Assembly (NCBI RefSeq): GCF_900120175.1
Contig: NZ_FQLF01000002.1
Span: 1,488,001-1,552,000 of the forward strand
Source: Oceanicoccus sp. KOV_DT_Chl
Lineage (GTDB): Bacteria > Pseudomonadota > Gammaproteobacteria > Pseudomonadales > Dasaniaceae
Length of the DNA: 64,000 bases
Direction: 5' to 3'
Position 1 is the first letter of the stretch, and each line of letters starts with the position of its first letter. The notes under the pieces were generated by a model. That model made no database searches, was not told the origin of the DNA, and was given only the letters and a program-made list of their open reading frames with translations. Shown one piece after another: positions 1-64,000 of this stretch. Both the position numbers and the translations under genes were made by a program.

Positions 1-539
1 ATGGTCAATTCAAAATCGACCAAGGCCGCAGTCGGCATTAAACCGACACCTAAACACATCATCTTTTCCTGAGTTTGAGTATCGGTCACTACGGTCACCC
101 GTGTCGCCTCGGAGCCAGTACCGGCAGTCGTAGGAATAGCAATAATGGGAAGCCCAACAGGCACTGGATTGGGCGCTTTATAATCTCGCATTTCACCTTC
201 ATGCACCGCCAACACCGCGACGGCTTTGGCCGTATCGATAGAGCTACCGCCCCCTAGCGCTACGACACAATCAAATTGTCCCTGCTCCCAATAATTGAGC
301 GCTGCTGACACGGAGTCGGTGGTGGGATCAGGCACGCATCCAGTAAAAACACCATAAGCAAATCCGGCTCGCTTAAGCTGATCATTAAGCTTTTGCACAT
401 AGCCACACTGAAGCATATAAGGGTCGCTAATCAATAGTGGATTGCTTAAGCCCAACTCCGTTAACACCGTCGCCAGCTCCCCACTGGCACCAGCACCAAT
501 ACGTGAAACCCTGGGCAAGTAAATAGATGAAACCGTCAC
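1..539 (-). CDS. Iron-containing alcohol dehydrogenase, 5' part (runs off window)
   Basis: This is the N-terminal ~179 residues of an Fe-type (group III) alcohol dehydrogenase; the rest lies left of the window. The translation shows the nucleotide-binding stretch GGGSSIDTAKAV and the family motif IPTTAGTGSEATR. I place the start at a GTG (537-539) because a strong Shine-Dalgarno (AAAGGAG, complement of 547-553) lies 7 bases upstream and no in-frame ATG fits better. It is divergent from the DUF3604 gene, with 143 bases between them. The family reduces or oxidises diverse alcohols and aldehydes with NAD(P), so the substrate cannot be assigned. It is not the same gene as the dehydrogenase at 54624. 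Confidence 0.85.
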   Translation of the reverse strand, partial: MTVSSIYLPRVSRIGAGASGELATVLTELGLSNPLLISDPYMLQCGYVQKLNDQLKRAGFAYGVFTGCVPDPTTDSVSAALNYWEQGQFDCVVALGGGSSIDTAKAVAVLAVHEGEMRDYKAPNPVPVGLPIIAIPTTAGTGSEATRVTVVTDTQTQEKMMCLGVGLMPTAALVDFELT

Positions 540-682
540 TAAAACGCTCCTTTATAACCGCTAAACCACCATTATTTTCTCTGATCTTATAGGATAAGGG
601 ACCAGCGGGGCAGCAGCTAGGCTAATCTATTAAAGTGTCCTGATATTAACCGGGCAACTAGCGATCAGAATAGGTATGCATT

Positions 683-2752
683 ATGTGGTTAACAGGTAAA
701 AAACAAAAGCCGACCGAAAGCAGTTACTTAGCTCACACTTACCAGCTGATTACCTCACTATTTCTCGCTGCATCGCTGGCCTCCGCAGCACCGACAGTGA
801 CCGAACAGCGCAGCAAGTGCCAGAATTATGCACCGCTAAAGCGTCCGCTGTTTGGCGATTTACATGTGCATACCAGCTACTCTTTTGACTCTTATGTCTC
901 CAGCCAACGCAATGATCCCTGGGCAGCTTACCGCTACGCCAAGGGCCAGCCCATTACGCTGTCTGATGCCGATGGAAAACAAACCGTCACCGCACAAATT
1001 GGACGCCCGCTGGATTTTACCGCGCTTACTGATCACGCCGAGTTTCTAGGCGAAATGAATATATGCACCACCGACCCCTGGTCACTGGGTTATTGGGCTC
1101 CACTATGCCTGTTATCACGCAGCGATACTTTTATCGTCCAACTCATTGGTGCCAGTTGGTGGGTCAATCTAGGCGTCGCTGATAGCTCCAAGGCGAAGGA
1201 GCGTTCAATGGTTTGCGACTTTCCAGGCGAAGATTGCGAGCAACGGCTCAACGTGTTTTGGGACAATATCCAACAGGCGGCAGAAGACCATTATGACCGC
1301 AGCGAAAACTGCAGCTTTACCACTTTTATCGGCTACGAATACACCGACGCCCCCAATTATAAAAACCTGCATCGCAACGTTATCTTTCGCAATGAACGGG
1401 TCACCGCCAGCCCCATTAATACCTACGATACTGGCACCAACAATGTGCCCGAACTCTGGCGGCGCTTGCGCAGCGAATGTATTGACGGCGATCAGGGCTG
1501 CGATGTGCTAGCCATTCCTCACAATGCCAACCTGAGCGGCGGCTTGATGTTTCCGGACCCAAGCACCAAAGCTGAGGCAATAGATCGCGACTTCTTTGAG
1601 CCGCTGTTTGAAATGACCCAGCATAAATCGGCTTCCGAGTGCCGCTTTGATCGACTACTCGGGCGCGGTGTCGATACCGAGGACGAACTGTGTACCTTTG
1701 AACAAAACAAGAACGATACCCTCGCCTCTCTTGGCTACCTTAACGGCAAAATGCAATCAGACCAAGGCATGCCCGTTGCTCTCGACGACTTTGGCCGCCG
1801 CAATATGATTCGCAACGTCTTAAAAGATGGCCTGGCCCTTGAGCAAATAAGCGGTATTAATCCTTTCAAATTAGGCTTCATTGGTTCCACCGATACCCAT
1901 AGCGCAACCCCGGGCGGGGCTGAAGAAGATAATTATGTAGGACATTTAGGCCGACGTGATTCCGGCTACCGTAATGTGCAGGATCATTTTTGGGATAACC
2001 CCGGTGGTCTAGCCGTGGTATGGGCAGAAGAAAATTCCCGCGATGCTATTTTCGAAAGTATGCGCAACAAAGAAACCTACGCCACCAGCGGTACCCGCCC
2101 CATCGTCAGGGTGTTCGGTGGCTGGGATTTTGACCCCGCAATATGTGACGCAGCGGATCTGGTAAGCCAAGGCTATGCTAACGGCGTTCCTATGGGGGGC
2201 GACCTCGGCAACGCTCCCGCCGGCACAGCGCCAATATTTGTCGTCAATGCACTAAAAGACAGTGGTATTGGCCAGAATCCCGGCACTGATTTACAGCGAA
2301 TACAAATTATTAAAGGCTGGCTGGATAGTGATGGCCGAACCCACGAAAAGGTTTTTGATATTGCCGGCAACGCGAATAATGGTGCCAGTGTAGACCCCAA
2401 TAGTTGCGCAGTAATCGGCGACGGCGCAAAACAATTATGCGCGGTATGGAAAGACCCCGAGTTTAACAGCGAACAGCGCGCCTTTTACTATGCCCGTATT
2501 CTAGAGAACCCTAGCTGCCGCTGGAGCACCATGCAATGTCAGGCTGCTGGAGTGAATCCATTCGCCAACGACTGCCAAACACAAGCTGAAAAAATGAATA
2601 AAAAATATCGCGAAGGCAGCGCCATCGGCGATGTATTTGGAAAATGCTGTCTGGCCGAAAAAGATGAGCCTTATTATTCGCCAACCATTCAAGAACGGGC
2701 CTGGACTTCTCCCATTTGGTATAACCCTGGCTCACATCGACTTATTCGTTAA
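683..2752 (+). CDS. DUF3604 domain-containing exported protein
   Basis: A 689-residue protein with an N-terminal hydrophobic segment (about residues 20-36, ending SLASAAP) that looks like a cleavable Sec signal, so a periplasmic or secreted location is likely. The mature part begins with GDLHVHTSYS (about 58-67) and has TDHAEF (about 116-121) and a later STDTHSATPGG. These His/Asp-rich motifs resemble metal-binding motifs of PHP-type phosphoesterases and are the hallmark of the DUF3604 family. Cysteines are numerous, as is usual for exported members. Length is normal for the family. The biochemical function is unknown to me; a metal-dependent hydrolase is the reasonable guess. It stands alone, with no clear operon partner. 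Confidence 0.85.
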   Translation: MWLTGKKQKPTESSYLAHTYQLITSLFLAASLASAAPTVTEQRSKCQNYAPLKRPLFGDLHVHTSYSFDSYVSSQRNDPWAAYRYAKGQPITLSDADGKQTVTAQIGRPLDFTALTDHAEFLGEMNICTTDPWSLGYWAPLCLLSRSDTFIVQLIGASWWVNLGVADSSKAKERSMVCDFPGEDCEQRLNVFWDNIQQAAEDHYDRSENCSFTTFIGYEYTDAPNYKNLHRNVIFRNERVTASPINTYDTGTNNVPELWRRLRSECIDGDQGCDVLAIPHNANLSGGLMFPDPSTKAEAIDRDFFEPLFEMTQHKSASECRFDRLLGRGVDTEDELCTFEQNKNDTLASLGYLNGKMQSDQGMPVALDDFGRRNMIRNVLKDGLALEQISGINPFKLGFIGSTDTHSATPGGAEEDNYVGHLGRRDSGYRNVQDHFWDNPGGLAVVWAEENSRDAIFESMRNKETYATSGTRPIVRVFGGWDFDPAICDAADLVSQGYANGVPMGGDLGNAPAGTAPIFVVNALKDSGIGQNPGTDLQRIQIIKGWLDSDGRTHEKVFDIAGNANNGASVDPNSCAVIGDGAKQLCAVWKDPEFNSEQRAFYYARILENPSCRWSTMQCQAAGVNPFANDCQTQAEKMNKKYREGSAIGDVFGKCCLAEKDEPYYSPTIQERAWTSPIWYNPGSHRLIR

Positions 2753-2848
2753 TATAAAATCAACGCCGCGCAGCAGTTCTAATTGACTGCAACGCTAATC
2801 GATATAGTATAGAGCGTTCAACATGTTTAACTCGAGCGCTTTTAGATT

Positions 2849-4081
2849 TTGGATAATCGATCTCATGATTATGACTACACCGTAATCGGAGGCGGCATTG
2901 TCGGCGTCGCTACGGCCTGGCAGTTACAACAGCAGCTACCAACACGTTCAGTTCTATTAATTGAAAAAGAACACGCACTAGCTCAACATCAAACCGGTCA
3001 TAACAGCGGCGTCATCCACGCTGGTGTTTATTATCAGCCCGGTAGCCTAAAGGCTGATTTCTGTCAGCGCGGCGCAAAAGCTACCATCGCTTTTTGCCAG
3101 CAACATAATATTGCTTACCAACAACCCGGTAAATTATTGGTAGCCACCAGCGCGTTGGAATACCAACGCCTGCTTGATTTACAGCGCCGATGCCAACAAA
3201 ACCAACTCGAAGTTGAATACCTGGACCAAACGGCACTGCAAAAACTTGAACCCAATATCAATGGCTTGGCAGCATTACGGGTGAACGACACCGGTATTGT
3301 GGACTACAAGCAGCTCACTCATGTGATGGCTCAGCGATTTCGACAAGCCGGTGGCCACGTGCAATTTAATACGCAATTACAAGCAGCCAAAGAATGTCCT
3401 GACAATATTCAACTACGCACGAATCAAGGCGTAATCAACAGCCGATATGTCATTGCCTGTAGCGGCTTACAGGCAGATAGAACTGCACGCTTATTTAATA
3501 TTGATATCGATTTTTCCATCATTCCATTTCGCGGCGAGTACTATCAATTAAAGCCGCAACATCGCAATATCGTAAAGCATTTAATATATCCAATTCCCGA
3601 CCCAGCCCTGCCGTTTTTGGGAGTACATCTCACACCTATGATTGATGGCAATATCACTGTAGGTCCCAACGCAGTGCTAGGGTGGAAAAGAGAGGGGTAT
3701 CAACAGTGGAATTTTTCGATAACAGATAGCGCCGAATTTTTATCCTTTGCTGGCTTCTGGCGTTTAAGCGCGCAGCAACTATCTTCTGGTCTAAGCGAAT
3801 TTAAAGATAGTTTATATAAACGCGGTTACTTAAAACGCGTACAAAAATACTGCTCGCAGCTGAGCCTTGATGACCTGCAACCTTACCCTGCGGGAATAAG
3901 AGCGCAAGCAGTTAAGCAAGACGGAAGCCTAATTCACGACTTTTTGTTTACCGAATCACCACGCAGCTTGCATGTATGTAACGCACCCTCGCCAGCGGCG
4001 ACATCAGCCATTCCCATCAGTGAATATATTGTCAATAAAATGCTAACAAAAACCGGGGAAGATATTAATAAACCTGACTAG
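2849..4081 (+). CDS. lhgO: L-2-hydroxyglutarate oxidase/dehydrogenase
   Basis: A FAD-dependent DAO-fold oxidoreductase of 410 residues, the usual LhgO length. It oxidises L-2-hydroxyglutarate to 2-oxoglutarate and normally passes electrons to the quinone pool at the inner membrane. The dinucleotide motif GGGIVGVATAWQL lies at about residues 13-25, followed by the characteristic GHNSGVIHAGVYY and PGSLKADFC stretches. The only plausible start is TTG at 2849: a TAG sits two codons upstream in frame and no in-frame ATG precedes the FAD motif. No good ribosome binding site is visible, so expression may be low. It converges on the Trm112-like gene with only 15 bases between them. Confidence 0.88.
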   Translation: MDNRSHDYDYTVIGGGIVGVATAWQLQQQLPTRSVLLIEKEHALAQHQTGHNSGVIHAGVYYQPGSLKADFCQRGAKATIAFCQQHNIAYQQPGKLLVATSALEYQRLLDLQRRCQQNQLEVEYLDQTALQKLEPNINGLAALRVNDTGIVDYKQLTHVMAQRFRQAGGHVQFNTQLQAAKECPDNIQLRTNQGVINSRYVIACSGLQADRTARLFNIDIDFSIIPFRGEYYQLKPQHRNIVKHLIYPIPDPALPFLGVHLTPMIDGNITVGPNAVLGWKREGYQQWNFSITDSAEFLSFAGFWRLSAQQLSSGLSEFKDSLYKRGYLKRVQKYCSQLSLDDLQPYPAGIRAQAVKQDGSLIHDFLFTESPRSLHVCNAPSPAATSAIPISEYIVNKMLTKTGEDINKPD

Positions 4082-4096
4082 TAGAATTTATTGCCA

Positions 4097-4327
4097 TCAA
4101 TCATTAATAAATCGATTATGATCAGTTACCGTCGGCAACTCATCTACGGGGAGCTTAAACCATTTCTCCCCCTCTTCTGGCAGCATCACCGGGATATCTT
4201 CAACAATAGGATACTGGCGTCCACAGTCGCATGCCAGCCAATCTTTTTTCACACTGGTCAACACTCCCTTGCCTTTGGCAGCGCATTGGGGACAACGAAA
4301 AACATCAAGTATTTTTTCAACATTCAT
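4097..4327 (-). CDS. Trm112-like (UPF0434/YcaR) zinc-binding small protein
   Basis: A 76-residue protein of the Trm112/UPF0434 family. It shows a CPQC pair near the N-terminus and a second pair in CDCGRQYPIVEDIPVML, the family signature for a Zn site. Family members elsewhere act as small activating partners of SAM methyltransferases, although many bacterial ones are uncharacterised. I start at the ATG at 4327 because a GAAGTGAG stretch precedes it; longer in-frame starts would overlap the upstream MFS gene. It is last in a minus-strand group with two PucC-like carriers and a SAM methyltransferase, which makes partnership with that methyltransferase a testable idea. In E. coli the homologue sits in a different context, by lpxK/kdsB. 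Confidence 0.8.
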   Translation of the reverse strand: MNVEKILDVFRCPQCAAKGKGVLTSVKKDWLACDCGRQYPIVEDIPVMLPEEGEKWFKLPVDELPTVTDHNRFIND

Positions 4328-4349
4328 AATTTTCTCACTTCTCATAACT

Positions 4350-5741
4350 TTAAGCATTGATTTCAGTTCGCGCACCTGATTGCAAACCCTCAATGGTGAC
4401 ATTGCGCACAGTCAAATAACACAGCAATACCATCACCGCCTGCAAGATAAATATTAAAGCGAAGGCAATATTTTTATCCAGCCAACCGGTTTCTATAAAT
4501 AAGGAATACAACGTACCACTCACGGTAAATGACAAAAATAAACCAATAACCTGGGCTAAACTCCACAAACCGAAATATTTACTCTCCTGTCCTGCGACTG
4601 TCATATCTGCCATAAAACTAATGGACGGAAACACATATAAACCCAGAGAAAAAGCACTGAAACAATAACAGATATAGAAAAGTGTCAGATTCTGCAGATA
4701 AGATGCTGCTGCCAGCAAAATGAAGCCTAACAATGACAAACCGGCGCCAATACGCAGTAATTTTTTCCCAAAATCCATTGGCAAGGTTTTATCATTAGCT
4801 GTGCTTTCTCCTGCCGCCTCTTTCCTTTTCTTGCGTTTACTTGCGGTGACACCAACAAAGATTCCACAGGCCGCCATCCCTACGGTTTGCAAGCCGTTAT
4901 ACAAACGCTGAAAAATAGTGGCGTCACCGGCCTCCATGGCAAACAAGTCCTTCGCCCACACTTCTTGTAACATGTCCTGCAAAAAAACAGATAGTAGCGA
5001 AAAAATAATAAATACAAAAAATAACGCTGCATGCCGATTGTATTTAATCACTTGTATGGACTCTTTCATCGGCTCTAATAATTTTACCGGTTTCGGCGGA
5101 TTCCTTTTCAGCTCTAGCAACTGCTCTCCAGTCAAACGTGTTTCCAATCCCCACAAACCCAGCACTGTAATACCTAACATAATCACGGGCGACAGGTTAT
5201 ACATAAACTGCATACCTTCCGGTGAATACACAGGCATTAACAAGGCAAAAACCCATGCCCACCCAGCCATAGCCAAGGCCTGTACAGTCCACGTCATGGT
5301 GACCACTCTTGATCGAGTTTCATCTGTAGTCACGTCATTTAATAAGTCGAGAAAAACATTGGCTTGCATAGCAATACAAATACCAAAAGCACAAAATAAT
5401 AATAAACAGCCAAAATACGCTAACGGGTCTCCAGCTTGCATTGCCAGTAATACTGGAGGCATAAACGGAAAGGCCATACCACCAAGCAATGTGCCCAGCA
5501 GCATGTAAGGGGTTCGCCGATAACCTAATATCGGCCAGCGCTCACACATACGACCAATAATGGGCTGAATCGGACCAAACAAGGTATAAATACCAATAAT
5601 AAAAGCGACTAAAAACGCTGGCAGCCCTAAATCAGCCACAGCGATACGGTTAAAACTGGACACCACTAAACAGAAGCTCCAGGCAATACCCACCTTCTGC
5701 AAAGTAAATTGAATCTTTGCTCTGTTTTCACTAACAACCAT
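4350..5741 (-). CDS. PucC-like MFS transporter (copy 1)
   Basis: An MFS membrane protein of about 463 residues with roughly 12 hydrophobic segments. It resembles the PucC/LhaA (BCD) family through SFNRIAVADLG in TM1 and IIGRMCERWPILGYRRTPY in the loop after TM2. Characterised PucC proteins assist light-harvesting complex assembly or pigment delivery in phototrophs, but no photosynthesis gene is in this window. The start at 5741 (ATG) has a GAGG 6 bases upstream; the longer TTG start at 5753 is less likely. It is a diverged paralogue of the next gene (5805-7181), from which it is separated by 63 bases, and is followed by the Trm112-like gene. The substrate is unknown. Confidence 0.8.
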   Translation of the reverse strand: MVVSENRAKIQFTLQKVGIAWSFCLVVSSFNRIAVADLGLPAFLVAFIIGIYTLFGPIQPIIGRMCERWPILGYRRTPYMLLGTLLGGMAFPFMPPVLLAMQAGDPLAYFGCLLLFCAFGICIAMQANVFLDLLNDVTTDETRSRVVTMTWTVQALAMAGWAWVFALLMPVYSPEGMQFMYNLSPVIMLGITVLGLWGLETRLTGEQLLELKRNPPKPVKLLEPMKESIQVIKYNRHAALFFVFIIFSLLSVFLQDMLQEVWAKDLFAMEAGDATIFQRLYNGLQTVGMAACGIFVGVTASKRKKRKEAAGESTANDKTLPMDFGKKLLRIGAGLSLLGFILLAAASYLQNLTLFYICYCFSAFSLGLYVFPSISFMADMTVAGQESKYFGLWSLAQVIGLFLSFTVSGTLYSLFIETGWLDKNIAFALIFILQAVMVLLCYLTVRNVTIEGLQSGARTEINA

Positions 5742-5804
5742 GCTTAACCTCAACTAAAAACGTCAGTGGATTATCTAGCAGCTCAACCTTTAACCCAGGA
5801 GCCA

Positions 5805-7181
5805 CTAACCTAAATCTGCTTCCATCGCCTTGCTCATGCCATCGCGATTTATATTTTTATCCAATGAATAGTGTGCTACCCGCCATAAAAACCATAAACT
5901 ACTCAACGTGATCAATGCTTCAATAACAAAAATCAGCGCGAAGCCGGATGTCGCAGCCATCAGCCCGCTTTCAATCCATAGCGTCACTAATTGACCACCC
6001 ATCATTGACGCTATGCCGTTAGCAAAGGCAATAGCTAACCCCCACAAGCCGATATAAGCGCCACGCTCAGACTCAGTGGTAAATTCCATCATCGCCGTTA
6101 AGGTGCCAACCAAGGCAAAACCGTTAAAGAAGCCCATAATGACCAGCGATAAATTGACGATATCGCTACCACTATTTAGCGCACCATAGGACAACATCAA
6201 CAGGCTTAAGCTGATGCCACTAATACCCAAAGTGATCGCATTACGTTTTGACAGGCTACCCTTGAACACCAGCAGCCCCATGACAAACATGCCGACAATA
6301 GCGCCGCCACCCCAAATTTGCTGGAAGCGCCCCGTTTCACCAACGGTCATATTCAATACTTCAGCCCCAAAGACTTCGAGAATATTGTCTTGTAAACTAT
6401 AGCCAATCTGAAATAAGAAAATAAACAAGAAAAAATTTCGAACGGCCGCATCGTGATAGACGGCAACAACAAAGTCTTTCAAACTGCCATGACTATCCTG
6501 TTCTTTATTCTGAATAACAGCATCACCTTTCACCCGCCTGGGCTCAACACCAATCACCCCAAGCAACGTAACAATGGCAACCACCGGGACTGATAAAAAG
6601 TACAGGGACTTCATCGTATCGATATCATAATCAGGCATATAGCCACGAATGAATTGCAGCGAAGCAATCATACCTATAATCAACATCGTCCAGATCAATG
6701 CCGTCACTATGCCCCGGCTACGCTCAGGGATAACCTCCGCCACCAGGGCTAAATGGTTCGCGCCAGCCATGGCAAAGCCGATACCGAATACGATCAACAC
6801 TAAAAAGCCGGCGACGTATGCCGCGTAAGGGAAAGCAATAAAACCAATAGCATCAGGGTGTTCAGCCATCGGAATGACAATATAAGGTAACAGCGCTACC
6901 GCTACTGCTGACAACACCATGCCTAATACAATATAAGGTGTACGGTGCAAACCAAAAATGGGGGCTCGGTCGGCGATACGGCCGTAAATTACCTGAAAAG
7001 GTGATAAGAAGTGATAGAGCCCCAACATGCTGGTGACGATGACCGCAGCAATGCCTAATTCGTAAATCGCGATTCGATTGAAATTACTGGTTAACAATGC
7101 AAATAACCAACCCGCCGCCGCTCGCGGTAAAGTCAGTTGAAATGCCTGCACGATGCCTTTAATTTTTGATGGTGCTGGCAT
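5805..7181 (-). CDS. PucC-like MFS transporter (copy 2)
   Basis: Second PucC-like MFS carrier, about 458 residues with 12 predicted membrane spans. It carries NFNRIAIYELG and YGRIADRAPIFGLHRTPY, aligning with the corresponding motifs of the neighbouring copy. I prefer the ATG at 7181 because GGGAG lies 8 bases upstream; the longer reading to 7262 would overlap the methyltransferase by 40 bases and adds a non-conserved hydrophilic leader. It sits between the methyltransferase and copy 1, so the three are probably co-transcribed. The two copies are clearly diverged, which suggests different substrates or a heteromeric pair more than a recent duplication. Function is inferred only from the family. 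Confidence 0.8.
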   Translation of the reverse strand: MPAPSKIKGIVQAFQLTLPRAAAGWLFALLTSNFNRIAIYELGIAAVIVTSMLGLYHFLSPFQVIYGRIADRAPIFGLHRTPYIVLGMVLSAVAVALLPYIVIPMAEHPDAIGFIAFPYAAYVAGFLVLIVFGIGFAMAGANHLALVAEVIPERSRGIVTALIWTMLIIGMIASLQFIRGYMPDYDIDTMKSLYFLSVPVVAIVTLLGVIGVEPRRVKGDAVIQNKEQDSHGSLKDFVVAVYHDAAVRNFFLFIFLFQIGYSLQDNILEVFGAEVLNMTVGETGRFQQIWGGGAIVGMFVMGLLVFKGSLSKRNAITLGISGISLSLLMLSYGALNSGSDIVNLSLVIMGFFNGFALVGTLTAMMEFTTESERGAYIGLWGLAIAFANGIASMMGGQLVTLWIESGLMAATSGFALIFVIEALITLSSLWFLWRVAHYSLDKNINRDGMSKAMEADLG

Positions 7182-7222
7182 TACTTTTTCTCCCGGGTTG
7201 GTCTGGTCAGAGCGCCTGACAT

Positions 7223-8020
7223 TTACGCCATTCCAGTGACAGTCATCAAGCCAAACTGCCATTGAATGGTTTCTGGCTGATCCAGGTTGTCAAACTCCTC
7301 CTCTGCCCAAGGGGTAATTTCTGCCATTAATTCCGTCAGGGTCTCGGTATCCAGGCTCCAGGTTTCATTGTGAATTCGGTTTTGCATTTTTTCTAAAATG
7401 TCACGCCCGGAAGCCACTTCAGTCCATTCGCAGGCTGTTGTTTCCTCACCGATTGTGCCACCCAACTTTTTAATAAATTCATGCAAAGCAGGGCCTGCAG
7501 CATCAGTAGGCATCATGTCGGGATTAATTCCGGCGGTCATAATTCTGGACGCCATTCGCAACTTACTGGCGATAGATTCTGCATCCAGCACATCACGCCC
7601 GATAATAAATTGGCCACCGGGTTTTAACACCCGCTGCGCTTCACGTAATGCACAACGCCAGCAATCAATTTGGTGTAGCACGTTGCACGTTATCACCGCA
7701 TCAAAAGTGTTATCTGCAAAGGGCAACTTTAGAATGGTACCAACTGAATTGGTAATCGGGATCTTGCGCTCAGCGGCCAGCTTTCTGCTGGCTTTTTGCA
7801 TATGATGCTCAATATCAATCGCAATCATGTCAGTATTAGCTGCAATCGGTACTGAAATACGCCCCGCTCCAGCGCCCAAATCCAGTATCTGTTTCCCTTC
7901 ACCAATAATCGCCGCAACTGATCGCCCCAGATCCTCAGCCGCTGCCTGCGGAATCTTATTGATGTCGTTATAAATCGCCGCTACTTCGACATAGGACATT
8001 TCATTGTAAGCCTTACTCAT
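7223..8020 (-). CDS. Class I SAM-dependent methyltransferase
   Basis: A 265-residue Rossmann-fold methyltransferase with motif I LDLGAGAGRISVPIA (about residues 46-60), an acidic end to strand 2 (IAIDIEHHM) and the motif IV/V region LPFADNTFDAVITCNVLHQI, then RVLKPGGQFIIG. The acceptor cannot be told from sequence; the fold group includes ubiquinone/menaquinone and small-molecule methyltransferases. It is the first gene of the minus-strand set with two PucC-like carriers and a Trm112-like protein. The short distance to the next gene suggests one transcript. The upstream 244-base divergent region holds a perfect 12-base palindrome that could be its operator. Confidence 0.82.
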   Translation of the reverse strand: MSKAYNEMSYVEVAAIYNDINKIPQAAAEDLGRSVAAIIGEGKQILDLGAGAGRISVPIAANTDMIAIDIEHHMQKASRKLAAERKIPITNSVGTILKLPFADNTFDAVITCNVLHQIDCWRCALREAQRVLKPGGQFIIGRDVLDAESIASKLRMASRIMTAGINPDMMPTDAAGPALHEFIKKLGGTIGEETTACEWTEVASGRDILEKMQNRIHNETWSLDTETLTELMAEITPWAEEEFDNLDQPETIQWQFGLMTVTGMA

Positions 8021-8094
8021 AAATCACCTTTAATTTGCAGCTAACGTTCTCTTGATCCAGAAGACCGACTCTACATCAAAAACTAATATCGAAA

Positions 8095-8106
8095 TATATC
8101 GATATA
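8095..8106. promoter_or_regulatory. Perfect 12-bp palindrome in divergent intergenic region
   Basis: TATATCGATATA is a perfect inverted repeat, preceded by a related half (ATATCG) a few bases earlier. It lies in the AT-rich 244-base space (8021-8264) between the divergent methyltransferase and NIT-domain genes, about 75 bases upstream of the methyltransferase start. A repressor or activator site for that operon is possible. No protein is assigned and AT-rich palindromes also arise by chance. I see nothing else in this gap. Confidence 0.25.
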
Positions 8107-8264
8107 GGTATATTTACATAAGCTTACAATTATTAACCCTTCAAATAACTGCTACTGAATGATCCAATAACAACCCTGCCCTGCGCCCAATTAACCCCTG
8201 GAGTATTGGCCCATTTTCTGCATTGAAGGCCTCAAATGCATGATATTTTGGGTCTAGAAGCTAA

Positions 8265-9119
8265 ATGAATACAATTGCGCACACTTTTGGGGTGGACGAT
8301 CACCAAAACGATGCAACAGCGACAGCTTTTCATCAACAAAGGTTATTTCTCACTACCATCCAACTATTGTGTAGGCTCACTCGCGCCGTCCAGCATCACC
8401 GCGGCGGTAGTATGGCCTACCTCAGTGGCGACCAAACCTTTCTGAATCAACTAAACCAATGCCAATCTCATATCCAAACCTTATTCAGTACCCTGCAATT
8501 AACCCAGGATTTCACTCAGCTACATGAAGCATTAATTAACCTCGCCAATAATTGGGAAACTATTCGACTAGGCTGGGAGCACGACGGAGTGATGCATAAT
8601 TTTGAGTTTCACAGCCACTTACTGGATGAAATTAAAAAGTTGATGCGACAATGCATGCAGTCATTATTGACCGACAGCCGCATTAACCATCGTCATAAGC
8701 AATTGCTACAGCTACAGTTAGGCCAGGCCTTCGATAATATTGAGTCACTGGCAAGGCTGCGGGGACTTAGTACTAATGCCGCCATTATCAAAGCGTGCGG
8801 AGAGGAATCTCATGCCCGTATTTCCTTTTTGCTAAAAGTTATTCCCGAGCAAAATCAGCAACTATTAAAGCAGTACCTACAATTGAAAACAGAAGGCTTT
8901 AAAATTGATGGCATCGAAGTTATCAAACAACAAAGCAAAAGCCTGAACCGTCTATTACTCAGTATTCAAATACAAATCCTGGAAAGCGATCAAATTAATA
9001 TCAATGGGTCCGAATTATTTAGCCTTGCCACAGAAATAATTGAGCAACGCTGGCAAGCACTGGGACAAGGGCTCCAATTAGTTGAACACAATCATTTTGA
9101 CTCCTTAATTCAGCTCTAG
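8265..9119 (+). CDS. Stand-alone NIT (nitrate/nitrite-sensing) domain protein
   Basis: A soluble, mostly helical 284-residue protein resembling the NIT domain (PF08376) of the nitrate-responsive antiterminator NasR. Both characteristic Arg-rich helices are present: VQHHRGGSMAYLSG near residue 45 and SLARLRGLSTNAA near residue 165, equivalent to the RERG/RG(L)S motifs that line the nitrate site. Unlike NasR it has no C-terminal ANTAR domain, and no kinase or cyclase output is visible. It lies immediately upstream of, and in the same direction as, the nitrate ABC transporter genes, so a nitrate/nitrite sensing role for that operon is the natural inference. How it would pass on the signal is unclear. 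Confidence 0.72.
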   Translation: MNTIAHTFGVDDHQNDATATAFHQQRLFLTTIQLLCRLTRAVQHHRGGSMAYLSGDQTFLNQLNQCQSHIQTLFSTLQLTQDFTQLHEALINLANNWETIRLGWEHDGVMHNFEFHSHLLDEIKKLMRQCMQSLLTDSRINHRHKQLLQLQLGQAFDNIESLARLRGLSTNAAIIKACGEESHARISFLLKVIPEQNQQLLKQYLQLKTEGFKIDGIEVIKQQSKSLNRLLLSIQIQILESDQININGSELFSLATEIIEQRWQALGQGLQLVEHNHFDSLIQL

Positions 9120-9509
9120 CGCTTTATACCCTCTAACAGAACATCACCTCCTGCAGACCCGCTCTGCAACCTTCCCGTGCCTGAAAATCATCAAGCAGTA
9201 GTATCGCCCGCAAAATTAGTACTATTTTATTGTGCAAGCTCACTATGATCGAGCATCTGCTTGGCTGGCTCGCACACCAGCATGAGTTAATACAGTGCAA
9301 TTTAGCGCAAACTGGCACTACTTTTGAACGGTATAAATTTTCTATCAAAAAATTATCGCACCAGCTCCATGCAATTATCCTGAATTTCGCACTCTTTCGA
9401 ATCACAACTATGGTTTCAAGCCTATTTCGGTGTAAAAAACGACGTTGGCATAGCTGTTGCAAATACCCAGAAAAACCTAAGAGAGAAATCAGTAACATCA
9501 GGAGCACAT
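9120..9509 (+). promoter_or_regulatory. 390-base leader/promoter region of the nitrate transport operon
   Basis: No convincing gene lies here. It holds a 6-bp stem with a 5-base loop (TGCAGA at 9152-9157 with TCTGCA at 9163-9168) just after the NIT gene stop, perhaps a weak terminator or leader hairpin, though no T-tract follows. It also holds a sigma-54-like element at 9313-9328. A good Shine-Dalgarno (AGGAG) lies just before the nrtA ATG. I looked for the paired hexaloop hairpins recognised by ANTAR regulators and did not find a clear pair. Confidence 0.45.
9313..9328 (+). promoter_or_regulatory. Candidate sigma-54 (-24/-12) promoter for nrtABC
   Basis: TGGCAC, five bases, then TTGAA. The -24 GG and the spacing match the sigma-54 consensus (TGGCAC-N5-TTGCW), but the -12 GC is GA here. 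Nitrate assimilation operons in proteobacteria are often NtrC/sigma-54 controlled, which makes the match more credible. It is a single imperfect match upstream of nrtA. Confidence 0.35.
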
Positions 9510-10910
9510 ATGAAATTTGTTAGGAAAAATTTTTCAAAGAATTTATTACAGCTGGCAAAACTAGCCATAAGTTTTTTTACCCTGGCAGCTTCATTTAGCT
9601 CCGCAAGCTACGCAGAAAAAATTGGCTGGCCAGAAAAAGAAGAATTAACTTTCGGTTTTATCAAGCTAACCGATATGGCTCCTATCGCTATTGCCTATGA
9701 AAAAGGTTACTTCGAAGACGAAGGGCTTTACGTCACTATTGAAGCCCAAGCAAACTGGAAAGTTTTGTTGGACGGCGTTATTGACGGCCGACTTGATGGC
9801 GCTCATATGCTAGCTGGGCAACCACTTGCGGCAACTATGGGGTTTGGTACTAAGGCTCATATCATTACGCCTTTTTCTATGGATCTAAATGGTAATGGCA
9901 TCACCGTTTCCAATGAAGTCTGGAAACAGATGAAAGCTAATATACCGAAAATGGCAGATGGCAGACCTGTTCACCCGATTAAAGCTGACGCCTTAAAACC
10001 GGTAGTAGAAAAATATAAAGCCGAAGGGAAACCATTCAATATGGGCATGGTATTTCCTGTCTCAACACACAATTATGAACTTCGTTATTGGTTAGCCGCT
10101 GGTGGTATTCACCCGGGTTACTATGCACCTCATAAAGGTGATACTTCCGGAAAAATTAATGCAGAGGCGTTTTTATCGGTAACCCCACCACCACAAATGC
10201 CCGCCACTTTAGAGGCCGGTACCATTTATGGCTACTGTGTCGGTGAACCCTGGAACCAACAAGCCGTTTTTAAAGGAATTGGTGTACCGGTTATTACCGA
10301 TTATGAAATATGGAAAGATAATCCAGAAAAAGTTTTTGGAATCACACAGGAGTTTTCTGAAAAATATCCAAATACTACACTTCGTTTAACCCGCGCATTG
10401 ATTCGAGCGGCCAAATGGTTGGATGAAAACGACAATGCTAATCGCCCTGCCGCAGTAAAAATTCTTTCTCAATCCAATTATGTTGGCGCCGATTACGATG
10501 TCATTGCAAACAGCATGACTGGTACGTTTGAGTATGAAAAAGGCGACAAACGTGAAGTCCCTGACTTTAATGTGTTCTTTCGGTACAACGCCACCTATCC
10601 ATACTACTCGGATGCTATTTGGTACCTAACCCAAATGCGCCGTTGGGGACAAATAGCCGAAGATAAAACTGATAGCTGGTATATAGGAATGGCTAAAAAA
10701 GTTTATCGCGCGGATATCTATACCACTGCCGCACAATCCTTGATCGCAGACGGCCTTATCCCCGCGACAGAATTTCCTGACTTCGCTACCGAAGATGGAT
10801 TCAAACCTGAACAGTCTGACTTTATTGATGGCGTTACATACAACGGCAAAAAACCAAATGACTATATCAACAAGTTTTCGATTGGCCTTAAAAAAGGTGA
10901 TGTGCTTTAA
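9510..10910 (+). CDS. nrtA: Nitrate ABC transporter, periplasmic binding protein
   Basis: A 466-residue NrtA/CmpA-family solute-binding protein that captures nitrate (possibly nitrite or, in relatives, bicarbonate) in the periplasm. It has a Sec signal peptide (hydrophobic core about residues 17-34, likely cut after SASYA) and no lipobox. The mature start [20 protein letters not shown] is typical, as are [20 protein letters not shown] and the [15 protein letters not shown] region around the anion site. It is first in an operon with permease and ATPase. Carbonic anhydrase nearby (19042) raises bicarbonate as an alternative, but the NIT-domain gene upstream favours nitrate. Confidence 0.88.
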
Positions 10911-10918
10911 GCACATCA
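10898..10918 (+). terminator. Intercistronic hairpin at the nrtA stop codon
   Basis: A near-perfect inverted repeat, GATGTGCTT / AAGCACATC with one central base, covers the nrtA stop codon and is extended by one more T-A pair. No U-tract follows, so this is more likely an mRNA-stabilising or attenuating structure than a full terminator. Such hairpins commonly let a binding-protein gene be expressed above its permease and ATPase. Confidence 0.5.
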
Positions 10919-10940
10919 TCACTAACAAGTAACTGAAACT

Positions 10941-11936
10941 ATGAATACTATAACCAATACTGCCGAGTCCTTAGCTGAAGACAATTTTTTGGTCGAGCTG
11001 AAATCGATAACAAAAAACTGCCTTAACATACTGATTCTTCCTTTAATTGGTATTATTATTTTTTTAATGCTGTGGTCGGCCACGGCACAAAAGATAGACA
11101 CGTCGCTCGGTAAATTTCCTGGCCCCGCTGCAGTATTTTCACAATTTGAAAACCTGTACGCTGAACATACTGCCGAACGAAAAAAAGCTGATGCATTCTA
11201 TGAGCGTCAACACGAACGTAATGCCAAACGTATTAAAGCAGACCCAAATTTCCAGGCAAAAATAAGAAACTACACAGGAAAGGAAACTTTCTTCGACCAA
11301 ATTATCACTAGTCTAATTACTGTGATGAGTGGATTTTTAGTTGCGGCGGCTATCGCCATACCCCTCGGCATCGTTTTAGGTTTAAGCAAAACCTTAAACA
11401 CTGCTATCAATCCGATTGTGCAAATATTTAAACCGGTGTCGCCACTGGCGTGGTTACCACTAGTCACAATGGTGGTTAGCGCCGTCTATGTTTCTCCAGA
11501 TCCTTTAGTAGCAAAATCATTTTTAAACTCGATGATCACAGTAACACTTTGTAGTCTATGGCCCATGGTTATCAATACTGCTGTTGGTGTTGCGGCAATC
11601 GACACCGACTTAATTAATGTTAGTCGCGTGCTACGTCTACACCCACTCAAGCATGTTCAGAAGATTGTATTACCAGCCTCTATACCAATGATATTTACAG
11701 GTATGCGCTTGTCCCTCAGCATCGCCTGGATGGTACTCATTGCAGCGGAGATGCTCGCTCAAAATCCGGGCCTGGGAAAGTTTGTGTGGGATGAGTTTCA
11801 AAATGGTAGCTCCAATTCATTAGCACGAATTATGGCTGCAGTTATTGTTATTGGCTTTATCGGGTTTCTATTGGATCGCTGCATGCTTGAACTTCAGAAG
11901 CTCGCTTCATGGGATAAAAATTCAGTCTCCCGTTAA
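10941..11936 (+). CDS. nrtB: Nitrate ABC transporter permease
   Basis: A 331-residue BPD_transp_1-type inner-membrane permease. One N-terminal membrane segment (about 30-50) is followed by a charged stretch of about 75 residues rich in Lys/Glu/Arg, then the permease core starting at FFDQIITSLITV. The EAA-type loop that contacts the ATPase lies around RVLRLHPLKHVQKIVLPASIPMI. It is 30 bases downstream of nrtA and 15 upstream of nrtC, in one operon. The family identity is clear; nitrate as the substrate comes from the binding protein and context. Confidence 0.87.
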   Translation: MNTITNTAESLAEDNFLVELKSITKNCLNILILPLIGIIIFLMLWSATAQKIDTSLGKFPGPAAVFSQFENLYAEHTAERKKADAFYERQHERNAKRIKADPNFQAKIRNYTGKETFFDQIITSLITVMSGFLVAAAIAIPLGIVLGLSKTLNTAINPIVQIFKPVSPLAWLPLVTMVVSAVYVSPDPLVAKSFLNSMITVTLCSLWPMVINTAVGVAAIDTDLINVSRVLRLHPLKHVQKIVLPASIPMIFTGMRLSLSIAWMVLIAAEMLAQNPGLGKFVWDEFQNGSSNSLARIMAAVIVIGFIGFLLDRCMLELQKLASWDKNSVSR

Positions 11937-11951
11937 TCAAAGGATAAAACA

Positions 11952-12818
11952 ATGAACCCCATTCTTGAAATAAGTGATGTAGGAATGCAATTTCCTACCA
12001 ACAAAGGTGCTTTTACCGCACTTGAAAATGTCAATTTAAAAATATCTAAAGGTGAGTTTGTTTCTCTGATCGGTCACTCTGGGTGTGGCAAGTCTACTGT
12101 TTTAAATATTGTTGCCGGCTTATATCAGGCGACCCAAGGCGGGGTCATTCTCAATGGAAAAGAGGTATCAGAGCCTGGACCTGAGCGCGCTGTAGTTTTT
12201 CAAAACCATTCATTACTGCCATGGTTAAGCGCCTACCAGAATGTGGAGCTAGCAGTTAAACAGGTTTTCGGTCGCAGTTCTTCACCTGAGAAAAAAAGCA
12301 AAGCCGAAATGCGCGAGTGGATTGAGCACAACTTACGCCTGGTTCATATGGACCATGCCATGCACAAACGACCTGATGAAATATCAGGTGGCATGAAACA
12401 ACGTGTCGGTATTGCTCGCGCGCTGGCAATGCAGCCCGACGTGTTGCTAATGGACGAACCATTTGGCGCCCTTGATGCACTAACACGCGCCCACATGCAA
12501 GATTCTTTAATGGAGATTCAAGCACGGCTCAACAATACCGTAATTATGATCACCCACGATGTTGATGAAGCAGTTTTGTTATCCGACCGCATTGTGATGA
12601 TGACCAATGGACCAGCAGCCACAATTGGTGAAATTCTGGATATCGATCTCGATCGTCCAAGAGACCGACTGGCTTTAGCAGATGATCCAAACTATACCCA
12701 TCTTCGTGCCGAAGTCCTCAAATTTTTATATGAAAAGCAGCGCAAGGTCGAAAATTTTATGCCCTCAAATAGTGATGGCAATAAATCTATAAACACACGA
12801 AAAAATAAAGCGGCATAA
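11952..12818 (+). CDS. nrtC: Nitrate ABC transporter ATP-binding protein
   Basis: A 288-residue ABC ATPase with Walker A GHSGCGKST (residues 41-49), signature SGGMKQR (about 145-151), Walker B VLLMDEPFGALD (about 164-175) and switch His in ITHDVDEA. It is a single-domain NrtD-like protein without the long C-terminal binding-protein-like domain of cyanobacterial NrtC, so it probably acts as a homodimer. A short polar C-terminal tail of about 35 residues follows the fold. It completes the importer with nrtA and nrtB and is 59 bases upstream of the porin gene. Confidence 0.88.
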   Translation: MNPILEISDVGMQFPTNKGAFTALENVNLKISKGEFVSLIGHSGCGKSTVLNIVAGLYQATQGGVILNGKEVSEPGPERAVVFQNHSLLPWLSAYQNVELAVKQVFGRSSSPEKKSKAEMREWIEHNLRLVHMDHAMHKRPDEISGGMKQRVGIARALAMQPDVLLMDEPFGALDALTRAHMQDSLMEIQARLNNTVIMITHDVDEAVLLSDRIVMMTNGPAATIGEILDIDLDRPRDRLALADDPNYTHLRAEVLKFLYEKQRKVENFMPSNSDGNKSINTRKNKAA

Positions 12819-12877
12819 GAACCTTTATGCAACACACTTTAATACCAACAAAATAACTACACCCCTAGGAGCAACCA

Positions 12878-14047
12878 ATGATTAAATTTCAGCCTGGTCT
12901 TTTGGCTTTAGCTATTAGCAGTATCGTATTTTCTTCTACTAGTTTTGCTGCGGACTCTATATCAGAGGCACTAAAGGCTGCCACTGTTTTTGGCGACTTT
13001 AGATTACGCTATGAAGATGTCGACAATGACGTTATCGACAGTGACGGCCTTACCCTGCGCTCGCGCATTGGCTTTAAATCAGCAGACTACAAAGGGTTTT
13101 CAACTCTTGTAGAAGTTGAGGATGTCCGCGACGTTGCTGGTATTGATGATGAAGGCAATTTAATCCCTGACCCTGAAGTCACAGAAATAGACCAGGCCTT
13201 TATCCAATATAAAGGGGATGGATATATGGCTAAAGCCGGTCGCCAGGTCATTACTCTTGATGGCCATCGCTTTGTAGGTGATGTTGGCTGGCGTCAGGAC
13301 AGGCAAACGTTTGATGCAGTAAGGAGCCAAATTGATGTTTCTGAAAAACTAAAACTGGACATTTCTTATATCTTTAAACGCAACCGTATCTTTGCTGAAG
13401 ACATGGATGCTAAATCCAGTGACTTGCTACTCAATGCAGCTTACCAAACACCTATTGGTAAAATTGTTGGCTACGGTTATTTACTGGATGATGATACCCG
13501 CGATGAAAAGTCAGATACTTTTGGCGCTAGCCTATCTGGTGCGACAGCTGGTGATATTAGTTTTTTATACCATATTGAAGCTGCCACTCAGTCAATCGAA
13601 GATAGCGGCGTTGACTATGATGCCGAATATTTTTTTGCTGAAGGTGGTATTAAATTTTCGGGTATTACCGCTAAATTAGGTTACGAAGTGCTCGGGTCAG
13701 ATGACGGCCAGGCAAGTTTTACCACTCCCTTGGCTACACTGCATAAATTTAATGGCTGGAACGATATTTTTCTCGGCGGTAGCTTTAACCCTACGGCCAT
13801 GCCCAATGGTTTAGTCGACACCTATATCAGTGTAGGCACGAAAATTTCGGGCATAGCAGTCGCTGCAGTAATGCATGAGTACGAAGCTGAAGAAGGCTCG
13901 GCAGACTATGGGGATGAAATGGGCTTTGTCGTCAGTAAAGGATTCAGCAACGGTGTTAGCACTGGCCTTAAGTATTCCAGCTATGATGCAGATACTTTTA
14001 GCAGTGACACCGACAAACTCTGGATTTGGGTTGGCGCTAAATTCTAA
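12878..14047 (+). CDS. Outer-membrane porin, alginate-export family type
   Basis: A 389-residue protein with a Sec signal peptide (cut after SFA, about residue 24) and repeated amphipathic beta strands ending in a C-terminal Phe (VGAKF), the outer-membrane assembly signal. Sections such as FGDFRLRYEDVDND, LTLRSRIGFKSADY and AGRQVITLDGHRFVG match the alginate-export (Alginate_exp) porin family. Placed directly after nrtABC and preceded by a good ribosome binding site (CTAGGAG), it probably provides the outer-membrane route for nitrate or another anion; this is inferred from position only. Confidence 0.8.
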   Translation: MIKFQPGLLALAISSIVFSSTSFAADSISEALKAATVFGDFRLRYEDVDNDVIDSDGLTLRSRIGFKSADYKGFSTLVEVEDVRDVAGIDDEGNLIPDPEVTEIDQAFIQYKGDGYMAKAGRQVITLDGHRFVGDVGWRQDRQTFDAVRSQIDVSEKLKLDISYIFKRNRIFAEDMDAKSSDLLLNAAYQTPIGKIVGYGYLLDDDTRDEKSDTFGASLSGATAGDISFLYHIEAATQSIEDSGVDYDAEYFFAEGGIKFSGITAKLGYEVLGSDDGQASFTTPLATLHKFNGWNDIFLGGSFNPTAMPNGLVDTYISVGTKISGIAVAAVMHEYEAEEGSADYGDEMGFVVSKGFSNGVSTGLKYSSYDADTFSSDTDKLWIWVGAKF

Positions 14048-14061
14048 TAATCCAATTAATT

Positions 14062-14093
14062 GGTCGGGGGAATTTTACGACGATTCCCTGACC
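14062..14093 (+). terminator. Terminator-like hairpin after the porin gene
   Basis: GGTC...GGGAAT pairs with ATTCCC...GACC around a 9-base loop, with a small internal mismatch. The following bases are only moderately T-rich. It could end or attenuate the nrt-porin transcript before the redox genes. A 12-base palindrome (CCAATTAATTGG) lies immediately upstream. Confidence 0.4.
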
Positions 14094-14149
14094 ATTTCTT
14101 ACAATCCCGAAGCTGTTCTTTTTCCTTTCAGTAATTTCTGGAGAGAGCG

Positions 14150-16145
14150 ATGACTGCAGTGGCTATCCCGCCCGCTGAATCTAATCTACAATCTCTTATC
14201 GCTAGCGATCAATCCAATACCGTCTGTGTCATTGGTAGCGGTCCGGTCGGCATCCGCTTTGTTCAAGAATTGTTGAATCACCATCCCAATGCCTGCATCA
14301 AACTGTTTGGCAACGAACCTTTCGCACCTTATAACCGCGTACAACTTTCCTCTGTACTGGCAGGTGATATTGATCGTGAGAATATTAGCTTTCACTTGCC
14401 AGAAAAAAATCAACACCCTAATTTTGACTACATTAACTGCACCATTAAAAGTATCGACAAAGTCGCTCACTCTATTACCGATGCCTTGGGCACAGTTTAT
14501 TACTATGACAAATTAATACTTGCGACTGGCTCACGGCCATTCATCCCCAATATTCCAGGCATTCAACAACAAGGGGTCTACACCTTTCGCAACCTTAAAG
14601 ATACCGATGCACTGTATGCCAGGCTTTCCAGCGCCAAGCACATTGTCATTGTTGGTGGCGGCTTATTAGGCATTGAAGCTGCCAGAGCACTGCGACGATT
14701 AAATACCCGTATCACCTTGATCCATCAAGGTAGCCGATTAATGAATAGGCAACTTGATGATGAAGCTGCCGGGCAGCTGGCACTAAAATTACAACAAAGT
14801 GGTATTGCAATTATTGTTGAATCTGGCGTCAGGGTTGTGCACGGTTTTAACCGTGTCGAAGGCGTTACCACCCGCAATGGCGACCGACTGGATTGTGATA
14901 CTGTTTTATTTTGCACCGGCGTGAGTTGCAATACGCAACTGCTGTTAATGCCGGTGTTAAAACAGCACAAGGTATTATTGTAGATGAGTGCTTACAAACT
15001 TCTGCTGAAGATATTTATGCCATTGGCGAATGTAGTGAATTTAACCAAAAAACGTTTGGTTTTGCCGGCCCCGGACTTGATCAGGCCGCAGTAGCAGCCG
15101 ATGTGCTTTGCGGTGGAAATTCTCGATATGCGGGTTCTGTTGTCAGCTCTCGATTAAAAGTTGTCAATGAGCACGTTTTCAGCGTCGGCGAAGTTTGTGA
15201 CTTCCCCCGCCACGGACGTCAACAGGAAGTAATGTATAAAGCTGAAGGCATATACCGCAAAATAGTCGTTCACAATAATATTTTGATTGGTGTGCTGGGA
15301 GTTGGGAATGGCCAGAACTTCCCCGGATACAGGAACTATACCAGCAGCAGCGAAAACTTTATTTCTGGCAACGCTGGTTGTTTTTACTCAATGGGCATCT
15401 TTGGTTAAGTAAGGCATCCAGTAACGCTAAAAGCTGGCCAGCTACAGCTATTGTATGTCAATGCAACAAAATTTCTCAAATGCATATAACCAAAGCCATT
15501 GATAGTGGTTGTGATTCTGTAGCCACTATTGTTGATAAAACCCGTGCAGGAAGTGTATGCGGATCATGTAAACCTTTATTACAACAACTGCTCGGCGATG
15601 AAGCGCCACTGGATAAAGATAAATTCTGGGCACCTGTTTTAGTAAGCAGTGTTATGGCGCTGCTACTCACAATTCTACTTATCTGGATGCCTGCGCTAAC
15701 CATTCCCAATAGTGTGCAGCTGGAAGCAAGCCTTGGCGGCATCTGGAACGATAAATTCTGGAAACAAGTTACCGGATTTACCTTACTAGGCCTATCTGCA
15801 GCGGGCTTATTAATGTCGCTACGAAAACGAATTCACAATATGCAGCTAGGCGATTTCGCCTATTGGCGCACACTCCATATCGTGCTTGGTTTATTGTGTG
15901 CATCAATACTGATTTTACATACGGGTTTTCATTTAGGCGTGCATTTAAACCGCTACCTCATGGTTAATTTTTTATTAGTGGTTGGCCTGGGCACATTGGC
16001 TGGCATTGCCGTCGCCTGCAGCCATCGTTTGAGCCCAGCCAATGGCCTGCAATTACGCAAAACGCTGAGCTGGTTTCATCTACTGGTCAGCTGGCCACTG
16101 CCATTATTACTGGCTGTACATATTCTGTCAGTTTATTATTTTTAG
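14150..16145 (+). CDS. Membrane NAD(P)H dehydrogenase: NirB/NasC-like FAD domain + BFD [2Fe-2S] + cytochrome b-like domain; two frameshifts
   Basis: Read across two -1 frameshifts this is one protein of about 665 residues. Part 1 is a Pyr_redox_2 FAD/NAD(P) domain like the N-terminus of NirB or NasC (IGSGPVGIRFVQEL, then VGGGLLGIEAARALRR). Part 2 is a BFD-like cluster domain with CQCN and, about 30 residues later, CGSC. Part 3 has about five membrane segments with His residues (LHIVLG, LHTGFHLG, WFHLL, VHILSVYYF) suited to b-type heme. The first break lies near 14940-14946 and the second at the GGG at 15304-15306; one added base at each restores good family sequence. The siroheme part of NirB is absent, so it should pass electrons to a partner, plausibly the multiheme cytochrome 13 bases downstream. 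Confidence 0.75.
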
Positions 16146-16158
16146 TGATGCATTATTG

Positions 16159-17558
16159 ATGAATAAATTTAGCTGGTTTTTATGGGCCTTATTGAGCGTA
16201 ATGCTGGCGAGTTACTTCTCCTATACCCTATTTATAAGTACCGACAAATCGACTTTTTTAATTGGTGAAACAAGCTATGGTCATTACCAAATAGAGTTAG
16301 CCTGCAATAGCTGTCATACCGACGCCTTTGGCGGTCCAGAGATCATTCAACAAGCCTGCGTCAACTGTCACGGTGACGAATTAAAACAGGCCCATGACTC
16401 ACATCCTCGAAAAAAATTCACAGACCCACGAGAAGCTTACCGGCTGGAAATTATTGATGCTCGCTATTGTGTAAGTTGCCACACTGAGCATAAACCAGAA
16501 CAAACTCATGCCATGGGCGTTACCCTACCGGATGATTATTGTTTTCATTGCCATGCGGAAATTGGTAACGACCGTAAAAGCCACCAAGACCTGCCCTTTG
16601 ATAGCTGCGCCAGCGCAGGCTGCCATAATTTTCATGATAACCGAGCACTTTACGAAAGTTTTTTAGTTAACAATGCCAATCAACCCTGGCTGCAAGAAAT
16701 TGCAAAAATAGCAGCGGCAAGTTCAGCCCACTACTTTTCCCCAACCAATAAATCCTCAAACCCTGAACACGACGCACACAAAATGCAACAACACCCGGAG
16801 ATAACTAAACAATGGCAACATAGTGCACATGCAAATGCCCAAGTAAGCTGCACGGCATGTCACACAGAAAACAATTCAGAAGTATGGGTTGAGCAGCCAC
16901 AGTTGTCGCAATGCAAAGTTTGTCATCAGCAAGAAACAAAAGGGTTCTTGTCAGGTAAGCACGGCATGCGTTTATCTGGAACTAATAAACCAAAACTCGC
17001 ACCAATCTCACCCATAGATTCACCATTAACGTTCAAATCCTCAGCAATAAATGAGCAGCATGGGTGCAATTCTTGTCACCTATCGCACTCATATAATACA
17101 CAATCTGCTGCGGTTGATGCCTGTGTGCGATGCCACGATGATGAACACAGTAAAAATTATTTCTCCTCACCTCACGGAAACCTATGGTCACAAGCGCTAA
17201 CGGGGAAATACCGGTAGAAGAAGCCGTTTCGTGTGCAAGCTGCCACCTTCCTCGCATTAAAAAAGAAGATTCTGGCACAGATATTGTAATAAATAATACT
17301 ATTAACTCAGATAGCGTTGCAGGGATCAATTCTGGTGCGATTTTCGATAAGGACAATATTTTTCGTGTCGAGCACAACCAAAATTTTAATTTGCGACCCA
17401 ATGAAAAAATGATTCGGTCAACGTGTATGCACTGCCACAGCTTGGAGTTTTCAATCGATTCACTTGCTGACCAAAAATTAATTAAGAACAATTTCAATGG
17501 CAAACCCGGAGTTCACATTCCATCAATGGATTGGGCTCTGGAAAGAGAGAAAAAATAA
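16159..17558 (+). CDS. Membrane-anchored multiheme cytochrome c (11 heme motifs), one frameshift
   Basis: About 466 residues when read through a -1 shift at the GGGG run 17202-17205. A single N-terminal hydrophobic segment (about residues 5-25) looks like an uncleaved anchor, leaving a periplasmic body. I count ten CXXCH motifs plus one CX4CH (CASAGCH), nine of the eleven before the break and two after (CASCH, CMHCH). Without the extra base the protein would stop about 115 residues early. It directly follows the FAD/[2Fe-2S]/cytochrome b gene, suggesting electrons cross the membrane into this heme wire. I do not recognise it as NrfA, ONR or NapC by its motif order; the terminal acceptor is unknown. 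Confidence 0.75.
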
Positions 17559-17599
17559 TTCATAAATAGTAAAAAATTTTATAAATAAGGAGTACGAGA

Positions 17600-18166
17600 A
17601 TGCATAAAATCATTATCTCTTCCATGCTGGTTATTTCAGCATTTTTATTAGGTTGTGCCGAACCCGTTAAGCCTGGCATTGAGCCAAAAATTTATACCGA
17701 CTCATTGTTTGCAGTCATGAAGGCGGACCGCACCAACTATACCAAGCTGGTTGTCAAACGACTTGGGCCGGCTGGTGCCGACGTAATAAAGCCTGACGAA
17801 CACTGGCAGGATATTCCTAACGGTACCCTGCTGCCGGCCCAAATGTTTCGAGCTGGTGCTGAAGCCGTTGCTGAAATGACTAATGATTTTACTTATTCTT
17901 TGCAATCAATATGGCCAATCAATAAGCAAAATGCACCTAAGACTACTGTAGAAAAAGCCGGCCTTGAATATATTGCAGCTAACCCTGGCGAAAACTATTA
18001 TGGGGAAGAACAGCTTGGTGAGGTTACTTATTTCACCGCCGTCTATCCTGATGTCGCAGTTTCTGATGCCTGTACTAGTTGTCACAATGATCATAAGGAT
18101 TCGCCTAAAACTGATTTTAAACTTGGTGAGGTTATGGGTGGCGTAGTGATACGTGTGCCACTTTAA
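17600..18166 (+). CDS. Tll0287-like (DUF3365) heme lipoprotein
   Basis: A 188-residue protein with a lipoprotein signal (hydrophobic run ending FLLGC, Cys at about residue 19), so probably tethered in the periplasm. The body matches the Tll0287-like/DUF3365 domain, a PAS-like fold that in cyanobacterial Tll0287 binds c-type heme; one CTSCH motif is present near the C-terminus. The family is often a sensor-type input domain, but here it stands alone. The preceding ribosome binding site (AAGGAG) is strong. It is co-directional with the multiheme cytochrome and the small cytochrome c, so a redox or gas-sensing role in that chain is plausible. Confidence 0.75.
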   Translation: MHKIIISSMLVISAFLLGCAEPVKPGIEPKIYTDSLFAVMKADRTNYTKLVVKRLGPAGADVIKPDEHWQDIPNGTLLPAQMFRAGAEAVAEMTNDFTYSLQSIWPINKQNAPKTTVEKAGLEYIAANPGENYYGEEQLGEVTYFTAVYPDVAVSDACTSCHNDHKDSPKTDFKLGEVMGGVVIRVPL

Positions 18167-18202
18167 ATATTAGAGAATAGCGGCCCACTGGATGTGATAG
18201 CT

Positions 18203-18556
18203 ATGCAACGCTTTATATTTTTTATTTACTTTATTGTTTTGTTAATCACAGTAGCCGCTTGTGCTGAAAGAAAGTCAGCACAAGCAGCTGTAGATTCCAG
18301 ATTAGTCGAAGGTGAAGTTCTGTATAAGGCTAATTGCAAAGTATGTCACGCCCAGGCAATCAACGGCGCACCAATCCCTGGTAATAAGAAAATGTGGGGG
18401 GCCCGCGCCCAACAAGGCATCACTACTCTGGTACAGCACGCGAGTGAAGGTTATGAGTTAATGCCAGCTAAAGGGGGGAATAACGCGCTCACGGATCAAC
18501 AATTGGAACTGGCAATTACTTTTATGCTGTCCAAAATTGCTACTGACAACGAATAA
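18203..18556 (+). CDS. Small cytochrome c lipoprotein (c5-like)
   Basis: About 117 residues. An N-terminal hydrophobic segment ends at a lipobox-like VAAC, then one heme motif CKVCH, and a C-terminal helix with a candidate Met ligand (ELMPAKGG). The pattern NCKVCHAQAINGAPIPG resembles cytochrome c5-type domains. I choose the ATG at 18203; a GTG three codons earlier is the alternative. It lies 36 bases after the Tll0287-like gene and 43 before the globin gene. It likely shuttles electrons in the periplasm between the multiheme cytochrome and a reductase or oxidase. Confidence 0.8.
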   Translation: MQRFIFFIYFIVLLITVAACAERKSAQAAVDSRLVEGEVLYKANCKVCHAQAINGAPIPGNKKMWGARAQQGITTLVQHASEGYELMPAKGGNNALTDQQLELAITFMLSKIATDNE

Positions 18557-18599
18557 TTTTATTAACCGTTATATTTATTAACTTTTTTAGGAACTTACG

Positions 18600-19019
18600 A
18601 TGACACCCGAGCAAATACAACTCTGTATGGACAGCTGGTCTAAAGTCGAACCCATCGCCGATGATGCAGCCGTTTTGTTTTATAACAACCTATTTGAAGC
18701 CGACCCTGAACTTAAGCCATTATTTAAAGGTAATATGGTCGAGCAGGGGAAAAAACTGATGCAAATGATTACAGCCGCTGTTCGTATGCTAGACAACTTA
18801 GATCAACTGGTGCCCATTGTACAAAAGCTTGGCATTCGTCACGCAGGTTACGGTGTTGTAGCTGATCACTATGACACGGTAGGCGCTGCGCTATTGAAAA
18901 CACTTTCTATGGGACTGGGTGACGAATTTACTGAAGAAGTTGAAACCGCCTGGACCGAAGCGTACGGAATACTTGCCGCAACTATGATTGCCGCAGCAGA
19001 AGCGGAACCTGTAACTTAA
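18600..19019 (+). CDS. Single-domain globin (flavohemoglobin/VHb-type)
   Basis: A 139-residue globin. The start MTPEQIQLCMDSWSKVEP is typical of bacterial single-domain hemoglobins, and RHAGYGV carries the predicted proximal His. There is no reductase domain. Related proteins bind O2 or NO and some help NO dioxygenation with a separate reductase. It follows the cytochrome genes on the same strand with a usable AGGA site, and a second globin (truncated type) lies 740 bases further on the opposite strand. Protection against NO produced from nitrite would suit the nitrate context, but that is inference. Confidence 0.85.
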   Translation: MTPEQIQLCMDSWSKVEPIADDAAVLFYNNLFEADPELKPLFKGNMVEQGKKLMQMITAAVRMLDNLDQLVPIVQKLGIRHAGYGVVADHYDTVGAALLKTLSMGLGDEFTEEVETAWTEAYGILAATMIAAAEAEPVT

Positions 19020-19041
19020 AGCATTATTTTACCGACTAGCT

Positions 19042-19680
19042 TTAAAATAGAGAGGTAAATTTCTTGTTTACCTCATCGTAGGCTTGAAGGTCTCCGTCGG
19101 CCAAATTGAAGTACCACCCATGAACTTGTAATTTTTGCTTTTGCTCTCTTTCCAATAGCCAGGGGTAACTACGCAAGTTAGCTAACGATGCAGTTAACGC
19201 CTCTCTACTACATGCGCAGGTTTGATCATCAAGATTAGCGCCTGCCAAATTTTTTAGCACATGCTTAGCTGCCGGCTCGGCTACGGCCGTCCATTTCTCT
19301 AACGGCAACATAGCATCTGCGTCATCTATTAATCTTGTTAGTAAGCTGCGAATGCCACCACAACGTGAATGTCCCATCACAACAACATGCTCAACCGCCA
19401 GATAGCTCACTGCAAACTCTAACGCTGCTTGCGTTTCTTGAAAGTTACTGTTGGGGTCATAAGGTGGCACCAGATTGGCGATATTGCGAATCACCATCAA
19501 ATCACCGGCTTGTGAGTTAGTAATAATCGCCGGATCCGCCCTTGAATCACAGCAGGCGATCATTAATATTTTTGAATGCGGGCCGTATTCAGCTAATTGC
19601 CGGTAGCGCCCGAGCTCATCCTCAATATATTCTTCTTTGAAATTACGAAAACCGTCTATTAACGCTTTGATTTCCTTCAT
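19042..19680 (-). CDS. Beta-class carbonic anhydrase
   Basis: A 212-residue beta-carbonic anhydrase that interconverts CO2 and bicarbonate in the cytoplasm. Zinc ligands are visible: Cys in ACCDSRADP, then His and Cys in GHSRCGG, with the catalytic Asp/Arg pair in CDSR. I start at the ATG at 19680, which has AGGAA 7 bases upstream; a start five codons earlier is possible. It converges on the globin gene and may be co-transcribed with the truncated hemoglobin and symporter genes upstream. Bacteria growing in air often need it to supply bicarbonate for carboxylases. Confidence 0.9.
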   Translation of the reverse strand: MKEIKALIDGFRNFKEEYIEDELGRYRQLAEYGPHSKILMIACCDSRADPAIITNSQAGDLMVIRNIANLVPPYDPNSNFQETQAALEFAVSYLAVEHVVVMGHSRCGGIRSLLTRLIDDADAMLPLEKWTAVAEPAAKHVLKNLAGANLDDQTCACSREALTASLANLRSYPWLLEREQKQKLQVHGWYFNLADGDLQAYDEVNKKFTSLF

Positions 19681-19757
19681 AGATATTCCTGCCACTGGGC
19701 ACCCATTAATGAAGAAAATATTATCTGTTAATTGATTAAAAATCTTTATTTTTTTAT

Positions 19758-20189
19758 TTATTTTTTCGTGCGACTGCGATCAGCTGGACGGAACAACTCA
19801 TGCAATAAATAGTCTTTAAAAGATTGCGGATAGGGCTGCGCTTTTAATGCGTGCGCCATGCACTGTAACCAGGCATCACGCTCTTCCACTCCGATCACTA
19901 AATGGTTATGCGCTTTTGGAATTTGAATTGGCCCATATTTTTCGCTGAACAACTTAGGTCCACCAAGCCAGCCACAAAGAAAACGGGCCAGCTTATCGCG
20001 GGATATGGTTAAATCGTCAGGGTGCATTGCTCGAATGGTTCGCGCCCGCTCAAGACTGTTCATGGCATCGTAAAATGCATCTACTAGCTGCCGAACACCC
20101 TCTTCGCCACCAGCAGTTTGGAATGAAGTGTCACCATCGCCATAGGGGCGAGCAGTAGCACTTGCCGCTGCCTTATTTTTTTCGATCAT
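19758..20189 (-). CDS. Group II truncated hemoglobin
   Basis: A 143-residue 2-on-2 hemoglobin. The block FLCGWLGGPKLFSEKYG is diagnostic, followed by the proximal His region (IPKAHNHLVIG) and ERDAWLQCMAHAL. An extra N-terminal ~25 residues, polar and Ala-rich, precede the globin core. Group II proteins bind O2 tightly and some act in NO or peroxide chemistry. It lies 57 bases downstream of the sodium symporter gene on the same strand and next to carbonic anhydrase. Together with the globin at 18600 it makes two unrelated-class hemoglobins within 1.6 kb. Confidence 0.88.
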   Translation of the reverse strand: MIEKNKAAASATARPYGDGDTSFQTAGGEEGVRQLVDAFYDAMNSLERARTIRAMHPDDLTISRDKLARFLCGWLGGPKLFSEKYGPIQIPKAHNHLVIGVEERDAWLQCMAHALKAQPYPQSFKDYLLHELFRPADRSRTKK

Positions 20190-20246
20190 ATACCCTCAAC
20201 TCTACACTACTTCAATGGCGCTATTCTGACTTACCATCGTTTCGAA

Positions 20247-21674
20247 TCAAGGCTTGGAAACTGCTTCAGGTATTGGCGCTAACTGACTTTTAGTCAAACT
20301 AAAGACCCACAGCAAGCCCAATCCCACCATAATACCCGGCATGCCTTCATAAATAAGGACGTGCCAACCTAACAACCGCCATATTATCGCTGTAGCAAGC
20401 CCTAATATCACCGCCACAATAGCGACTCTTTCGGTCAAATTCCAACCTAGACACCTGGCCAATAATAACGGGGCAAATGCACTAGCCAAACCAGACCAGG
20501 AAAATATTACAATTTGGAAAACACTCTCGTTATTGGACAACGCCAAACCTAATGCCAAAGCCGTGACCGCCATGGTTGCCACACGAATTGTCCGTGTAGA
20601 AGTAACAGGCTGCCGAGGCAAATCAGAAGTGAGTGCACTTGAGCAAGTAAGTAGCAATGAATCTGCTGTCGACATTGTCGCGGCAAAAATAGCCGCCACT
20701 ATCAATCCAACCAGCCAGGGATCTAGCAACATTTCTGCAATCGTCGGTAACGCCAACTCGGCATCAAATGTATCTGACTCAGGTAACAGCAGGCGTGATA
20801 ATAATCCCACTAATGTGGCTGCGGTATAGAATGCAATAAACCAGATGTAATACCACCAGCGCGCCTGCCGCATCTTTTTAACATCATCAAGCGCCATAAA
20901 CCGTATCATGATATGCGGTTGCCCAATCACCGAGAAACCGGCAAACATCCAACCCAGAATAAATACCATCACCGCTAACAGCGGCCATTCACCATGATTT
21001 TGCGGCACCCATTCAGTAAACCCGGGTAACGCCCGCATCTTCTGGAGTGCCATATCCGCGCCACCTACCGCATTAGTGGCCGTAAATAGCAGCACTGCCA
21101 TCGCCACCAACATCACCGCAGACTGTGCAGCATCAGTCCAAATGGAAGCACGTATACCTCCTGAAAGACAATACGCCACTATCAACAGCGCTCCCATCAC
21201 GGCACCCGACCATAACGGCCAGTCAAAGAGGGCAAACAGGGCTTTACTACCGGCAACCAACTGTGCACCGGCATAAATGACTAAAAAGATAAAAGCAATG
21301 ACGGCAATCAGTCGGCGTAGGTTTTTAAACTGCTGACCAGACCAAGCACTCAACACACCCGCGTAAGTGTATTGTTTACTCACACTGGTAGCGCTGCATA
21401 AACGCTGGTGTACATAAAGAGAAGCCAATAAATCGCCAACAATCCAACCTGCCATTAGCCAAAAGGCAACAAAGCCGACCGAGTATGTATAACCAATAAC
21501 GCCAATAAACATATAGCCGCTATTGTTAGTAGCAACTGCTGACAAACCAACCAACCAGGGTTTAATTTGTCGGCTGGCCAAGTAGTAATCTGCTTTAGTT
21601 CCTTGGCTAACTTTAGCTGCAGCTAATCCAATAAGGGTAAAGACACCTAGAAAAAAAACAAACGATAACAACAT
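20247..21674 (-). CDS. Sodium:solute symporter (SSS family)
   Basis: A 475-residue inner-membrane transporter with about 13 hydrophobic spans. It has typical SSS motifs: ATNNSGYMFIG and GYTYSVGFVAFW early, the SGGIRASIWTDAAQ region and FAATMSTADSLLLTCSS (sodium-site Ser/Thr) late. PutP-like members carry proline, and others carry pantothenate, sugars or compatible solutes. It is 65 bases downstream of the TPR gene that follows the ectoine cluster, so uptake of a compatible solute is a reasonable guess, but the substrate is not readable from sequence. Confidence 0.82.
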   Translation of the reverse strand: MLLSFVFFLGVFTLIGLAAAKVSQGTKADYYLASRQIKPWLVGLSAVATNNSGYMFIGVIGYTYSVGFVAFWLMAGWIVGDLLASLYVHQRLCSATSVSKQYTYAGVLSAWSGQQFKNLRRLIAVIAFIFLVIYAGAQLVAGSKALFALFDWPLWSGAVMGALLIVAYCLSGGIRASIWTDAAQSAVMLVAMAVLLFTATNAVGGADMALQKMRALPGFTEWVPQNHGEWPLLAVMVFILGWMFAGFSVIGQPHIMIRFMALDDVKKMRQARWWYYIWFIAFYTAATLVGLLSRLLLPESDTFDAELALPTIAEMLLDPWLVGLIVAAIFAATMSTADSLLLTCSSALTSDLPRQPVTSTRTIRVATMAVTALALGLALSNNESVFQIVIFSWSGLASAFAPLLLARCLGWNLTERVAIVAVILGLATAIIWRLLGWHVLIYEGMPGIMVGLGLLWVFSLTKSQLAPIPEAVSKP

Positions 21675-21738
21675 TAATATAAGCCCTTAGTTATTATTGG
21701 TGAAAAAATTAATTGTTTTATCCAGGTGAGCTTGGCAA

Positions 21739-22620
21739 CTAGACTTGAGCTTCAGGAGTATGGTCTATCAGGCGCTGAAAAGGCGCAAAGTCTGCCAACG
21801 GCTTTAACGCAGGATCAACTGCCATCTCCTCACGATAAGATTCTACCAGTGCAGCAGCTTGGGTCAGATAACGAATAGCCTCATCATATTGCTCCAGCGC
21901 TGTATATGCACAACCCAGTTGATATAAGGCATGGTCATTATCCGGATTTATTTCCAGCACTTGCTGGCATAGATTAATCGCCCACTGCGGCTCACCCAAA
22001 TCCAGGACTGCATCAGCCTTATAAGTCAGCGCCTCACAATTATCTTCACGTAATTTTAAAATTTGATCGTATACGGCAATTTTATTAGACGGCCCAATAT
22101 CCTGGGCCGCACGCAACCAGAGCGATTGAATATTTTGAGTCAACTCGATTTCTTCACGGTTGTCATCAATGTTTTTCGATTTTTGCTGTAATTGCTGTTC
22201 AATCACGCTCAATCTATCTTCATACTCTTTTATCAATGCCGATATTTTTTCGTCAGCAAGAGATTGCACCTGTGTCTTTGCTTCGTGAATAGAATTCCAT
22301 CCCACTAATACCAGGATGGATGTTGCCCCTGCGACTAAATAGAAAAAATACGTTACCGTGTCAGTAGCATAAGCAACTGCACGATCAACCGAATGGTGCT
22401 CACGATCGACTATCTGTTTGGTGTAATCTACTTTCTGAGCGGACAGATCAAGCCGTAATTGTTTTACCTCATCCAGCATATAGCGTTCAATAAACGGACT
22501 ATAAAGCGGTTTGTCCAACTCAGTGATTTCTTGCTCTGCTTTACTGTCATTGTCTCCGGAATCTCCATAACTAAAATTAGCTAATAACAACGTTATAACT
22601 AAAATTATGAAGCGAGACAT
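21739..22620 (-). CDS. TPR-repeat membrane protein with coiled coil
   Basis: A 293-residue protein with an N-terminal signal-like segment (ANFSYG about residues 14-19), one membrane span around 90-112 (FFYLVAGATSILVLVGW), a charged coiled-coil section and then TPR-like helices (about 185-270; for example ALYQLGCAYTALEQYDEAI). No enzyme motif is seen. Its start overlaps the end of the aspartokinase gene by 16 bases, so it is translationally linked to the ectoine genes. This is not a standard ectoine gene; it may be a scaffold or stress-related membrane protein. Function unknown. Confidence 0.72.
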   Translation of the reverse strand: MSRFIILVITLLLANFSYGDSGDNDSKAEQEITELDKPLYSPFIERYMLDEVKQLRLDLSAQKVDYTKQIVDREHHSVDRAVAYATDTVTYFFYLVAGATSILVLVGWNSIHEAKTQVQSLADEKISALIKEYEDRLSVIEQQLQQKSKNIDDNREEIELTQNIQSLWLRAAQDIGPSNKIAVYDQILKLREDNCEALTYKADAVLDLGEPQWAINLCQQVLEINPDNDHALYQLGCAYTALEQYDEAIRYLTQAAALVESYREEMAVDPALKPLADFAPFQRLIDHTPEAQV

Positions 22621-24050
22621 ATAGCTCTCCCATGGTCATGGATCTCAACTAAAGACTGGTGCAAGCCACGAATCGCTGTTTCGTAGTCCTGCTCTTTAAC
22701 AATAAATTGCATATCAACTTGACGCATCGACTGATGCATTGCCAACACGCTAACATTGTGCTCAGCTATAGCAGCAACAGTTTTCGCCAAAATTCCCGGA
22801 ATTTGCATATCACTACCGATTGCCGAAACCAGAGCAACTTTTTGCTGCTTTATTTCCGCTTGCGGATAAAGCTCTTCAAGCGCTTTGTGTATCCGCTTTA
22901 GCGTTTTTATATTAGTCGCCAAATAATGAGTGATCGTATTAGCATTAATATCTTTTGTTACTACCTGTGCTTTAAATCGACTTACCACCGATAAAATACT
23001 GGCATCATAATTAACAATACTGCCTGCCATATCTTGCTCAAAAACTTCAAGTGCATACAAGCCTTTACGGCCAGCAATAATTTCAACCCGCGGTGTTTCA
23101 CTGGTATACCCTTTTTCAATCAAAGTGCCGGCATGTTCAGGCTCAAACGTATTTTTTACCCGCAGTGGGATCGTCATTTGCCGGAGACCTTTTGCCGCCT
23201 TTGGATGAATTGCTTCCATGCCTAGATTAGCCAACTGATCAGCTACATCATAATTGGTGCGCCCAATAGGCACTGCATTGTCTTCGCCAACCAGTCGTGG
23301 GTCCGCACTACTTAAATGAAATTCTTTATGAATAACAGCCTCAGCCGCATCCGTCAGCACAGCAATACGACTAAATGTCATTTCACTGTAGCCACGATTG
23401 AATGTTGTCATCAATCCTTCCAGGCTGTGAGCATAACCAGTCACAATTGGTAGCTCTACTGATAGATCCAGTCCGGCAAAAGCCTGCTGAATATTTTCGT
23501 CAAGTGACAAATGTTTTTCTGTTTTCCATCCAGTAAGATCAACAAAACAGGCATTCACCCCATCACGCCGCAACAGTGCCGCCATATTCCAGGCACTGTG
23601 AGCCTCGCCAATACATGCCAACATTTCGCGCACGGTTGATAGATGGGCTTCTACTGAAAAGTGTCCATGACTGCAAAGTGCATGCAAACCTTTTAAACAA
23701 GCCAGAGCATCTGCCAACCGCTCTTCGATAAATTCGTTAGCTTCAGCTAGTAGCGATTGGTCGTCGGCAAATAGCCCGCTGTTAATTGCCTTTATATTTT
23801 TTTCTAAATGTACTAACGCATCAATCCATGACTCATCCTCGACCCCATTTGCAAATAATGCAAAGATGCCAGGCTTACCACTTTTTTTGTGTTCTAGTAA
23901 TTGGTCGGTTATACCTGCATAAGCCGACACCACAAATACACGCTGATAAAGCGTGTCTCGCTGCGGCTGAAAGATGATATTATCGCGAACGGCAGCATAC
24001 TTGCTCATCGAAGTGCCACCAATTTTTTCTACACTATGCGTGTTACTCAT
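22605..24050 (-). CDS. ask: Aspartate kinase, ectoine-type
   Basis: A 481-residue aspartokinase that phosphorylates L-aspartate, the first step toward aspartate semialdehyde and ectoine. The start VEKIGGTSMSKY is the form typical of ectoine-linked Ask_Ect, differing from the KFGGTS of housekeeping lysine/threonine kinases. The C-terminal ~150 residues form ACT-type regulatory domains (VALVSAIGSDMQIPGILAK). Such enzymes are reported as less sensitive to feedback inhibition. It is 65 bases downstream of ectC and overlaps the TPR gene, so ectA-ectB-ectC-ask form an operon. Confidence 0.9.
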   Translation of the reverse strand: MSNTHSVEKIGGTSMSKYAAVRDNIIFQPQRDTLYQRVFVVSAYAGITDQLLEHKKSGKPGIFALFANGVEDESWIDALVHLEKNIKAINSGLFADDQSLLAEANEFIEERLADALACLKGLHALCSHGHFSVEAHLSTVREMLACIGEAHSAWNMAALLRRDGVNACFVDLTGWKTEKHLSLDENIQQAFAGLDLSVELPIVTGYAHSLEGLMTTFNRGYSEMTFSRIAVLTDAAEAVIHKEFHLSSADPRLVGEDNAVPIGRTNYDVADQLANLGMEAIHPKAAKGLRQMTIPLRVKNTFEPEHAGTLIEKGYTSETPRVEIIAGRKGLYALEVFEQDMAGSIVNYDASILSVVSRFKAQVVTKDINANTITHYLATNIKTLKRIHKALEELYPQAEIKQQKVALVSAIGSDMQIPGILAKTVAAIAEHNVSVLAMHQSMRQVDMQFIVKEQDYETAIRGLHQSLVEIHDHGRAICLAS

Positions 24051-24114
24051 AATTTATCCAGAGTCTTACAATTAATAGTTACTCAATAGTAATTTTAGTT
24101 ACCTGTCACAGTAG

Positions 24115-24522
24115 CTACTGGTCGCTGATCGTTTCTGCACTCAACTCGTAAGCGCCCTCAGCGTTATGTACTTCTTTACCCATTAATGGTGGATTAAATA
24201 CACAGGCAAACTGGATAGTGGTTTCTGCACGCAGAATATGCTTATCATGTTTATCTAAAATATACAAAGTGCCTGGTTCGATAGGCCTAACGATACCATC
24301 TGCAAGCGCCTCTACCGACCCCTTACCAGAAATGCAATACACAGATTCCAAATGATTTTTATAGTGCATTTGAAATTCAGCACCCTCGTAGATGGTGGTA
24401 ATGTGAAATGAAAACCCCATGTTGTCATCTTTTAACAACATCCGTGTGCTCTCCCAATTACCGTCTGGAGAAATAATCCGGCGGTCGGTTTTATTGGCAT
24501 CATCCAGTGTTCTAACAATCAT
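24115..24522 (-). CDS. ectC: L-ectoine synthase
   Basis: A 135-residue cupin enzyme that cyclises N-gamma-acetyl-2,4-diaminobutyrate to ectoine in the cytoplasm. It starts [16 protein letters not shown], with [20 protein letters not shown] (metal and substrate residues) and [10 protein letters not shown] typical of EctC. The length equals that of the family. Third in the ectABC order, 95 bases after ectB. No ectD hydroxylase is present in the window. Confidence 0.95.
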
Positions 24523-24616
24523 CTATAACCTCTTCTTTATTTAGCTTAGTTTTACTCAGACAGCATATTCAGCAAAAACTGGCTATATAGCTATAGCCTC
24601 AACTTATCTATTTCTC

Positions 24617-25924
24617 CTAGCTAGCCATACTTTGTGTTTCAAAGAAATCTCGTTCCTCCGGAATAGGGCTGGATACGGAACAGACTTCCGCAATAGCTGC
24701 CTCTACAATATCAATACCTTTGGTTAGATTTTCCTGACTAATAACTAACGGGCATAAAAATTTCACCACTTGATCATCGGCACCACTGGTTTCAATTACT
24801 AAATTTTTCTTAAACGCTTTACGGGTAATTTCTGCGGCAAGCTCACCATTGACACAATTGATACCTTGAAACATACCACGACCACGGGTGGAAAAATTAC
24901 CATTACCATAGCGATCAACAATGGACTGCAACCGCTTTGAAATGTATTCGCCTTTTTTAAGTACTTCCTTTGCAAACGTGTCATCCGACCAATAAGTATC
25001 TATTGCCGCTTTCGCTGTGACAAAGGCAAAATTGTTACCCCGAAAAGTGCCATTGTGTTCACCGGGCTTCCACTGATCGAGTTCCGGTTTAATGAGCACC
25101 ACAGCGAATGGCAGGCCGTATCCTCCCAATGATTTCGACATAGTCACTATATCCGGCGTTAAACCCGCCTCTTCAAAACTGAAGTAGGCACCAGTGCGCC
25201 CGCAACCAGCCTGAATGTCATCGACTATCAATAAAATTTTATGTCTTATACAAATTTCTTGTAAGTTTTTCAACCAACTTACACTTGCCGCATTGATGCC
25301 GCCTTCACCTTGAACGGTTTCAACAATAACTGCCGCCGGCAGATCAATGCCACTACTGGAATCTGTTAATACTTTTTCCAGATAAGCTGTAGTATCAATG
25401 TCTTCTCCCAAATAGCCATCGTAAGGCATTCGACTTACACCGCTCAAGCTGACTCCCGCAGCGCCTCTATGATGTGAGTTACCAGTAGCTGCCAATGCCC
25501 CCAAACTCACACCATGGAAGCCGTTAGTAAAACTGATAATATTTTCCCGGCCGGTAATATTACGCGCTAGCTTGAGTGCAGCCTCGACTGCATTAGTACC
25601 CGTTGGACCGGTAAATTGAACAACATAATCCAAACCTCGAGGTTTAAATATTTTTTCATTCAAGGCTTCTAGAAATTCACCTTTTGCCAGAGTATGCAAG
25701 TCAAGGCCATGAGTGATGCCGTCATTGTTGATATACTCCAATAACTTTTCTTTAAAGACCGGGTTGTTGTGTCCATAATTCAGGGTGCCAGCGCCAGCTA
25801 AAAAATCTAAATATTCATTACCTTCTTCATCATATAGATACTCGCCTTTTGCCCGATTAAAGACGCGAGGAAATGACCTGGCGTAGGATTGAACTTCAGA
25901 TTCAATTTCGTCAAAAATTTTCAT
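24617..25924 (-). CDS. ectB: L-2,4-diaminobutyrate:2-oxoglutarate aminotransferase
   Basis: A 435-residue class III PLP aminotransferase that converts aspartate semialdehyde to L-2,4-diaminobutyrate with glutamate as donor. The family start (ESEVQSYARSFPRVF), the FTGPTGTNAVEAALKLAR phosphate-binding part, IVDDIQAGCGRTGAYFSFE and the PLP lysine in TMSKSLGG are all visible. The gap to ectA is 67 bases. Length and order are standard for an ectoine operon. Confidence 0.95.
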   Translation of the reverse strand: MKIFDEIESEVQSYARSFPRVFNRAKGEYLYDEEGNEYLDFLAGAGTLNYGHNNPVFKEKLLEYINNDGITHGLDLHTLAKGEFLEALNEKIFKPRGLDYVVQFTGPTGTNAVEAALKLARNITGRENIISFTNGFHGVSLGALAATGNSHHRGAAGVSLSGVSRMPYDGYLGEDIDTTAYLEKVLTDSSSGIDLPAAVIVETVQGEGGINAASVSWLKNLQEICIRHKILLIVDDIQAGCGRTGAYFSFEEAGLTPDIVTMSKSLGGYGLPFAVVLIKPELDQWKPGEHNGTFRGNNFAFVTAKAAIDTYWSDDTFAKEVLKKGEYISKRLQSIVDRYGNGNFSTRGRGMFQGINCVNGELAAEITRKAFKKNLVIETSGADDQVVKFLCPLVISQENLTKGIDIVEAAIAEVCSVSSPIPEERDFFETQSMAS

Positions 25925-25991
25925 GCTATTACCTATATAGTTTAAATGTCATTGGAATGGAGGGCAGAGCTAATCGCGTATCTTCGCCTGG

Positions 25992-26501
25992 TCACAAAAT
26001 AAAAGGACCGATTCGAACCAGCGTTTCTGATGAGTGATGGCCGGCAAAATGTCGCTCACAATCAAACAAGTCTTCGCTAGACAAAGTGGCATTCAAACTA
26101 GCAGCCAATTTTTCAAACATTGCCCAAGAAGCGCCGTTATCTGCAGTAATCGTCGTTTCTATAAACCGAACACCCTGACTGCTGGCTCGACCAAGGATAT
26201 GCGTAATTAGCTGCTGGGCCAGCCGCCGTCCGCGCGCTTGCTCATGAACAGCTACCTGCCAGATAAATAACGTATCTAGCCGGTCGGGCGGAATAAAACC
26301 ACTCACCGCACCAACCACGTCGCCATCAAGCTCTGCGATAGCAGATGTTCGGGCAAAATAGGTACATTGGAGCAGGTTGCAATACCGCGAGTTGGTATCT
26401 AGTGGTGGGCATTGTTGAATTAAATGATGAAGTGAAGGACCATCTTCGGCTGTCGGCAATCTGCATAATAATGCAGACTGAGACACCGCTTGGGTATCCA
26501 T
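25992..26501 (-). CDS. ectA: L-2,4-diaminobutyrate acetyltransferase
   Basis: A 169-residue GNAT enzyme acetylating diaminobutyrate at the gamma-amino group. Acetyl-CoA loop VHEQARGRRLAQQLI is clear, as are LPTAEDGPSLHHLIQ at the start and FIETTITADNGASWAMF. A GGAG lies 9 bases ahead of the ATG. It is the first gene of the ect operon, divergent from the regulator gene ectR across 370 bases. Confidence 0.94.
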   Translation of the reverse strand: MDTQAVSQSALLCRLPTAEDGPSLHHLIQQCPPLDTNSRYCNLLQCTYFARTSAIAELDGDVVGAVSGFIPPDRLDTLFIWQVAVHEQARGRRLAQQLITHILGRASSQGVRFIETTITADNGASWAMFEKLAASLNATLSSEDLFDCERHFAGHHSSETLVRIGPFIL

Positions 26502-26871
26502 ATTTATTTACTCCTCTACTATTTACAGGCCACTTGAGCGATCAAAAAATAGCCAAAAACGGGGGAAATACCTTTTAAAACAAGAATTAAGCTCATAAAT
26601 TGATCAAAATAGCCTATTCACCCCTAAAAGAAAAGCATAGTACTCTAAATAATTTTCTTATTCAATGACGCCCCATTTTAAGGCGCAGACTATAGACTAT
26701 GAAATAAATGAACGCACAGTGAGGGCCTGCGCTGGAATCTAGCAAGCATCCCCCTCCTCAAAGAGCTAACAAATCGACCTGTATGCCCAAGCAATCAAAT
26801 TTATAGCCCCATTCGACTTGCTCTGTATAATTGGCGTCCAGACCACCCACTACTCTGGAAGGAAAACAAGA
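26502..26871. promoter_or_regulatory. ectA-ectR divergent promoter region with a direct repeat
   Basis: A 370-base AT-rich region without a gene. It contains two copies of a near-identical element, GATCAAAAAATAGCC at 26540-26554 and GATCAAAATAGCC at 26602-26614, about 62 bases apart and upstream of ectA. A site for EctR or for osmotic control is plausible. I could not settle on a clear -35/-10 pair. The remaining part, nearer ectR, shows nothing definite. Confidence 0.35.
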
Positions 26872-27338
26872 TTGAGCAAAATTAAAGATGTGCTGGTTGC
26901 GCTGCGGCGCGTCATCAGAGCTACCGACTTACACTCAAAACGCCTGGCCAAGACCACAGGGCTAACCGCCCGCAAATCTTGCTACTGCAAACCATCAGGG
27001 ACAAAGGTGAAGTCACCATCGGTGAACTTGCAAATAACATAAGCCTTAGCCAAGCAACCGTGACCACTATCTTGGACCGACTGGAAAAAAGAGCACTGGT
27101 CTATCGGGTGAGATCCAACGAGGACAAACGCAAAGTACACGCCTATTTGACTGATGAAGCAGTTAGTATATTGAAAGAAGCACCCATCCCACTACAGGAC
27201 CATTTTGCTCGGCAATTTGCAGATCTTCAGGAGTGGGAACAATCGATGATTATTTCTTCCCTGCAGCGAGTTTCACAAATGATGGATGCCGAAAATATCG
27301 ATGCATCACCTATTTTGGAAGTAGGCGTACTGGATTGA
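26872..27338 (+). CDS. ectR: MarR-type ectoine operon regulator, one frameshift
   Basis: About 155 residues when read through a -1 shift at the CCC run 26969-26971; one added C joins the helix ending TGLTA to PQILLLQTI without loss. The winged-helix part (ANNISLSQATVTTILDRLEKR, split here at residue VTT in the recognition helix) and the wing ending YRVRSNEDKRKVHAYLT are typical of MarR family EctR. The start is taken at TTG 26872 with AAGGA upstream. Its position, divergent from ectA, is the usual one for EctR, which represses ect transcription in known halophiles. Confidence 0.78.
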
Positions 27339-27357
27339 TGGAAAGCACTAATATCCA

Positions 27358-29241
27358 TCACACCTCAGCCAGGTCACCTTTTTGTTCCAACCACACTTTG
27401 CGATCCCCTGAACGCTTTTTCGCCAATAACATATCCATTAGTTGATTGGTTTCGTCGCCCGCCTCGATGGTTAATCGCACCAAGCGACGAGTATCGCCAC
27501 TCATAACGGTTTCCCTAAGCTGCATAGGATTCATTTCGCCCAGACCTTTAAACCGCTGTACGTTTACTTTGCCTTTTTTATTTTCTGCAGCGATACGATC
27601 CAGCACACCCTGCTTTTCGGCTTCATCCAAGGCGTAATAAACATCTTTACCTACGTCTATCCGGTACAGTGGCGGCATCGCGACAAACACATGCCCCGCT
27701 GTAACCAGTGGCCGAAAGTGACGAACAAACAGCGCGCAAATTAATGTCGCAATATGCAAACCGTCCGAATCTGCATCGGCTAATATGCAAATTTTATGAT
27801 AACGCAAACCCGTTAAGTCATCCGAAGAAGGATCAACACCTATCGCAATGGAAATATTATTTACCTCTTCTGAGGCAAGAATGTCTTGCGAGTCTACTTC
27901 CCAAGTGTTGAGTATTTTCCCGCGCAAAGGCAGTATCGCCTGGTACTGACGATCACGGCCCTGCTTGGCTGAGCCACCTGCAGAGTCACCCTCAACCAAA
28001 AACAATTCACCACGCTCCACATCGTCACCGGAGCAATCGGCCAATTTACCTGGCAAGGCAGGACCAGAGGTGATTTTTTTTCGCGCCACTTTTTTCGATT
28101 TTTTTAATCGCGACTGGGCATTATTGATACACATGTCGGCGAGTTTTTCTGCGTCTTCGGTGTGCTGGTTGAGCCACAAGCTGAATGCATCTTTAGCAAC
28201 GCCCGATACAAAAGCTGCCGCCTCACGGGAACTCAGGCGCTCCTTGGTTTGACCTGAAAACTGCGGATCCTCCAACTTGGACGACAACACATAACAACAT
28301 TTATCCCAGACATCATCTGGCGATAATTTAATTCCACGCGGTAATAGATTCCGGAATTCACAAAACTCACGAATCGCTTCCAATAGACCGGTGCGCAAGC
28401 CATTAACATGGGTGCCGCCTTGTGCAGTAGGAATCAGGTTGACATAAGACTCGGTGGTTAATTCACCACCATCAGGCAGCCACTGTACCGCCCAGTCGGC
28501 AGCCTCGGTGGTGCCGGAAAAGCTGCCCATAAAAGGCTCAGCGGGCAAGGTTTCCCAGCCGATAGTACAAGTCTGCATATAATCCTTGAGACCGTCTTCG
28601 TAAAACCACTCTTCTTTTTCGCCACTGGTTTCATCGCTAAAAGTGACGCGCAAACCGGGGCATAAGACTGCCTTTGCCCGCAGTACGTGCTTCATTCTAC
28701 TCACTGAAAACTTGGGGGAATCAAAATATTTGGGGTCGGGTAAAAAGCGAATACTGGTGCCGGTATTACGCTTGCCACAGGTATCGATCACCGCTAAATC
28801 TTTCGATTTATCGCCATTTTTGAATTCCATGCTGTGGACTTCACCACCGCGCTTGATGGTGATCTCCAGCACTTGGGATAAGGCGTTAACAACCGAAACC
28901 CCTACCCCGTGCAGGCCACCGGAAAACTGGTAGTTATCGCTGTTGAACTTACCACCGGCATGCAGGGTGGTAAGAATCACTTCCACCCCCGGTCTTTTTT
29001 GCTCGGCATGTAAATCCACCGGCATACCGCGACCATCATCACTGCAAGTAAGCGAACCGTCTTTATGGATAGTCACATCTATTTGTTGGGCGTGCCCGGC
29101 CAATGCCTCATCAACACTGTTATCAATAACTTCCTGTGCCAAATGGTTGGGACGAGTCGTTTCGGTATACATACCGGGGCGTTTTCGCACCGGGTCAAGG
29201 CCAGTTAAGACCTCTATAGAATCAGCGTTATAATCGGACAT
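27358..29241 (-). CDS. parE: DNA topoisomerase IV subunit B
   Basis: A 627-residue type IIA topoisomerase subunit that separates daughter chromosomes with ParC. It shows the GHKL ATPase start (VIDNSVDEALAGHA), the ATP lid GGLHGVGVSVVNALS, the Toprim region VEGDSAGGSAKQGRDR and LADADSDGLHI with its metal-binding Asp residues. The QRFKGLGEMNP motif near the end is typical. Length fits ParE; GyrB is longer (about 800). It heads a minus-strand group parE-yqiA-cpdA-yqiB as in enterobacteria, transcribed in the order yqiB to parE. Its 3' end converges on ectR. Confidence 0.95.
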   Translation of the reverse strand: MSDYNADSIEVLTGLDPVRKRPGMYTETTRPNHLAQEVIDNSVDEALAGHAQQIDVTIHKDGSLTCSDDGRGMPVDLHAEQKRPGVEVILTTLHAGGKFNSDNYQFSGGLHGVGVSVVNALSQVLEITIKRGGEVHSMEFKNGDKSKDLAVIDTCGKRNTGTSIRFLPDPKYFDSPKFSVSRMKHVLRAKAVLCPGLRVTFSDETSGEKEEWFYEDGLKDYMQTCTIGWETLPAEPFMGSFSGTTEAADWAVQWLPDGGELTTESYVNLIPTAQGGTHVNGLRTGLLEAIREFCEFRNLLPRGIKLSPDDVWDKCCYVLSSKLEDPQFSGQTKERLSSREAAAFVSGVAKDAFSLWLNQHTEDAEKLADMCINNAQSRLKKSKKVARKKITSGPALPGKLADCSGDDVERGELFLVEGDSAGGSAKQGRDRQYQAILPLRGKILNTWEVDSQDILASEEVNNISIAIGVDPSSDDLTGLRYHKICILADADSDGLHIATLICALFVRHFRPLVTAGHVFVAMPPLYRIDVGKDVYYALDEAEKQGVLDRIAAENKKGKVNVQRFKGLGEMNPMQLRETVMSGDTRRLVRLTIEAGDETNQLMDMLLAKKRSGDRKVWLEQKGDLAEV

Positions 29242-29276
29242 GCGTTTGTGTGTTTCTCATTATGATTGACTGAAAT

Positions 29277-29858
29277 TCAGTCCAGGAGTGTTAAAAATTC
29301 GATCGCTTGCGCTAAGTGCTGATCGAAATGCTGGAAGCGATGATCGCCCCCCTGTTCCACCACTTGCAGACAGCCCTGATAGTAACTAACTGCCTGCCGG
29401 TAATCGAGAGTTTCATCACCGGTTTGCAATAAAACTTTGATATTGGCTGGCTGGGTTATGCGCTGCACTTGCAAACGTTGCAACTGCTGCACATGACGTT
29501 GGTCTAACACAAAGTGCTGCTCTGTATACGGATTAAACTGTTCGCCTAAAAAACCGGCAATAAGTTTATGCGGGTTGACTGCCGGGTTGACTAATACTGC
29601 ACGCAGACCATATTGCTCAGCTAAGGCAGTGGCCATGAACCCGCCCAGCGAGCTACCAATCAAACCGATTTTTCTAAGCGGCTGCGATTCAATCACTTGC
29701 AGCAACTGCTGATAAGCAGTTAACGGGTAATTGGAGAGTTCAGGAGCAACAAACTCAATCGGCAAGGCCTGCTGTTCAAGATAATGCCGGGTTTCCTGAG
29801 CTTTCGCAGACAGCGAAGAACTCAAAAAACCGTGAATATAGATCAGTAGCGGACGCAT
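29277..29858 (-). CDS. yqiA: YqiA-type alpha/beta-hydrolase esterase
   Basis: A 193-residue alpha/beta hydrolase, the same length as E. coli YqiA. Oxyanion region YIHGFLSS, nucleophile elbow GSSLGGF (Ser about residue 69), an Asp in TGDETLDY and a C-terminal His (GGDHRF) complete a triad. I prefer the ATG at 29858 since the longer reading adds only 11 hydrophobic residues not seen in the family. It is the gene just upstream of parE, as in E. coli. A physiological substrate is not established. Confidence 0.87.
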   Translation of the reverse strand: MRPLLIYIHGFLSSSLSAKAQETRHYLEQQALPIEFVAPELSNYPLTAYQQLLQVIESQPLRKIGLIGSSLGGFMATALAEQYGLRAVLVNPAVNPHKLIAGFLGEQFNPYTEQHFVLDQRHVQQLQRLQVQRITQPANIKVLLQTGDETLDYRQAVSYYQGCLQVVEQGGDHRFQHFDQHLAQAIEFLTLLD

Positions 29859-29970
29859 AATGTAGGAGTAATAAAACAAAAGCAGCAGCATACAGGCTAG
29901 ACAGAAAGGCGCAAGCGCTGCGCCATAAAATCTGCCAGCACTATCAGCTTAGAGGAATGGTTAGAGGGGA

Positions 29971-30777
29971 CTAATAGCCGCTGGAGTGGGAATAGTTAAT
30001 CTCAAGTTCGACACCGGTAATTCGTTCAACGCCGGTATCAAGACTGCCATCGGCATGCAGCTCCAGCCAGCGAAAACCGGGATTGAGCCTGTCCAATTTG
30101 AAATCCTTGCTCTGCGGAGCAAACTGAATACAACTTGATGGGCTGGCTAACAACCGCACGCCATTGCGTAGCTCGTCAACTTCCTGATGAATATGCCCCC
30201 AGAGCACCGCCCGCACATGATCAAACTCATCCAGTATTTCAAAAAACTGCTCGGCATTATCCACTTGCTGATCATCCAGCCACTCACAACCAATGGTTAT
30301 CGGGTGATGATGCAAACAGACCAGCACATGACTGCCTGTTGAGCGCTGTAAACAATCCCGCAAAAATTCCAGCTCGGTGGCAACCAGACTGCCTCCGACT
30401 TTACCCGCCACCGCCGAATTCAGCATCAATAGATGCCAATTGCCTATTTGCATAAAGCGATTCAATACCGTCTCACCCGCCATCGCTTGCTGCATATTGA
30501 CCACGTCATCATGATTGCCAGGCAACCATAAACTATGTTCGGCCAAACCATGGGTCAGCTGATGAAAACGTTGATAGGAGGCGACAGTAGCCGCATGAGA
30601 GATATCGCCGGTAGCCAGCAACACTTGGGGACAGCGCGGTTTAATCAAATCAATAACATGATTCAGGCTGGTATCGGTATCCATGCCTAATAACGCATCA
30701 CCGCTTTGGTCGCCTAAATGGGAATCGGTAATCTGCACCAGCTGGATAGGCTGTTGATGGTTGTGTTCAATCCGCAA
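29971..30777 (-). CDS. cpdA: 3',5'-cyclic AMP phosphodiesterase
   Basis: A 268-residue calcineurin-like metallophosphoesterase of the CpdA/Icc family that hydrolyses cAMP. All metal motifs are seen in order: TDSHLGD, GDISH, GNHDD, HHHP and GHIHQ. It sits between yqiA and yqiB, as in E. coli. Length agrees with the family (about 275). Confidence 0.9.
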   Translation of the reverse strand: MRIEHNHQQPIQLVQITDSHLGDQSGDALLGMDTDTSLNHVIDLIKPRCPQVLLATGDISHAATVASYQRFHQLTHGLAEHSLWLPGNHDDVVNMQQAMAGETVLNRFMQIGNWHLLMLNSAVAGKVGGSLVATELEFLRDCLQRSTGSHVLVCLHHHPITIGCEWLDDQQVDNAEQFFEILDEFDHVRAVLWGHIHQEVDELRNGVRLLASPSSCIQFAPQSKDFKLDRLNPGFRWLELHADGSLDTGVERITGVELEINYSHSSGY

Positions 30778-30962
30778 GCTGCTGCCCTAATAATCCCAGT
30801 GATTAAGTTATATGTAAGCGAATGGCCGCTATCAAATACAGCAAGCCGTTGATATCTTTATAGTTAACGGCGGCTAGCCAATAAAATCCAGTAACTATTA
30901 CGCAGCATCCCCAGAAACCGGAAAAACTCACAAAGAAAGTTAACAAGACTCCCTTACATTGG

Positions 30963-31412
30963 CTATGGAGTCATTACAGGCGTCAACGCTTGACCATATT
31001 TTAGACAATGACTGAGCCATTCGCCCAAAAAAGTATTGAGCTGGGATTTTTCATCCCGCTGATACATATTATCGTTGGGGTAATCATATTTGGCTTGCAG
31101 GCGCCGGTGCTGATCAAAGGCCACCACTTCCGCCATCCGGGCATCGTGATACACCCTTAAAGAAAAACTGGGCGCGGTTGTCCAGGGCTTGCTGGAAGGG
31201 TCTGACTGCCGGCTAATATCAACCATGGTGGTGTATTTGCAACGCTCCATCACCACGATCCGAAATTGCTGTAACTCACTGCCCGCCATATCAACGGCGA
31301 ACTGACGCTGATCTACCGTGTCCATATCAGGCAACAATTGCATAATGCGTGCATAATTCGCTTCGCATTCTGCCATCTGAGCGGCTAAATCCACCGTATA
31401 TTTCTTTTTCAC
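30963..31412 (-). CDS. yqiB: DUF1249 (YqiB-like) protein
   Basis: A 149-residue soluble DUF1249 protein; no enzyme motif is recognisable. Typical features are the MAECEANYARIMQLLPD start, FRIVVMERCKYTTMVDI in the middle and NDNMYQRDEKSQLN near the C-terminus. Its function is unknown. It lies upstream of cpdA with 185 bases between, and is divergent from tolC. In E. coli nudF lies between yqiB and tolC; here nudF is absent from the interval. Confidence 0.85.
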   Translation of the reverse strand: MKKKYTVDLAAQMAECEANYARIMQLLPDMDTVDQRQFAVDMAGSELQQFRIVVMERCKYTTMVDISRQSDPSSKPWTTAPSFSLRVYHDARMAEVVAFDQHRRLQAKYDYPNDNMYQRDEKSQLNTFLGEWLSHCLKYGQALTPVMTP

Positions 31413-31505
31413 GTACCGGGCCTTTATGTAGAACGAAAACTATCGGGGTTGTTCCTGTTTTAAGTTTAGCAGTTTAACAGCAACCCTTCTTAACGAAAAT
31501 TAACT

Positions 31506-31548
31506 GCAAAATGCACTTGCTTAGTAGGGTTTTACCTAAGCATTTTGC
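31506..31548. promoter_or_regulatory. Nested inverted repeat upstream of tolC
   Basis: GCAAAAT (31506-31512) pairs with ATTTTGC (31542-31548), and inside it GCTTAG (31519-31524) pairs with CTAAGC (31536-31541), with a 6-base bulge on the left arm. It lies 60 bases before the tolC start in the 196-base divergent gap. It may be an operator or a structured 5' leader; no binding protein is assigned. Confidence 0.4.
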
Positions 31549-31608
31549 TAAACTACCCAATCTAATCACGCTTCAAGCGATGATTGCCTCACTTTTAAGG
31601 ATTAGCCA

Positions 31609-33048
31609 ATGAAATCTTTGTTACGCCCTCTTTCCCTTGCCATAGCCTTGTGCGCGGGAAGCTTTAGCGCTCAAGCGGATACGCTGGCCGATATTTATGA
31701 GCTGGCTTTAAAAAATGATGCCAAACTCAAAGGCGCGGAAGCGAGCTATAAATCCAACCTGGAAACCGAGAAGCAAGCCTTTGCCGCGATGTTGCCACAG
31801 ATCTCGGGCAGTGCCAGTTATACGGAAACTGACGGTGATACCGATAGCCTTAGAGTTGCACAAGACCCGCTTACTGGATCTTACTCTGTGTTTGAATCAA
31901 ATTCGGAATCAGATATTGAATCTGAAAAATACTCACTGACCTTAAGCCAAAATATTTTCGACCTCCCTACCTGGTTTACTTTTAAGCGCGGCAAAGAAAT
32001 TACCAAACAAGCAGAAGCCCAATTTGCTTTTGACCAGCAAGATTTTATTGTTCGCGTCGCTGAGTCTTATTTTGATGTATTGCGGGCACTGGATAATCTG
32101 GAAGCCTCTAAAGCTGAAGAACGCGCGACTAAACGCCAACTGGAACAAACCCAGCAGCGCTTTGATGTTGGCTTAATTGCGATTACCGATGTTCACGAAG
32201 CTCGCGCCGTTTACGACTCTACCGTAGTTCAGCGCCTCACCGACGAAGGCAGTTTAGGCACGGCCTATGAATCACTGACGGTGTTAACCGGTCAGCCTCA
32301 TGCCAACTTATGGCTACTCAATAAAGATTTTCCTGTTATCAATCCCGAGCCTACAGATCGGGCTGAATGGGTTAATTTCGCTTTACAGAACAATTTTGCA
32401 TTAAAAGCCGCATTATACGGTATGGAAGCCGCACACCAGAACGCAGCCGCAAAAAAATGGGAACACGCACCTAAGATTACAGGTAGCTTTACCTATAGCA
32501 ATGAAGAACTTGATGGTAATACTGACATTACTAGCGGCTCCAATCTTTCAACCATCCCAACTATGTCAGATGGTGATCAAGAAATTATCATGTTCAAACT
32601 GGATGTCCCTATTTTTACCGGTGGCCGTGTAAGTTCGCAGCGTCGCCAGGCTTATGAGCAATATAATATTGCGCTACAAACTAAAATCGACACCCAGCGC
32701 ACAGTCATCCGCAATACCCGCGCCCAGCACATCACGGTAAATACCGATGTCCAACGGGTAAAAGCACGGCAACAAGCGATTGTTTCTACCAGCAGCGCTT
32801 TGGATGCCACCCAAGCAGGCTATGAAGTGGGCACCCGAAATATTGTTGATGTGCTGCAGGCCCAGCGCACCCTTTACAATTCTATCCGTGACTATGCCAA
32901 TTCCCGCTACGACTATGTCTTGAGCATGTTAAAACTCAAACGAGCAGCAGGCACGTTGAGCCCACAGGATTTATACGATATTAATAAATGGATGGTCTCG
33001 CAGGATGCGCCAACAGCTAACCAGTATCAGAAATTTTTGGATCGCTAG
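31609..33048 (+). CDS. tolC: TolC-family outer-membrane efflux channel
   Basis: A 479-residue TolC protein, the trimeric outer-membrane duct used by multidrug pumps and type I secretion. Signal peptide ends SAQA about residue 23; the mature start DTLADIYELALKNDAKLKGAEA is typical. Two repeats of the OEP domain are visible, with YEVGTRNIVDVLQAQRTLY in the second. The single-gene setting beside yqiB supports the TolC orthologue instead of an operon-specific channel. A strong terminator follows. Confidence 0.92.
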   Translation: MKSLLRPLSLAIALCAGSFSAQADTLADIYELALKNDAKLKGAEASYKSNLETEKQAFAAMLPQISGSASYTETDGDTDSLRVAQDPLTGSYSVFESNSESDIESEKYSLTLSQNIFDLPTWFTFKRGKEITKQAEAQFAFDQQDFIVRVAESYFDVLRALDNLEASKAEERATKRQLEQTQQRFDVGLIAITDVHEARAVYDSTVVQRLTDEGSLGTAYESLTVLTGQPHANLWLLNKDFPVINPEPTDRAEWVNFALQNNFALKAALYGMEAAHQNAAAKKWEHAPKITGSFTYSNEELDGNTDITSGSNLSTIPTMSDGDQEIIMFKLDVPIFTGGRVSSQRRQAYEQYNIALQTKIDTQRTVIRNTRAQHITVNTDVQRVKARQQAIVSTSSALDATQAGYEVGTRNIVDVLQAQRTLYNSIRDYANSRYDYVLSMLKLKRAAGTLSPQDLYDINKWMVSQDAPTANQYQKFLDR

Positions 33049-33069
33049 GCTAGCTGCGACACAGCCCAA

Positions 33070-33100
33070 TAAAAAACGCCTGCAATTGCAGGCGTTTTTT
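33070..33100. terminator. Rho-independent bidirectional terminator
   Basis: Perfect stem ACGCCTGCA / TGCAGGCGT around an AT loop, with an A-tract before and a T-tract after, so it can work on both strands. It lies 22 bases after the tolC stop and serves the convergent waaA gene as well. Confidence 0.9.
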
Positions 33101-33121
33101 ATGTTTTTAACATTTAAAATA

Positions 33122-34399
33122 TTACAGATATCCACTAACTACTGCTAACAACCGATCAAGTGCACCGCGATTTTCAGCAACTATTATCTTACCACTGTCA
33201 CCGCTCGCCTTACGCAGAGACTCATCGGCAATTAAGTTACCCAATTGCTTGGCCAGTGCCTGACTATCCGCCACTTGATACAAAGCCTTAGCGTCAATCA
33301 ACAGCTGACTAATTGCCGCAAAATTAAAATCACTTTTACCGGTCACTAGTGGCACACCCCACGCCGCAGCTTCCAGCATGTTATGGCCGCCAGTAGCTAC
33401 TAAACTGCCGCCAATAATAGCTATATCAGCACAGCCATAAAACAACATCAACTCGCCCATGCTGTCACCGATAAACACTTGCGCAACAGAATCCGGCCCT
33501 GGTTGCTGCGAGCGACGCTGGGTATTAAATTGACGCGCAGCCAAATGATAAACCGCATCAAACCGTTCAGGATGACGAGGCACGATCACCAATAATAAAC
33601 CGGAAAATTGTGGTAATAATTGTGCGAACGCAGCCAAGATAATTTCATCTTCACCCGGATGCGTACTCGCCGCTAAAATAATTAAGCGCTGCTGCTCGCT
33701 CTGTTGATTGCCGCTCCACTGTTGTTTTAATTGTGCAGCTTGAGCCGTTAACTCAGCATCAATAGCTACATCAAATTTGATACTGCCACTTACTACCACT
33801 TGCGCAGAGCTTAAACCTAACGCCAAAAATCGTTCGCTATCATTAGCAGTTTGCGCCACAACTCGGGATATGTTTGCCAACATCGACCGGGTTAAAAAAG
33901 ATAAACGCTGGTAACCCGCCGCCGATTTTGCTGACAAGCGGGCATTAGCCAAGACCACAGGAATATTTTTCTGCCGGCAATAGTGAATCGTGTTAGGCCA
34001 CAACTCCGTTTCCATAATCACCAGTAATTTCGGCTGTACCCGCAACAAGAAGCGCTGAATAGCACCTGGCAGATCGTAGGGCGCATAGACATGAAAGGCT
34101 GAGTCACCCAATAGCGCCCGCACCCGCTCTGAACCCGTCGGGGTCATGGTCGTCACCACAATAGGCGTATTGGGGTACTGTTGTTGTAAGCGCTGAATTA
34201 AGGGCACCGCAGCAATAGTTTCGCCGACTGAAACGGCGTGTACCCAAATACAATCCGCCAGGCTCGGCGCAGAAAAAAGTCCGAAACGTTCGAGTACTCG
34301 ATGCCGATAAGCCGGCGCTTTAATCGCCCGATATAAAAGACGCAGTAGCACCAAAGGCATCAACAAATAAAAGACTGCAGTATAAAGCCAACGAGACAT
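33122..34399 (-). CDS. waaA: 3-deoxy-D-manno-octulosonic acid (Kdo) transferase
   Basis: A 425-residue GT30 enzyme that adds Kdo to lipid A precursor at the inner membrane. It has a short N-terminal membrane segment (about residues 5-22), WVHAVSVGETIAA (catalytic Glu region), VIMETELWPN and late GGSLVATGGHNMLEAAAWG, all typical. It is monocistronic and converges with tolC. Confidence 0.93.
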   Translation of the reverse strand: MSRWLYTAVFYLLMPLVLLRLLYRAIKAPAYRHRVLERFGLFSAPSLADCIWVHAVSVGETIAAVPLIQRLQQQYPNTPIVVTTMTPTGSERVRALLGDSAFHVYAPYDLPGAIQRFLLRVQPKLLVIMETELWPNTIHYCRQKNIPVVLANARLSAKSAAGYQRLSFLTRSMLANISRVVAQTANDSERFLALGLSSAQVVVSGSIKFDVAIDAELTAQAAQLKQQWSGNQQSEQQRLIILAASTHPGEDEIILAAFAQLLPQFSGLLLVIVPRHPERFDAVYHLAARQFNTQRRSQQPGPDSVAQVFIGDSMGELMLFYGCADIAIIGGSLVATGGHNMLEAAAWGVPLVTGKSDFNFAAISQLLIDAKALYQVADSQALAKQLGNLIADESLRKASGDSGKIIVAENRGALDRLLAVVSGYL

Positions 34400-34641
34400 A
34401 ATTAATCATTCACTAAAAGACAGCGGCAAGCATAACGGCTTACACCCTATCTCGCCAGCTCAGGGTATTGATGCTGCATAGATGAATACCCGCTGCAACA
34501 TGGAGCCTACATACGCGTTATCAATACTTACAATCAGGCTATTGGCTTAATCTAATTCACCTCTCAAAACCAAGCGGCCAAAAAAATAGGATATAATTAA
34601 AACTTCACTCACCACCATCTCAATCGCATGACCCTAATTGC

Positions 34642-35886
34642 ATGACTTCAACTCACACCCAAGTAGATATCGTCATTATCGGCGGCGGCATTGCTGGCTT
34701 ATGGTTATTAAATCGGCTATGTAATCAAGGCTACTACGCCGTGCTATTTGAGCAAGGCGATCTCGGTGGCGCCCAAACTATTGCTTCACAGGGGATGATT
34801 CATGGTGGCATAAAATACGCATTGGGCGGCGCCTTCACCGGCGCATCGGAAGCGATTGCTGATATGCCAGACCACTGGCGCCGCTGCCTGAAAGGTGAGG
34901 GAGATGTCGATTTATCTAAAGCCAAAGTACTGAGCGACCATTTTTATATGTGGTCCACTCAGTCCATCACCTCCAAAGTCACCTCTTTTTTTGCCAGCAA
35001 AGTCACTCGGGGACGAGTCGATGCTGTCGACAAAAAACAGCGACCACCGGTGTTTCAGGACCCAGCTTTTAATGGCAGCTTATACAAACTGGTAGATTTG
35101 GTATTGGACGTACCCTCAGTTATCCAGGCACTGGCTGACAATTACGCCGATCGTATTTTTAGTATCGACTGGCAACAGGCCACGCTTCAACAGCATCCGG
35201 ATGGCTCGGTTAAATCCCTGCTCATCAATAACGAGCAACAATCCATTGCACTGTGCGCCCAGCAATTTATTTTTACTGCCGGAGAAGGCAACGAAGCCCT
35301 ATGTGCCATGTTGGGTATCGCAAAGCCCGCCATGCAGCGCCGACCGCTGAAGCAAGTATTGGTCAAACATGATTACCCCTATGCGCTTTATGCACATTGC
35401 ATGGGCGCCAATCCTTCACCACGGTTAACTGTATCCAGTCATCTATGTACGGACGGTAAAACCGTCTGGTATTTGGGCGGCGACCTAGCCACCGAGGGTA
35501 TTCAACTCAACGATGACGAACTGATCAACAAAGCCAGGCAGGAGTTGCTCGACTTATTTCCCTGGTTGGATTTTAGTCGGAGTGAGTGGGCAACACTCAG
35601 TATTGATAGAGCCGAACCCAAACAAAAAGGGCTGATCAAACCCGACAAGGCCTTTGCTGCCAAAGCAGACCAGAGCAGCAATGTCATCATCGGCTGGCCC
35701 ACCAAACTGACTTTAGCGCCCAATATGGCGGATGAGGTTTTTAGCTTATTAAATCAAGCCAGTATCAAACCACAACCGCCGTTAGCGATTGAAGCACTCT
35801 CTTCACTCCAACAACCGGCAGTGGCTACACCCTGCTGGGAAACACTATTTCCACAACGCAACGATTCCAGTAATGAAATTACGTAA
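34642..35886 (+). CDS. FAD-dependent oxidoreductase (DAO/GlpD-like)
   Basis: A 414-residue DAO-fold flavoprotein with a dinucleotide site IIGGGIAGLWLLNRL near residues 11-25 and ASQGMIHGGIKYALGG, which resembles glycerol-3-phosphate oxidase-like proteins. The substrate is not known. It overlaps the downstream aldo/keto reductase start by 14 bases, so the two are coupled. The pair may act on the same metabolite. No membrane segment is seen. Confidence 0.75.
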   Translation: MTSTHTQVDIVIIGGGIAGLWLLNRLCNQGYYAVLFEQGDLGGAQTIASQGMIHGGIKYALGGAFTGASEAIADMPDHWRRCLKGEGDVDLSKAKVLSDHFYMWSTQSITSKVTSFFASKVTRGRVDAVDKKQRPPVFQDPAFNGSLYKLVDLVLDVPSVIQALADNYADRIFSIDWQQATLQQHPDGSVKSLLINNEQQSIALCAQQFIFTAGEGNEALCAMLGIAKPAMQRRPLKQVLVKHDYPYALYAHCMGANPSPRLTVSSHLCTDGKTVWYLGGDLATEGIQLNDDELINKARQELLDLFPWLDFSRSEWATLSIDRAEPKQKGLIKPDKAFAAKADQSSNVIIGWPTKLTLAPNMADEVFSLLNQASIKPQPPLAIEALSSLQQPAVATPCWETLFPQRNDSSNEIT

Positions 35887-36664
35887 ACTTGGCAGCACTG
35901 AAATTTTCGTCAGTCCCTTAGGTTTAGGGACGGTAAAACTGGGACGCGATCAAGGGGTTAAATACCCCGAAAACTTTGTCATCCCGGATGATAAGGCAGC
36001 AGGCGATTTAATCGCCCTAGCTAAAGAGTTAGGACTGAACCTGATCGACACCGCACCAGCTTACGGTAACAGCGAACAGCGTCTGGGAACATTGCTGAAG
36101 GGTCAGCGCCAGGATTGGGTTATCTGCTCCAAAGTAGGTGAAGAATATGAAAACGGGAAATCTTTTTATAATTTTAACGCTGAGCACACTCGCCACAGTA
36201 TTGAGCGCAGCCTGAAACGATTAAATACTGACTACATTGATATGGTGCTGGTGCATTCTGACGGTAACGATCTCGCGGTTATCAATGAAGCGGAAGTGCT
36301 GCAGGAGTTAGCCGCCTGCAAGCAACGCGGTTTAATTCGCGCTTATGGCGTTTCCACCAAAACAGTTGCTGGCGGGATAGCCGCTGCCGATAAAACAGAT
36401 ATAGTGATGGCGACCTATAATTTGGATTACCGCGAAGAAGCACCGGTGATTGAACACTGCCAGCAAATTAATAAAGGTTTACTAATAAAAAAAGCCTTTG
36501 CCAGCGGCCATTTATGCGCTGCCGGCGAAGACCCTATTCAAAAAAGTATGGATTTTATTTTTTCCCATGACGCGATTAGTAGCGTTATTATCGGCACGAT
36601 AAACCCCGCTCACTTACGTGCAAATGTGCAAGCGGCAATGACAGCGACCAAAACCAAAAAATAA
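35873..36664 (+). CDS. Aldo/keto reductase
   Basis: A 263-residue AKR-fold NADPH oxidoreductase. Active-site residues are present: Asp and Tyr in DTAPAYGNSEQRLG, Lys in ICSKVG and His in VLVHSDG. I start at the ATG at 35873, whose first codons overlap the end of the flavoprotein gene; the longer alternative begins inside that gene. Substrate unknown; it is coupled with the FAD oxidoreductase. Confidence 0.83.
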   Translation: MKLRKLGSTEIFVSPLGLGTVKLGRDQGVKYPENFVIPDDKAAGDLIALAKELGLNLIDTAPAYGNSEQRLGTLLKGQRQDWVICSKVGEEYENGKSFYNFNAEHTRHSIERSLKRLNTDYIDMVLVHSDGNDLAVINEAEVLQELAACKQRGLIRAYGVSTKTVAGGIAAADKTDIVMATYNLDYREEAPVIEHCQQINKGLLIKKAFASGHLCAAGEDPIQKSMDFIFSHDAISSVIIGTINPAHLRANVQAAMTATKTKK

Positions 36665-36685
36665 GCCTCAGTCGCTAGTGGCAAC

Positions 36686-37753
36686 TTACAGACTTAGCTG
36701 CCAGCCCAACACCACACTATAATCCATTTCCATCTGCGGCCCATTTAAATCCTGATACACCGGCTTTATAACTTCCACAGCAATACGGTTAGTCACACTA
36801 CCCGGAATAGCCCAATTAATACCGGCAGCTAAATCAATACGCTCACCGCCACGCAAGTCTGGGTCTGCAGTAGGCACCATGGCTTTCATCATTGGGTTAA
36901 GCTCGGAATCCTCGCCATCGACATCACCCCAATGCTCATAAATACCGCGTAACGACCAACTTAAATTATCCGCGAATGGTCTGGCATACCATGCGCTCAT
37001 TTTTAACCTATCACCCAACGTATAGTCATTATCGTTTTCGCTGATACGGTAAGTATAAATTGCCTGCGCACCCCATGAGTAAGTCTCTAACAGTTGTGTA
37101 TAGGTGATACCGGGCAATAGATCATAAGTCCCCGATCCCAATTGCATTGAATAAGGTAACTGCACTTTATTGCCCATGCTCATGCCAGTGACATCTTTTT
37201 CATCAATCGACCCAGTAGGTAAACTCAAACCCATATTTAAAATTAAGTCACTATTACTGGTTTGCTGTAAACGAAATAGGCCAGACACTTTCACATCACC
37301 CACGCCATCAGTTTCAGTCGTGAACTCAGAGCGCATGGGCATCATCATGCTGCCACCCATACCTCCACCCATGCTCATCATTTGCATGGTGTGATCCATT
37401 TCGGTATTTATCAGCGGCACCATAACCATTAGCGTTAAATCATCACTCGGCGCATACATTGCACCCAGCATATGCATTTCCATCGTCATTGACTCTGGGG
37501 CAATCATATAGTCTTGTAAAATTTCATCGGTGCTAATACTGTCGCTGCCATCCAGATTGCCGTCCATTTCCATTTGCATATAGCGATAAGAAAACATCCA
37601 CTCACCGGCTTTGTGCATATGGTCTCCCATAACGCCAATTGGCGCATGACTATCGGCGCGCACCGCATTCGCGGCATGATCCGCATCGGCAACAGAAACA
37701 TGATTGATAAAGATAAGTATTAAACCTGAAATAAAACGGCGAACAAAAGACAT
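36686..37753 (-). CDS. Met-rich outer-membrane protein (transporter/phenol_MetA_deg-like)
   Basis: About 355 residues with a signal peptide ending near VSVADA, then beta-strand sequence ending in an aromatic/hydrophobic C-terminus (VVLGWQLSL). Met and His are unusually frequent in residues 30-130, for example HTMQMMSMGGGMGGSMMMPM, with DHMHKAGEW near the start. This composition is common in copper-handling proteins. The start at 37753 has GGAGGGG directly upstream. I see no copper ATPase or oxidase beside it. The substrate is inferred, and other roles are possible. Confidence 0.65.
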   Translation of the reverse strand: MSFVRRFISGLILIFINHVSVADADHAANAVRADSHAPIGVMGDHMHKAGEWMFSYRYMQMEMDGNLDGSDSISTDEILQDYMIAPESMTMEMHMLGAMYAPSDDLTLMVMVPLINTEMDHTMQMMSMGGGMGGSMMMPMRSEFTTETDGVGDVKVSGLFRLQQTSNSDLILNMGLSLPTGSIDEKDVTGMSMGNKVQLPYSMQLGSGTYDLLPGITYTQLLETYSWGAQAIYTYRISENDNDYTLGDRLKMSAWYARPFADNLSWSLRGIYEHWGDVDGEDSELNPMMKAMVPTADPDLRGGERIDLAAGINWAIPGSVTNRIAVEVIKPVYQDLNGPQMEMDYSVVLGWQLSL

Positions 37754-37813
37754 GGCCCCTCCAAAGATACTTTTAATGGCGCGCATGCTAACAAAGGCGG
37801 AGGCTGAATCACA

Positions 37814-37830
37814 TGCGACATATCGTCACA
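37814..37830. promoter_or_regulatory. Imperfect palindrome upstream of the Met-rich protein gene
   Basis: TGCGACATATCGTCACA has matching outer arms (TG.GAC and GTC.CA) and lies about 60 bases before the start of the Met-rich outer-membrane protein gene. It could be an operator, for example of a metal-responsive regulator. One site, imperfect, not assigned. Confidence 0.2.
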
Positions 37831-37917
37831 CCTGATACCAGGAGCTAGCTAAGTATTTATTAATAGAAGAATCGCCGCAGGAAACTATGGCGAAATTTAA
37901 ACCAATTTAACAAAAAT

Positions 37918-39348
37918 TTATTGGTTTTTTTCCAGCACTTTATTAACAATTGCAGTAGTGGAACAGTCATCAAAAAAAGATAGCACTTTCACTTCACCGC
38001 CGTAGGCTTCAACGATCTGCCAACCCACCACAGTTTCTTTATCGTAATCACCACCCTTGACCAGCACATCAGGCTTCAGCGCATCCAATAAGGATTCCGG
38101 GGTATCGCCTTCAAAGGACAGCACCCAATCCACCGCTTCCAGCCCTGCCAATACCGCCATACGACGGTCAACGGGATTGATCGGACGGCCAGGGCCTTTT
38201 AAACGCACGACGGATTCATCTGAATTAATCGCCACCACTAAACGATCACCCAACTCTCTGGCTTGCTCCAAATAACCCACATGGCCAGCATGAATAATGT
38301 CGAAACAGCCATTGGTGAATACCACTTTTTCGCCGTGCGCACGGGCATCATCCAATGCCACTACCAGCTGGTCCAATGTCACTACCCCGCGCTCTGAACC
38401 TTGTTCGCTATTCACCGCGCGGCGCAATTCCGGCGCACTGATTGCCGCCGTGCCCAGTTTGCCAACAACAATACCGGCGGCTAAATTCGCCAACCCCACC
38501 GCCTGTGGCAAAGGCTCACCAGCCGCTAATGCTGCAGCTAATACCGCAATAACGGTATCCCCCGCGCCGGTGACATCAAACACTTCGCGTGCTCTAGCGG
38601 GCAAATGCAACTCCGCTTCTTGTGGGCGTAACAAGGTCATACCATGCTCACCGCGAGTGACTAACAGCGCACCTAAGTCATGCTCCAGCATCAGCTGCTC
38701 GCCTTTAGCGACCAACTCACTTTCATTCGCGCAATGACCTACAACGGTTTCAAATTCATGCAAATTAGGCGTCAGTACGGTAGCGCCACGGTAGCGGGAA
38801 AAATCCGTACCTTTTGGATCGACCAGCACTGGAATATTGGCAGCTTTTGCGGCCTGAATTAATGGCTGTGGATCAGCCAGCGCACCTTTGGCATAATCGG
38901 ATAAAATTAATGCGCCAACTGTCGCTAATAATTGTGACGCTTTTGCGCTTAATGCTGTAGCTGCATCAACCGCAAAGGGCTCTTCAAAATCCATCCGGAT
39001 TAATTGTTGCTGACGACTGATCACCCTTAATTTAGTAATAGTCGGGTGATTCGCTACTGATTGAAAATCAGTCAACACATTTGCCGCTGCCATGGTTTCG
39101 GCCAGCGCAGCCGCCGCTTCATCTTGACCTACTAAACCGGTTAACGACACCCCCGCACCCAGCGCTGAAATATTTAATGCCACATTCGCGGCACCACCGG
39201 GACGATCTTCGGTTTGCTTGACATTCACCACTGGCACCGGCGCTTCCGGAGAAATACGCGTGGTCGGCCCATGCCAGTAACGGTCCAGCATAACGTCGCC
39301 CACCACTAGTACCTGAGCTTGATCAAATCGGGGCATGGTGAGTTTCAT
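37918..39348 (-). CDS. hldE: Bifunctional heptose-7-phosphate kinase / heptose-1-phosphate adenylyltransferase
   Basis: A 476-residue HldE that makes ADP-heptose for the LPS inner core. N-terminal PfkB-like kinase (residues 1 to about 320; [22 protein letters not shown] and DVTGAGDTV with the catalytic Asp) is joined to a C-terminal nucleotidyltransferase with [16 protein letters not shown] (HxGH). Length equals E. coli HldE (477). With waaA it marks LPS core synthesis. Confidence 0.95.
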
Positions 39349-39644
39349 ACGTGGCAGATCCTGTTGCTAGTGCGTATCAATAAAGCACATCGAAAGCGGT
39401 CAATTAAAGTCGGCAAATAATAGCATAACTATCAAGCGTGCATTACTGTCTGGAATAAATCTGAAACAACTAGTAAGTCGAAGTCATCCTCGACTTGATC
39501 GCATTGCTGTCCGGGATAAATTAGCAGTTTTAGAGTTTCAGCATGAGAGTGACCGCATGTGTTATTGCTGCCAGCCGGCGTTTCCGCTATCTTGCCCGCA
39601 GATTTTTTAACCCACTTTTTTGGACCTATAAGCAAAGGTGCCCT

Positions 39645-40262
39645 ATGGCCGTTGAACTCCCCATTGATATCGAGCAGGTAAAAGGCTTTTTGGCCGCCGA
39701 TGAAGCGCAAGCTTTGTATGACCATGCACTGGCATTAGCTGCCACCGCGCCGGTATTGGAGATTGGTAGCTACTGTGGCAAGTCAACAGTCTATATTGGC
39801 ACTGCCTGTCAGCGAGCTGGCGGCGTACTCTACGCGCTGGATCACCACCGCGGCTCGGAAGAGCATCAATTAGGTGAGGAATATCACGACGCAGATTTAT
39901 ACGATAATAATGTCGGATTGATGGATACGTTCAAAGAGTTTCGTAAAAATATGCGGGCGGCTAATTTAGAAGATACCGTAGTCCCTGTCGTCGCTACTTC
40001 CGCGCTAGCCTCGAAGGGCTGGCACACGCCACTGTCTATGGTATTTATTGATGGTGGCCACAGCATGGAAGCCGCCATGGCCGATTACCAAAGCTGGGCC
40101 AGCCATGTTATTCCCGGCGGCGTGTTAGCTATTCACGATTTATTTCCCAACCCTGAGGAAGGCGGCCAGGCACCAATCACCATCTACCGGCTAGCACTGG
40201 CATCAGGTTTATTTGAAGAAATCGCCGTGGTAAATACCTTGGGGTTATTGCGCAGGGTTTAA
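39645..40262 (+). CDS. Class I SAM-dependent methyltransferase (Methyltransf_24 type)
   Basis: A protein of about 205 residues with motif I LEIGSYCGKSTVYIG, an acidic strand end in LYALDHHRG and FIDGGHSMEAAMADY, features of the Methyltransf_24 group. I start at the ATG at 39645, which has AAAGGTG upstream; an ATG 34 codons earlier adds a basic leader without motifs. It converges on the ketosynthase gene. Acceptor unknown. Confidence 0.75.
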   Translation: MAVELPIDIEQVKGFLAADEAQALYDHALALAATAPVLEIGSYCGKSTVYIGTACQRAGGVLYALDHHRGSEEHQLGEEYHDADLYDNNVGLMDTFKEFRKNMRAANLEDTVVPVVATSALASKGWHTPLSMVFIDGGHSMEAAMADYQSWASHVIPGGVLAIHDLFPNPEEGGQAPITIYRLALASGLFEEIAVVNTLGLLRRV

Positions 40263-40272
40263 TTGGCCAAAT

Positions 40273-41346
40273 CTAACTAGCTGACTTAGCCGCCCTGATC
40301 GCCTGCACTAATTCCAAGCCACTTTGTTCACAGGGTGGTAGCTCTACGTCACTAACCCCCAAAGGCTGGGTACGCGGCCCCCAACGTAATACATGCGCAC
40401 TCCAGGTTAAACCTCCACCAAAGGCTGGCAATAGAATTAAATCGTTAGCGCTCACCCTAGCCTCTTCGATCGCCTCTACTAATGCGACTGGAGCGGTTGC
40501 TGCTGACATATTGCCGTAGCGCTCAATATTAATAAACACTTTTTCCGTATCCAGTTTCAAGCGCTTGGCCAACGTATCTATGATACGCAGATTAGCTTGA
40601 TGCGGAACAACCAACGCAATCTCACTGTGATCTAAATTCGCTTTCTGCAGTGCTTTTTCACAAGCCTGCGACATACCTGCCACCGCCTTCTTGAAAATAT
40701 CCTGCCCATAAAAGGCCCAACTCGTTTGGCCCAACATGCGCTGCTGGTTAGCGTATTTAGAGCCCCAGCCTTCTACTGACAAAATACCCCTGGACTCACC
40801 ATAGCAACCTAACGCTTCAGCTATAACGCCAGATTCCTGCTCATCCGATTCTAAATAAAATGCCGCCGCTCCATCACCAAATAGCACTGCCACATCGCGG
40901 TTATCCCAATCCATCAATGGTGAAATAGTTTCGGCACCGATCACTAAAGCCGAACTAACCACCCCACTTTTAATCATCGCTGTAGCCACCGTCAGGCTAT
41001 ACATACCACTGGTGCAAGCGGTATTCACATCGAGACATGCCGCATTAGTGGCGCCCAATAAACGCTGTACGTTGGAAGAAGAATTGGGACACAGCTCATC
41101 GAAACTGGTTGAGCCAAAGATAATTAATTCTACATCTAGGGCCGTTTTACCAGCGGCGGCTAACGCCCGCTCACAAGCAATATGCGCTAATTCGCTTACC
41201 GGCACGTGAGAAATCCGGCGCTCTTTCATGCCGGTGCGACTACTTATCCAGTCGTCATTGGTATTAAGGAATGTGGCTAGATCATTATTGGACAGGATAG
41301 CTGGAGGCAAACATTTGCCCCAACCGGTAATTGCTGCATAAGCCAT
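40273..41346 (-). CDS. Beta-ketoacyl-ACP synthase III-like
   Basis: A 357-residue KAS III-like condensing enzyme with intact catalytic triad: Cys111 (NTACTSG), His249 (VPHQANLRI) and Asn279 (YGNMSAA). It would join an acyl-CoA and malonyl-ACP. It is somewhat longer than FabH (about 317), with a C-terminal extension of about 25 residues, so it may serve a specialised product and not only fatty acid initiation. It is downstream of a toroid/methyltransferase/glycosyltransferase set on the same strand with a 91-base gap. Confidence 0.83.
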   Translation of the reverse strand: MAYAAITGWGKCLPPAILSNNDLATFLNTNDDWISSRTGMKERRISHVPVSELAHIACERALAAAGKTALDVELIIFGSTSFDELCPNSSSNVQRLLGATNAACLDVNTACTSGMYSLTVATAMIKSGVVSSALVIGAETISPLMDWDNRDVAVLFGDGAAAFYLESDEQESGVIAEALGCYGESRGILSVEGWGSKYANQQRMLGQTSWAFYGQDIFKKAVAGMSQACEKALQKANLDHSEIALVVPHQANLRIIDTLAKRLKLDTEKVFINIERYGNMSAATAPVALVEAIEEARVSANDLILLPAFGGGLTWSAHVLRWGPRTQPLGVSDVELPPCEQSGLELVQAIRAAKSAS

Positions 41347-41437
41347 GTGTTAGCCTCTACTCGTGTCCGGCGCTATTCCTTGCGCCACTGCCCCCCATTG
41401 AGCTATTCCTACCGAGTATACATTGAGCCGCCGACCA

Positions 41438-42514
41438 TCAGGATTTCTTAACGCGTACCTGTTTTTCATCAGCTATCGCATCGACCAAGCGCACCTCAGT
41501 AAATAATTTTGCAGCAGCAGTATATTCGGTCAGCGCATCTGCGGCTAATAAAATTGCCCCAGCAGTCCAGGTTGGCTTTTCATCAGGCCATAATAAGTCT
41601 TCTACAAATTGGTAGCCGGTCCAGTAAGAACCATCATCCAATCGCCACTGATGCAGCCAGCTATAAACATTTACCGCCCGGGCATGATCACCTGCCGCCA
41701 ATAGTGCCATGGTCAATTCGCAGGATTCTGCCACCGTCACCCATGGTTCATCAGAGACACAACGACATCCCATATCCTGTTCGACAAACTCATGCCAACG
41801 TTCTTTTAGGCGTGCCTGCGATTGTGATTTTGATAACACCCCAGTCAGAATAGGATAAAACCAATCCATAGAATATCGTGCCTTGCTCTCCCAAGTGCGA
41901 TCAAAACGTTCGGGCTTATTACGCAGCGCATCGCCCAACCGGGTTCTCGCTAGCGACCATTCTGTGCGCTCTTGATTAAGCGTGGCAGCAATATTAATTG
42001 CACATTCCAAACTTTTATAAATAGAAGAACAGCCAGTAATTAAAGCATCCATTTTTGGTGAACCATTGGGTTTCACTGCCCACTGGATATCACCGTGTTC
42101 CGATTGCAAACTTAAAACGAATTCAATGGCTTTTTCTACCGTAGGCCACATCGCATTTAAAAAATTTTTATTTTTAGTAATTAAATAATGATGCCACACC
42201 CCTGTTGCTACATAAGCGACAAAATTACTTTCACGACGCTCACCATTTTCAATTTCGCCAGCTTTATAAGCCGCCCACCAACTGCCATCTTCTAATTGCG
42301 TATCTGCCAACCATTTATACGCTTTGGCTGCTGCATCCCATTCGCCACCAATCGATAAGCCCATCGCCGCTTCAGTATGATCCCAAGGATCTGCGTAACT
42401 ACCCTCAAACCAGGGAATAGAGCCATCGGCTTGTTGACAGCTCAGAATAAATTCAACAGTCGGCTGAAAAAAATCTGCAGGAAACAATCCCTTTGATAAA
42501 AACACGCCACTCAT
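41438..42514 (-). CDS. Alpha/alpha-toroid protein (prenyltransferase/squalene cyclase-like fold)
   Basis: A 358-residue protein of helical repeats with QxxDGS-type turns: QQADGSIPW, TQLEDGSWW, WRLDDGSYW. These resemble QW-type repeats of terpene cyclases and glucosidase-like (six-hairpin) proteins. No DXDD cyclase motif is obvious, so it may not be a terpene cyclase. Its start and the stop of the preceding methyltransferase overlap (TAATG), implying coupling. Function unknown; a role with a glycan or lipid made by its neighbours is possible. Confidence 0.68.
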   Translation of the reverse strand: MSGVFLSKGLFPADFFQPTVEFILSCQQADGSIPWFEGSYADPWDHTEAAMGLSIGGEWDAAAKAYKWLADTQLEDGSWWAAYKAGEIENGERRESNFVAYVATGVWHHYLITKNKNFLNAMWPTVEKAIEFVLSLQSEHGDIQWAVKPNGSPKMDALITGCSSIYKSLECAINIAATLNQERTEWSLARTRLGDALRNKPERFDRTWESKARYSMDWFYPILTGVLSKSQSQARLKERWHEFVEQDMGCRCVSDEPWVTVAESCELTMALLAAGDHARAVNVYSWLHQWRLDDGSYWTGYQFVEDLLWPDEKPTWTAGAILLAADALTEYTAAAKLFTEVRLVDAIADEKQVRVKKS

Positions 42515-43227
42515 TAGTTAAGTTCCTTTTTAAAATACAGCACCACGGATTTACCCATTAAGGGATTAAGTAGCGTTTCTAAATTACGAGTAAATGCAGG
42601 CTTATCCATTAAGTCCCATACCAAAAAACGATGGTACTGCTTAATCAACCAATTGCTATCCTGCTGCTTCCAAAATAGACATTTAAGCCACCAAAAAGGG
42701 GAATGCAAAGCGTGCGCCCAATGCCGATGAAAGGCTTTAAAACCCAGCGCTTCTATTTGCGCTTTTAATTTATTAGCTTCAAATATTCTTAAGTGGCCGC
42801 CTTCAACTTTATGGTAGGCCTCACTAAAATACCAACAAATTTTTTCTGGCCAGGTTCTTGGTACTGAGGCACAAAATAAACCACCGGGTTTTAATACTCG
42901 TTCAATTTCTTGCAACGCGCCTTTAAAATCAGGAATGTGTTCCAATACTTCGGAGCAAATCACCTTATCAAAAGTGTTATCGGCAAACGGTAGTTGCAAG
43001 GCATTGGCCGACGATAAACCGAAACTTTTATTAGCGTTATCCGGTTCATAAAATGGCTGGAATTTTTCCTGGGTCGCTTGTAAATCCTGCAAACTTAAAT
43101 CGACACCGATAGCGGTGACATCCTGCTCCAGATAAGCCAAGATCACATGACGACCTTCGCCACAGCCCAAGTCTAATACGGTATCGCCCGCCTGTAGGGG
43201 CAAGTGCTTAAAATTCACCGTTTGCAT
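42514..43227 (-). CDS. Class I SAM-dependent methyltransferase (Methyltransf_11 type)
   Basis: A 237-residue methyltransferase with motif I VLDLGCGEGRHVIL, acidic strand end (IGVDLS), LPFADNTFDKVICSEVLEHI and RVLKPGGLF. It overlaps the glycosyltransferase gene by 20 bases upstream and the toroid gene downstream, so the three form a tight operon. The acceptor is unknown; C-terminal aromatic stretches (CLFWKQQDSNW) could contact a membrane. Confidence 0.82.
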   Translation of the reverse strand: MQTVNFKHLPLQAGDTVLDLGCGEGRHVILAYLEQDVTAIGVDLSLQDLQATQEKFQPFYEPDNANKSFGLSSANALQLPFADNTFDKVICSEVLEHIPDFKGALQEIERVLKPGGLFCASVPRTWPEKICWYFSEAYHKVEGGHLRIFEANKLKAQIEALGFKAFHRHWAHALHSPFWWLKCLFWKQQDSNWLIKQYHRFLVWDLMDKPAFTRNLETLLNPLMGKSVVLYFKKELN

Positions 43228-44593
43228 TAATTTTTGATCCTTGGATATTTTTATTAACGTCGGCAGAGGCTTGTCGACTTGCTAAGACTTGCTGGTAGTA
43301 ATCCGTCATTTGCTTTGCCGCTCGCGTCCAACAAAATAATTGCTCAATACGCTGTCGCCCCGCTTCTCCCAACCGCTGACGCTTATCGGCATCATCCAAT
43401 AAGCTGGCAACAGCGGTAGCAATTGCGTGGCTGTCTTTAACAGGTACTTCTATACCTGCATCGCCAACCACTTCTGGCAACGCTCCGCCATTAGTTGACA
43501 CGACCGGTACCCCGCAGGCCATTGCCTCACCGGCAGGAAGACCAAAACCTTCATATAAAGACGGTACCACTACCACTTCAGCTTCGGCGTAGTATTTGAC
43601 TAACTGTTCGGTTGAAATACCGCTCACAAATTGAATACGGTCGGCGATATTTAACTGCGCGATCAATTGCTCGGTATCACCCCCGGGCTTTGGCTTGCCA
43701 ACCATGAGCAACTCGATAGCCGGGTAACTTGGTGCTAGCTCAGCTATTGCCTGCAACAAATAACGTACACCTTTTAATGGCGCATCGGCAGATGCAGTAG
43801 CCATAATTCGGTAACGCTTGGGCGCGACTTCGGGCATGGGCCGAAATTCATTGGTATCAATGCCGTTGTACACCAAATTGATACTGGCGGGGTCAATGTT
43901 GAAGGCCTCCGCGATATCCTGCTGTGAACACTCCGACACTGTCACCACATTATCCAGACGGGTGGCGACTTTCTTTTGCATGGTTAAAAAAGAATGCCAG
44001 CGACGAATCAGCAAACGCTCCGTCCAACTGTTAGCGGCATTCAATGCGATCCCCAAATCACTGGTAATCGGATGGTGGATGGTGGTTACCAACGGGAATT
44101 TGTGTCGCTGTAAATCCAACATACCCCAGCTAAGGCATTGATTATCATGAACAATATCGTAATGAGCGCCGTGAGCCTTGAGGTATTTAAACGCGCGACG
44201 GCCAAAGCAATGTGGCTCCGAGAATGCGCCGGTTAGTTTACCGCCCCATTCGATAATATTGGTCATTGAACGTAAATGGTGAAAACGAATAGAACCTAAA
44301 CCGGTTTCGAACAAATTCATCCCGGGCATTTTAATCAACCTAACGCGAGGGTCGACATGGGGATAAGGCTGTCCTGAGATCACATCAACTTCATGACCAG
44401 CCTCAACCAACGCCTTGCTTAAATACTTGATGTAAATACCCTGGCCGCCGCCATAAGGCTGACTGCGATAGCCTAGCAAACAAATTTTTAAGGGTTTAAT
44501 ACCGAGCGGGAGATCTTGCAGGTCCGTATTGGCAGCCTCTGTGGTGACATTAGCCACCGAGCTAATTGCGGATGCGACAGTTTCAGCTTGCAT
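43208..44593 (-). CDS. Glycosyltransferase family 4 (GT-B)
   Basis: A GT-B glycosyltransferase of about 461 residues. It has the Gly-rich N-terminal acceptor loop (YGGGQGIYIKYLSKAL) and the donor-binding E-x7-E motif in PSLYEGFGLPAGEAMACG, followed by VVSTNGGALPEVV. I use the ATG at 44593; an in-frame TTG at 44638 gives a longer form, and the conserved part begins only about 35 residues in. First gene of the GT-methyltransferase-toroid set. Sugar and acceptor unknown. Confidence 0.82.
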   Translation of the reverse strand: MQAETVASAISSVANVTTEAANTDLQDLPLGIKPLKICLLGYRSQPYGGGQGIYIKYLSKALVEAGHEVDVISGQPYPHVDPRVRLIKMPGMNLFETGLGSIRFHHLRSMTNIIEWGGKLTGAFSEPHCFGRRAFKYLKAHGAHYDIVHDNQCLSWGMLDLQRHKFPLVTTIHHPITSDLGIALNAANSWTERLLIRRWHSFLTMQKKVATRLDNVVTVSECSQQDIAEAFNIDPASINLVYNGIDTNEFRPMPEVAPKRYRIMATASADAPLKGVRYLLQAIAELAPSYPAIELLMVGKPKPGGDTEQLIAQLNIADRIQFVSGISTEQLVKYYAEAEVVVVPSLYEGFGLPAGEAMACGVPVVSTNGGALPEVVGDAGIEVPVKDSHAIATAVASLLDDADKRQRLGEAGRQRIEQLFCWTRAAKQMTDYYQQVLASRQASADVNKNIQGSKINANGEF

Positions 44594-44816
44594 AAGTAAT
44601 GTTGACAGGTCAAACGACTCTACCCATAGAACATCCAAAGATAGAGGACTAATGGAGGGGGGAGCGTGTAATCGCCGTACTGGGTTCCCAAGGTCAAAAA
44701 GTCGAGAAATTTTACTCGTAGCAGCCGGGGAAATCCAGCCATTACGCCATTCTGCCCAGTGGCTTTAATCCAATGGTAAGGATAAATCACAGAAATCTAA
44801 AGCAATGAAAGCGTGC

Positions 44817-46834
44817 CTAGTGTGATTTAGGAAAGTGGCCTTCTACAACATTATCCAATTCATCAGCTGGCTCTATGAGGCCTTGCTCCATTCGCCGCAA
44901 CCAAATGGCATCTGAAATACCATCTACCGGTTCAAATTCTTTCACCGCTCGCTGCAGGATAGCCTGAATGCTTTCACAATCATTGCTATCACAAGCCACC
45001 TTTAGTGCTTCCACATAGCTATCGATTTCTTCTTCAGACAGTAAGTCTTCCTCAGCACGCATAATTTTAGGGTGACCCGTGCCGGTAACATTATCGCCAA
45101 TCAAAAGTTCTTCATAAAGCTTCTCACCTGGCCGTAGACCGGTGAATTGGATTTCTATATCGCCCCTGGGTTGGGCTTTATCCTTCACTTCATAGCCCAT
45201 CAGGCGCACCAGTCGCCTAGCCAAATTTACTATCCGGACAGGCTCGCCCATATCCAGTACAAACACATCGCCACCTTTGCCCATGGCACTGGCTTGCAAT
45301 ACCAATTGCGCGGCTTCAGGGATGGTCATGAAATACCGAATGATATCTTTATGGGTTACCGTTACCGGCCCACCGTTAAGGATTTGCTGACGAAATAATG
45401 GGACTACCGAACCGGAAGAACCCAACACATTTCCAAATCGCACCATGCAAAAATCAATATGGTCGTACTTCGCCGAAAAAGCCTGCAGCAGTAACTCCGC
45501 CATCCGCTTGGATGCCCCCATTACATTGGTGGGCCTGACCGCTTTATCGGTCGAAATTAAGACGAAGGTTTTGACTCCGGCTTTAACGGCCGCGCGCCCT
45601 GCTGCCAAGGTACCAAATACATTATTGGCAACGCCCGCCACCACATTGTATTCAACCATTGGCACATGCTTATACGCTGCCGCGTGATAAACCGTCTCCA
45701 CCGCAAAGTCGGTAAAAATAGCTTCTAATCTTCGCCGATTTTGAACGGTGCCCAATAGCGGCACGATACGAATATTTTTGTCCAGCTTGAGGCGCTCGAG
45801 CTCTTTATTAATCTGGTACAGGGAGTACTCTGATATATCGTACAAAATCAAATCTTTAGGCTGACAGCGAACTATCTGACGACACAGCTCAGAACCAATC
45901 GAACCACCGGCCCCGTTACCATCACCACCTTGTTACGAATGCGCTGTTCAATTAATTCAGGGTCAGGTGGAATAGGGTCACGACCTAATAAATCTGCCAG
46001 CTCAATATCTTGTAATTGGCCAACCTTGGCTGATCCTGACATCAAATCACTGAACACTGGCACGGTTTTTACACAAACCAGCAGCTCTTCCAGTTCATCG
46101 ATAATTTCGCGGCGACGTAAATGGGTAATCGAAGGCATGGCCAAAAACACATGAGAAACGGAAAACTCTTCTGCCAGGCTGGATAACTGATCCGAGTGAT
46201 ACACCGAAATACCATTGATCACAGTACCCACCAACGCCGGGTCATCATCAACGAAAGCGACTGGATGAAAGTCTTTAGTAGGGTGCAAGGTATTGAGCAG
46301 CTGCCGGCCAGATACACCCGCCCCATAAATCACCACTTTATCCCCGCTCTTTCTTAGCACGCCGTGGTAAAACGAACGCACGATTAACCTCGAGCCACCA
46401 ATCAATAACAGCACCAAGGCCCAATAAATCAGCGGAGTCGACCGGGGGATTTCACTGCGGGTTAAAAAACCGGCAATAGCCATAATGACAGCAGACACCG
46501 TCACACCCTGAATAATAGTCAATATTGCCTGCTGCCCCATAAAACGAATCACAGCCCGATACAAGCCCAAACGCAGGAAAACAGCAGAACTGAACACCAT
46601 GGTAAGAATTAACGTAATAAAATCAGAGGCGTGGAACTGATAGCTGCCCCCACCCCAACGAATAAGGACTGCCAGCCACATGGCTACCGGGATAAAGCAC
46701 AAATCCAGAGCTAATAGTATGGATTGCTTCCAATAGCGAGGAGAAGAGAACAACGTTTCAATTGGCTGCCTAACACTGCGACGCCATTTAACAGCTTGTC
46801 GCTTGCGGCTGAATTTATTATTTTTTAGACCCAT
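44817..46834 (-). CDS. Membrane NDP-sugar 4,6-dehydratase (WbpM/PglF/CapD family), one frameshift
   Basis: About 672 residues when read through a -1 shift at the CCCC run 45911-45914 (GGGG on the coding strand). One added G restores the NAD site VTGAGGSIGSEL. The N-terminal part has four membrane spans (about residues 35-150), then a CoA-binding-like Rossmann domain, then the dehydratase domain with ISTDKAVRPTNVMGASK; the Met in NVMGASK replaces the usual Tyr, as in PglF. It probably makes UDP-4-keto-6-deoxy-HexNAc for the polysaccharide. It is the first enzyme of the surface-glycan locus on the minus strand, after the priming transferase. Confidence 0.85.
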
Positions 46835-46942
46835 AACGATGGCAGCTAACCCAATCTAGAAAACGCTACTGGCCGGAAGTGACCACATAAGATATCTAAG
46901 CATAGCAGCTAGTTAAGCTTGTATCAGCCCAAACCTACTAAA

Positions 46943-47509
46943 TCATTTACCCTGGATATGATCCCCTGCGCCGCGTCCAAGCACCGTGAGCAAAAGGTAC
47001 TTGAAGTACGCTCCCAGGGTTAGCGTATCCAGCATTTGTTGATCTATTGCTGCCAACCTGACGGGGTCAGACATATCGACACCATTCACCTGTGCCAAGC
47101 CGGTAATACCCGGGCGAACCAGCAACACCCCGCGCAGTGCACGCTCCTCGATAAGCTGCTGCTGGGAAGGCAAACATGGCCTGGGCCCAACTAAACTCAT
47201 CTCGCCTTTCAATACATTAATAAGCTGAGGCAATTCATCAAGCTTGGTTCTACGCAAAAAACGGCCCAGCCGGGTGACCGCACTGCTATCGACTTGATGA
47301 GTAGCCACGGAGGCTGTCGCAAGCGCCATGGTACGAAACTTGATCAAGGTAAAAAGGCGCTGGTTCTTTCCCACCCGTTGCTGAAAAAAAAGCGGCGACC
47401 CCGTATCGAACAAACCCAATAAAAATACAATCAACAAAATTGGAAGCGACAATGCCAACCCGGACAATGCCAGCACTAATTCCATTAGACGAAGTACCGG
47501 GCTGTTCAT
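46943..47509 (-). CDS. Priming sugar-phosphate transferase (bacterial sugar transferase)
   Basis: A 188-residue PF02397 enzyme (PglC/WcaJ core type) that puts a sugar phosphate on undecaprenyl phosphate. One membrane span near the start (about 8-32), then KFRTM, the TKLDELPQLINVLKGEMSLV catalytic region (Asp-Glu) and GPRPCLP. I start at the ATG at 47509, which overlaps the stop of the epimerase gene (ATGA). It is probably the first committed step of repeat-unit synthesis in this locus. Confidence 0.9.
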   Translation of the reverse strand: MNSPVLRLMELVLALSGLALSLPILLIVFLLGLFDTGSPLFFQQRVGKNQRLFTLIKFRTMALATASVATHQVDSSAVTRLGRFLRRTKLDELPQLINVLKGEMSLVGPRPCLPSQQQLIEERALRGVLLVRPGITGLAQVNGVDMSDPVRLAAIDQQMLDTLTLGAYFKYLLLTVLGRGAGDHIQGK

Positions 47510-48432
47510 TGAATCATCTTCCGCAAGGTATCTTCCAAGGTATATTTTGGCCGCCATTCCAATGTTTCCACGGTATGATGAATATCAACTTGCAAGTCGG
47601 CCAATAAGCGCTGAACCAATTCCTCTTTACCCAATAATCGAAATCCAAAGGTTAATAACGATAACGGCACTGGCCACAATCTGGACCTACCGCCCTGTAC
47701 ACTACTCATCACTGACAACAACTCCGACAGAGAATAGGATCGGCCATCAGACACCAAAAAGGTTTGATTGCTAGCGGCAGGATGCTCGATACACGTTACA
47801 ATTAAATCACACAGATTGTACACAGACACCATGTCACGACGATTATCCACCAAAGCAAATGGCAGCGGGATTGGTGAGCGAGCCAGATTTAGTAATCGTA
47901 AAAAATTAGCCTTAACGCCAGGCCCATAGACCAAAGGAGGCCGGATAATGACAAGCTCCATTGTAGAATTTCTGGCAATATCCTCCAGGTATCTCTCAGC
48001 CCGATATTTTGAGCCCGCATATTCATCCTTAGGAGACGCCACATCGAAACTAGAAAAGCTGGCACCTGTCAGCGTATTTTCACCATTCACTTTAATTGAG
48101 CTAATAAAAACAAACCGTTTTACACCGCTGGCTAAAGCCGCTTTTGCCAAGCGCACCGTCACATCAACATTGGCTCGATCATAGAGCTCCGCCTCATCAG
48201 CACTATCTGCATCCATCACATGTGCTCTTGCCGCCAGATGGATGACAACACTTACCCCTTCAAGAATGGCGGACCAGTTATTGAAGGTATAAAAATCACC
48301 CACCGCTAAAAATTGTGCATCCAGCCCCTGATTGCTGCGAGCCACTGCCACACACTCATGATTTTCAGCTTTCAGCATTGGCATTAAGTGCCTGCCCACA
48401 AAGCCACTAGCGCCGGTGATTAGTACTTTCAT
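47506..48432 (-). CDS. NAD-dependent epimerase/dehydratase (SDR)
   Basis: A 308-residue extended SDR with the N-terminal TGASGFVGRHL site and an active-site YAGSKYRAE (Tyr-x3-Lys). Its type is close to the 4-reductase/epimerase proteins found beside priming transferases (WbpV/FnlC-like order). It starts 3 bases inside the preceding GT4 gene and ends in the sugar transferase start, so it is tightly coupled. Likely reduces or epimerises the sugar that primes the repeat unit. Confidence 0.82.
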   Translation of the reverse strand: MKVLITGASGFVGRHLMPMLKAENHECVAVARSNQGLDAQFLAVGDFYTFNNWSAILEGVSVVIHLAARAHVMDADSADEAELYDRANVDVTVRLAKAALASGVKRFVFISSIKVNGENTLTGASFSSFDVASPKDEYAGSKYRAERYLEDIARNSTMELVIIRPPLVYGPGVKANFLRLLNLARSPIPLPFALVDNRRDMVSVYNLCDLIVTCIEHPAASNQTFLVSDGRSYSLSELLSVMSSVQGGRSRLWPVPLSLLTFGFRLLGKEELVQRLLADLQVDIHHTVETLEWRPKYTLEDTLRKMIQ

Positions 48433-49535
48433 TCCAATAACTGCTCAATTGCCGACAGCGTTGCTGCCGCAGTGGAATCCCAGGAAAAATGCGCCGCGTG
48501 CGATTTTGCGCTAGCACTAAGTTGAGCGTAGCGATCCTTATCTGAATCTATCAAACATATAGCATCAACCAACTCATCTATTGAGTAAGGATCAACTAGC
48601 AGCCCACCCTCCCCAACAACTTCAGGCATAGAGGATACGTTAGAGCTCACGACTGGCACGCCAAAGCTCATTGCCTCAATGATTGGCAAACCAAACCCTT
48701 CATATAAAGACGGCATCAATAACACATAGGCATTTTGGTAAAGGGACCTTAATTGTTCATTTTCTACCTTACCGAGAACAATGACATTGGCGTCAATACC
48801 ATATTCAATAACCAAATCAGCTATATCTACGCCACCCCATCCACTACCACCAACAATTTTTAACTCTTTTACTTTCAACCCTCTTTGCAGCGCTAACGAA
48901 AAAGCTTTTAAAATTCTATCTAAATTCTTTCTTGGCTCTAACGTTCCCACAAACAGAAAATATTCCGCATCACCAGTCTCAACAACACCGCCTGCATCAA
49001 CTGGCTGTAAATAAGATGCTAACGGAATAGTCACTATTTTTTCCGGCAGAACCAATAACTCTTTTTTTAATGATCCAGCAGTAGCACCAGAAATAGCAAT
49101 CACTTTAGCCGCGCTTTTAATAGAGCAAGGCATCAACAACCGCTCTAAATATCGCCCCAAAATTGTCATTGTATGAGGATAAAACTTCCATACCAAATCA
49201 TGAATAGTGACTATTTTTTTTACTTTGTTGGGTAACAGCAGAGGCAAGTGATGGCGAGGAGACCAAAAGACATCGATCGAATCTTTATGCGCCCAAACGG
49301 GAAAGACTAGCTGCGCAAAAAATGAACTGACAAAATTCGCACTACAATTACCTTCGCGAATATGCACATTAGGCAAAAGTTCTAACGAATGTATACAGGG
49401 ACGATCTAGATATAAATACCATTGATGCGGTGAATTGAAAGTTAACCTTTTCAGCAATTCATAAGTATACCGGGTGATGCCAACCATAGGCTGCGCTAAA
49501 GGCCGGGCATCCACTGCGATTTTTAGCGACCTCAT
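48429..49535 (-). CDS. Glycosyltransferase family 4
   Basis: A 368-residue GT-B enzyme starting VDARPLAQPMVGITRYTYEL, with PSLYEGFGLPIIEAMSFG (E-x7-E) and VVSSNVSSMPEVVGEGG. Mannosyl- or N-acetylglucosaminyl-type donors are common in this group, but the sugar is not readable. Overlaps by 4 bases with genes on both sides. Confidence 0.87.
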   Translation of the reverse strand: MRSLKIAVDARPLAQPMVGITRYTYELLKRLTFNSPHQWYLYLDRPCIHSLELLPNVHIREGNCSANFVSSFFAQLVFPVWAHKDSIDVFWSPRHHLPLLLPNKVKKIVTIHDLVWKFYPHTMTILGRYLERLLMPCSIKSAAKVIAISGATAGSLKKELLVLPEKIVTIPLASYLQPVDAGGVVETGDAEYFLFVGTLEPRKNLDRILKAFSLALQRGLKVKELKIVGGSGWGGVDIADLVIEYGIDANVIVLGKVENEQLRSLYQNAYVLLMPSLYEGFGLPIIEAMSFGVPVVSSNVSSMPEVVGEGGLLVDPYSIDELVDAICLIDSDKDRYAQLSASAKSHAAHFSWDSTAAATLSAIEQLLE

Positions 49536-50677
49536 CTGGAGAGTGTCTCCGTCACTGGGATTGAGGCCTCCGCGATAACTTTTTTATACAAGCTAACATA
49601 CTGCTCGCCAATAATATCACCAGTAAAGTAATCCTCATAACGGCGACGGGCATTAGCTCCCATCTCAGCCGCCTCTTGGGAATGGTAGTAAATATAATCC
49701 ATTGCCTCGCGCAGTTCTTTGGATGAACCTGGCGAAACTACCAAGCCCGTTTCCTTATCGATATTAACGTGACTGGTACCGGTACCCACTTCTGTGGAAA
49801 TAAGTGGCCTACCCATCATTGCTCCCTCAACTAAAGTCATGCCAAATGCCTCGGAACGCAGATAAGATGGGAACACTATAGCTCTGGATAATTTGATTAA
49901 TGTAACCTTCTCATCATCGCTGATAAACCCGGGGAAGATAACATTTTTCAATTGCAGCTCTGCGGCCTGCTTTTTAAGTTCTTGCTCAATCGAACCTGAG
50001 CCGGCAATAACAACGTTATAGTCGGCACCTTTCATAGCATTTAAAAGAATGTGTAAACCCTTGTAATACCGAAACACGCCGACAAAGAGGAAAAAATTTT
50101 CACCATATTGCTCACGCATAGCAGCTAATGTTGCGTCCTTGCAATCAGGATAAGATTCTTCGTTAATCCCAAGCGGTATTACTTCAACTTTTTCTGAATA
50201 TTCACTGAGCACAGAACTGGAAGCGAAATAATTCTGTGAGGTTGCCACGACTCTCGAAGCGCCACGGAGAAATTGCTTCATCAGCGGGCGATATAGCTTA
50301 CCCAGTCGCTTCTGACGCACTATATCGGAGTGGTAGGTAATAATATAAGGCTTGGTACCGCCAGCTAATAGCTCTAACAAGTCAGCAAAGGGCCAAGGGA
50401 AATGGTAGTGAACTATATCGCACCACTCTAATAGTTCACGAAACTGAGGCAATATAGTGAAGCTGATATCGCAGGATTTAATACTGACGTGTCGTGGTGA
50501 GCGAAAAACTGTAGCCTCTTCACGCTCAACTGTAGCTTCACCAGGTTCACGTTGTAGCGTCAACACACGGTTTTCCGTATTGAAAGGGGCAGTACTTAAA
50601 CATATCTGGCGAATGGCCTCTTCCAGTCCGCCTTGCGTATCCGGGTAGTAGGTGCGATAAAAATGCAGTACTCTCAT
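49532..50677 (-). CDS. Glycosyltransferase family 4
   Basis: A 381-residue GT-B enzyme starting with FYRTYYPDTQGGLEEAIRQI, with the donor part FVGVFRYYKGLHIL and the acid-rich region SEAFGMTLVEGAMMG. It is the first gene of the minus-strand glycan set, divergent from the GT2 gene with 88 bases between. Donor and acceptor unknown. Confidence 0.87.
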   Translation of the reverse strand: MRVLHFYRTYYPDTQGGLEEAIRQICLSTAPFNTENRVLTLQREPGEATVEREEATVFRSPRHVSIKSCDISFTILPQFRELLEWCDIVHYHFPWPFADLLELLAGGTKPYIITYHSDIVRQKRLGKLYRPLMKQFLRGASRVVATSQNYFASSSVLSEYSEKVEVIPLGINEESYPDCKDATLAAMREQYGENFFLFVGVFRYYKGLHILLNAMKGADYNVVIAGSGSIEQELKKQAAELQLKNVIFPGFISDDEKVTLIKLSRAIVFPSYLRSEAFGMTLVEGAMMGRPLISTEVGTGTSHVNIDKETGLVVSPGSSKELREAMDYIYYHSQEAAEMGANARRRYEDYFTGDIIGEQYVSLYKKVIAEASIPVTETLSR

Positions 50678-50765
50678 AACTCGAAAATGCCCATTGAAGC
50701 TTAGGCCTAGATAGCCAAACGACGAACATTCTACACTAATTTAGAATTAAACAGCAGAGCCAAGC

Positions 50766-51548
50766 ATGTCACCGTACCTATCTATTATAACCCCCTGCCT
50801 GAATGCTGAAAAAACCATCAAGCAAACGATAGATAGCGTATTCCAGCAAGAGCATCATGGGATTGAATATATTATTATTGACGGCGGATCTACTGACGGC
50901 ACGCTTGATATCGTAAAAGAATACGCCCAAAAACTGGAGATTATCGTATCCGAACCTGATCAAGGAATTAGCGATGCCTTTAACAAAGGAATAGCTTTAG
51001 CTAAAGGGGACTATATTGCCATTATAAATGCCGACGACTACTACGAACCCGGAGCGTTCAATACCATTGTCGCTACGGCGCTAGAACATAATCAACCCGA
51101 TGTGATTCATGGTGGGTTACGCTACATCCCCATTAGCGGGGATAGCTATTTGGAACAACCCAATATTGAACGCATTTGGCGCTATATGTCAGTCTTCCAC
51201 CCTACTATGTTCATTCATCGAAGGGCTTATGAAAGTATCGGCTTGTATCGACTCGACTTCCGTTTTGCAATGGATTCTGAATGGGTGCACCGAGCTATCG
51301 CAAATCGACTAAGGTTTGTACAGAGTAACAACGTCATTAGTAATATGCGCTTAGGCGGTGCCAGCCACAAATACCTACTCCGCAGCTTGCTGGAATTTCG
51401 CCAATCCGCCATTGCTCATGGCAACAACCGGAAGCTAGCAAATTTCTACTTCGGCAGACAGCTTATTATTCAAACCTTAATCAATATCAATTGGGTGAAG
51501 CGACTACTTCTTTATAGAAGGCACATTATAAGACCCCACCGCCCGTAA
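50766..51548 (+). CDS. Glycosyltransferase family 2
   Basis: A 260-residue GT-A enzyme with SIITPCLNAEKTIKQTIDSV, IIIDGGSTDGTLD and the metal-binding DDYYEPG region (IINADDYY). It resembles colanic-acid-type WcaA/WcaE proteins. It is separated from the phosphonate operon by 348 bases that contain only a fragment of another gene. Confidence 0.87.
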   Translation: MSPYLSIITPCLNAEKTIKQTIDSVFQQEHHGIEYIIIDGGSTDGTLDIVKEYAQKLEIIVSEPDQGISDAFNKGIALAKGDYIAIINADDYYEPGAFNTIVATALEHNQPDVIHGGLRYIPISGDSYLEQPNIERIWRYMSVFHPTMFIHRRAYESIGLYRLDFRFAMDSEWVHRAIANRLRFVQSNNVISNMRLGGASHKYLLRSLLEFRQSAIAHGNNRKLANFYFGRQLIIQTLININWVKRLLLYRRHIIRPHRP

Positions 51549-51725
51549 AATAGTAGCCATGAACGACTGAAACATGATTCAATAGCAGCCTCAAAATTAG
51601 TTTAGACATCAGGTGATTGTTAGTAAAAAGTATTACGTTTGTTAGCTAGGCGACTTATCATTATGCCTCTTATTGAGTAGATGGTTGTTAGATAAGCAGT
51701 TCTCAACATTAAACACTGTGTATCC

Positions 51726-51881
51726 TCACTCAATATAGATTGTAATAACCTTATCTATACCGCCTGGCAAAGGAACGCTCTCAATTTCTACAACAAGCGT
51801 ATTTACAGCACCTGACATAAACGTCGTGATTTTAAAGACATGTGCCCAACTTACTAGCAAGGCATGATCGTCACATAAAAC
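51726..51881 (-). pseudogene. Remnant coding for a C-terminal beta-domain (about 51 codons)
   Basis: On the minus strand this intergenic stretch reads open for about 51 codons to a TGA, with a stop just upstream and no good start. The text is protein-like (ALLVSWAHVFKITTF, then SGAVNTLVVEIES) and resembles the C-terminal domain of the membrane phosphatase-superfamily gene at 59006 (DGVNTLVFQSSK in the same relative place). It looks like a leftover of a lost or rearranged glycan gene. The similarity is short, so chance is not excluded. The rest of the 348-base gap (51549-51896) shows nothing. Confidence 0.35.
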
Positions 51882-51896
51882 TTAAGGGCCCATACT

Positions 51897-52124
51897 ATGA
51901 ATAACTTAACTTTACTTATTGCCATTCTGTTTTTAACTGCATCGCCTTCAGTGTTCGCATACCTTGATCCGGGGTCGGGTAGCGCCATTATGTCTGCAGT
52001 TGTAGGCGCCTTTGTTGCTATGAGCCTGGTGATTAAAACTTATTTTTATAAGATAAAATCTTTCTTTATTAAAACCAAGCCTACCGAAACAGATACACCT
52101 AATGACCAGGATTTATCTTCCTGA
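51897..52124 (+). CDS. Small membrane protein with YLDPGSGS motif
   Basis: A 75-residue protein: signal-like hydrophobic N-terminus (about 4-20, ending VFA), then YLDPGSGSAIMSAVVGAFVA and a second hydrophobic segment, then a Lys-rich tail. Small proteins with a Y-L-D-P-G-[ST]-G-S stretch recur in polysaccharide loci, but I know of no assigned function. It lies 56 bases before pepM on the same strand and is likely part of that operon. Confidence 0.7.
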   Translation: MNNLTLLIAILFLTASPSVFAYLDPGSGSAIMSAVVGAFVAMSLVIKTYFYKIKSFFIKTKPTETDTPNDQDLSS

Positions 52125-52180
52125 TCATTACCGATTACCGATAATACTTCAAACTATCACCTTATATTGAAAATACTATT

Positions 52181-53479
52181 ATGAAAAAAGTTTACGTAGG
52201 CATGAGCGCCGACCTCATTCATCCCGGTCATATTAATATTATTCACGAAGCAGCCAAGCTGGGCGAAGTCACTGTAGGCCTGCTAACTGACAAAGCTATA
52301 GCAAGCTATAAACGGCTTACATTTTTAACTTACGAACAGCGCAAAAGCGTTGTTGAAAATATTAAAGGTGTGGCAAACATTACACCCCAAACAACCCTTG
52401 ACTACCGTGACAATCTTATTGCAATCAAACCAGATTATGTTGTACATGGCGATGATTGGAAAACTGGCATTCAAGCCAAAACCAGACAACAGGTTATCGA
52501 CACATTGGCGACTTGGGGAGGAGAACTGATTGAAGTCGGTTATACAGCAGGGATATCGTCTTCTCAGCTACACGAGAGCTTAAAAGAAGTTGGGACCACG
52601 CCTGACATCCGATTAAAGCGCTTGCGCCGCCTTATCGCCGCCAAGCCCGTAGTACGAGTTTTAGAAGCTCATACGCCACTGTGCGGTCTGATTATTGAGC
52701 ATGCAGAAGCTATTGTCGACGGCGCCAAAAGGGAGTTCGACGCCATGTGGTCAAGCAGCCTGACCGACTCAACTGCTAAAGGTAAGCCTGATATTGAAGC
52801 ACTCGATCTAACTTCACGCCTCCAAAATATTAACGATACGTTTGAGGTAACAACCAAGCCATTAATCTATGATGCCGATACTGGCGGCATACCTGAACAC
52901 TTTGCCTTTACGGTGAAAAGCCTAGAGCGCGTTGGAGTTTCGGCAGTTATCATAGAAGATAAAGTCGGCCTAAAGAAAAATTCTTTATTTGGTAATGATG
53001 TTGATCAACAACAAGCGAGCATTGAAGAGTTCTGCCATAAAATTCAGGTTGGAAAAAGAGCCCAAATCACTGAAGACTTTATGATCATTGCACGGATTGA
53101 AAGTTTGATACTGGAACAAGGCATGGACGATGCCATTAATCGCGCAAAAGCTTATATTGACGCCGGCGCTGACGGTATTATGATTCACAGCCGACATAAA
53201 AGCCCAGCTGAAGTATTGGAGTTTTGCAGCATCTATAGGAAGCTTGAAAAACAAGTGCCACTAATTGCGGTACCTTCAAGTTATAACAGTATTACTGATA
53301 CCGAGCTCGCTGAAGCTGGAGTTAATGTTGTTATTTACGCAAACCATATGTTACGTGCAGCATACCCCGCCATGAACAACGTCGCACACTCCATACTACA
53401 ACATGGCCGATCTGAGGAGTGTAAAGATCAGTGCATGCCCATTAAAGATATTCTCGATTTAATTCCAGGCACAAGATAA
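52181..53479 (+). CDS. pepM: Cytidylyltransferase-phosphoenolpyruvate mutase fusion
   Basis: A 432-residue two-domain protein. Residues 1 to about 135 form a nucleotidyltransferase with HPGH (14-17) and AGISSSQL (123-130), as in PntC-type phosphonate cytidylyltransferases. From about 150 comes PEP mutase, with DADTGG (231-236) and the diagnostic [10 protein letters not shown] (259-268, pattern EDK-x5-NS), forming the C-P bond of phosphonopyruvate from PEP. PEP mutase without decarboxylation is unfavourable, and the decarboxylase follows 4 bases downstream. The fusion suggests that the final phosphonate is activated as a CMP ester. It is the key gene for the phosphonate operon. Confidence 0.93.
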
Positions 53480-53483
53480 TATT

Positions 53484-54611
53484 ATGTTAAGTCCTCAATT
53501 ATTTTTTGATTCTCTCAGTCAGGCCGGCGTAAATTACTTCACCGGTGTGCCTGACTCACTACTCAAAACCTTCTGCGCCTATGTTACCGATAATGTGTCG
53601 GCGAAGAATCATGTTATCGCCGCCAACGAAGGCGCTGCTGTCGGTTTGGCAATGGGCCACTATCTTGCTTCAGGTGAAGTACCTTTGGTATACCTGCAGA
53701 ATTCTGGACTAGGCAATACCATTAACCCCCTCACATCTTTAGTCGACCCTGAAGTATATAGCATACCTATGTTACTTATGATTGGCTGGAGAGGCGAGCC
53801 CGGTGTAAAAGATGAGCCCCAGCATGTAAAGCAAGGGCGCGTCACATTAAAAGTGCTTGAAGCACTAGAAATTCCTTACACCATTATTGACGGCAGCGAA
53901 GACCATATTGCTACCACCATTGACGACGCTGTTCGATCAGCCCAAACTACCGGCGGAGCCCATGCCCTAATTATTCGAAAGAATAGTTTTGAGCACTACA
54001 GTATCAGCGATAAAATTCAGCCAAGCTATGGATGGAACAGAGAGGATGCTATTAAGCAGATAGTTAATCACCTGGACGAACGCGATATTATTATCGCCAC
54101 AACGGGCATGGCATCACGAGAACTTTTCGAATATCGAGCCCAGCAAGGCCAAGGCCATGAACGGGACTTCCTGACTGTTGGAGGAATGGGGCACGCCTCC
54201 CAAATTGCGCTAGCAATCGCAAGCCAAAACTCCAACCGCCGTGTCATTTGTATTGATGGCGACGGCGCAGCACTGATGCACTTAGGTTCGATGGCTATTA
54301 ATGGTATGTCTGCATTAAGCAACTTCAAACACATTATTATTAATAATGGTGTTCATGACTCTGTTGGCGGCCAACCCACTGTTGGCTTTGATATCAACCT
54401 TACCAACATTGCAACAGCGTGTGGTTATAGCTACGCAACCACCTGCGAATCCAGTGATACTCTAGCGCCCGCTATGAAAGCACTTTTTTCGAGCAATGGG
54501 CCAGCAGCGATAGAGGTTCGTGTGAACAAAGGTCATCGCAGCAATCTTGGCAGGCCCACCTCAAGTCCGCAGGACAACAAACAAGCATTTATGCAATTTT
54601 TGCAAAGCTGA
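53484..54611 (+). CDS. ppd: Phosphonopyruvate decarboxylase
   Basis: A 375-residue thiamine-diphosphate enzyme that converts phosphonopyruvate to phosphonoacetaldehyde, drawing the PepM reaction forward. ThDP glutamate region ANEGAAVGLAMG is near residue 45, and GDGAALMHLG followed about 25 residues later by NNG is the ThDP/Mg motif. It is coupled to pepM, 4 bases upstream, and followed by the dehydrogenase gene 12 bases later. Confidence 0.93.
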   Translation: MLSPQLFFDSLSQAGVNYFTGVPDSLLKTFCAYVTDNVSAKNHVIAANEGAAVGLAMGHYLASGEVPLVYLQNSGLGNTINPLTSLVDPEVYSIPMLLMIGWRGEPGVKDEPQHVKQGRVTLKVLEALEIPYTIIDGSEDHIATTIDDAVRSAQTTGGAHALIIRKNSFEHYSISDKIQPSYGWNREDAIKQIVNHLDERDIIIATTGMASRELFEYRAQQGQGHERDFLTVGGMGHASQIALAIASQNSNRRVICIDGDGAALMHLGSMAINGMSALSNFKHIIINNGVHDSVGGQPTVGFDINLTNIATACGYSYATTCESSDTLAPAMKALFSSNGPAAIEVRVNKGHRSNLGRPTSSPQDNKQAFMQFLQS

Positions 54612-54623
54612 TAAGGTACGACC

Positions 54624-55763
54624 ATGCAGCAAGAGTTTTTGGGTAGAGGCAGCTCAAGTAACATCGTTGACGTACTGACAACACTCAATGCAAAAAGAAT
54701 CTTATTGGTAACGGGTAAAGATTCTTACAGTAGTTGCGGAGCAAAAGCGGTATTTTCACAACTATTAGCGCCCTATCAAGTGAGCACTTTCGATAACTTT
54801 TCACCCAATCCGGAGTTTAGTGAAGCCCTCGAAGGTACAAAGCTCTGTCAGCAGATAAATGCAGATGTCATTATTGCCGTCGGCGGCGGCAGCGCAATTG
54901 ATATTGCAAAATCAATTGCCGCATTTACTGCGGTACCCGGTGGTGAACTTGAGCTTGCTACAGGAAAGTCGAAACTGGAGTCTGTAACATTACCGGTAAT
55001 AATAATTCCTACAACCGCAGGCACCGGTAGTGAGTCTACCCACTTTGCTGTTATCTATGTAGACGGTAAAAAGTACTCCCTAGCATCCCCCTTTTTATTG
55101 CCGGCTATAGCTATACTTGACCCTCAATTTACTGACGCTTTGCCAAAATATATAACGGCCTGTACGGGATTTGATGCACTTTGTCAGGCTACCGAATCCT
55201 TTTGGGCAACTGGAGCCACCACAGAAAGCCGTAATTTCGCCAAACAAGCGATTACATTGTTAATGCAAAACTTACGCAAGGTCGTTAATGACCCGGATAA
55301 AGAATCCCGGGAAAACCTTTTGCGAGCAGCGAATTTTGCCGGCAAAGCCATCAACATTAGTAAAACGACAGCGCCCCATGCGCTTTCCTATACTATCACC
55401 AGCCTTTTTGGTATTCCCCACGGTCACGCCGTAGCAATGACACTTGGAGCTTTTTTTCCTCACCATGATAGAGCCAATGAAACATTACTGAGTGCTGGTG
55501 TTACCGATGAAGAATTCACTCAAACTCGCACCGAGCTTTTACAACTGCTAGGTGTTGATTCTGGCAATGCCGCAAAATCCTTGTGGTATACCTTAATGGC
55601 TGATTGCGGGCTGAACCTCTATTTAGGCGACCATCATATTGCCAACTCACCTGACATTAAGACCATTATCGCCGGGATTAATATGGAGCGCTTAGGCAAT
55701 CACCCCGTCCAATTAAATACATCCGAGCTAGTAGATTTATTAAAAAGTATTCCTACGCATTAA
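54624..55763 (+). CDS. Iron-containing alcohol dehydrogenase, probable phosphonoacetaldehyde reductase
   Basis: A 379-residue Fe-type dehydrogenase with GGGSAIDIAKS and IPTTAGTGSESTHFAV, and metal-binding His residues in TTAPHALSY and GIPHGHAVAM. In other phosphonate loci (PhpC/FomC type) such enzymes reduce phosphonoacetaldehyde to 2-hydroxyethylphosphonate (HEP). No aminotransferase is present to make 2-aminoethylphosphonate instead. The assignment rests on operon position; the fold is sure. Confidence 0.82.
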   Translation: MQQEFLGRGSSSNIVDVLTTLNAKRILLVTGKDSYSSCGAKAVFSQLLAPYQVSTFDNFSPNPEFSEALEGTKLCQQINADVIIAVGGGSAIDIAKSIAAFTAVPGGELELATGKSKLESVTLPVIIIPTTAGTGSESTHFAVIYVDGKKYSLASPFLLPAIAILDPQFTDALPKYITACTGFDALCQATESFWATGATTESRNFAKQAITLLMQNLRKVVNDPDKESRENLLRAANFAGKAINISKTTAPHALSYTITSLFGIPHGHAVAMTLGAFFPHHDRANETLLSAGVTDEEFTQTRTELLQLLGVDSGNAAKSLWYTLMADCGLNLYLGDHHIANSPDIKTIIAGINMERLGNHPVQLNTSELVDLLKSIPTH

Positions 55764-55775
55764 GGTACTTCAATT

Positions 55776-56942
55776 ATGGTCTTTGATAGCTTAAAGCTTT
55801 TTTTTCGCGCCAAACGAGATATGAAAGCATTCAACGCCCTACCACAAAAAGACCGTAAAATTGTTTTTTATGCCGAGGATACTCATTCAAAGATTCATTT
55901 TGAAGGTATCATCTCTCAACTAACTGCTAAATATGGCGAAACGATTTGCTACCTGACATCCGCTCACGATGACACCGTATTGCACTCATCCGATGATCGG
56001 ATAAAAAAGTTTTATATTGGGGATGGCCTTATCAGGAGCGTAGCATTCAGAACGCTAAAGGCCGATCTCGTAATCATGACAATGCCCGACTTGGAGAATT
56101 ACCACCTTAAACGGTCTCAGACTTATCCTGTACATTATCTATATCTTTTTCATGCCATGGTTAGCACTCACTCTAACTATCGCCAGGCAGCCTTTGATCA
56201 TTATGATACTGTATTCTGCACTGGGCCCTTTCAAATAAACGAAATCAGGGCGACCGAAAAAATTTACGGGCTAAAACCCAAGCACCTGTATAAAGATGGT
56301 TATAGACGCTTGGAGTCGATTATAAATGATGTAAAAAAGCATCGTGCTAGCGTCGGCGAGCCTTCTGTCAACGGGGTAAAAACCGTTATCATAGCGCCCT
56401 CCTGGGGTGAAAATGCAATTTTGGAAAGCTGCGGAATCAAGACCATTAGCGTACTGCTAGAGGCGGGCTATCGAACAATCGTTCGCCCCCACCCGATGAC
56501 AACCAAGCATAAACCTGAGCTTATTAACTCAATCATCAGTCAGTTTGCTAATCATCAACGGTTTCAACTTCAAACTGATATTCGAGATCATAAAACTTTA
56601 TATGAAAGCCACGTCATGATCAGTGACTGGTCAGGTGTTGCCATGGAGTATGCTTTTGCCTGTGAGCGACCAGTCATTTTTATTGATGTACCAAAAAAAT
56701 GTAACAACCCTGAAGCTGATAGAGTCACACAAATACCCATTGAGGTATCGATAAGAGATAAAATTGGCAAAATTATTCCGCCCAATCAACTCGATTTACT
56801 TCCCAAAGCTATCGAAGATATCTATCAGGATAGCGAAAAATTTATCGAACAAATTCGACAAACCAGAGACGTCTCTGTATTTAATTTAGGCAACTCACTG
56901 AATGGTGCAGTCGAGGAAATATTAAAAATCGCAAATAAATAA
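55776..56942 (+). CDS. CDP-glycerol glycerophosphotransferase (TagB/TagF)-like transferase
   Basis: A 388-residue GT-B type transferase. Sequence VIIAPSWGENAILESCGI and VRPHPMTTKHKPEL, then SDWSGVAMEYAFACERPVIFID are typical of Glyphos_transf (teichoic acid) enzymes, which use CDP-linked donors. Here the partner cytidylyltransferase is fused to PepM, so the donor is probably CMP-HEP, transferred to a growing glycan. It is the last gene of the phosphonate operon. Sequence identity to a specific characterised member is not assured. Confidence 0.85.
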   Translation: MVFDSLKLFFRAKRDMKAFNALPQKDRKIVFYAEDTHSKIHFEGIISQLTAKYGETICYLTSAHDDTVLHSSDDRIKKFYIGDGLIRSVAFRTLKADLVIMTMPDLENYHLKRSQTYPVHYLYLFHAMVSTHSNYRQAAFDHYDTVFCTGPFQINEIRATEKIYGLKPKHLYKDGYRRLESIINDVKKHRASVGEPSVNGVKTVIIAPSWGENAILESCGIKTISVLLEAGYRTIVRPHPMTTKHKPELINSIISQFANHQRFQLQTDIRDHKTLYESHVMISDWSGVAMEYAFACERPVIFIDVPKKCNNPEADRVTQIPIEVSIRDKIGKIIPPNQLDLLPKAIEDIYQDSEKFIEQIRQTRDVSVFNLGNSLNGAVEEILKIANK

Positions 56943-56963
56943 TTCAGGACAATAAAGTAATAA

Positions 56964-57677
56964 CTAATTGTAATTCAGCCGCTGTAGTATATTGTGCAAC
57001 CTACTATTAATTTCAGCACTCGCCTCACCAGTAAGCGCACTTTTATGCTCACCAGGTAGCATTCTTCTTTTATGTGTAGTTCCATCAGCGGTATCTAAAG
57101 ATACCTCGGCCTTAAAATAATCATAAACAGCCGCCTGTATATTTTCGGATAAGTGTAATGGATCCAGAAACGATGAAATCCAACTATCAGAATCACCTAA
57201 AAAAATATCTTCGTATTTCAAAAATGTAACATTAGGTTTATCTAAATACTCGTCAATATAAATATCATAGCGACTAGCTAAATCTTCCAGCCGCTGTAAA
57301 CAGAAGCCATCAATTCCTTTTTTAATCCGCCTTTCCCTCTCCTCTTCAGGAATACCACCATGTATTTTGGTAAATGAATGAAACATAGAGACAAGACAAT
57401 CTCGCGGATCTCTTAAAACAAGGACAATATCATGATCAAACTTGACATTTAGGGGGCGACGTAGTGGGCCAACAATGCCTGAACTAATTTCATTATATAG
57501 CTGGCTCAATTCACCGCTATTAGCGGGGTTGCCATCTGGTATATTAACAAAGCGACCCTGATCAGAATTATTTGCAGAATAAAACTTATAATTTATTTCC
57601 AGATCAATCACTTTTTTTAATAATTTATAAACAAGCATTGATCCGCTTTTATGTACTGTAAAATAACCTACCTTCAT
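56964..57677 (-). CDS. Sulfotransferase-family protein
   Basis: A protein of about 237 residues with a 5' PAPS loop-like VHKSGSMLVYKLL at the start and a 3' phosphate motif VLRDPRDCLVSMFHSF near residue 110. It probably moves sulfate from PAPS to a carbohydrate. I choose ATG at 57677; one five codons earlier is possible. It converges on the phosphonate operon with 21 bases between, and codon use and AT content match the surface-glycan genes. Confidence 0.75.
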   Translation of the reverse strand: MKVGYFTVHKSGSMLVYKLLKKVIDLEINYKFYSANNSDQGRFVNIPDGNPANSGELSQLYNEISSGIVGPLRRPLNVKFDHDIVLVLRDPRDCLVSMFHSFTKIHGGIPEEERERRIKKGIDGFCLQRLEDLASRYDIYIDEYLDKPNVTFLKYEDIFLGDSDSWISSFLDPLHLSENIQAAVYDYFKAEVSLDTADGTTHKRRMLPGEHKSALTGEASAEINSRLHNILQRLNYN

Positions 57678-57773
57678 ATAAACTCGCAACATTAAATAGA
57701 ATTGATAAATATCGTCTCTAACATGATTTATTAAATAAATTCGCTATAAAATTTGGTTTGAACATAACCAAAT

Positions 57774-58931
57774 TCAAATCTTTATAAACTGCTGCTGAAT
57801 TGCATGTAATATATTAGCCAAAGTCCAATATAAAACCATCACTGCAGGAAACGGGTAAAAAAGCACCAAAAATACAATCGCCATTAAATAAAGTTTCAAA
57901 CGCTGATGGCCAACCTCCTGCGGGGATGCATACTTATTCTTAAACATAAGCGCTGAAAGGATTGACACTATCGTCATCAAAATAGGCAATAAATTAAAGG
58001 TTCCTCCCAATAAGGGTAAATCTTTTTGAAACTCGAAAAATGCATCTGGATACGCCAAGTTATTTATCCAAAGAAAATCACTGCCATTGAAATGAGGCAT
58101 CTCACCTAAAGCATTAAATACAGCAATCAGTATAGGGATCTGTATGGCCGTCCCCAACATAGGCTTTAAGGTATAAAACGGTGAAATCCCCAAAGATTTA
58201 TGCGCTGCCATAATACGCTCATGCGCTTGTTCGCCATCATGCTTGGATTTTATTTCTTTAATCTGAGGCTCTAATAGAGACTGGTATTTACTTACGGCAC
58301 GTTGAAAGTTGACCACAAGAACAGAAACGGGAATAAGTAAAACTTTTACCGCTATCGAAAAAACGATAACTGTAAGCCCCCAACTAAGGTCAAAAACCTG
58401 CTGTATGGAGACTAAACTCCACTCGGCAGATTTAGCCAATAATGCCAACCAGCCCCATAAGTGCTGATATTTACCTGCCTCAAATATTGCCCTAGCATCC
58501 TTAGAAAAAACGGTATAACGAATGTTAGGTGTTCGCTTCTCAAATGGTTGAAAAAATATAGCTTCGTCTGATACTTTAACTACCACATCCTCAGTACTGA
58601 AAACAGCAACGTTAAAACGGCCCCGTACAGTAATCCTGTTCTTATTTGGTAGCGCCACAAGTTCACCAGGCTGGATATTTTCAACATCATTGCCTTCTGA
58701 TAAAACAAACGTTACAGCATTTAAATAGGTCGCCAAACCGGAAAATTTATAGCTATCTGCCACGCCTAAAGACTTGATATCAACCCGCGCACCAGCGCCT
58801 CCTTGCCATTCACACTCTAAACTATCTGCGATCTGCGGAGTTCCATTAAAACCTTCTGCACAGGACGCCGCCCATAAAGATGATACTAAATGTATATTTA
58901 ATAAAATAAATAGCAATATAAAACGTATCAA
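57774..58931 (-). CDS. YidC/Oxa1-family insertase paralogue within the glycan locus
   Basis: A 385-residue protein, much shorter than E. coli YidC (548). It has a signal-like start ending SSLWAASC, a small periplasmic domain of about 140 residues (usual P1 is larger), and the Oxa1 core with WGLTVIVFSIAVKVLLIPVS, the charged loop, and the late membrane spans. The conserved groove Arg (position 366 in E. coli) is Lys196 here by alignment of IVRGIMYPLT with AVKVLLIPVS. It probably is not the main YidC, which normally lies beside dnaA/mnmE. It lies next to a membrane phosphatase-superfamily gene. Confidence 0.83.
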   Translation of the reverse strand: MIRFILLFILLNIHLVSSLWAASCAEGFNGTPQIADSLECEWQGGAGARVDIKSLGVADSYKFSGLATYLNAVTFVLSEGNDVENIQPGELVALPNKNRITVRGRFNVAVFSTEDVVVKVSDEAIFFQPFEKRTPNIRYTVFSKDARAIFEAGKYQHLWGWLALLAKSAEWSLVSIQQVFDLSWGLTVIVFSIAVKVLLIPVSVLVVNFQRAVSKYQSLLEPQIKEIKSKHDGEQAHERIMAAHKSLGISPFYTLKPMLGTAIQIPILIAVFNALGEMPHFNGSDFLWINNLAYPDAFFEFQKDLPLLGGTFNLLPILMTIVSILSALMFKNKYASPQEVGHQRLKLYLMAIVFLVLFYPFPAVMVLYWTLANILHAIQQQFIKI

Positions 58932-59005
58932 AGCAGTTCTTCGCCGTGTGAGGAATTTTTTGTTATTGAACTAAACATTATCAATAAAATACCATTTAAT
59001 TTTCA

Positions 59006-61089
59006 CTACTTTCCAACCACGACATAGACCCTGGAATACAATGCCGATAATTTTAAATGGCCATTATTGATAGTATTGGTCTTGCTACTTTGAAAAACCA
59101 ATGTATTGACACCATCATTTATCGTGGCTAAATCAACAGGAAAACTCAATGTTACCCACTCACTTTTCTTGATAGTAAATGTTTTTGAAGCTGAACCATT
59201 AACAAAAAGGGTAAACTGCTGCGGCAAATTAACTGAAGGCACATGAATTTTTGCTTTAATAAAAGCAGTGTTATCTGGCAACGCCATTTTTAACACCTGC
59301 TTGTCACCCGCCCCCCAACTTCCTTTAGAGCCCGTCCATCCCGAGCCAAAAGCCAACTTCGAATCATGGCCATCGAAATTTAAACTCAACACAGAGCCAG
59401 AAGCCGCTTTCTTGCCTCCGGGGTATATAGTGCCGCTGTTCACCCAATTTCCAGCATCGCTGGCATCACCCGTAATTGTATAATTTTCTAATTCAGGTAT
59501 GTAGGCACTCTTTGCAACCTCTGACGACCATGGGTGATAACGGTAAACCCGCTTACGACTAAGATCATCTGTCATCCGAAGAATTGATTCTCCATAACTT
59601 TCGAAACCATCAATCTTCAAAGCATCCAATATTGTCGCGGGGATATCTACATTACTGGTAAGCAAGTCAGACACCTCAAATGCAGCGCTGACATTAGGGT
59701 ATTTAATCATTTGCGTGGCTAACGCACTATCCGCTAATACTGTATGAATACCATGATCAGAAGATAATACAATTAAAGAATTATCATACACTTTCAGGAC
59801 CTTTAATTTATCAACCAATGAAAAAAACAAATCTAAAGAGCACTGAGCTTGGTTGCTGTACGCTAATCGAGACATAGACTGCTTACCAATAAACGAGCAT
59901 GTCTCATCTAAAACTATAGGCAGGTGCGGGAGAACAACATGAATAAACTTGTAGCGAGGTGCAGGCTGACTACCCACATATAAATGCTTGGTAAAATACT
60001 CAAGGTTATCCCTTGCAACTGCCGGCCTAAAATTTAGCTCTTCGTTATTAAATAAACTGGAGATCAGCCATTTTTCGTCGTTATACACATAGTGTTTAAT
60101 TATATTAGGGCATATCTAAATAAGGAATAATCCGCTAATTTATAAGCAACTCGCTTGCTATCGGCCAATGATGAGTCTAGCGGAGAAATTGAATCTTCAC
60201 ATATAACACGCCCGTCCTTACAAAAATTTGATGGCAAGAAATTTTTTTGAGTCAATAAGTCGATAGCATAACCCTGCCGATGCAACTCTTTATAATACGC
60301 ATCATTTTCCATAGCATTATCGATAAACTCACGCATCGGGCTTGTATTATCGTAAGCTTGGCCGCTCAATAAGGCAGGGAGAGAGAATTGAGTGACAGGA
60401 AAAGCGCCTATATTTTCCTTATAGAACACAAAATCGTCAACATCCCGCTGAAAAGATTTATCAGCAAGGATATTAAAAGCAACATCTGACTGCAGCTGGT
60501 CCAGTAATATATGGATGACATTGAATGTAGGCGATAACTCAAAAAGGGTGTTATCGACACCTGCGTCAGACAAAGGCAGTTTAGCGTTGAATTCATCAGA
60601 ACGCTCTATATATCGAACTATACAACTAGCGCTGACGATAAGAATGATAACAATAGAAATAAATGTAGCTTGTTGACTAACTTTTTTATGGAATACTATA
60701 CCGGCTAAAATCAACCCCGCCCAAACAGGCAGCTCAATCCAGTTGCGCGCTGTGAACTTTGTAAAATCGATATCTGTTCCATCCAAATGACCGTAGCTTA
60801 TAAAAAGCATATTACCTTGCAGGTAAACAGCAATAGCTATAACAAAAACAAATGATATGAAAACAGACCGCAGAGCGGAAGGGACTACTATCGCCGCACA
60901 AATACTTACGCCCAAACAAAGAACAAAAAAACCAAGCAGATTAATAAGAAGCGCTTCTAGCGGTAAAGAATATTCATTTATATTGGCAAGATAAATATCA
61001 AAAGGACCAAATATAAATAAGCTTGAAGCGATTAATAGGCCACTACAAGAAACTGAGAGTACGCAGGAAGCTCTGGACATTGATACCAT
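59006..61089 (-). CDS. Membrane alkaline-phosphatase-superfamily protein (sulfatase-like), one frameshift
   Basis: About 694 residues when read through a -1 shift at the GGG run 60108-60110 (CCC on the coding strand), which joins LFRYA to PNIIKHYVYND. Five membrane spans (about residues 8-170) precede an alkaline-phosphatase-superfamily domain with VIHILLDQLQSD (metal Asp) and SSDHGIHT (metal Asp-His). A C-terminal beta-sandwich of about 150 residues follows (GSVLSLNFDGHDSKLAF, then DGVNTLVFQ). The layout is like LTA-synthase/EptA-type transferases. It may place phospho or phosphono groups on the glycan at the periplasmic face; this is inference. The nucleophile Thr/Ser position is not clear to me. 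Confidence 0.7.
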
Positions 61090-61277
61090 GATTTAAGCTT
61101 ATCTAAAGAGGGGGGATATAAAAGCTCAGAATACTACCAATACAGCTTCTATCATGTCAATCATGAGAGTGTAATGCATTATCTATATGATTTATTGCGC
61201 TGACTATTAATAAACGAATTTTATTAGAAAATTAGCCTCCGCAATACTTAACTATATAATCCTATAAAACAGCGTAT

Positions 61278-61715
61278 TTATCCTATAGAGGCTTCAAGTA
61301 ATTCCTTCCTGCTAACTATAAACTGATCATAACTTCGAATATAGTCATCTTCATCATAATAATCTGATGCCATTACCAAGCAAATCGCTCCGTCGCTAAA
61401 ATTACTTTCAGCAGCCCAAACCGATGGAGGCACATGCAAGCCCTCCCAGGGCTTGGTCAGTGAAAATATTTTTCTATTGGCACCATCATCGACATGCACT
61501 TCTAAATTACCGGCCAAGCAGACTAGAAATTGATGGCAAGACTTGTGGGCGTGAGCACCTCTACCTTCACCCTCAGGCACTCCATATAAGTAAAAGACTC
61601 TCTTTATTTCAAAAGGAAAATTATTATTTTTTTCAATAAAAGTTAGGCTGCCTCGCTCATCTTCAATTTTTGGTAACGTAACAACTTTACAATCTTTAAT
61701 TCCGTAAAAATTCAT
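61278..61715 (-). CDS. dTDP-4-oxo-6-deoxyhexose 3,4-ketoisomerase (FdtA/QdtA type)
   Basis: A 145-residue cupin with family signature IEDERGSLTFIEKN, the RVFYLYGVPEGEGRGAHAHK stretch carrying His residues, and GLHVPPSVWA. It shifts the keto group of a dTDP-4-keto-6-deoxyglucose, the step before 3-amino-sugar formation (Fuc3NAc or Qui3NAc). No FdtB aminotransferase is seen in the window; it may lie beyond the right end. It sits 1 base from the GtrA gene. Confidence 0.9.
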   Translation of the reverse strand: MNFYGIKDCKVVTLPKIEDERGSLTFIEKNNNFPFEIKRVFYLYGVPEGEGRGAHAHKSCHQFLVCLAGNLEVHVDDGANRKIFSLTKPWEGLHVPPSVWAAESNFSDGAICLVMASDYYDEDDYIRSYDQFIVSRKELLEASIG

Positions 61716-61716
61716 A

Positions 61717-62142
61717 CTATGATTTTCTTCCGTTAAACACCATGCGGTTAATAAAAAACATTATTGGGACTGTTAAAAAAATAACCACTAATGGTGCGAA
61801 CCTTTCATCAGCTTCAAAAATATCGACCATTACATATAGAAACAACATACCCAGACAATACTGCACTAAATATACCATAGGATAAACTGTCGCAGTTTTC
61901 ATTCCGGGCTTGCTCCGAAAAACATAAATTGCATTTAAAAAATACCCAATAACTATACCAACAGCAAAAGTAATCGTATATGACAACTGATACGGCATAA
62001 AAATTATCAAAAACAGATAAAATATATATGTAATTACCGTATTTAAAGCACCACTAATAAAAAAACGGACACCAGACACTAAAACTTCTTCCCAAGAATA
62101 AATCACAAAGGGCCCACCGACCCTTCCACTTCGCCCCAACAC
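61717..62142 (-). CDS. GtrA-family membrane protein
   Basis: About 141 residues with four hydrophobic spans of the GtrA family (RFFISGALNTVITYIFYLF, then FAVGIVIGYFLNAIYVF). Members flip or help move undecaprenyl-linked sugars. The start at 62142 is GTG and uncertain; a GTG 12 codons later (VIYSWEE) has a better GGAAGG region upstream. Downstream neighbour: the FdtA-like gene, 1 base away. Confidence 0.8.
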   Translation of the reverse strand: MLGRSGRVGGPFVIYSWEEVLVSGVRFFISGALNTVITYIFYLFLIIFMPYQLSYTITFAVGIVIGYFLNAIYVFRSKPGMKTATVYPMVYLVQYCLGMLFLYVMVDIFEADERFAPLVVIFLTVPIMFFINRMVFNGRKS

Positions 62143-62164
62143 AAAAAAAGATTAAAACGAAAAC

Positions 62165-63112
62165 TCAACTAATATCTAACTGATAAAACTCGTGAGCAAC
62201 TCCTCCTCCACCGAACTCAGATTTAAAGCGATACAAACCATCATTCAGCACCCTACCGCTATCTTCATTGCTTGTCCCAAAATCGAAATAAGAGATATTA
62301 GCCTCTACTGCTTCATTTACTGCAGCATCAAATACTGCGTCCAAGGCAGATATTTTATTTCCGTCTTCTGATGTGGCTATATACTGTGCATGCCAAACTT
62401 CTGGTGAATTAAACAATACAATTCCGGCATGCAGTTCACCCTCAATCAAAGCTCCTCTCAATTGTATTTCATTAGGGAAACGCGCCTTTAAAAGCTGAAT
62501 CTCACTCAATGAGTGGACAGGTTTCGCTCCATGCTTACGCGCCAAGTTTTCTACCAAAACCTCCCAAAAACTCCCCATCAATGAGCTATCAGCATTCAAA
62601 GTAACTACTTTTAGAGCCTTCTTGAGGTTTCTCCTACGACGAGAACTAGGGCGCCTTCGATGCTTCAAATTGATGGTACATGCCAAATCACTCCTTACTC
62701 TCTTAGCGCCTAATCGGAAAAGAGCATATAGATCATCTTGACTGGGATGCTGAGAATAAGTGTATGGTATAGCCTTGTAAATTATTGAATCAAAATCATT
62801 CTGCTGATAGTAATTTCTCAGCTCACCCAAAGCTTCTATCATTCGATTCCCGGACAACCATCCATTATGGACAACCCCGCCAAAAGTTGCACCTGGGTGA
62901 CTCACTATTTGTTTATTGTCTTCAAGGCTAATAGCCGCAGGAAAGACACCCACGAGTTTATCAGACTCCATTATCAACACCGACGCATCTTGAAACCGAT
63001 CACCGTGATAACTTAAAAAGTGCCGCGTCGCCAAAAAAGTGCCATTTACTGCCTCACTGCACCAAAGGTCCCATTGCGCACTATGCTCTTTGGTATATGC
63101 AATAACTTCCAT
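62165..63112 (-). CDS. FemAB/GNAT-like acyl- or aminoacyltransferase
   Basis: A 315-residue protein resembling the FemAB-like GNAT group found in polysaccharide loci, with an Arg/Lys-rich segment (HRRRPSSRRRRNLKKALK) about half way and YFDFGTSNEDSG late. It may acylate an amino sugar such as one made through FdtA. Its start shares a base with the end of the next gene, so the two are coupled. Confidence 0.72.
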   Translation of the reverse strand: MEVIAYTKEHSAQWDLWCSEAVNGTFLATRHFLSYHGDRFQDASVLIMESDKLVGVFPAAISLEDNKQIVSHPGATFGGVVHNGWLSGNRMIEALGELRNYYQQNDFDSIIYKAIPYTYSQHPSQDDLYALFRLGAKRVRSDLACTINLKHRRRPSSRRRRNLKKALKVVTLNADSSLMGSFWEVLVENLARKHGAKPVHSLSEIQLLKARFPNEIQLRGALIEGELHAGIVLFNSPEVWHAQYIATSEDGNKISALDAVFDAAVNEAVEANISYFDFGTSNEDSGRVLNDGLYRFKSEFGGGGVAHEFYQLDIS

Positions 63113-64000
63113 TACCGCCCCTCTAACAAAGCCACAGCGAAACCATGCTCACCAAAATTATTACCATTATAAAAACAGTATGTTCTATCATCTATAGAAA
63201 TAACTGAAGAGTACATTATCGCTTCTGTTGCAACACAGTCATTAGACACGTCCAGGCCCATTAAATGGTCTTTTCTAGTCCACTCAATACCATTATCTGA
63301 CTCCGCATACCCAAGACAATACGCTCCGCGCACACGGCTACGTATTGAATAATACATTTGATAGCCCAGCCCACGCCTTACTATCCAGGGGCGTCCAAAC
63401 CCATGCTCCATATCGTCGGTAAGTGCCATCGATAGCTTGCCACTTGGCATCCAGTCGATCCCGTCAACTGATTCCTGATATCGAAGGTCGTATACAGGAA
63501 CTCTTTTACCATCAATTTCAGTCCAACTATCTCCGGCTATATACCACAGCTTGAACACCCCTCCTTCTTTAAGTACAAATGGACCGCATCTAAAGTACAT
63601 CTCTCCATCAGCACGATCGAGTATGGGCACCTTGCTATGACGCTCAAACGTCTCTCCACCATCATTACTGATCGCAAGACCGGTGAATATTCGATAGCGA
63701 ACTTTTTCACAAAGCTCGAATCCTGCATAGTACATATATACTACGTCTGGACTCACCTCAACAATACTTGTAGCCATTAATCCATTGTCGTCGAACGTGC
63801 CAACATCGCCAATATCAAGCACTGGAAAACCACACTCCGCTATTACTTTAGTAGGGTCAGCGGCAGACACGTCAATATAAGTCGGACGCCCTCTACCTAA
63901 TTCATCCAGACATGAAATATAAATACGAATTACATCCTTGTTGAGCCTAAAAGGCGTAGGGCCCATTGCGTGTGTTTTTGCCCAGGAAGGCCTACCATCA
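63112..64000 (-). CDS. Beta-propeller glycoside-hydrolase-like protein, 3' part (runs off window)
   Basis: The C-terminal ~296 residues of a protein with five-blade propeller-like repeats: FDDNGLMATSIVEV, GLAISNDGGETF, YFRCGPFV, GYAESDNGIEW. This resembles GH43/GH32-like or related glycan-active proteins. The reading frame is open to the window edge upstream of the internal ATG at 63966, so that ATG is not the true start. Catalytic residues cannot be judged. It is coupled to the FemAB/GNAT-like gene. Confidence 0.7.
   Translation of the reverse strand, partial: DGRPSWAKTHAMGPTPFRLNKDVIRIYISCLDELGRGRPTYIDVSAADPTKVIAECGFPVLDIGDVGTFDDNGLMATSIVEVSPDVVYMYYAGFELCEKVRYRIFTGLAISNDGGETFERHSKVPILDRADGEMYFRCGPFVLKEGGVFKLWYIAGDSWTEIDGKRVPVYDLRYQESVDGIDWMPSGKLSMALTDDMEHGFGRPWIVRRGLGYQMYYSIRSRVRGAYCLGYAESDNGIEWTRKDHLMGLDVSNDCVATEAIMYSSVISIDDRTYCFYNGNNFGEHGFAVALLEGR

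Follow-up and report, generated by a model that had tools for sequence, protein, structure and literature searches.

A short YidC paralogue encoded in a glycan locus of Oceanicoccus sp. KOV_DT_Chl very probably belongs, together with a TagF-like and an LtaS-like transferase, to a three-part module. We propose, with a probability of roughly 0.4, that this branch of the YidC/Oxa1 family is a dedicated headgroup-lipid scramblase, not a protein insertase, physically coupled to a trans-membrane TagF-LtaS relay that places phosphonate or phosphoramidate on surface glycans. Taken by itself, the idea that the YidC paralogue is the scramblase step between the TagF-like and LtaS-like enzymes has close to an even chance of being correct. 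The sequences themselves show which parts make up the module, that these co-occur, that donor genes are interchangeable among the loci and that YidC is fused to its partners.

A short YidC paralogue distinct from canonical YidC

We analyzed a 64,000-nucleotide stretch of the Oceanicoccus genome (the window), which contains the paralogue gene and the following sites within it.

57774..58931, minus strand: YidC paralogue with a signal-like hydrophobic N-segment, a small periplasmic beta-sandwich, a five-TM YidC core and a very short C-tail
58344..58346, minus strand: codon of Lys196, the basic groove residue
58197..58238, minus strand: residues 232-245, DGEQAHERIMAAHK in the window gene, the cytoplasmic C1 hairpin tip, the best conserved among the segments compared across short paralogues

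The open reading frame has 385 codons and starts with TTG. Its product matched PF02096 at 102.3 bits (cut-off 35) and TIGR03592 at 116.5 bits (cut-off 84.3). The N-terminus resembles a signal segment, and the periplasmic domain is cut down to a beta-sandwich remnant of about 115 residues (approximately residues 37-151); the large P1 domain of Gram-negative YidC, which is not required family-wide, is absent. A preliminary description of this DNA had called the protein short, with a reduced periplasmic domain, and it was right on both counts. The C-tail is very short, and in most short paralogues the C-terminus follows directly after TM6.

Because a single-sequence model of the paralogue was poor (pLDDT only 44), the fold was predicted again with an alignment of ten sequences, which gave a pLDDT of 80.8 and a pTM of 0.76. 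The core of this model aligned with Bacillus halodurans YidC (3wo6; Z 16.9, rmsd 2.8, 203 residues), and the model also matched E. coli YidC (6al2; Foldseek E 2.3e-12). Its periplasmic beta-sandwich aligned with mutarotase- and galactosidase-type domains. The paralogue is a YidC/Oxa1 family member by profile, by its five-TM core fold and by its basic groove residue.

Residue 196 was Lys and lay in the groove column, as the preliminary description had noted. The same column held Lys in all 44 canonical yidC genes examined, which came both from relatives and from paralogue genomes, the copy in the same genome included, so that Lys196 is the ordinary state and no sign of changed function. We therefore rejected 'Lys for Arg' as a mark of altered function, and the suggestion that the groove Arg might align elsewhere, which the position of residue 196 contradicts, is beside the point. 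Across 20 paralogues the column was always basic (15 Lys, 5 Arg).

Conservation among the 14 short paralogues was highest, of the segments compared, at the C1 hairpin tip (DGEEAHNRIMAAHK; mean majority-residue fraction 0.92), with values of 0.63-0.78 for the TM segments. In 14 canonical YidCs the hairpin tip scored 0.78, and TM3 was the highest among four segments compared (0.92). From this pattern, we propose the tip DGEQAHERIMAAHK as a putative partner-docking site.

The genome, 99.96% complete with 4.83 Mb on 7 contigs, contains three PF02096 genes: a full-length yidC adjoining an mnmE-like gene (named by eye), the window paralogue, and a 1052-residue YidC-LtaS-like fusion that the earlier note had missed. 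The presence of a full-length yidC bears out the earlier view of the window gene as a paralogue. Canonical YidC sequence was found in all 14 short-paralogue genomes, full-length in 13 of them (the window's included) and as a 75-residue fragment at a contig end in the remaining one (G757). In these 14 genomes the short form is not the only YidC copy, a possibility that the preliminary description had raised. One genome (G351) carried two full-size canonical YidC genes, on contigs 51 and 46.

In a phylogenetic tree, 24 canonical copies formed one group (100/100), on a branch of length 2.93, and the 14 short paralogues formed another (96/88). On this separation we rejected a recent duplication of the host's own yidC as the origin of the paralogue. 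The row of the YidC-LtaS fusion was too long (5.41) for placement, and the L067 and L070 rows were long as well.

Short paralogues are uncommon, and the genomes that have them are scattered. The short form was found in four of 390 genomes of the order, with a divergent longer form in a fifth (G366). A class-level search of 369 genomes found it in the window's genome and in G743, and seven more genomes gave longer or weaker matches. Scanning 84,980 species genomes by pattern yielded at least ten loci, one of which was a contig already known from G040. The set of distinct short-paralogue loci comprised 14: the window, L036, L037, L038, L040, L042-L049 and L064. The records are metagenome-assembled genomes labeled with gammaproteobacterial names, Burkholderiaceae, Rhodospirillaceae and, once, Candidatus Polarisedimenticolaceae (Acidobacteriota). 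The last of these (L040) has a paralogue that clusters with gammaproteobacterial ones, which points to gene transfer or mis-binning. Among the viral contigs scanned, there were no relatives of the paralogue, of the YidC-TagF fusion, or of the fusion and TagF alignments. Among the plasmid matches listed for the paralogue, both kinds of fusion and the window TagF-like protein (two of these searches covering 30 of 42 and 20 of 43 matching records), we found YidC-type insertases, stray sulfatases or nothing.

The TagF-like and LtaS-like partner genes

The genes around the paralogue in the window are as follows.

55776..56942, plus strand: TagF-like (Glyphos_transf) transferase; PF04464 at 30.9 bits against a cut-off of 22.1; no predicted TM
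56964..57692, minus strand: sulfotransferase-like gene between the TagF-like and YidC genes; PF00685 at 34 bits against 22
59006..60088, minus strand: C-terminal half of an LtaS-like gene, lying in a different frame from its N-terminal half
60100..61089, minus strand: N-terminal half of the same gene, an LtaS-like membrane transferase (alkaline phosphatase superfamily), with four predicted TMs and the Thr motif VTQFSLPALLSG

A TagF-like gene lay on the same stretch as the short paralogue in 12 of the 14 loci. We assembled an alignment (A3) of TagF-like proteins from neighbors of the paralogue; by hydropathy none of its 14 members has a TM, and the window protein was taken as cytoplasmic. RPHP and SDWSG segments are conserved in the family. 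Searched against the 390 genomes of the order, the alignment gave hits at E < 1e-160 in exactly the four short-paralogue genomes; a random draw would give this match with a chance of ~1e-9, and because A3 was built from paralogue neighbors, the result describes the specificity of a subfamily and is no unbiased survey. A weaker second hit in the window's genome (G000; 2.9e-59) adjoins the YidC-LtaS fusion, and a weak TagF-like hit (6.7e-34) came from one genome, G233, that gave no match to the paralogue.

The genomes of L044 and L045 had no TagF-like match at E ≤ 1e-5. These two are sister rows in the tree with Halieaceae labels, and the L045 neighborhood is not of a glycan type, with a thiolase, a luciferase-like monooxygenase, PPDK and an aminotransferase among the neighbors. 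For the longer paralogues (L065-L070), a TagF-like gene was nearby in three (L065, L070 and L069/L127), on another contig in G583, and absent in G366 and G528. As controls, 45 loci around canonical yidC, with one gene represented twice, gave no TagF or LtaS hit within the ~3.5 kb covered per locus.

The preliminary description had placed a membrane phosphatase-superfamily protein beside the paralogue. An LtaS-like gene does stand there, but the open reading frame at 59006-60088 is only its C-terminal half; we rejected it as a complete protein, since the N-terminal half is the open reading frame at 60100-61089, in another frame. The frame break, near 60088-60103, leaves the Thr motif in the N-terminal half and DHG in the C-terminal half. 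The two halves correspond, in order, to the front and rear portions of homologues that form one ORF (such as L036, L040 and L064). The N-terminal half, which has no Pfam match of its own, aligned to residues 10-295 of the 585-residue L064 homologue, and the C-terminal half (PF00884 at 20.4 bits, under the cut-off of 25) aligned to residues 322-552 of the 698-residue L036 homologue. The window copy may be inactive, or the frame break may be a sequencing error.

The co-occurrence with a gene of this type that had been suggested earlier was borne out: an LtaS-like gene was on the same stretch in 10 of the 14 short-paralogue loci. It was not found on the examined stretches of L038, L044, L045 and L048. 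The genome of L038 (G040) gave no match to the LtaS-like alignment at E ≤ 1e-5, and L048 had only a weak match (4.8e-10), ~12 kb off on the same contig. In a scan of 14 LtaS-like ORFs, 13 had three to five TMs before the catalytic part, the exception being a 503-residue ORF of L067 with none. All 14 contained DHG; ten had the Thr motif, one had Ser, and three had no nucleophile motif. Scores for the LtaS family NF053595 (cut-off 970) were below the cut-off for both the L036 member (22.1 bits) and the YidC-LtaS fusion (40.2 bits). LtaS was nevertheless the best non-YidC NCBIfam match of these two and the best, albeit weak, PDB match of the L036 member (2w8d, E 0.0055). The L040 and L133 members had no NCBIfam match at 1e-6.

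No ORF in the other paralogue loci had the sulfotransferase-like gene of the window as its best reference match. The upstream glycan locus (37918-51548) contains genes for an HldE-like kinase/cytidylyltransferase, a FabH-like synthase, group 1 glycosyltransferases and polysaccharide epimerases/dehydratases. A small membrane protein at 61717-62142 (minus strand), GtrA-like by eye, adjoins FdtA-like and FemAB/GNAT-like genes and is a further candidate for handling lipid-linked sugars.

Interchangeable donor genes

The window also carries a putative donor module for a phosphonate.

52181..53479, plus strand: cytidylyltransferase-PEP mutase fusion, predicted to form the C-P bond and the CMP-phosphonate; PF01467 and PF13714 over cut-off
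53484..54611, plus strand: predicted phosphonopyruvate decarboxylase; phmmer 600 bits to the L037 homologue
54624..55763, plus strand: iron alcohol dehydrogenase; best NCBIfam match TIGR03405 at 181.7 bits, below the cut-off of 423.7

The L037 homologue of the decarboxylase matched TIGR03297 at 498.6 bits against 312.5. Judging from gene order, the dehydrogenase is presumed to be a phosphonoacetaldehyde reductase giving 2-hydroxyethylphosphonate. The cytidylyltransferase-PEP mutase shares its architecture with Fom1 as presented in passages of PMC6697681, and by analogy with Fom1 the set is the one expected for CMP-2-hydroxyethylphosphonate (PMC6697681, same passages). These three genes occurred together in three of the 14 loci (the window, L037 and L064).

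Five further loci (L036, L040, L042, L048 and L049) carry an alternative trio, which consists of a PPDK-like kinase of ~1000 residues, a class-I glutaminase-like protein and a nucleotidyltransferase. In L036, the best NCBIfam match of the glutaminase-like protein was gamma-glutamyl-CDP-amidate hydrolase (130 bits, short of the 250 required), and LicC was nearest to the nucleotidyltransferase in the PDB. The L040 kinase exceeded the cut-off of NF004508, a model that names no function. This trio probably makes CDP-phosphoramidate. Judging from context, its genes presumably correspond one by one to Cj1416-Cj1418, which they resemble, and the kinase would be a glutamine kinase. In Campylobacter, Cj1416-Cj1418 and Cj1415 make CDP-phosphoramidate 3'-phosphate, according to passages of PMC11800397.

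An adenylyl-sulfate-kinase gene of Azospirillum, used as a single query, had no match at E ≤ 1e-3 on the paralogue-locus stretches, and an Azospirillum methyltransferase had no match in the paralogue loci either. The Azospirillum kinase, an APS-kinase-like gene, is presumably of the Cj1415 type. No recognized donor module was present in the other six loci (L038, L043, L044, L045, L046 and L047), with extra flank checked for L038, L043, L046 and L047.

Donor genes also occur apart from the module. The phosphoramidate-type trio lies on three plasmids. On one of Azospirillum it is accompanied by the adenylyl-sulfate kinase, and the 26 kb covered gave no match to TagF, YidC or LtaS; on one of Roseovarius it stands alone, likewise without such a match across 27 kb; and on one of Vibrio it lies with a different glycerophosphotransferase-family gene and with no YidC match in 31 kb. 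YidC is therefore not required for every such pathway. The swapped donor sets suggest that different cytidylyl donors are plugged onto one conserved TagF-YidC-LtaS module.

Several additional features of the phosphoramidate-type loci were observed. On the Vibrio alfacsensis plasmid pYa108, the probable phosphoramidate cluster (L128 13914-19663) lies near an XrtA/PEP-CTERM exosortase locus. A formyltransferase-domain protein (~450 residues where complete) recurs in loci of this type (L036 5513-6886 and L040 11007-12407; also L042, L048, L049 and L127). In the L040 kinase-like protein (2218-5205), the first 205 residues weakly resemble the neighboring cytidylyltransferase.

Fusions of YidC to both partners

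The YidC-LtaS-like fusion of the window's genome (L004 5864-9022, on G000 contig 1) begins with a YidC core of ~215 residues, followed by five predicted TMs and a sulfatase-fold domain. It was seen once in 369 genomes. The gene lies in a second glycan locus of the genome, where it adjoins a second TagF-like gene whose product has two predicted TMs.

A fusion of the other kind, a YidC core followed in one frame by a TagF-like domain, was found on three human-gut contigs (L131, L132 and L133). Of the L132 and L133 proteins, one is 53% and the other 42% identical to that of L131, over 96-97% of its length. All three exceeded the PF02096 cut-off and two exceeded that of PF04464; the third matched TagF references by phmmer (219 bits). 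The L131 fusion adjoins genes for PEP mutase, phosphonopyruvate decarboxylase and an aminotransferase. Two LtaS-like ORFs follow the L133 fusion, one of them cut by the contig end, and the L132 fusion is preceded by an LtaS-like ORF known from phmmer only (36 bits), with no Pfam match at 0.001. The three contigs were deposited as Bacteriophage sp. and are likely mislabeled bacterial DNA.

The C-terminal end of YidC is expected inside the cell. With this topology, the fused TagF-like domain would be in the cytoplasm, and the five further TMs of the other fusion would place its LtaS-like domain outside. YidC is, in these predicted proteins, the element joined to both partner enzymes.

A proposed trans-membrane relay and its alternatives

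LtaS-type enzymes act outside and take groups from lipid headgroups. A group borne on CMP or CDP is made inside and has to get across to the outer leaflet, for which a lipid is the simplest carrier; as LtaS-type enzymes use lipids, a step is needed that joins the cytoplasmic CMP donor to the periplasmic lipid-using enzyme. We propose the following relay; its donor chemistry, its charged lipid, the scrambling step and the final passage of the group to a glycan are what we infer. The donor module would make a cytidylyl-activated group, CMP-2-hydroxyethylphosphonate in the window and probably CDP-phosphoramidate in relatives, and the cytoplasmic TagF-like enzyme would charge a membrane lipid with it. 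The YidC paralogue, bound to the TagF-like enzyme through its cytoplasmic hairpin, would then offer the lipid headgroup its hydrophilic groove as a slide toward the outer leaflet. There, the LtaS-like enzyme, with its periplasmic Thr nucleophile, would shift the headgroup from the lipid to a glycan and release the lipid. E. coli YidC scrambles lipids in liposomes, according to passages of PMC10491306.

In favor of the relay we count the co-occurrence of its parts, the fusion of YidC to both sides, the scrambling by E. coli YidC, the retained fold and charged groove residue, and the conservation peak at the hairpin tip. Against it stand the two loci without a TagF-like gene (L044 and L045), the four with no LtaS-like gene on the examined stretch, the six of 14 without a recognized donor module, the plasmids whose donor genes have no YidC nearby, the single occurrence of the fusion to LtaS, and the broken LtaS-like gene of the window. 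The retained C1 hairpin and groove also suit an insertase.

The preliminary description had left the choice between a dedicated insertase and a repurposed lipid- or glycan-handling protein. Both kinds of fusion favor the lipid or glycan side; the insertase reading stays as a fairly unlikely alternative, in which the paralogue would insert or fold the polytopic LtaS-like enzyme, or a different membrane protein encoded in the glycan locus, and take no part in lipid handling. The family, fold, groove residue and C1 hairpin of the paralogue agree with this, as does the polytopic LtaS-like gene that shares most of the stretches. However, canonical YidC sequence accompanies the paralogue in every genome checked, and the commonest partner is the TagF-like protein, which has no predicted TM and would need no insertase, yet is fused to YidC three times. 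Fusion to the supposed client, the LtaS-like enzyme, would make a one-use insertase, and L038 has a TagF-YidC pair in a genome without a detectable LtaS-like match. The near loss of the C-tail in most short paralogues also argues against insertion, as the C-tail and C2 loop of YidC form a ribosome-binding site (passages of PMC7618853).

The conservation peak at the hairpin tip, and the absence of a TM anchor from the A3 TagF-like proteins, set against the two TMs in the TagF-like neighbor of the YidC-LtaS fusion, would also fit an inactive YidC fold that serves as a membrane anchor or scaffold, holding the TagF-like enzyme at the membrane near the LtaS-like enzyme. We regard this as improbable, since a charged groove residue in 20 of 20 paralogues and the conservation of the TMs go beyond the needs of a mere anchor. 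A second general YidC, or a relic, with no glycan link and an accidental neighborhood, would account for the paralogues of L044 and L045 and the non-glycan surroundings of the latter, but it is very hard to reconcile with the 12/14 association across variously labeled bacteria, the exact match in four genomes of the order, the swapped donor modules and the two kinds of fusion.

Relation to known systems and significance

The paralogue resembles the YidC/Oxa1 insertases (6al2, 3wo6) in its PF02096/TIGR03592 core, five-TM fold, basic groove residue and C1 hairpin. It differs in its separate position in the tree, reduced periplasmic domain, almost absent C-tail and own hairpin motif, and in a locus and fusions tied to phospho-transferases. 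Second YidC copies of Gram-positive bacteria (SpoIIIJ/YqjG, YidC1/YidC2) are short, stand beside a housekeeping copy and have been studied as insertases; the paralogue is similarly an extra short copy next to a housekeeping one.

The partners likewise combine known and unfamiliar traits. Most of the LtaS-like proteins scanned resemble LtaS/EptA transferases in their N-terminal TMs, predicted alkaline-phosphatase-type domain and Thr motif, and all contain DHG, but they match weakly in sequence and are linked to YidC and TagF-like proteins. The window TagF-like protein exceeds the PF04464 cut-off and has RPHP and SDWSG segments, like the CDP-glycerol/ribitol transferases TagF/TarL; proteins of its type form their own subfamily with no predicted TM, and we infer that their donor is probably a CMP-phosphonate or CDP-phosphoramidate.

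On the donor side, five of the 14 loci have genes resembling the glutamine kinase, gamma-glutamyl-CDP-amidate hydrolase and cytidylyltransferase of the Campylobacter O-methyl phosphoramidate capsule system (Cj1415-Cj1418, Cj1421/Cj1422). In contrast to that system, the paralogue loci have no APS-kinase-like or methyltransferase match in the searches above, and transfer presumably proceeds through the TagF-like, YidC and LtaS-like proteins. The fusion of CTP_transf to PEP mutase, with a decarboxylase, is shared with the Ppm-fused cytidylyltransferases Fom1 and PntC (passages of PMC6697681). The main text of that paper mentions neither 'YidC' nor 'flippase'.

Among the literature matches listed, with subscription papers mostly outside their scope, there was no description of a TagF-YidC-LtaS module, and the trans-membrane relay is apparently undescribed as far as we found. 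How cytoplasmic CMP- or CDP-linked phosphonate and phosphoramidate groups reach surface glycans is, as far as we found, not settled, and it is still a question whether cells make dedicated use of the lipid scrambling that YidC shows in liposomes. The module would make both questions testable in one small gene set, for which the fused YidC proteins are ready single-chain constructs for structure and assay. If the proposed relay is true, the insertase family would gain a role in lipid or glycan chemistry.
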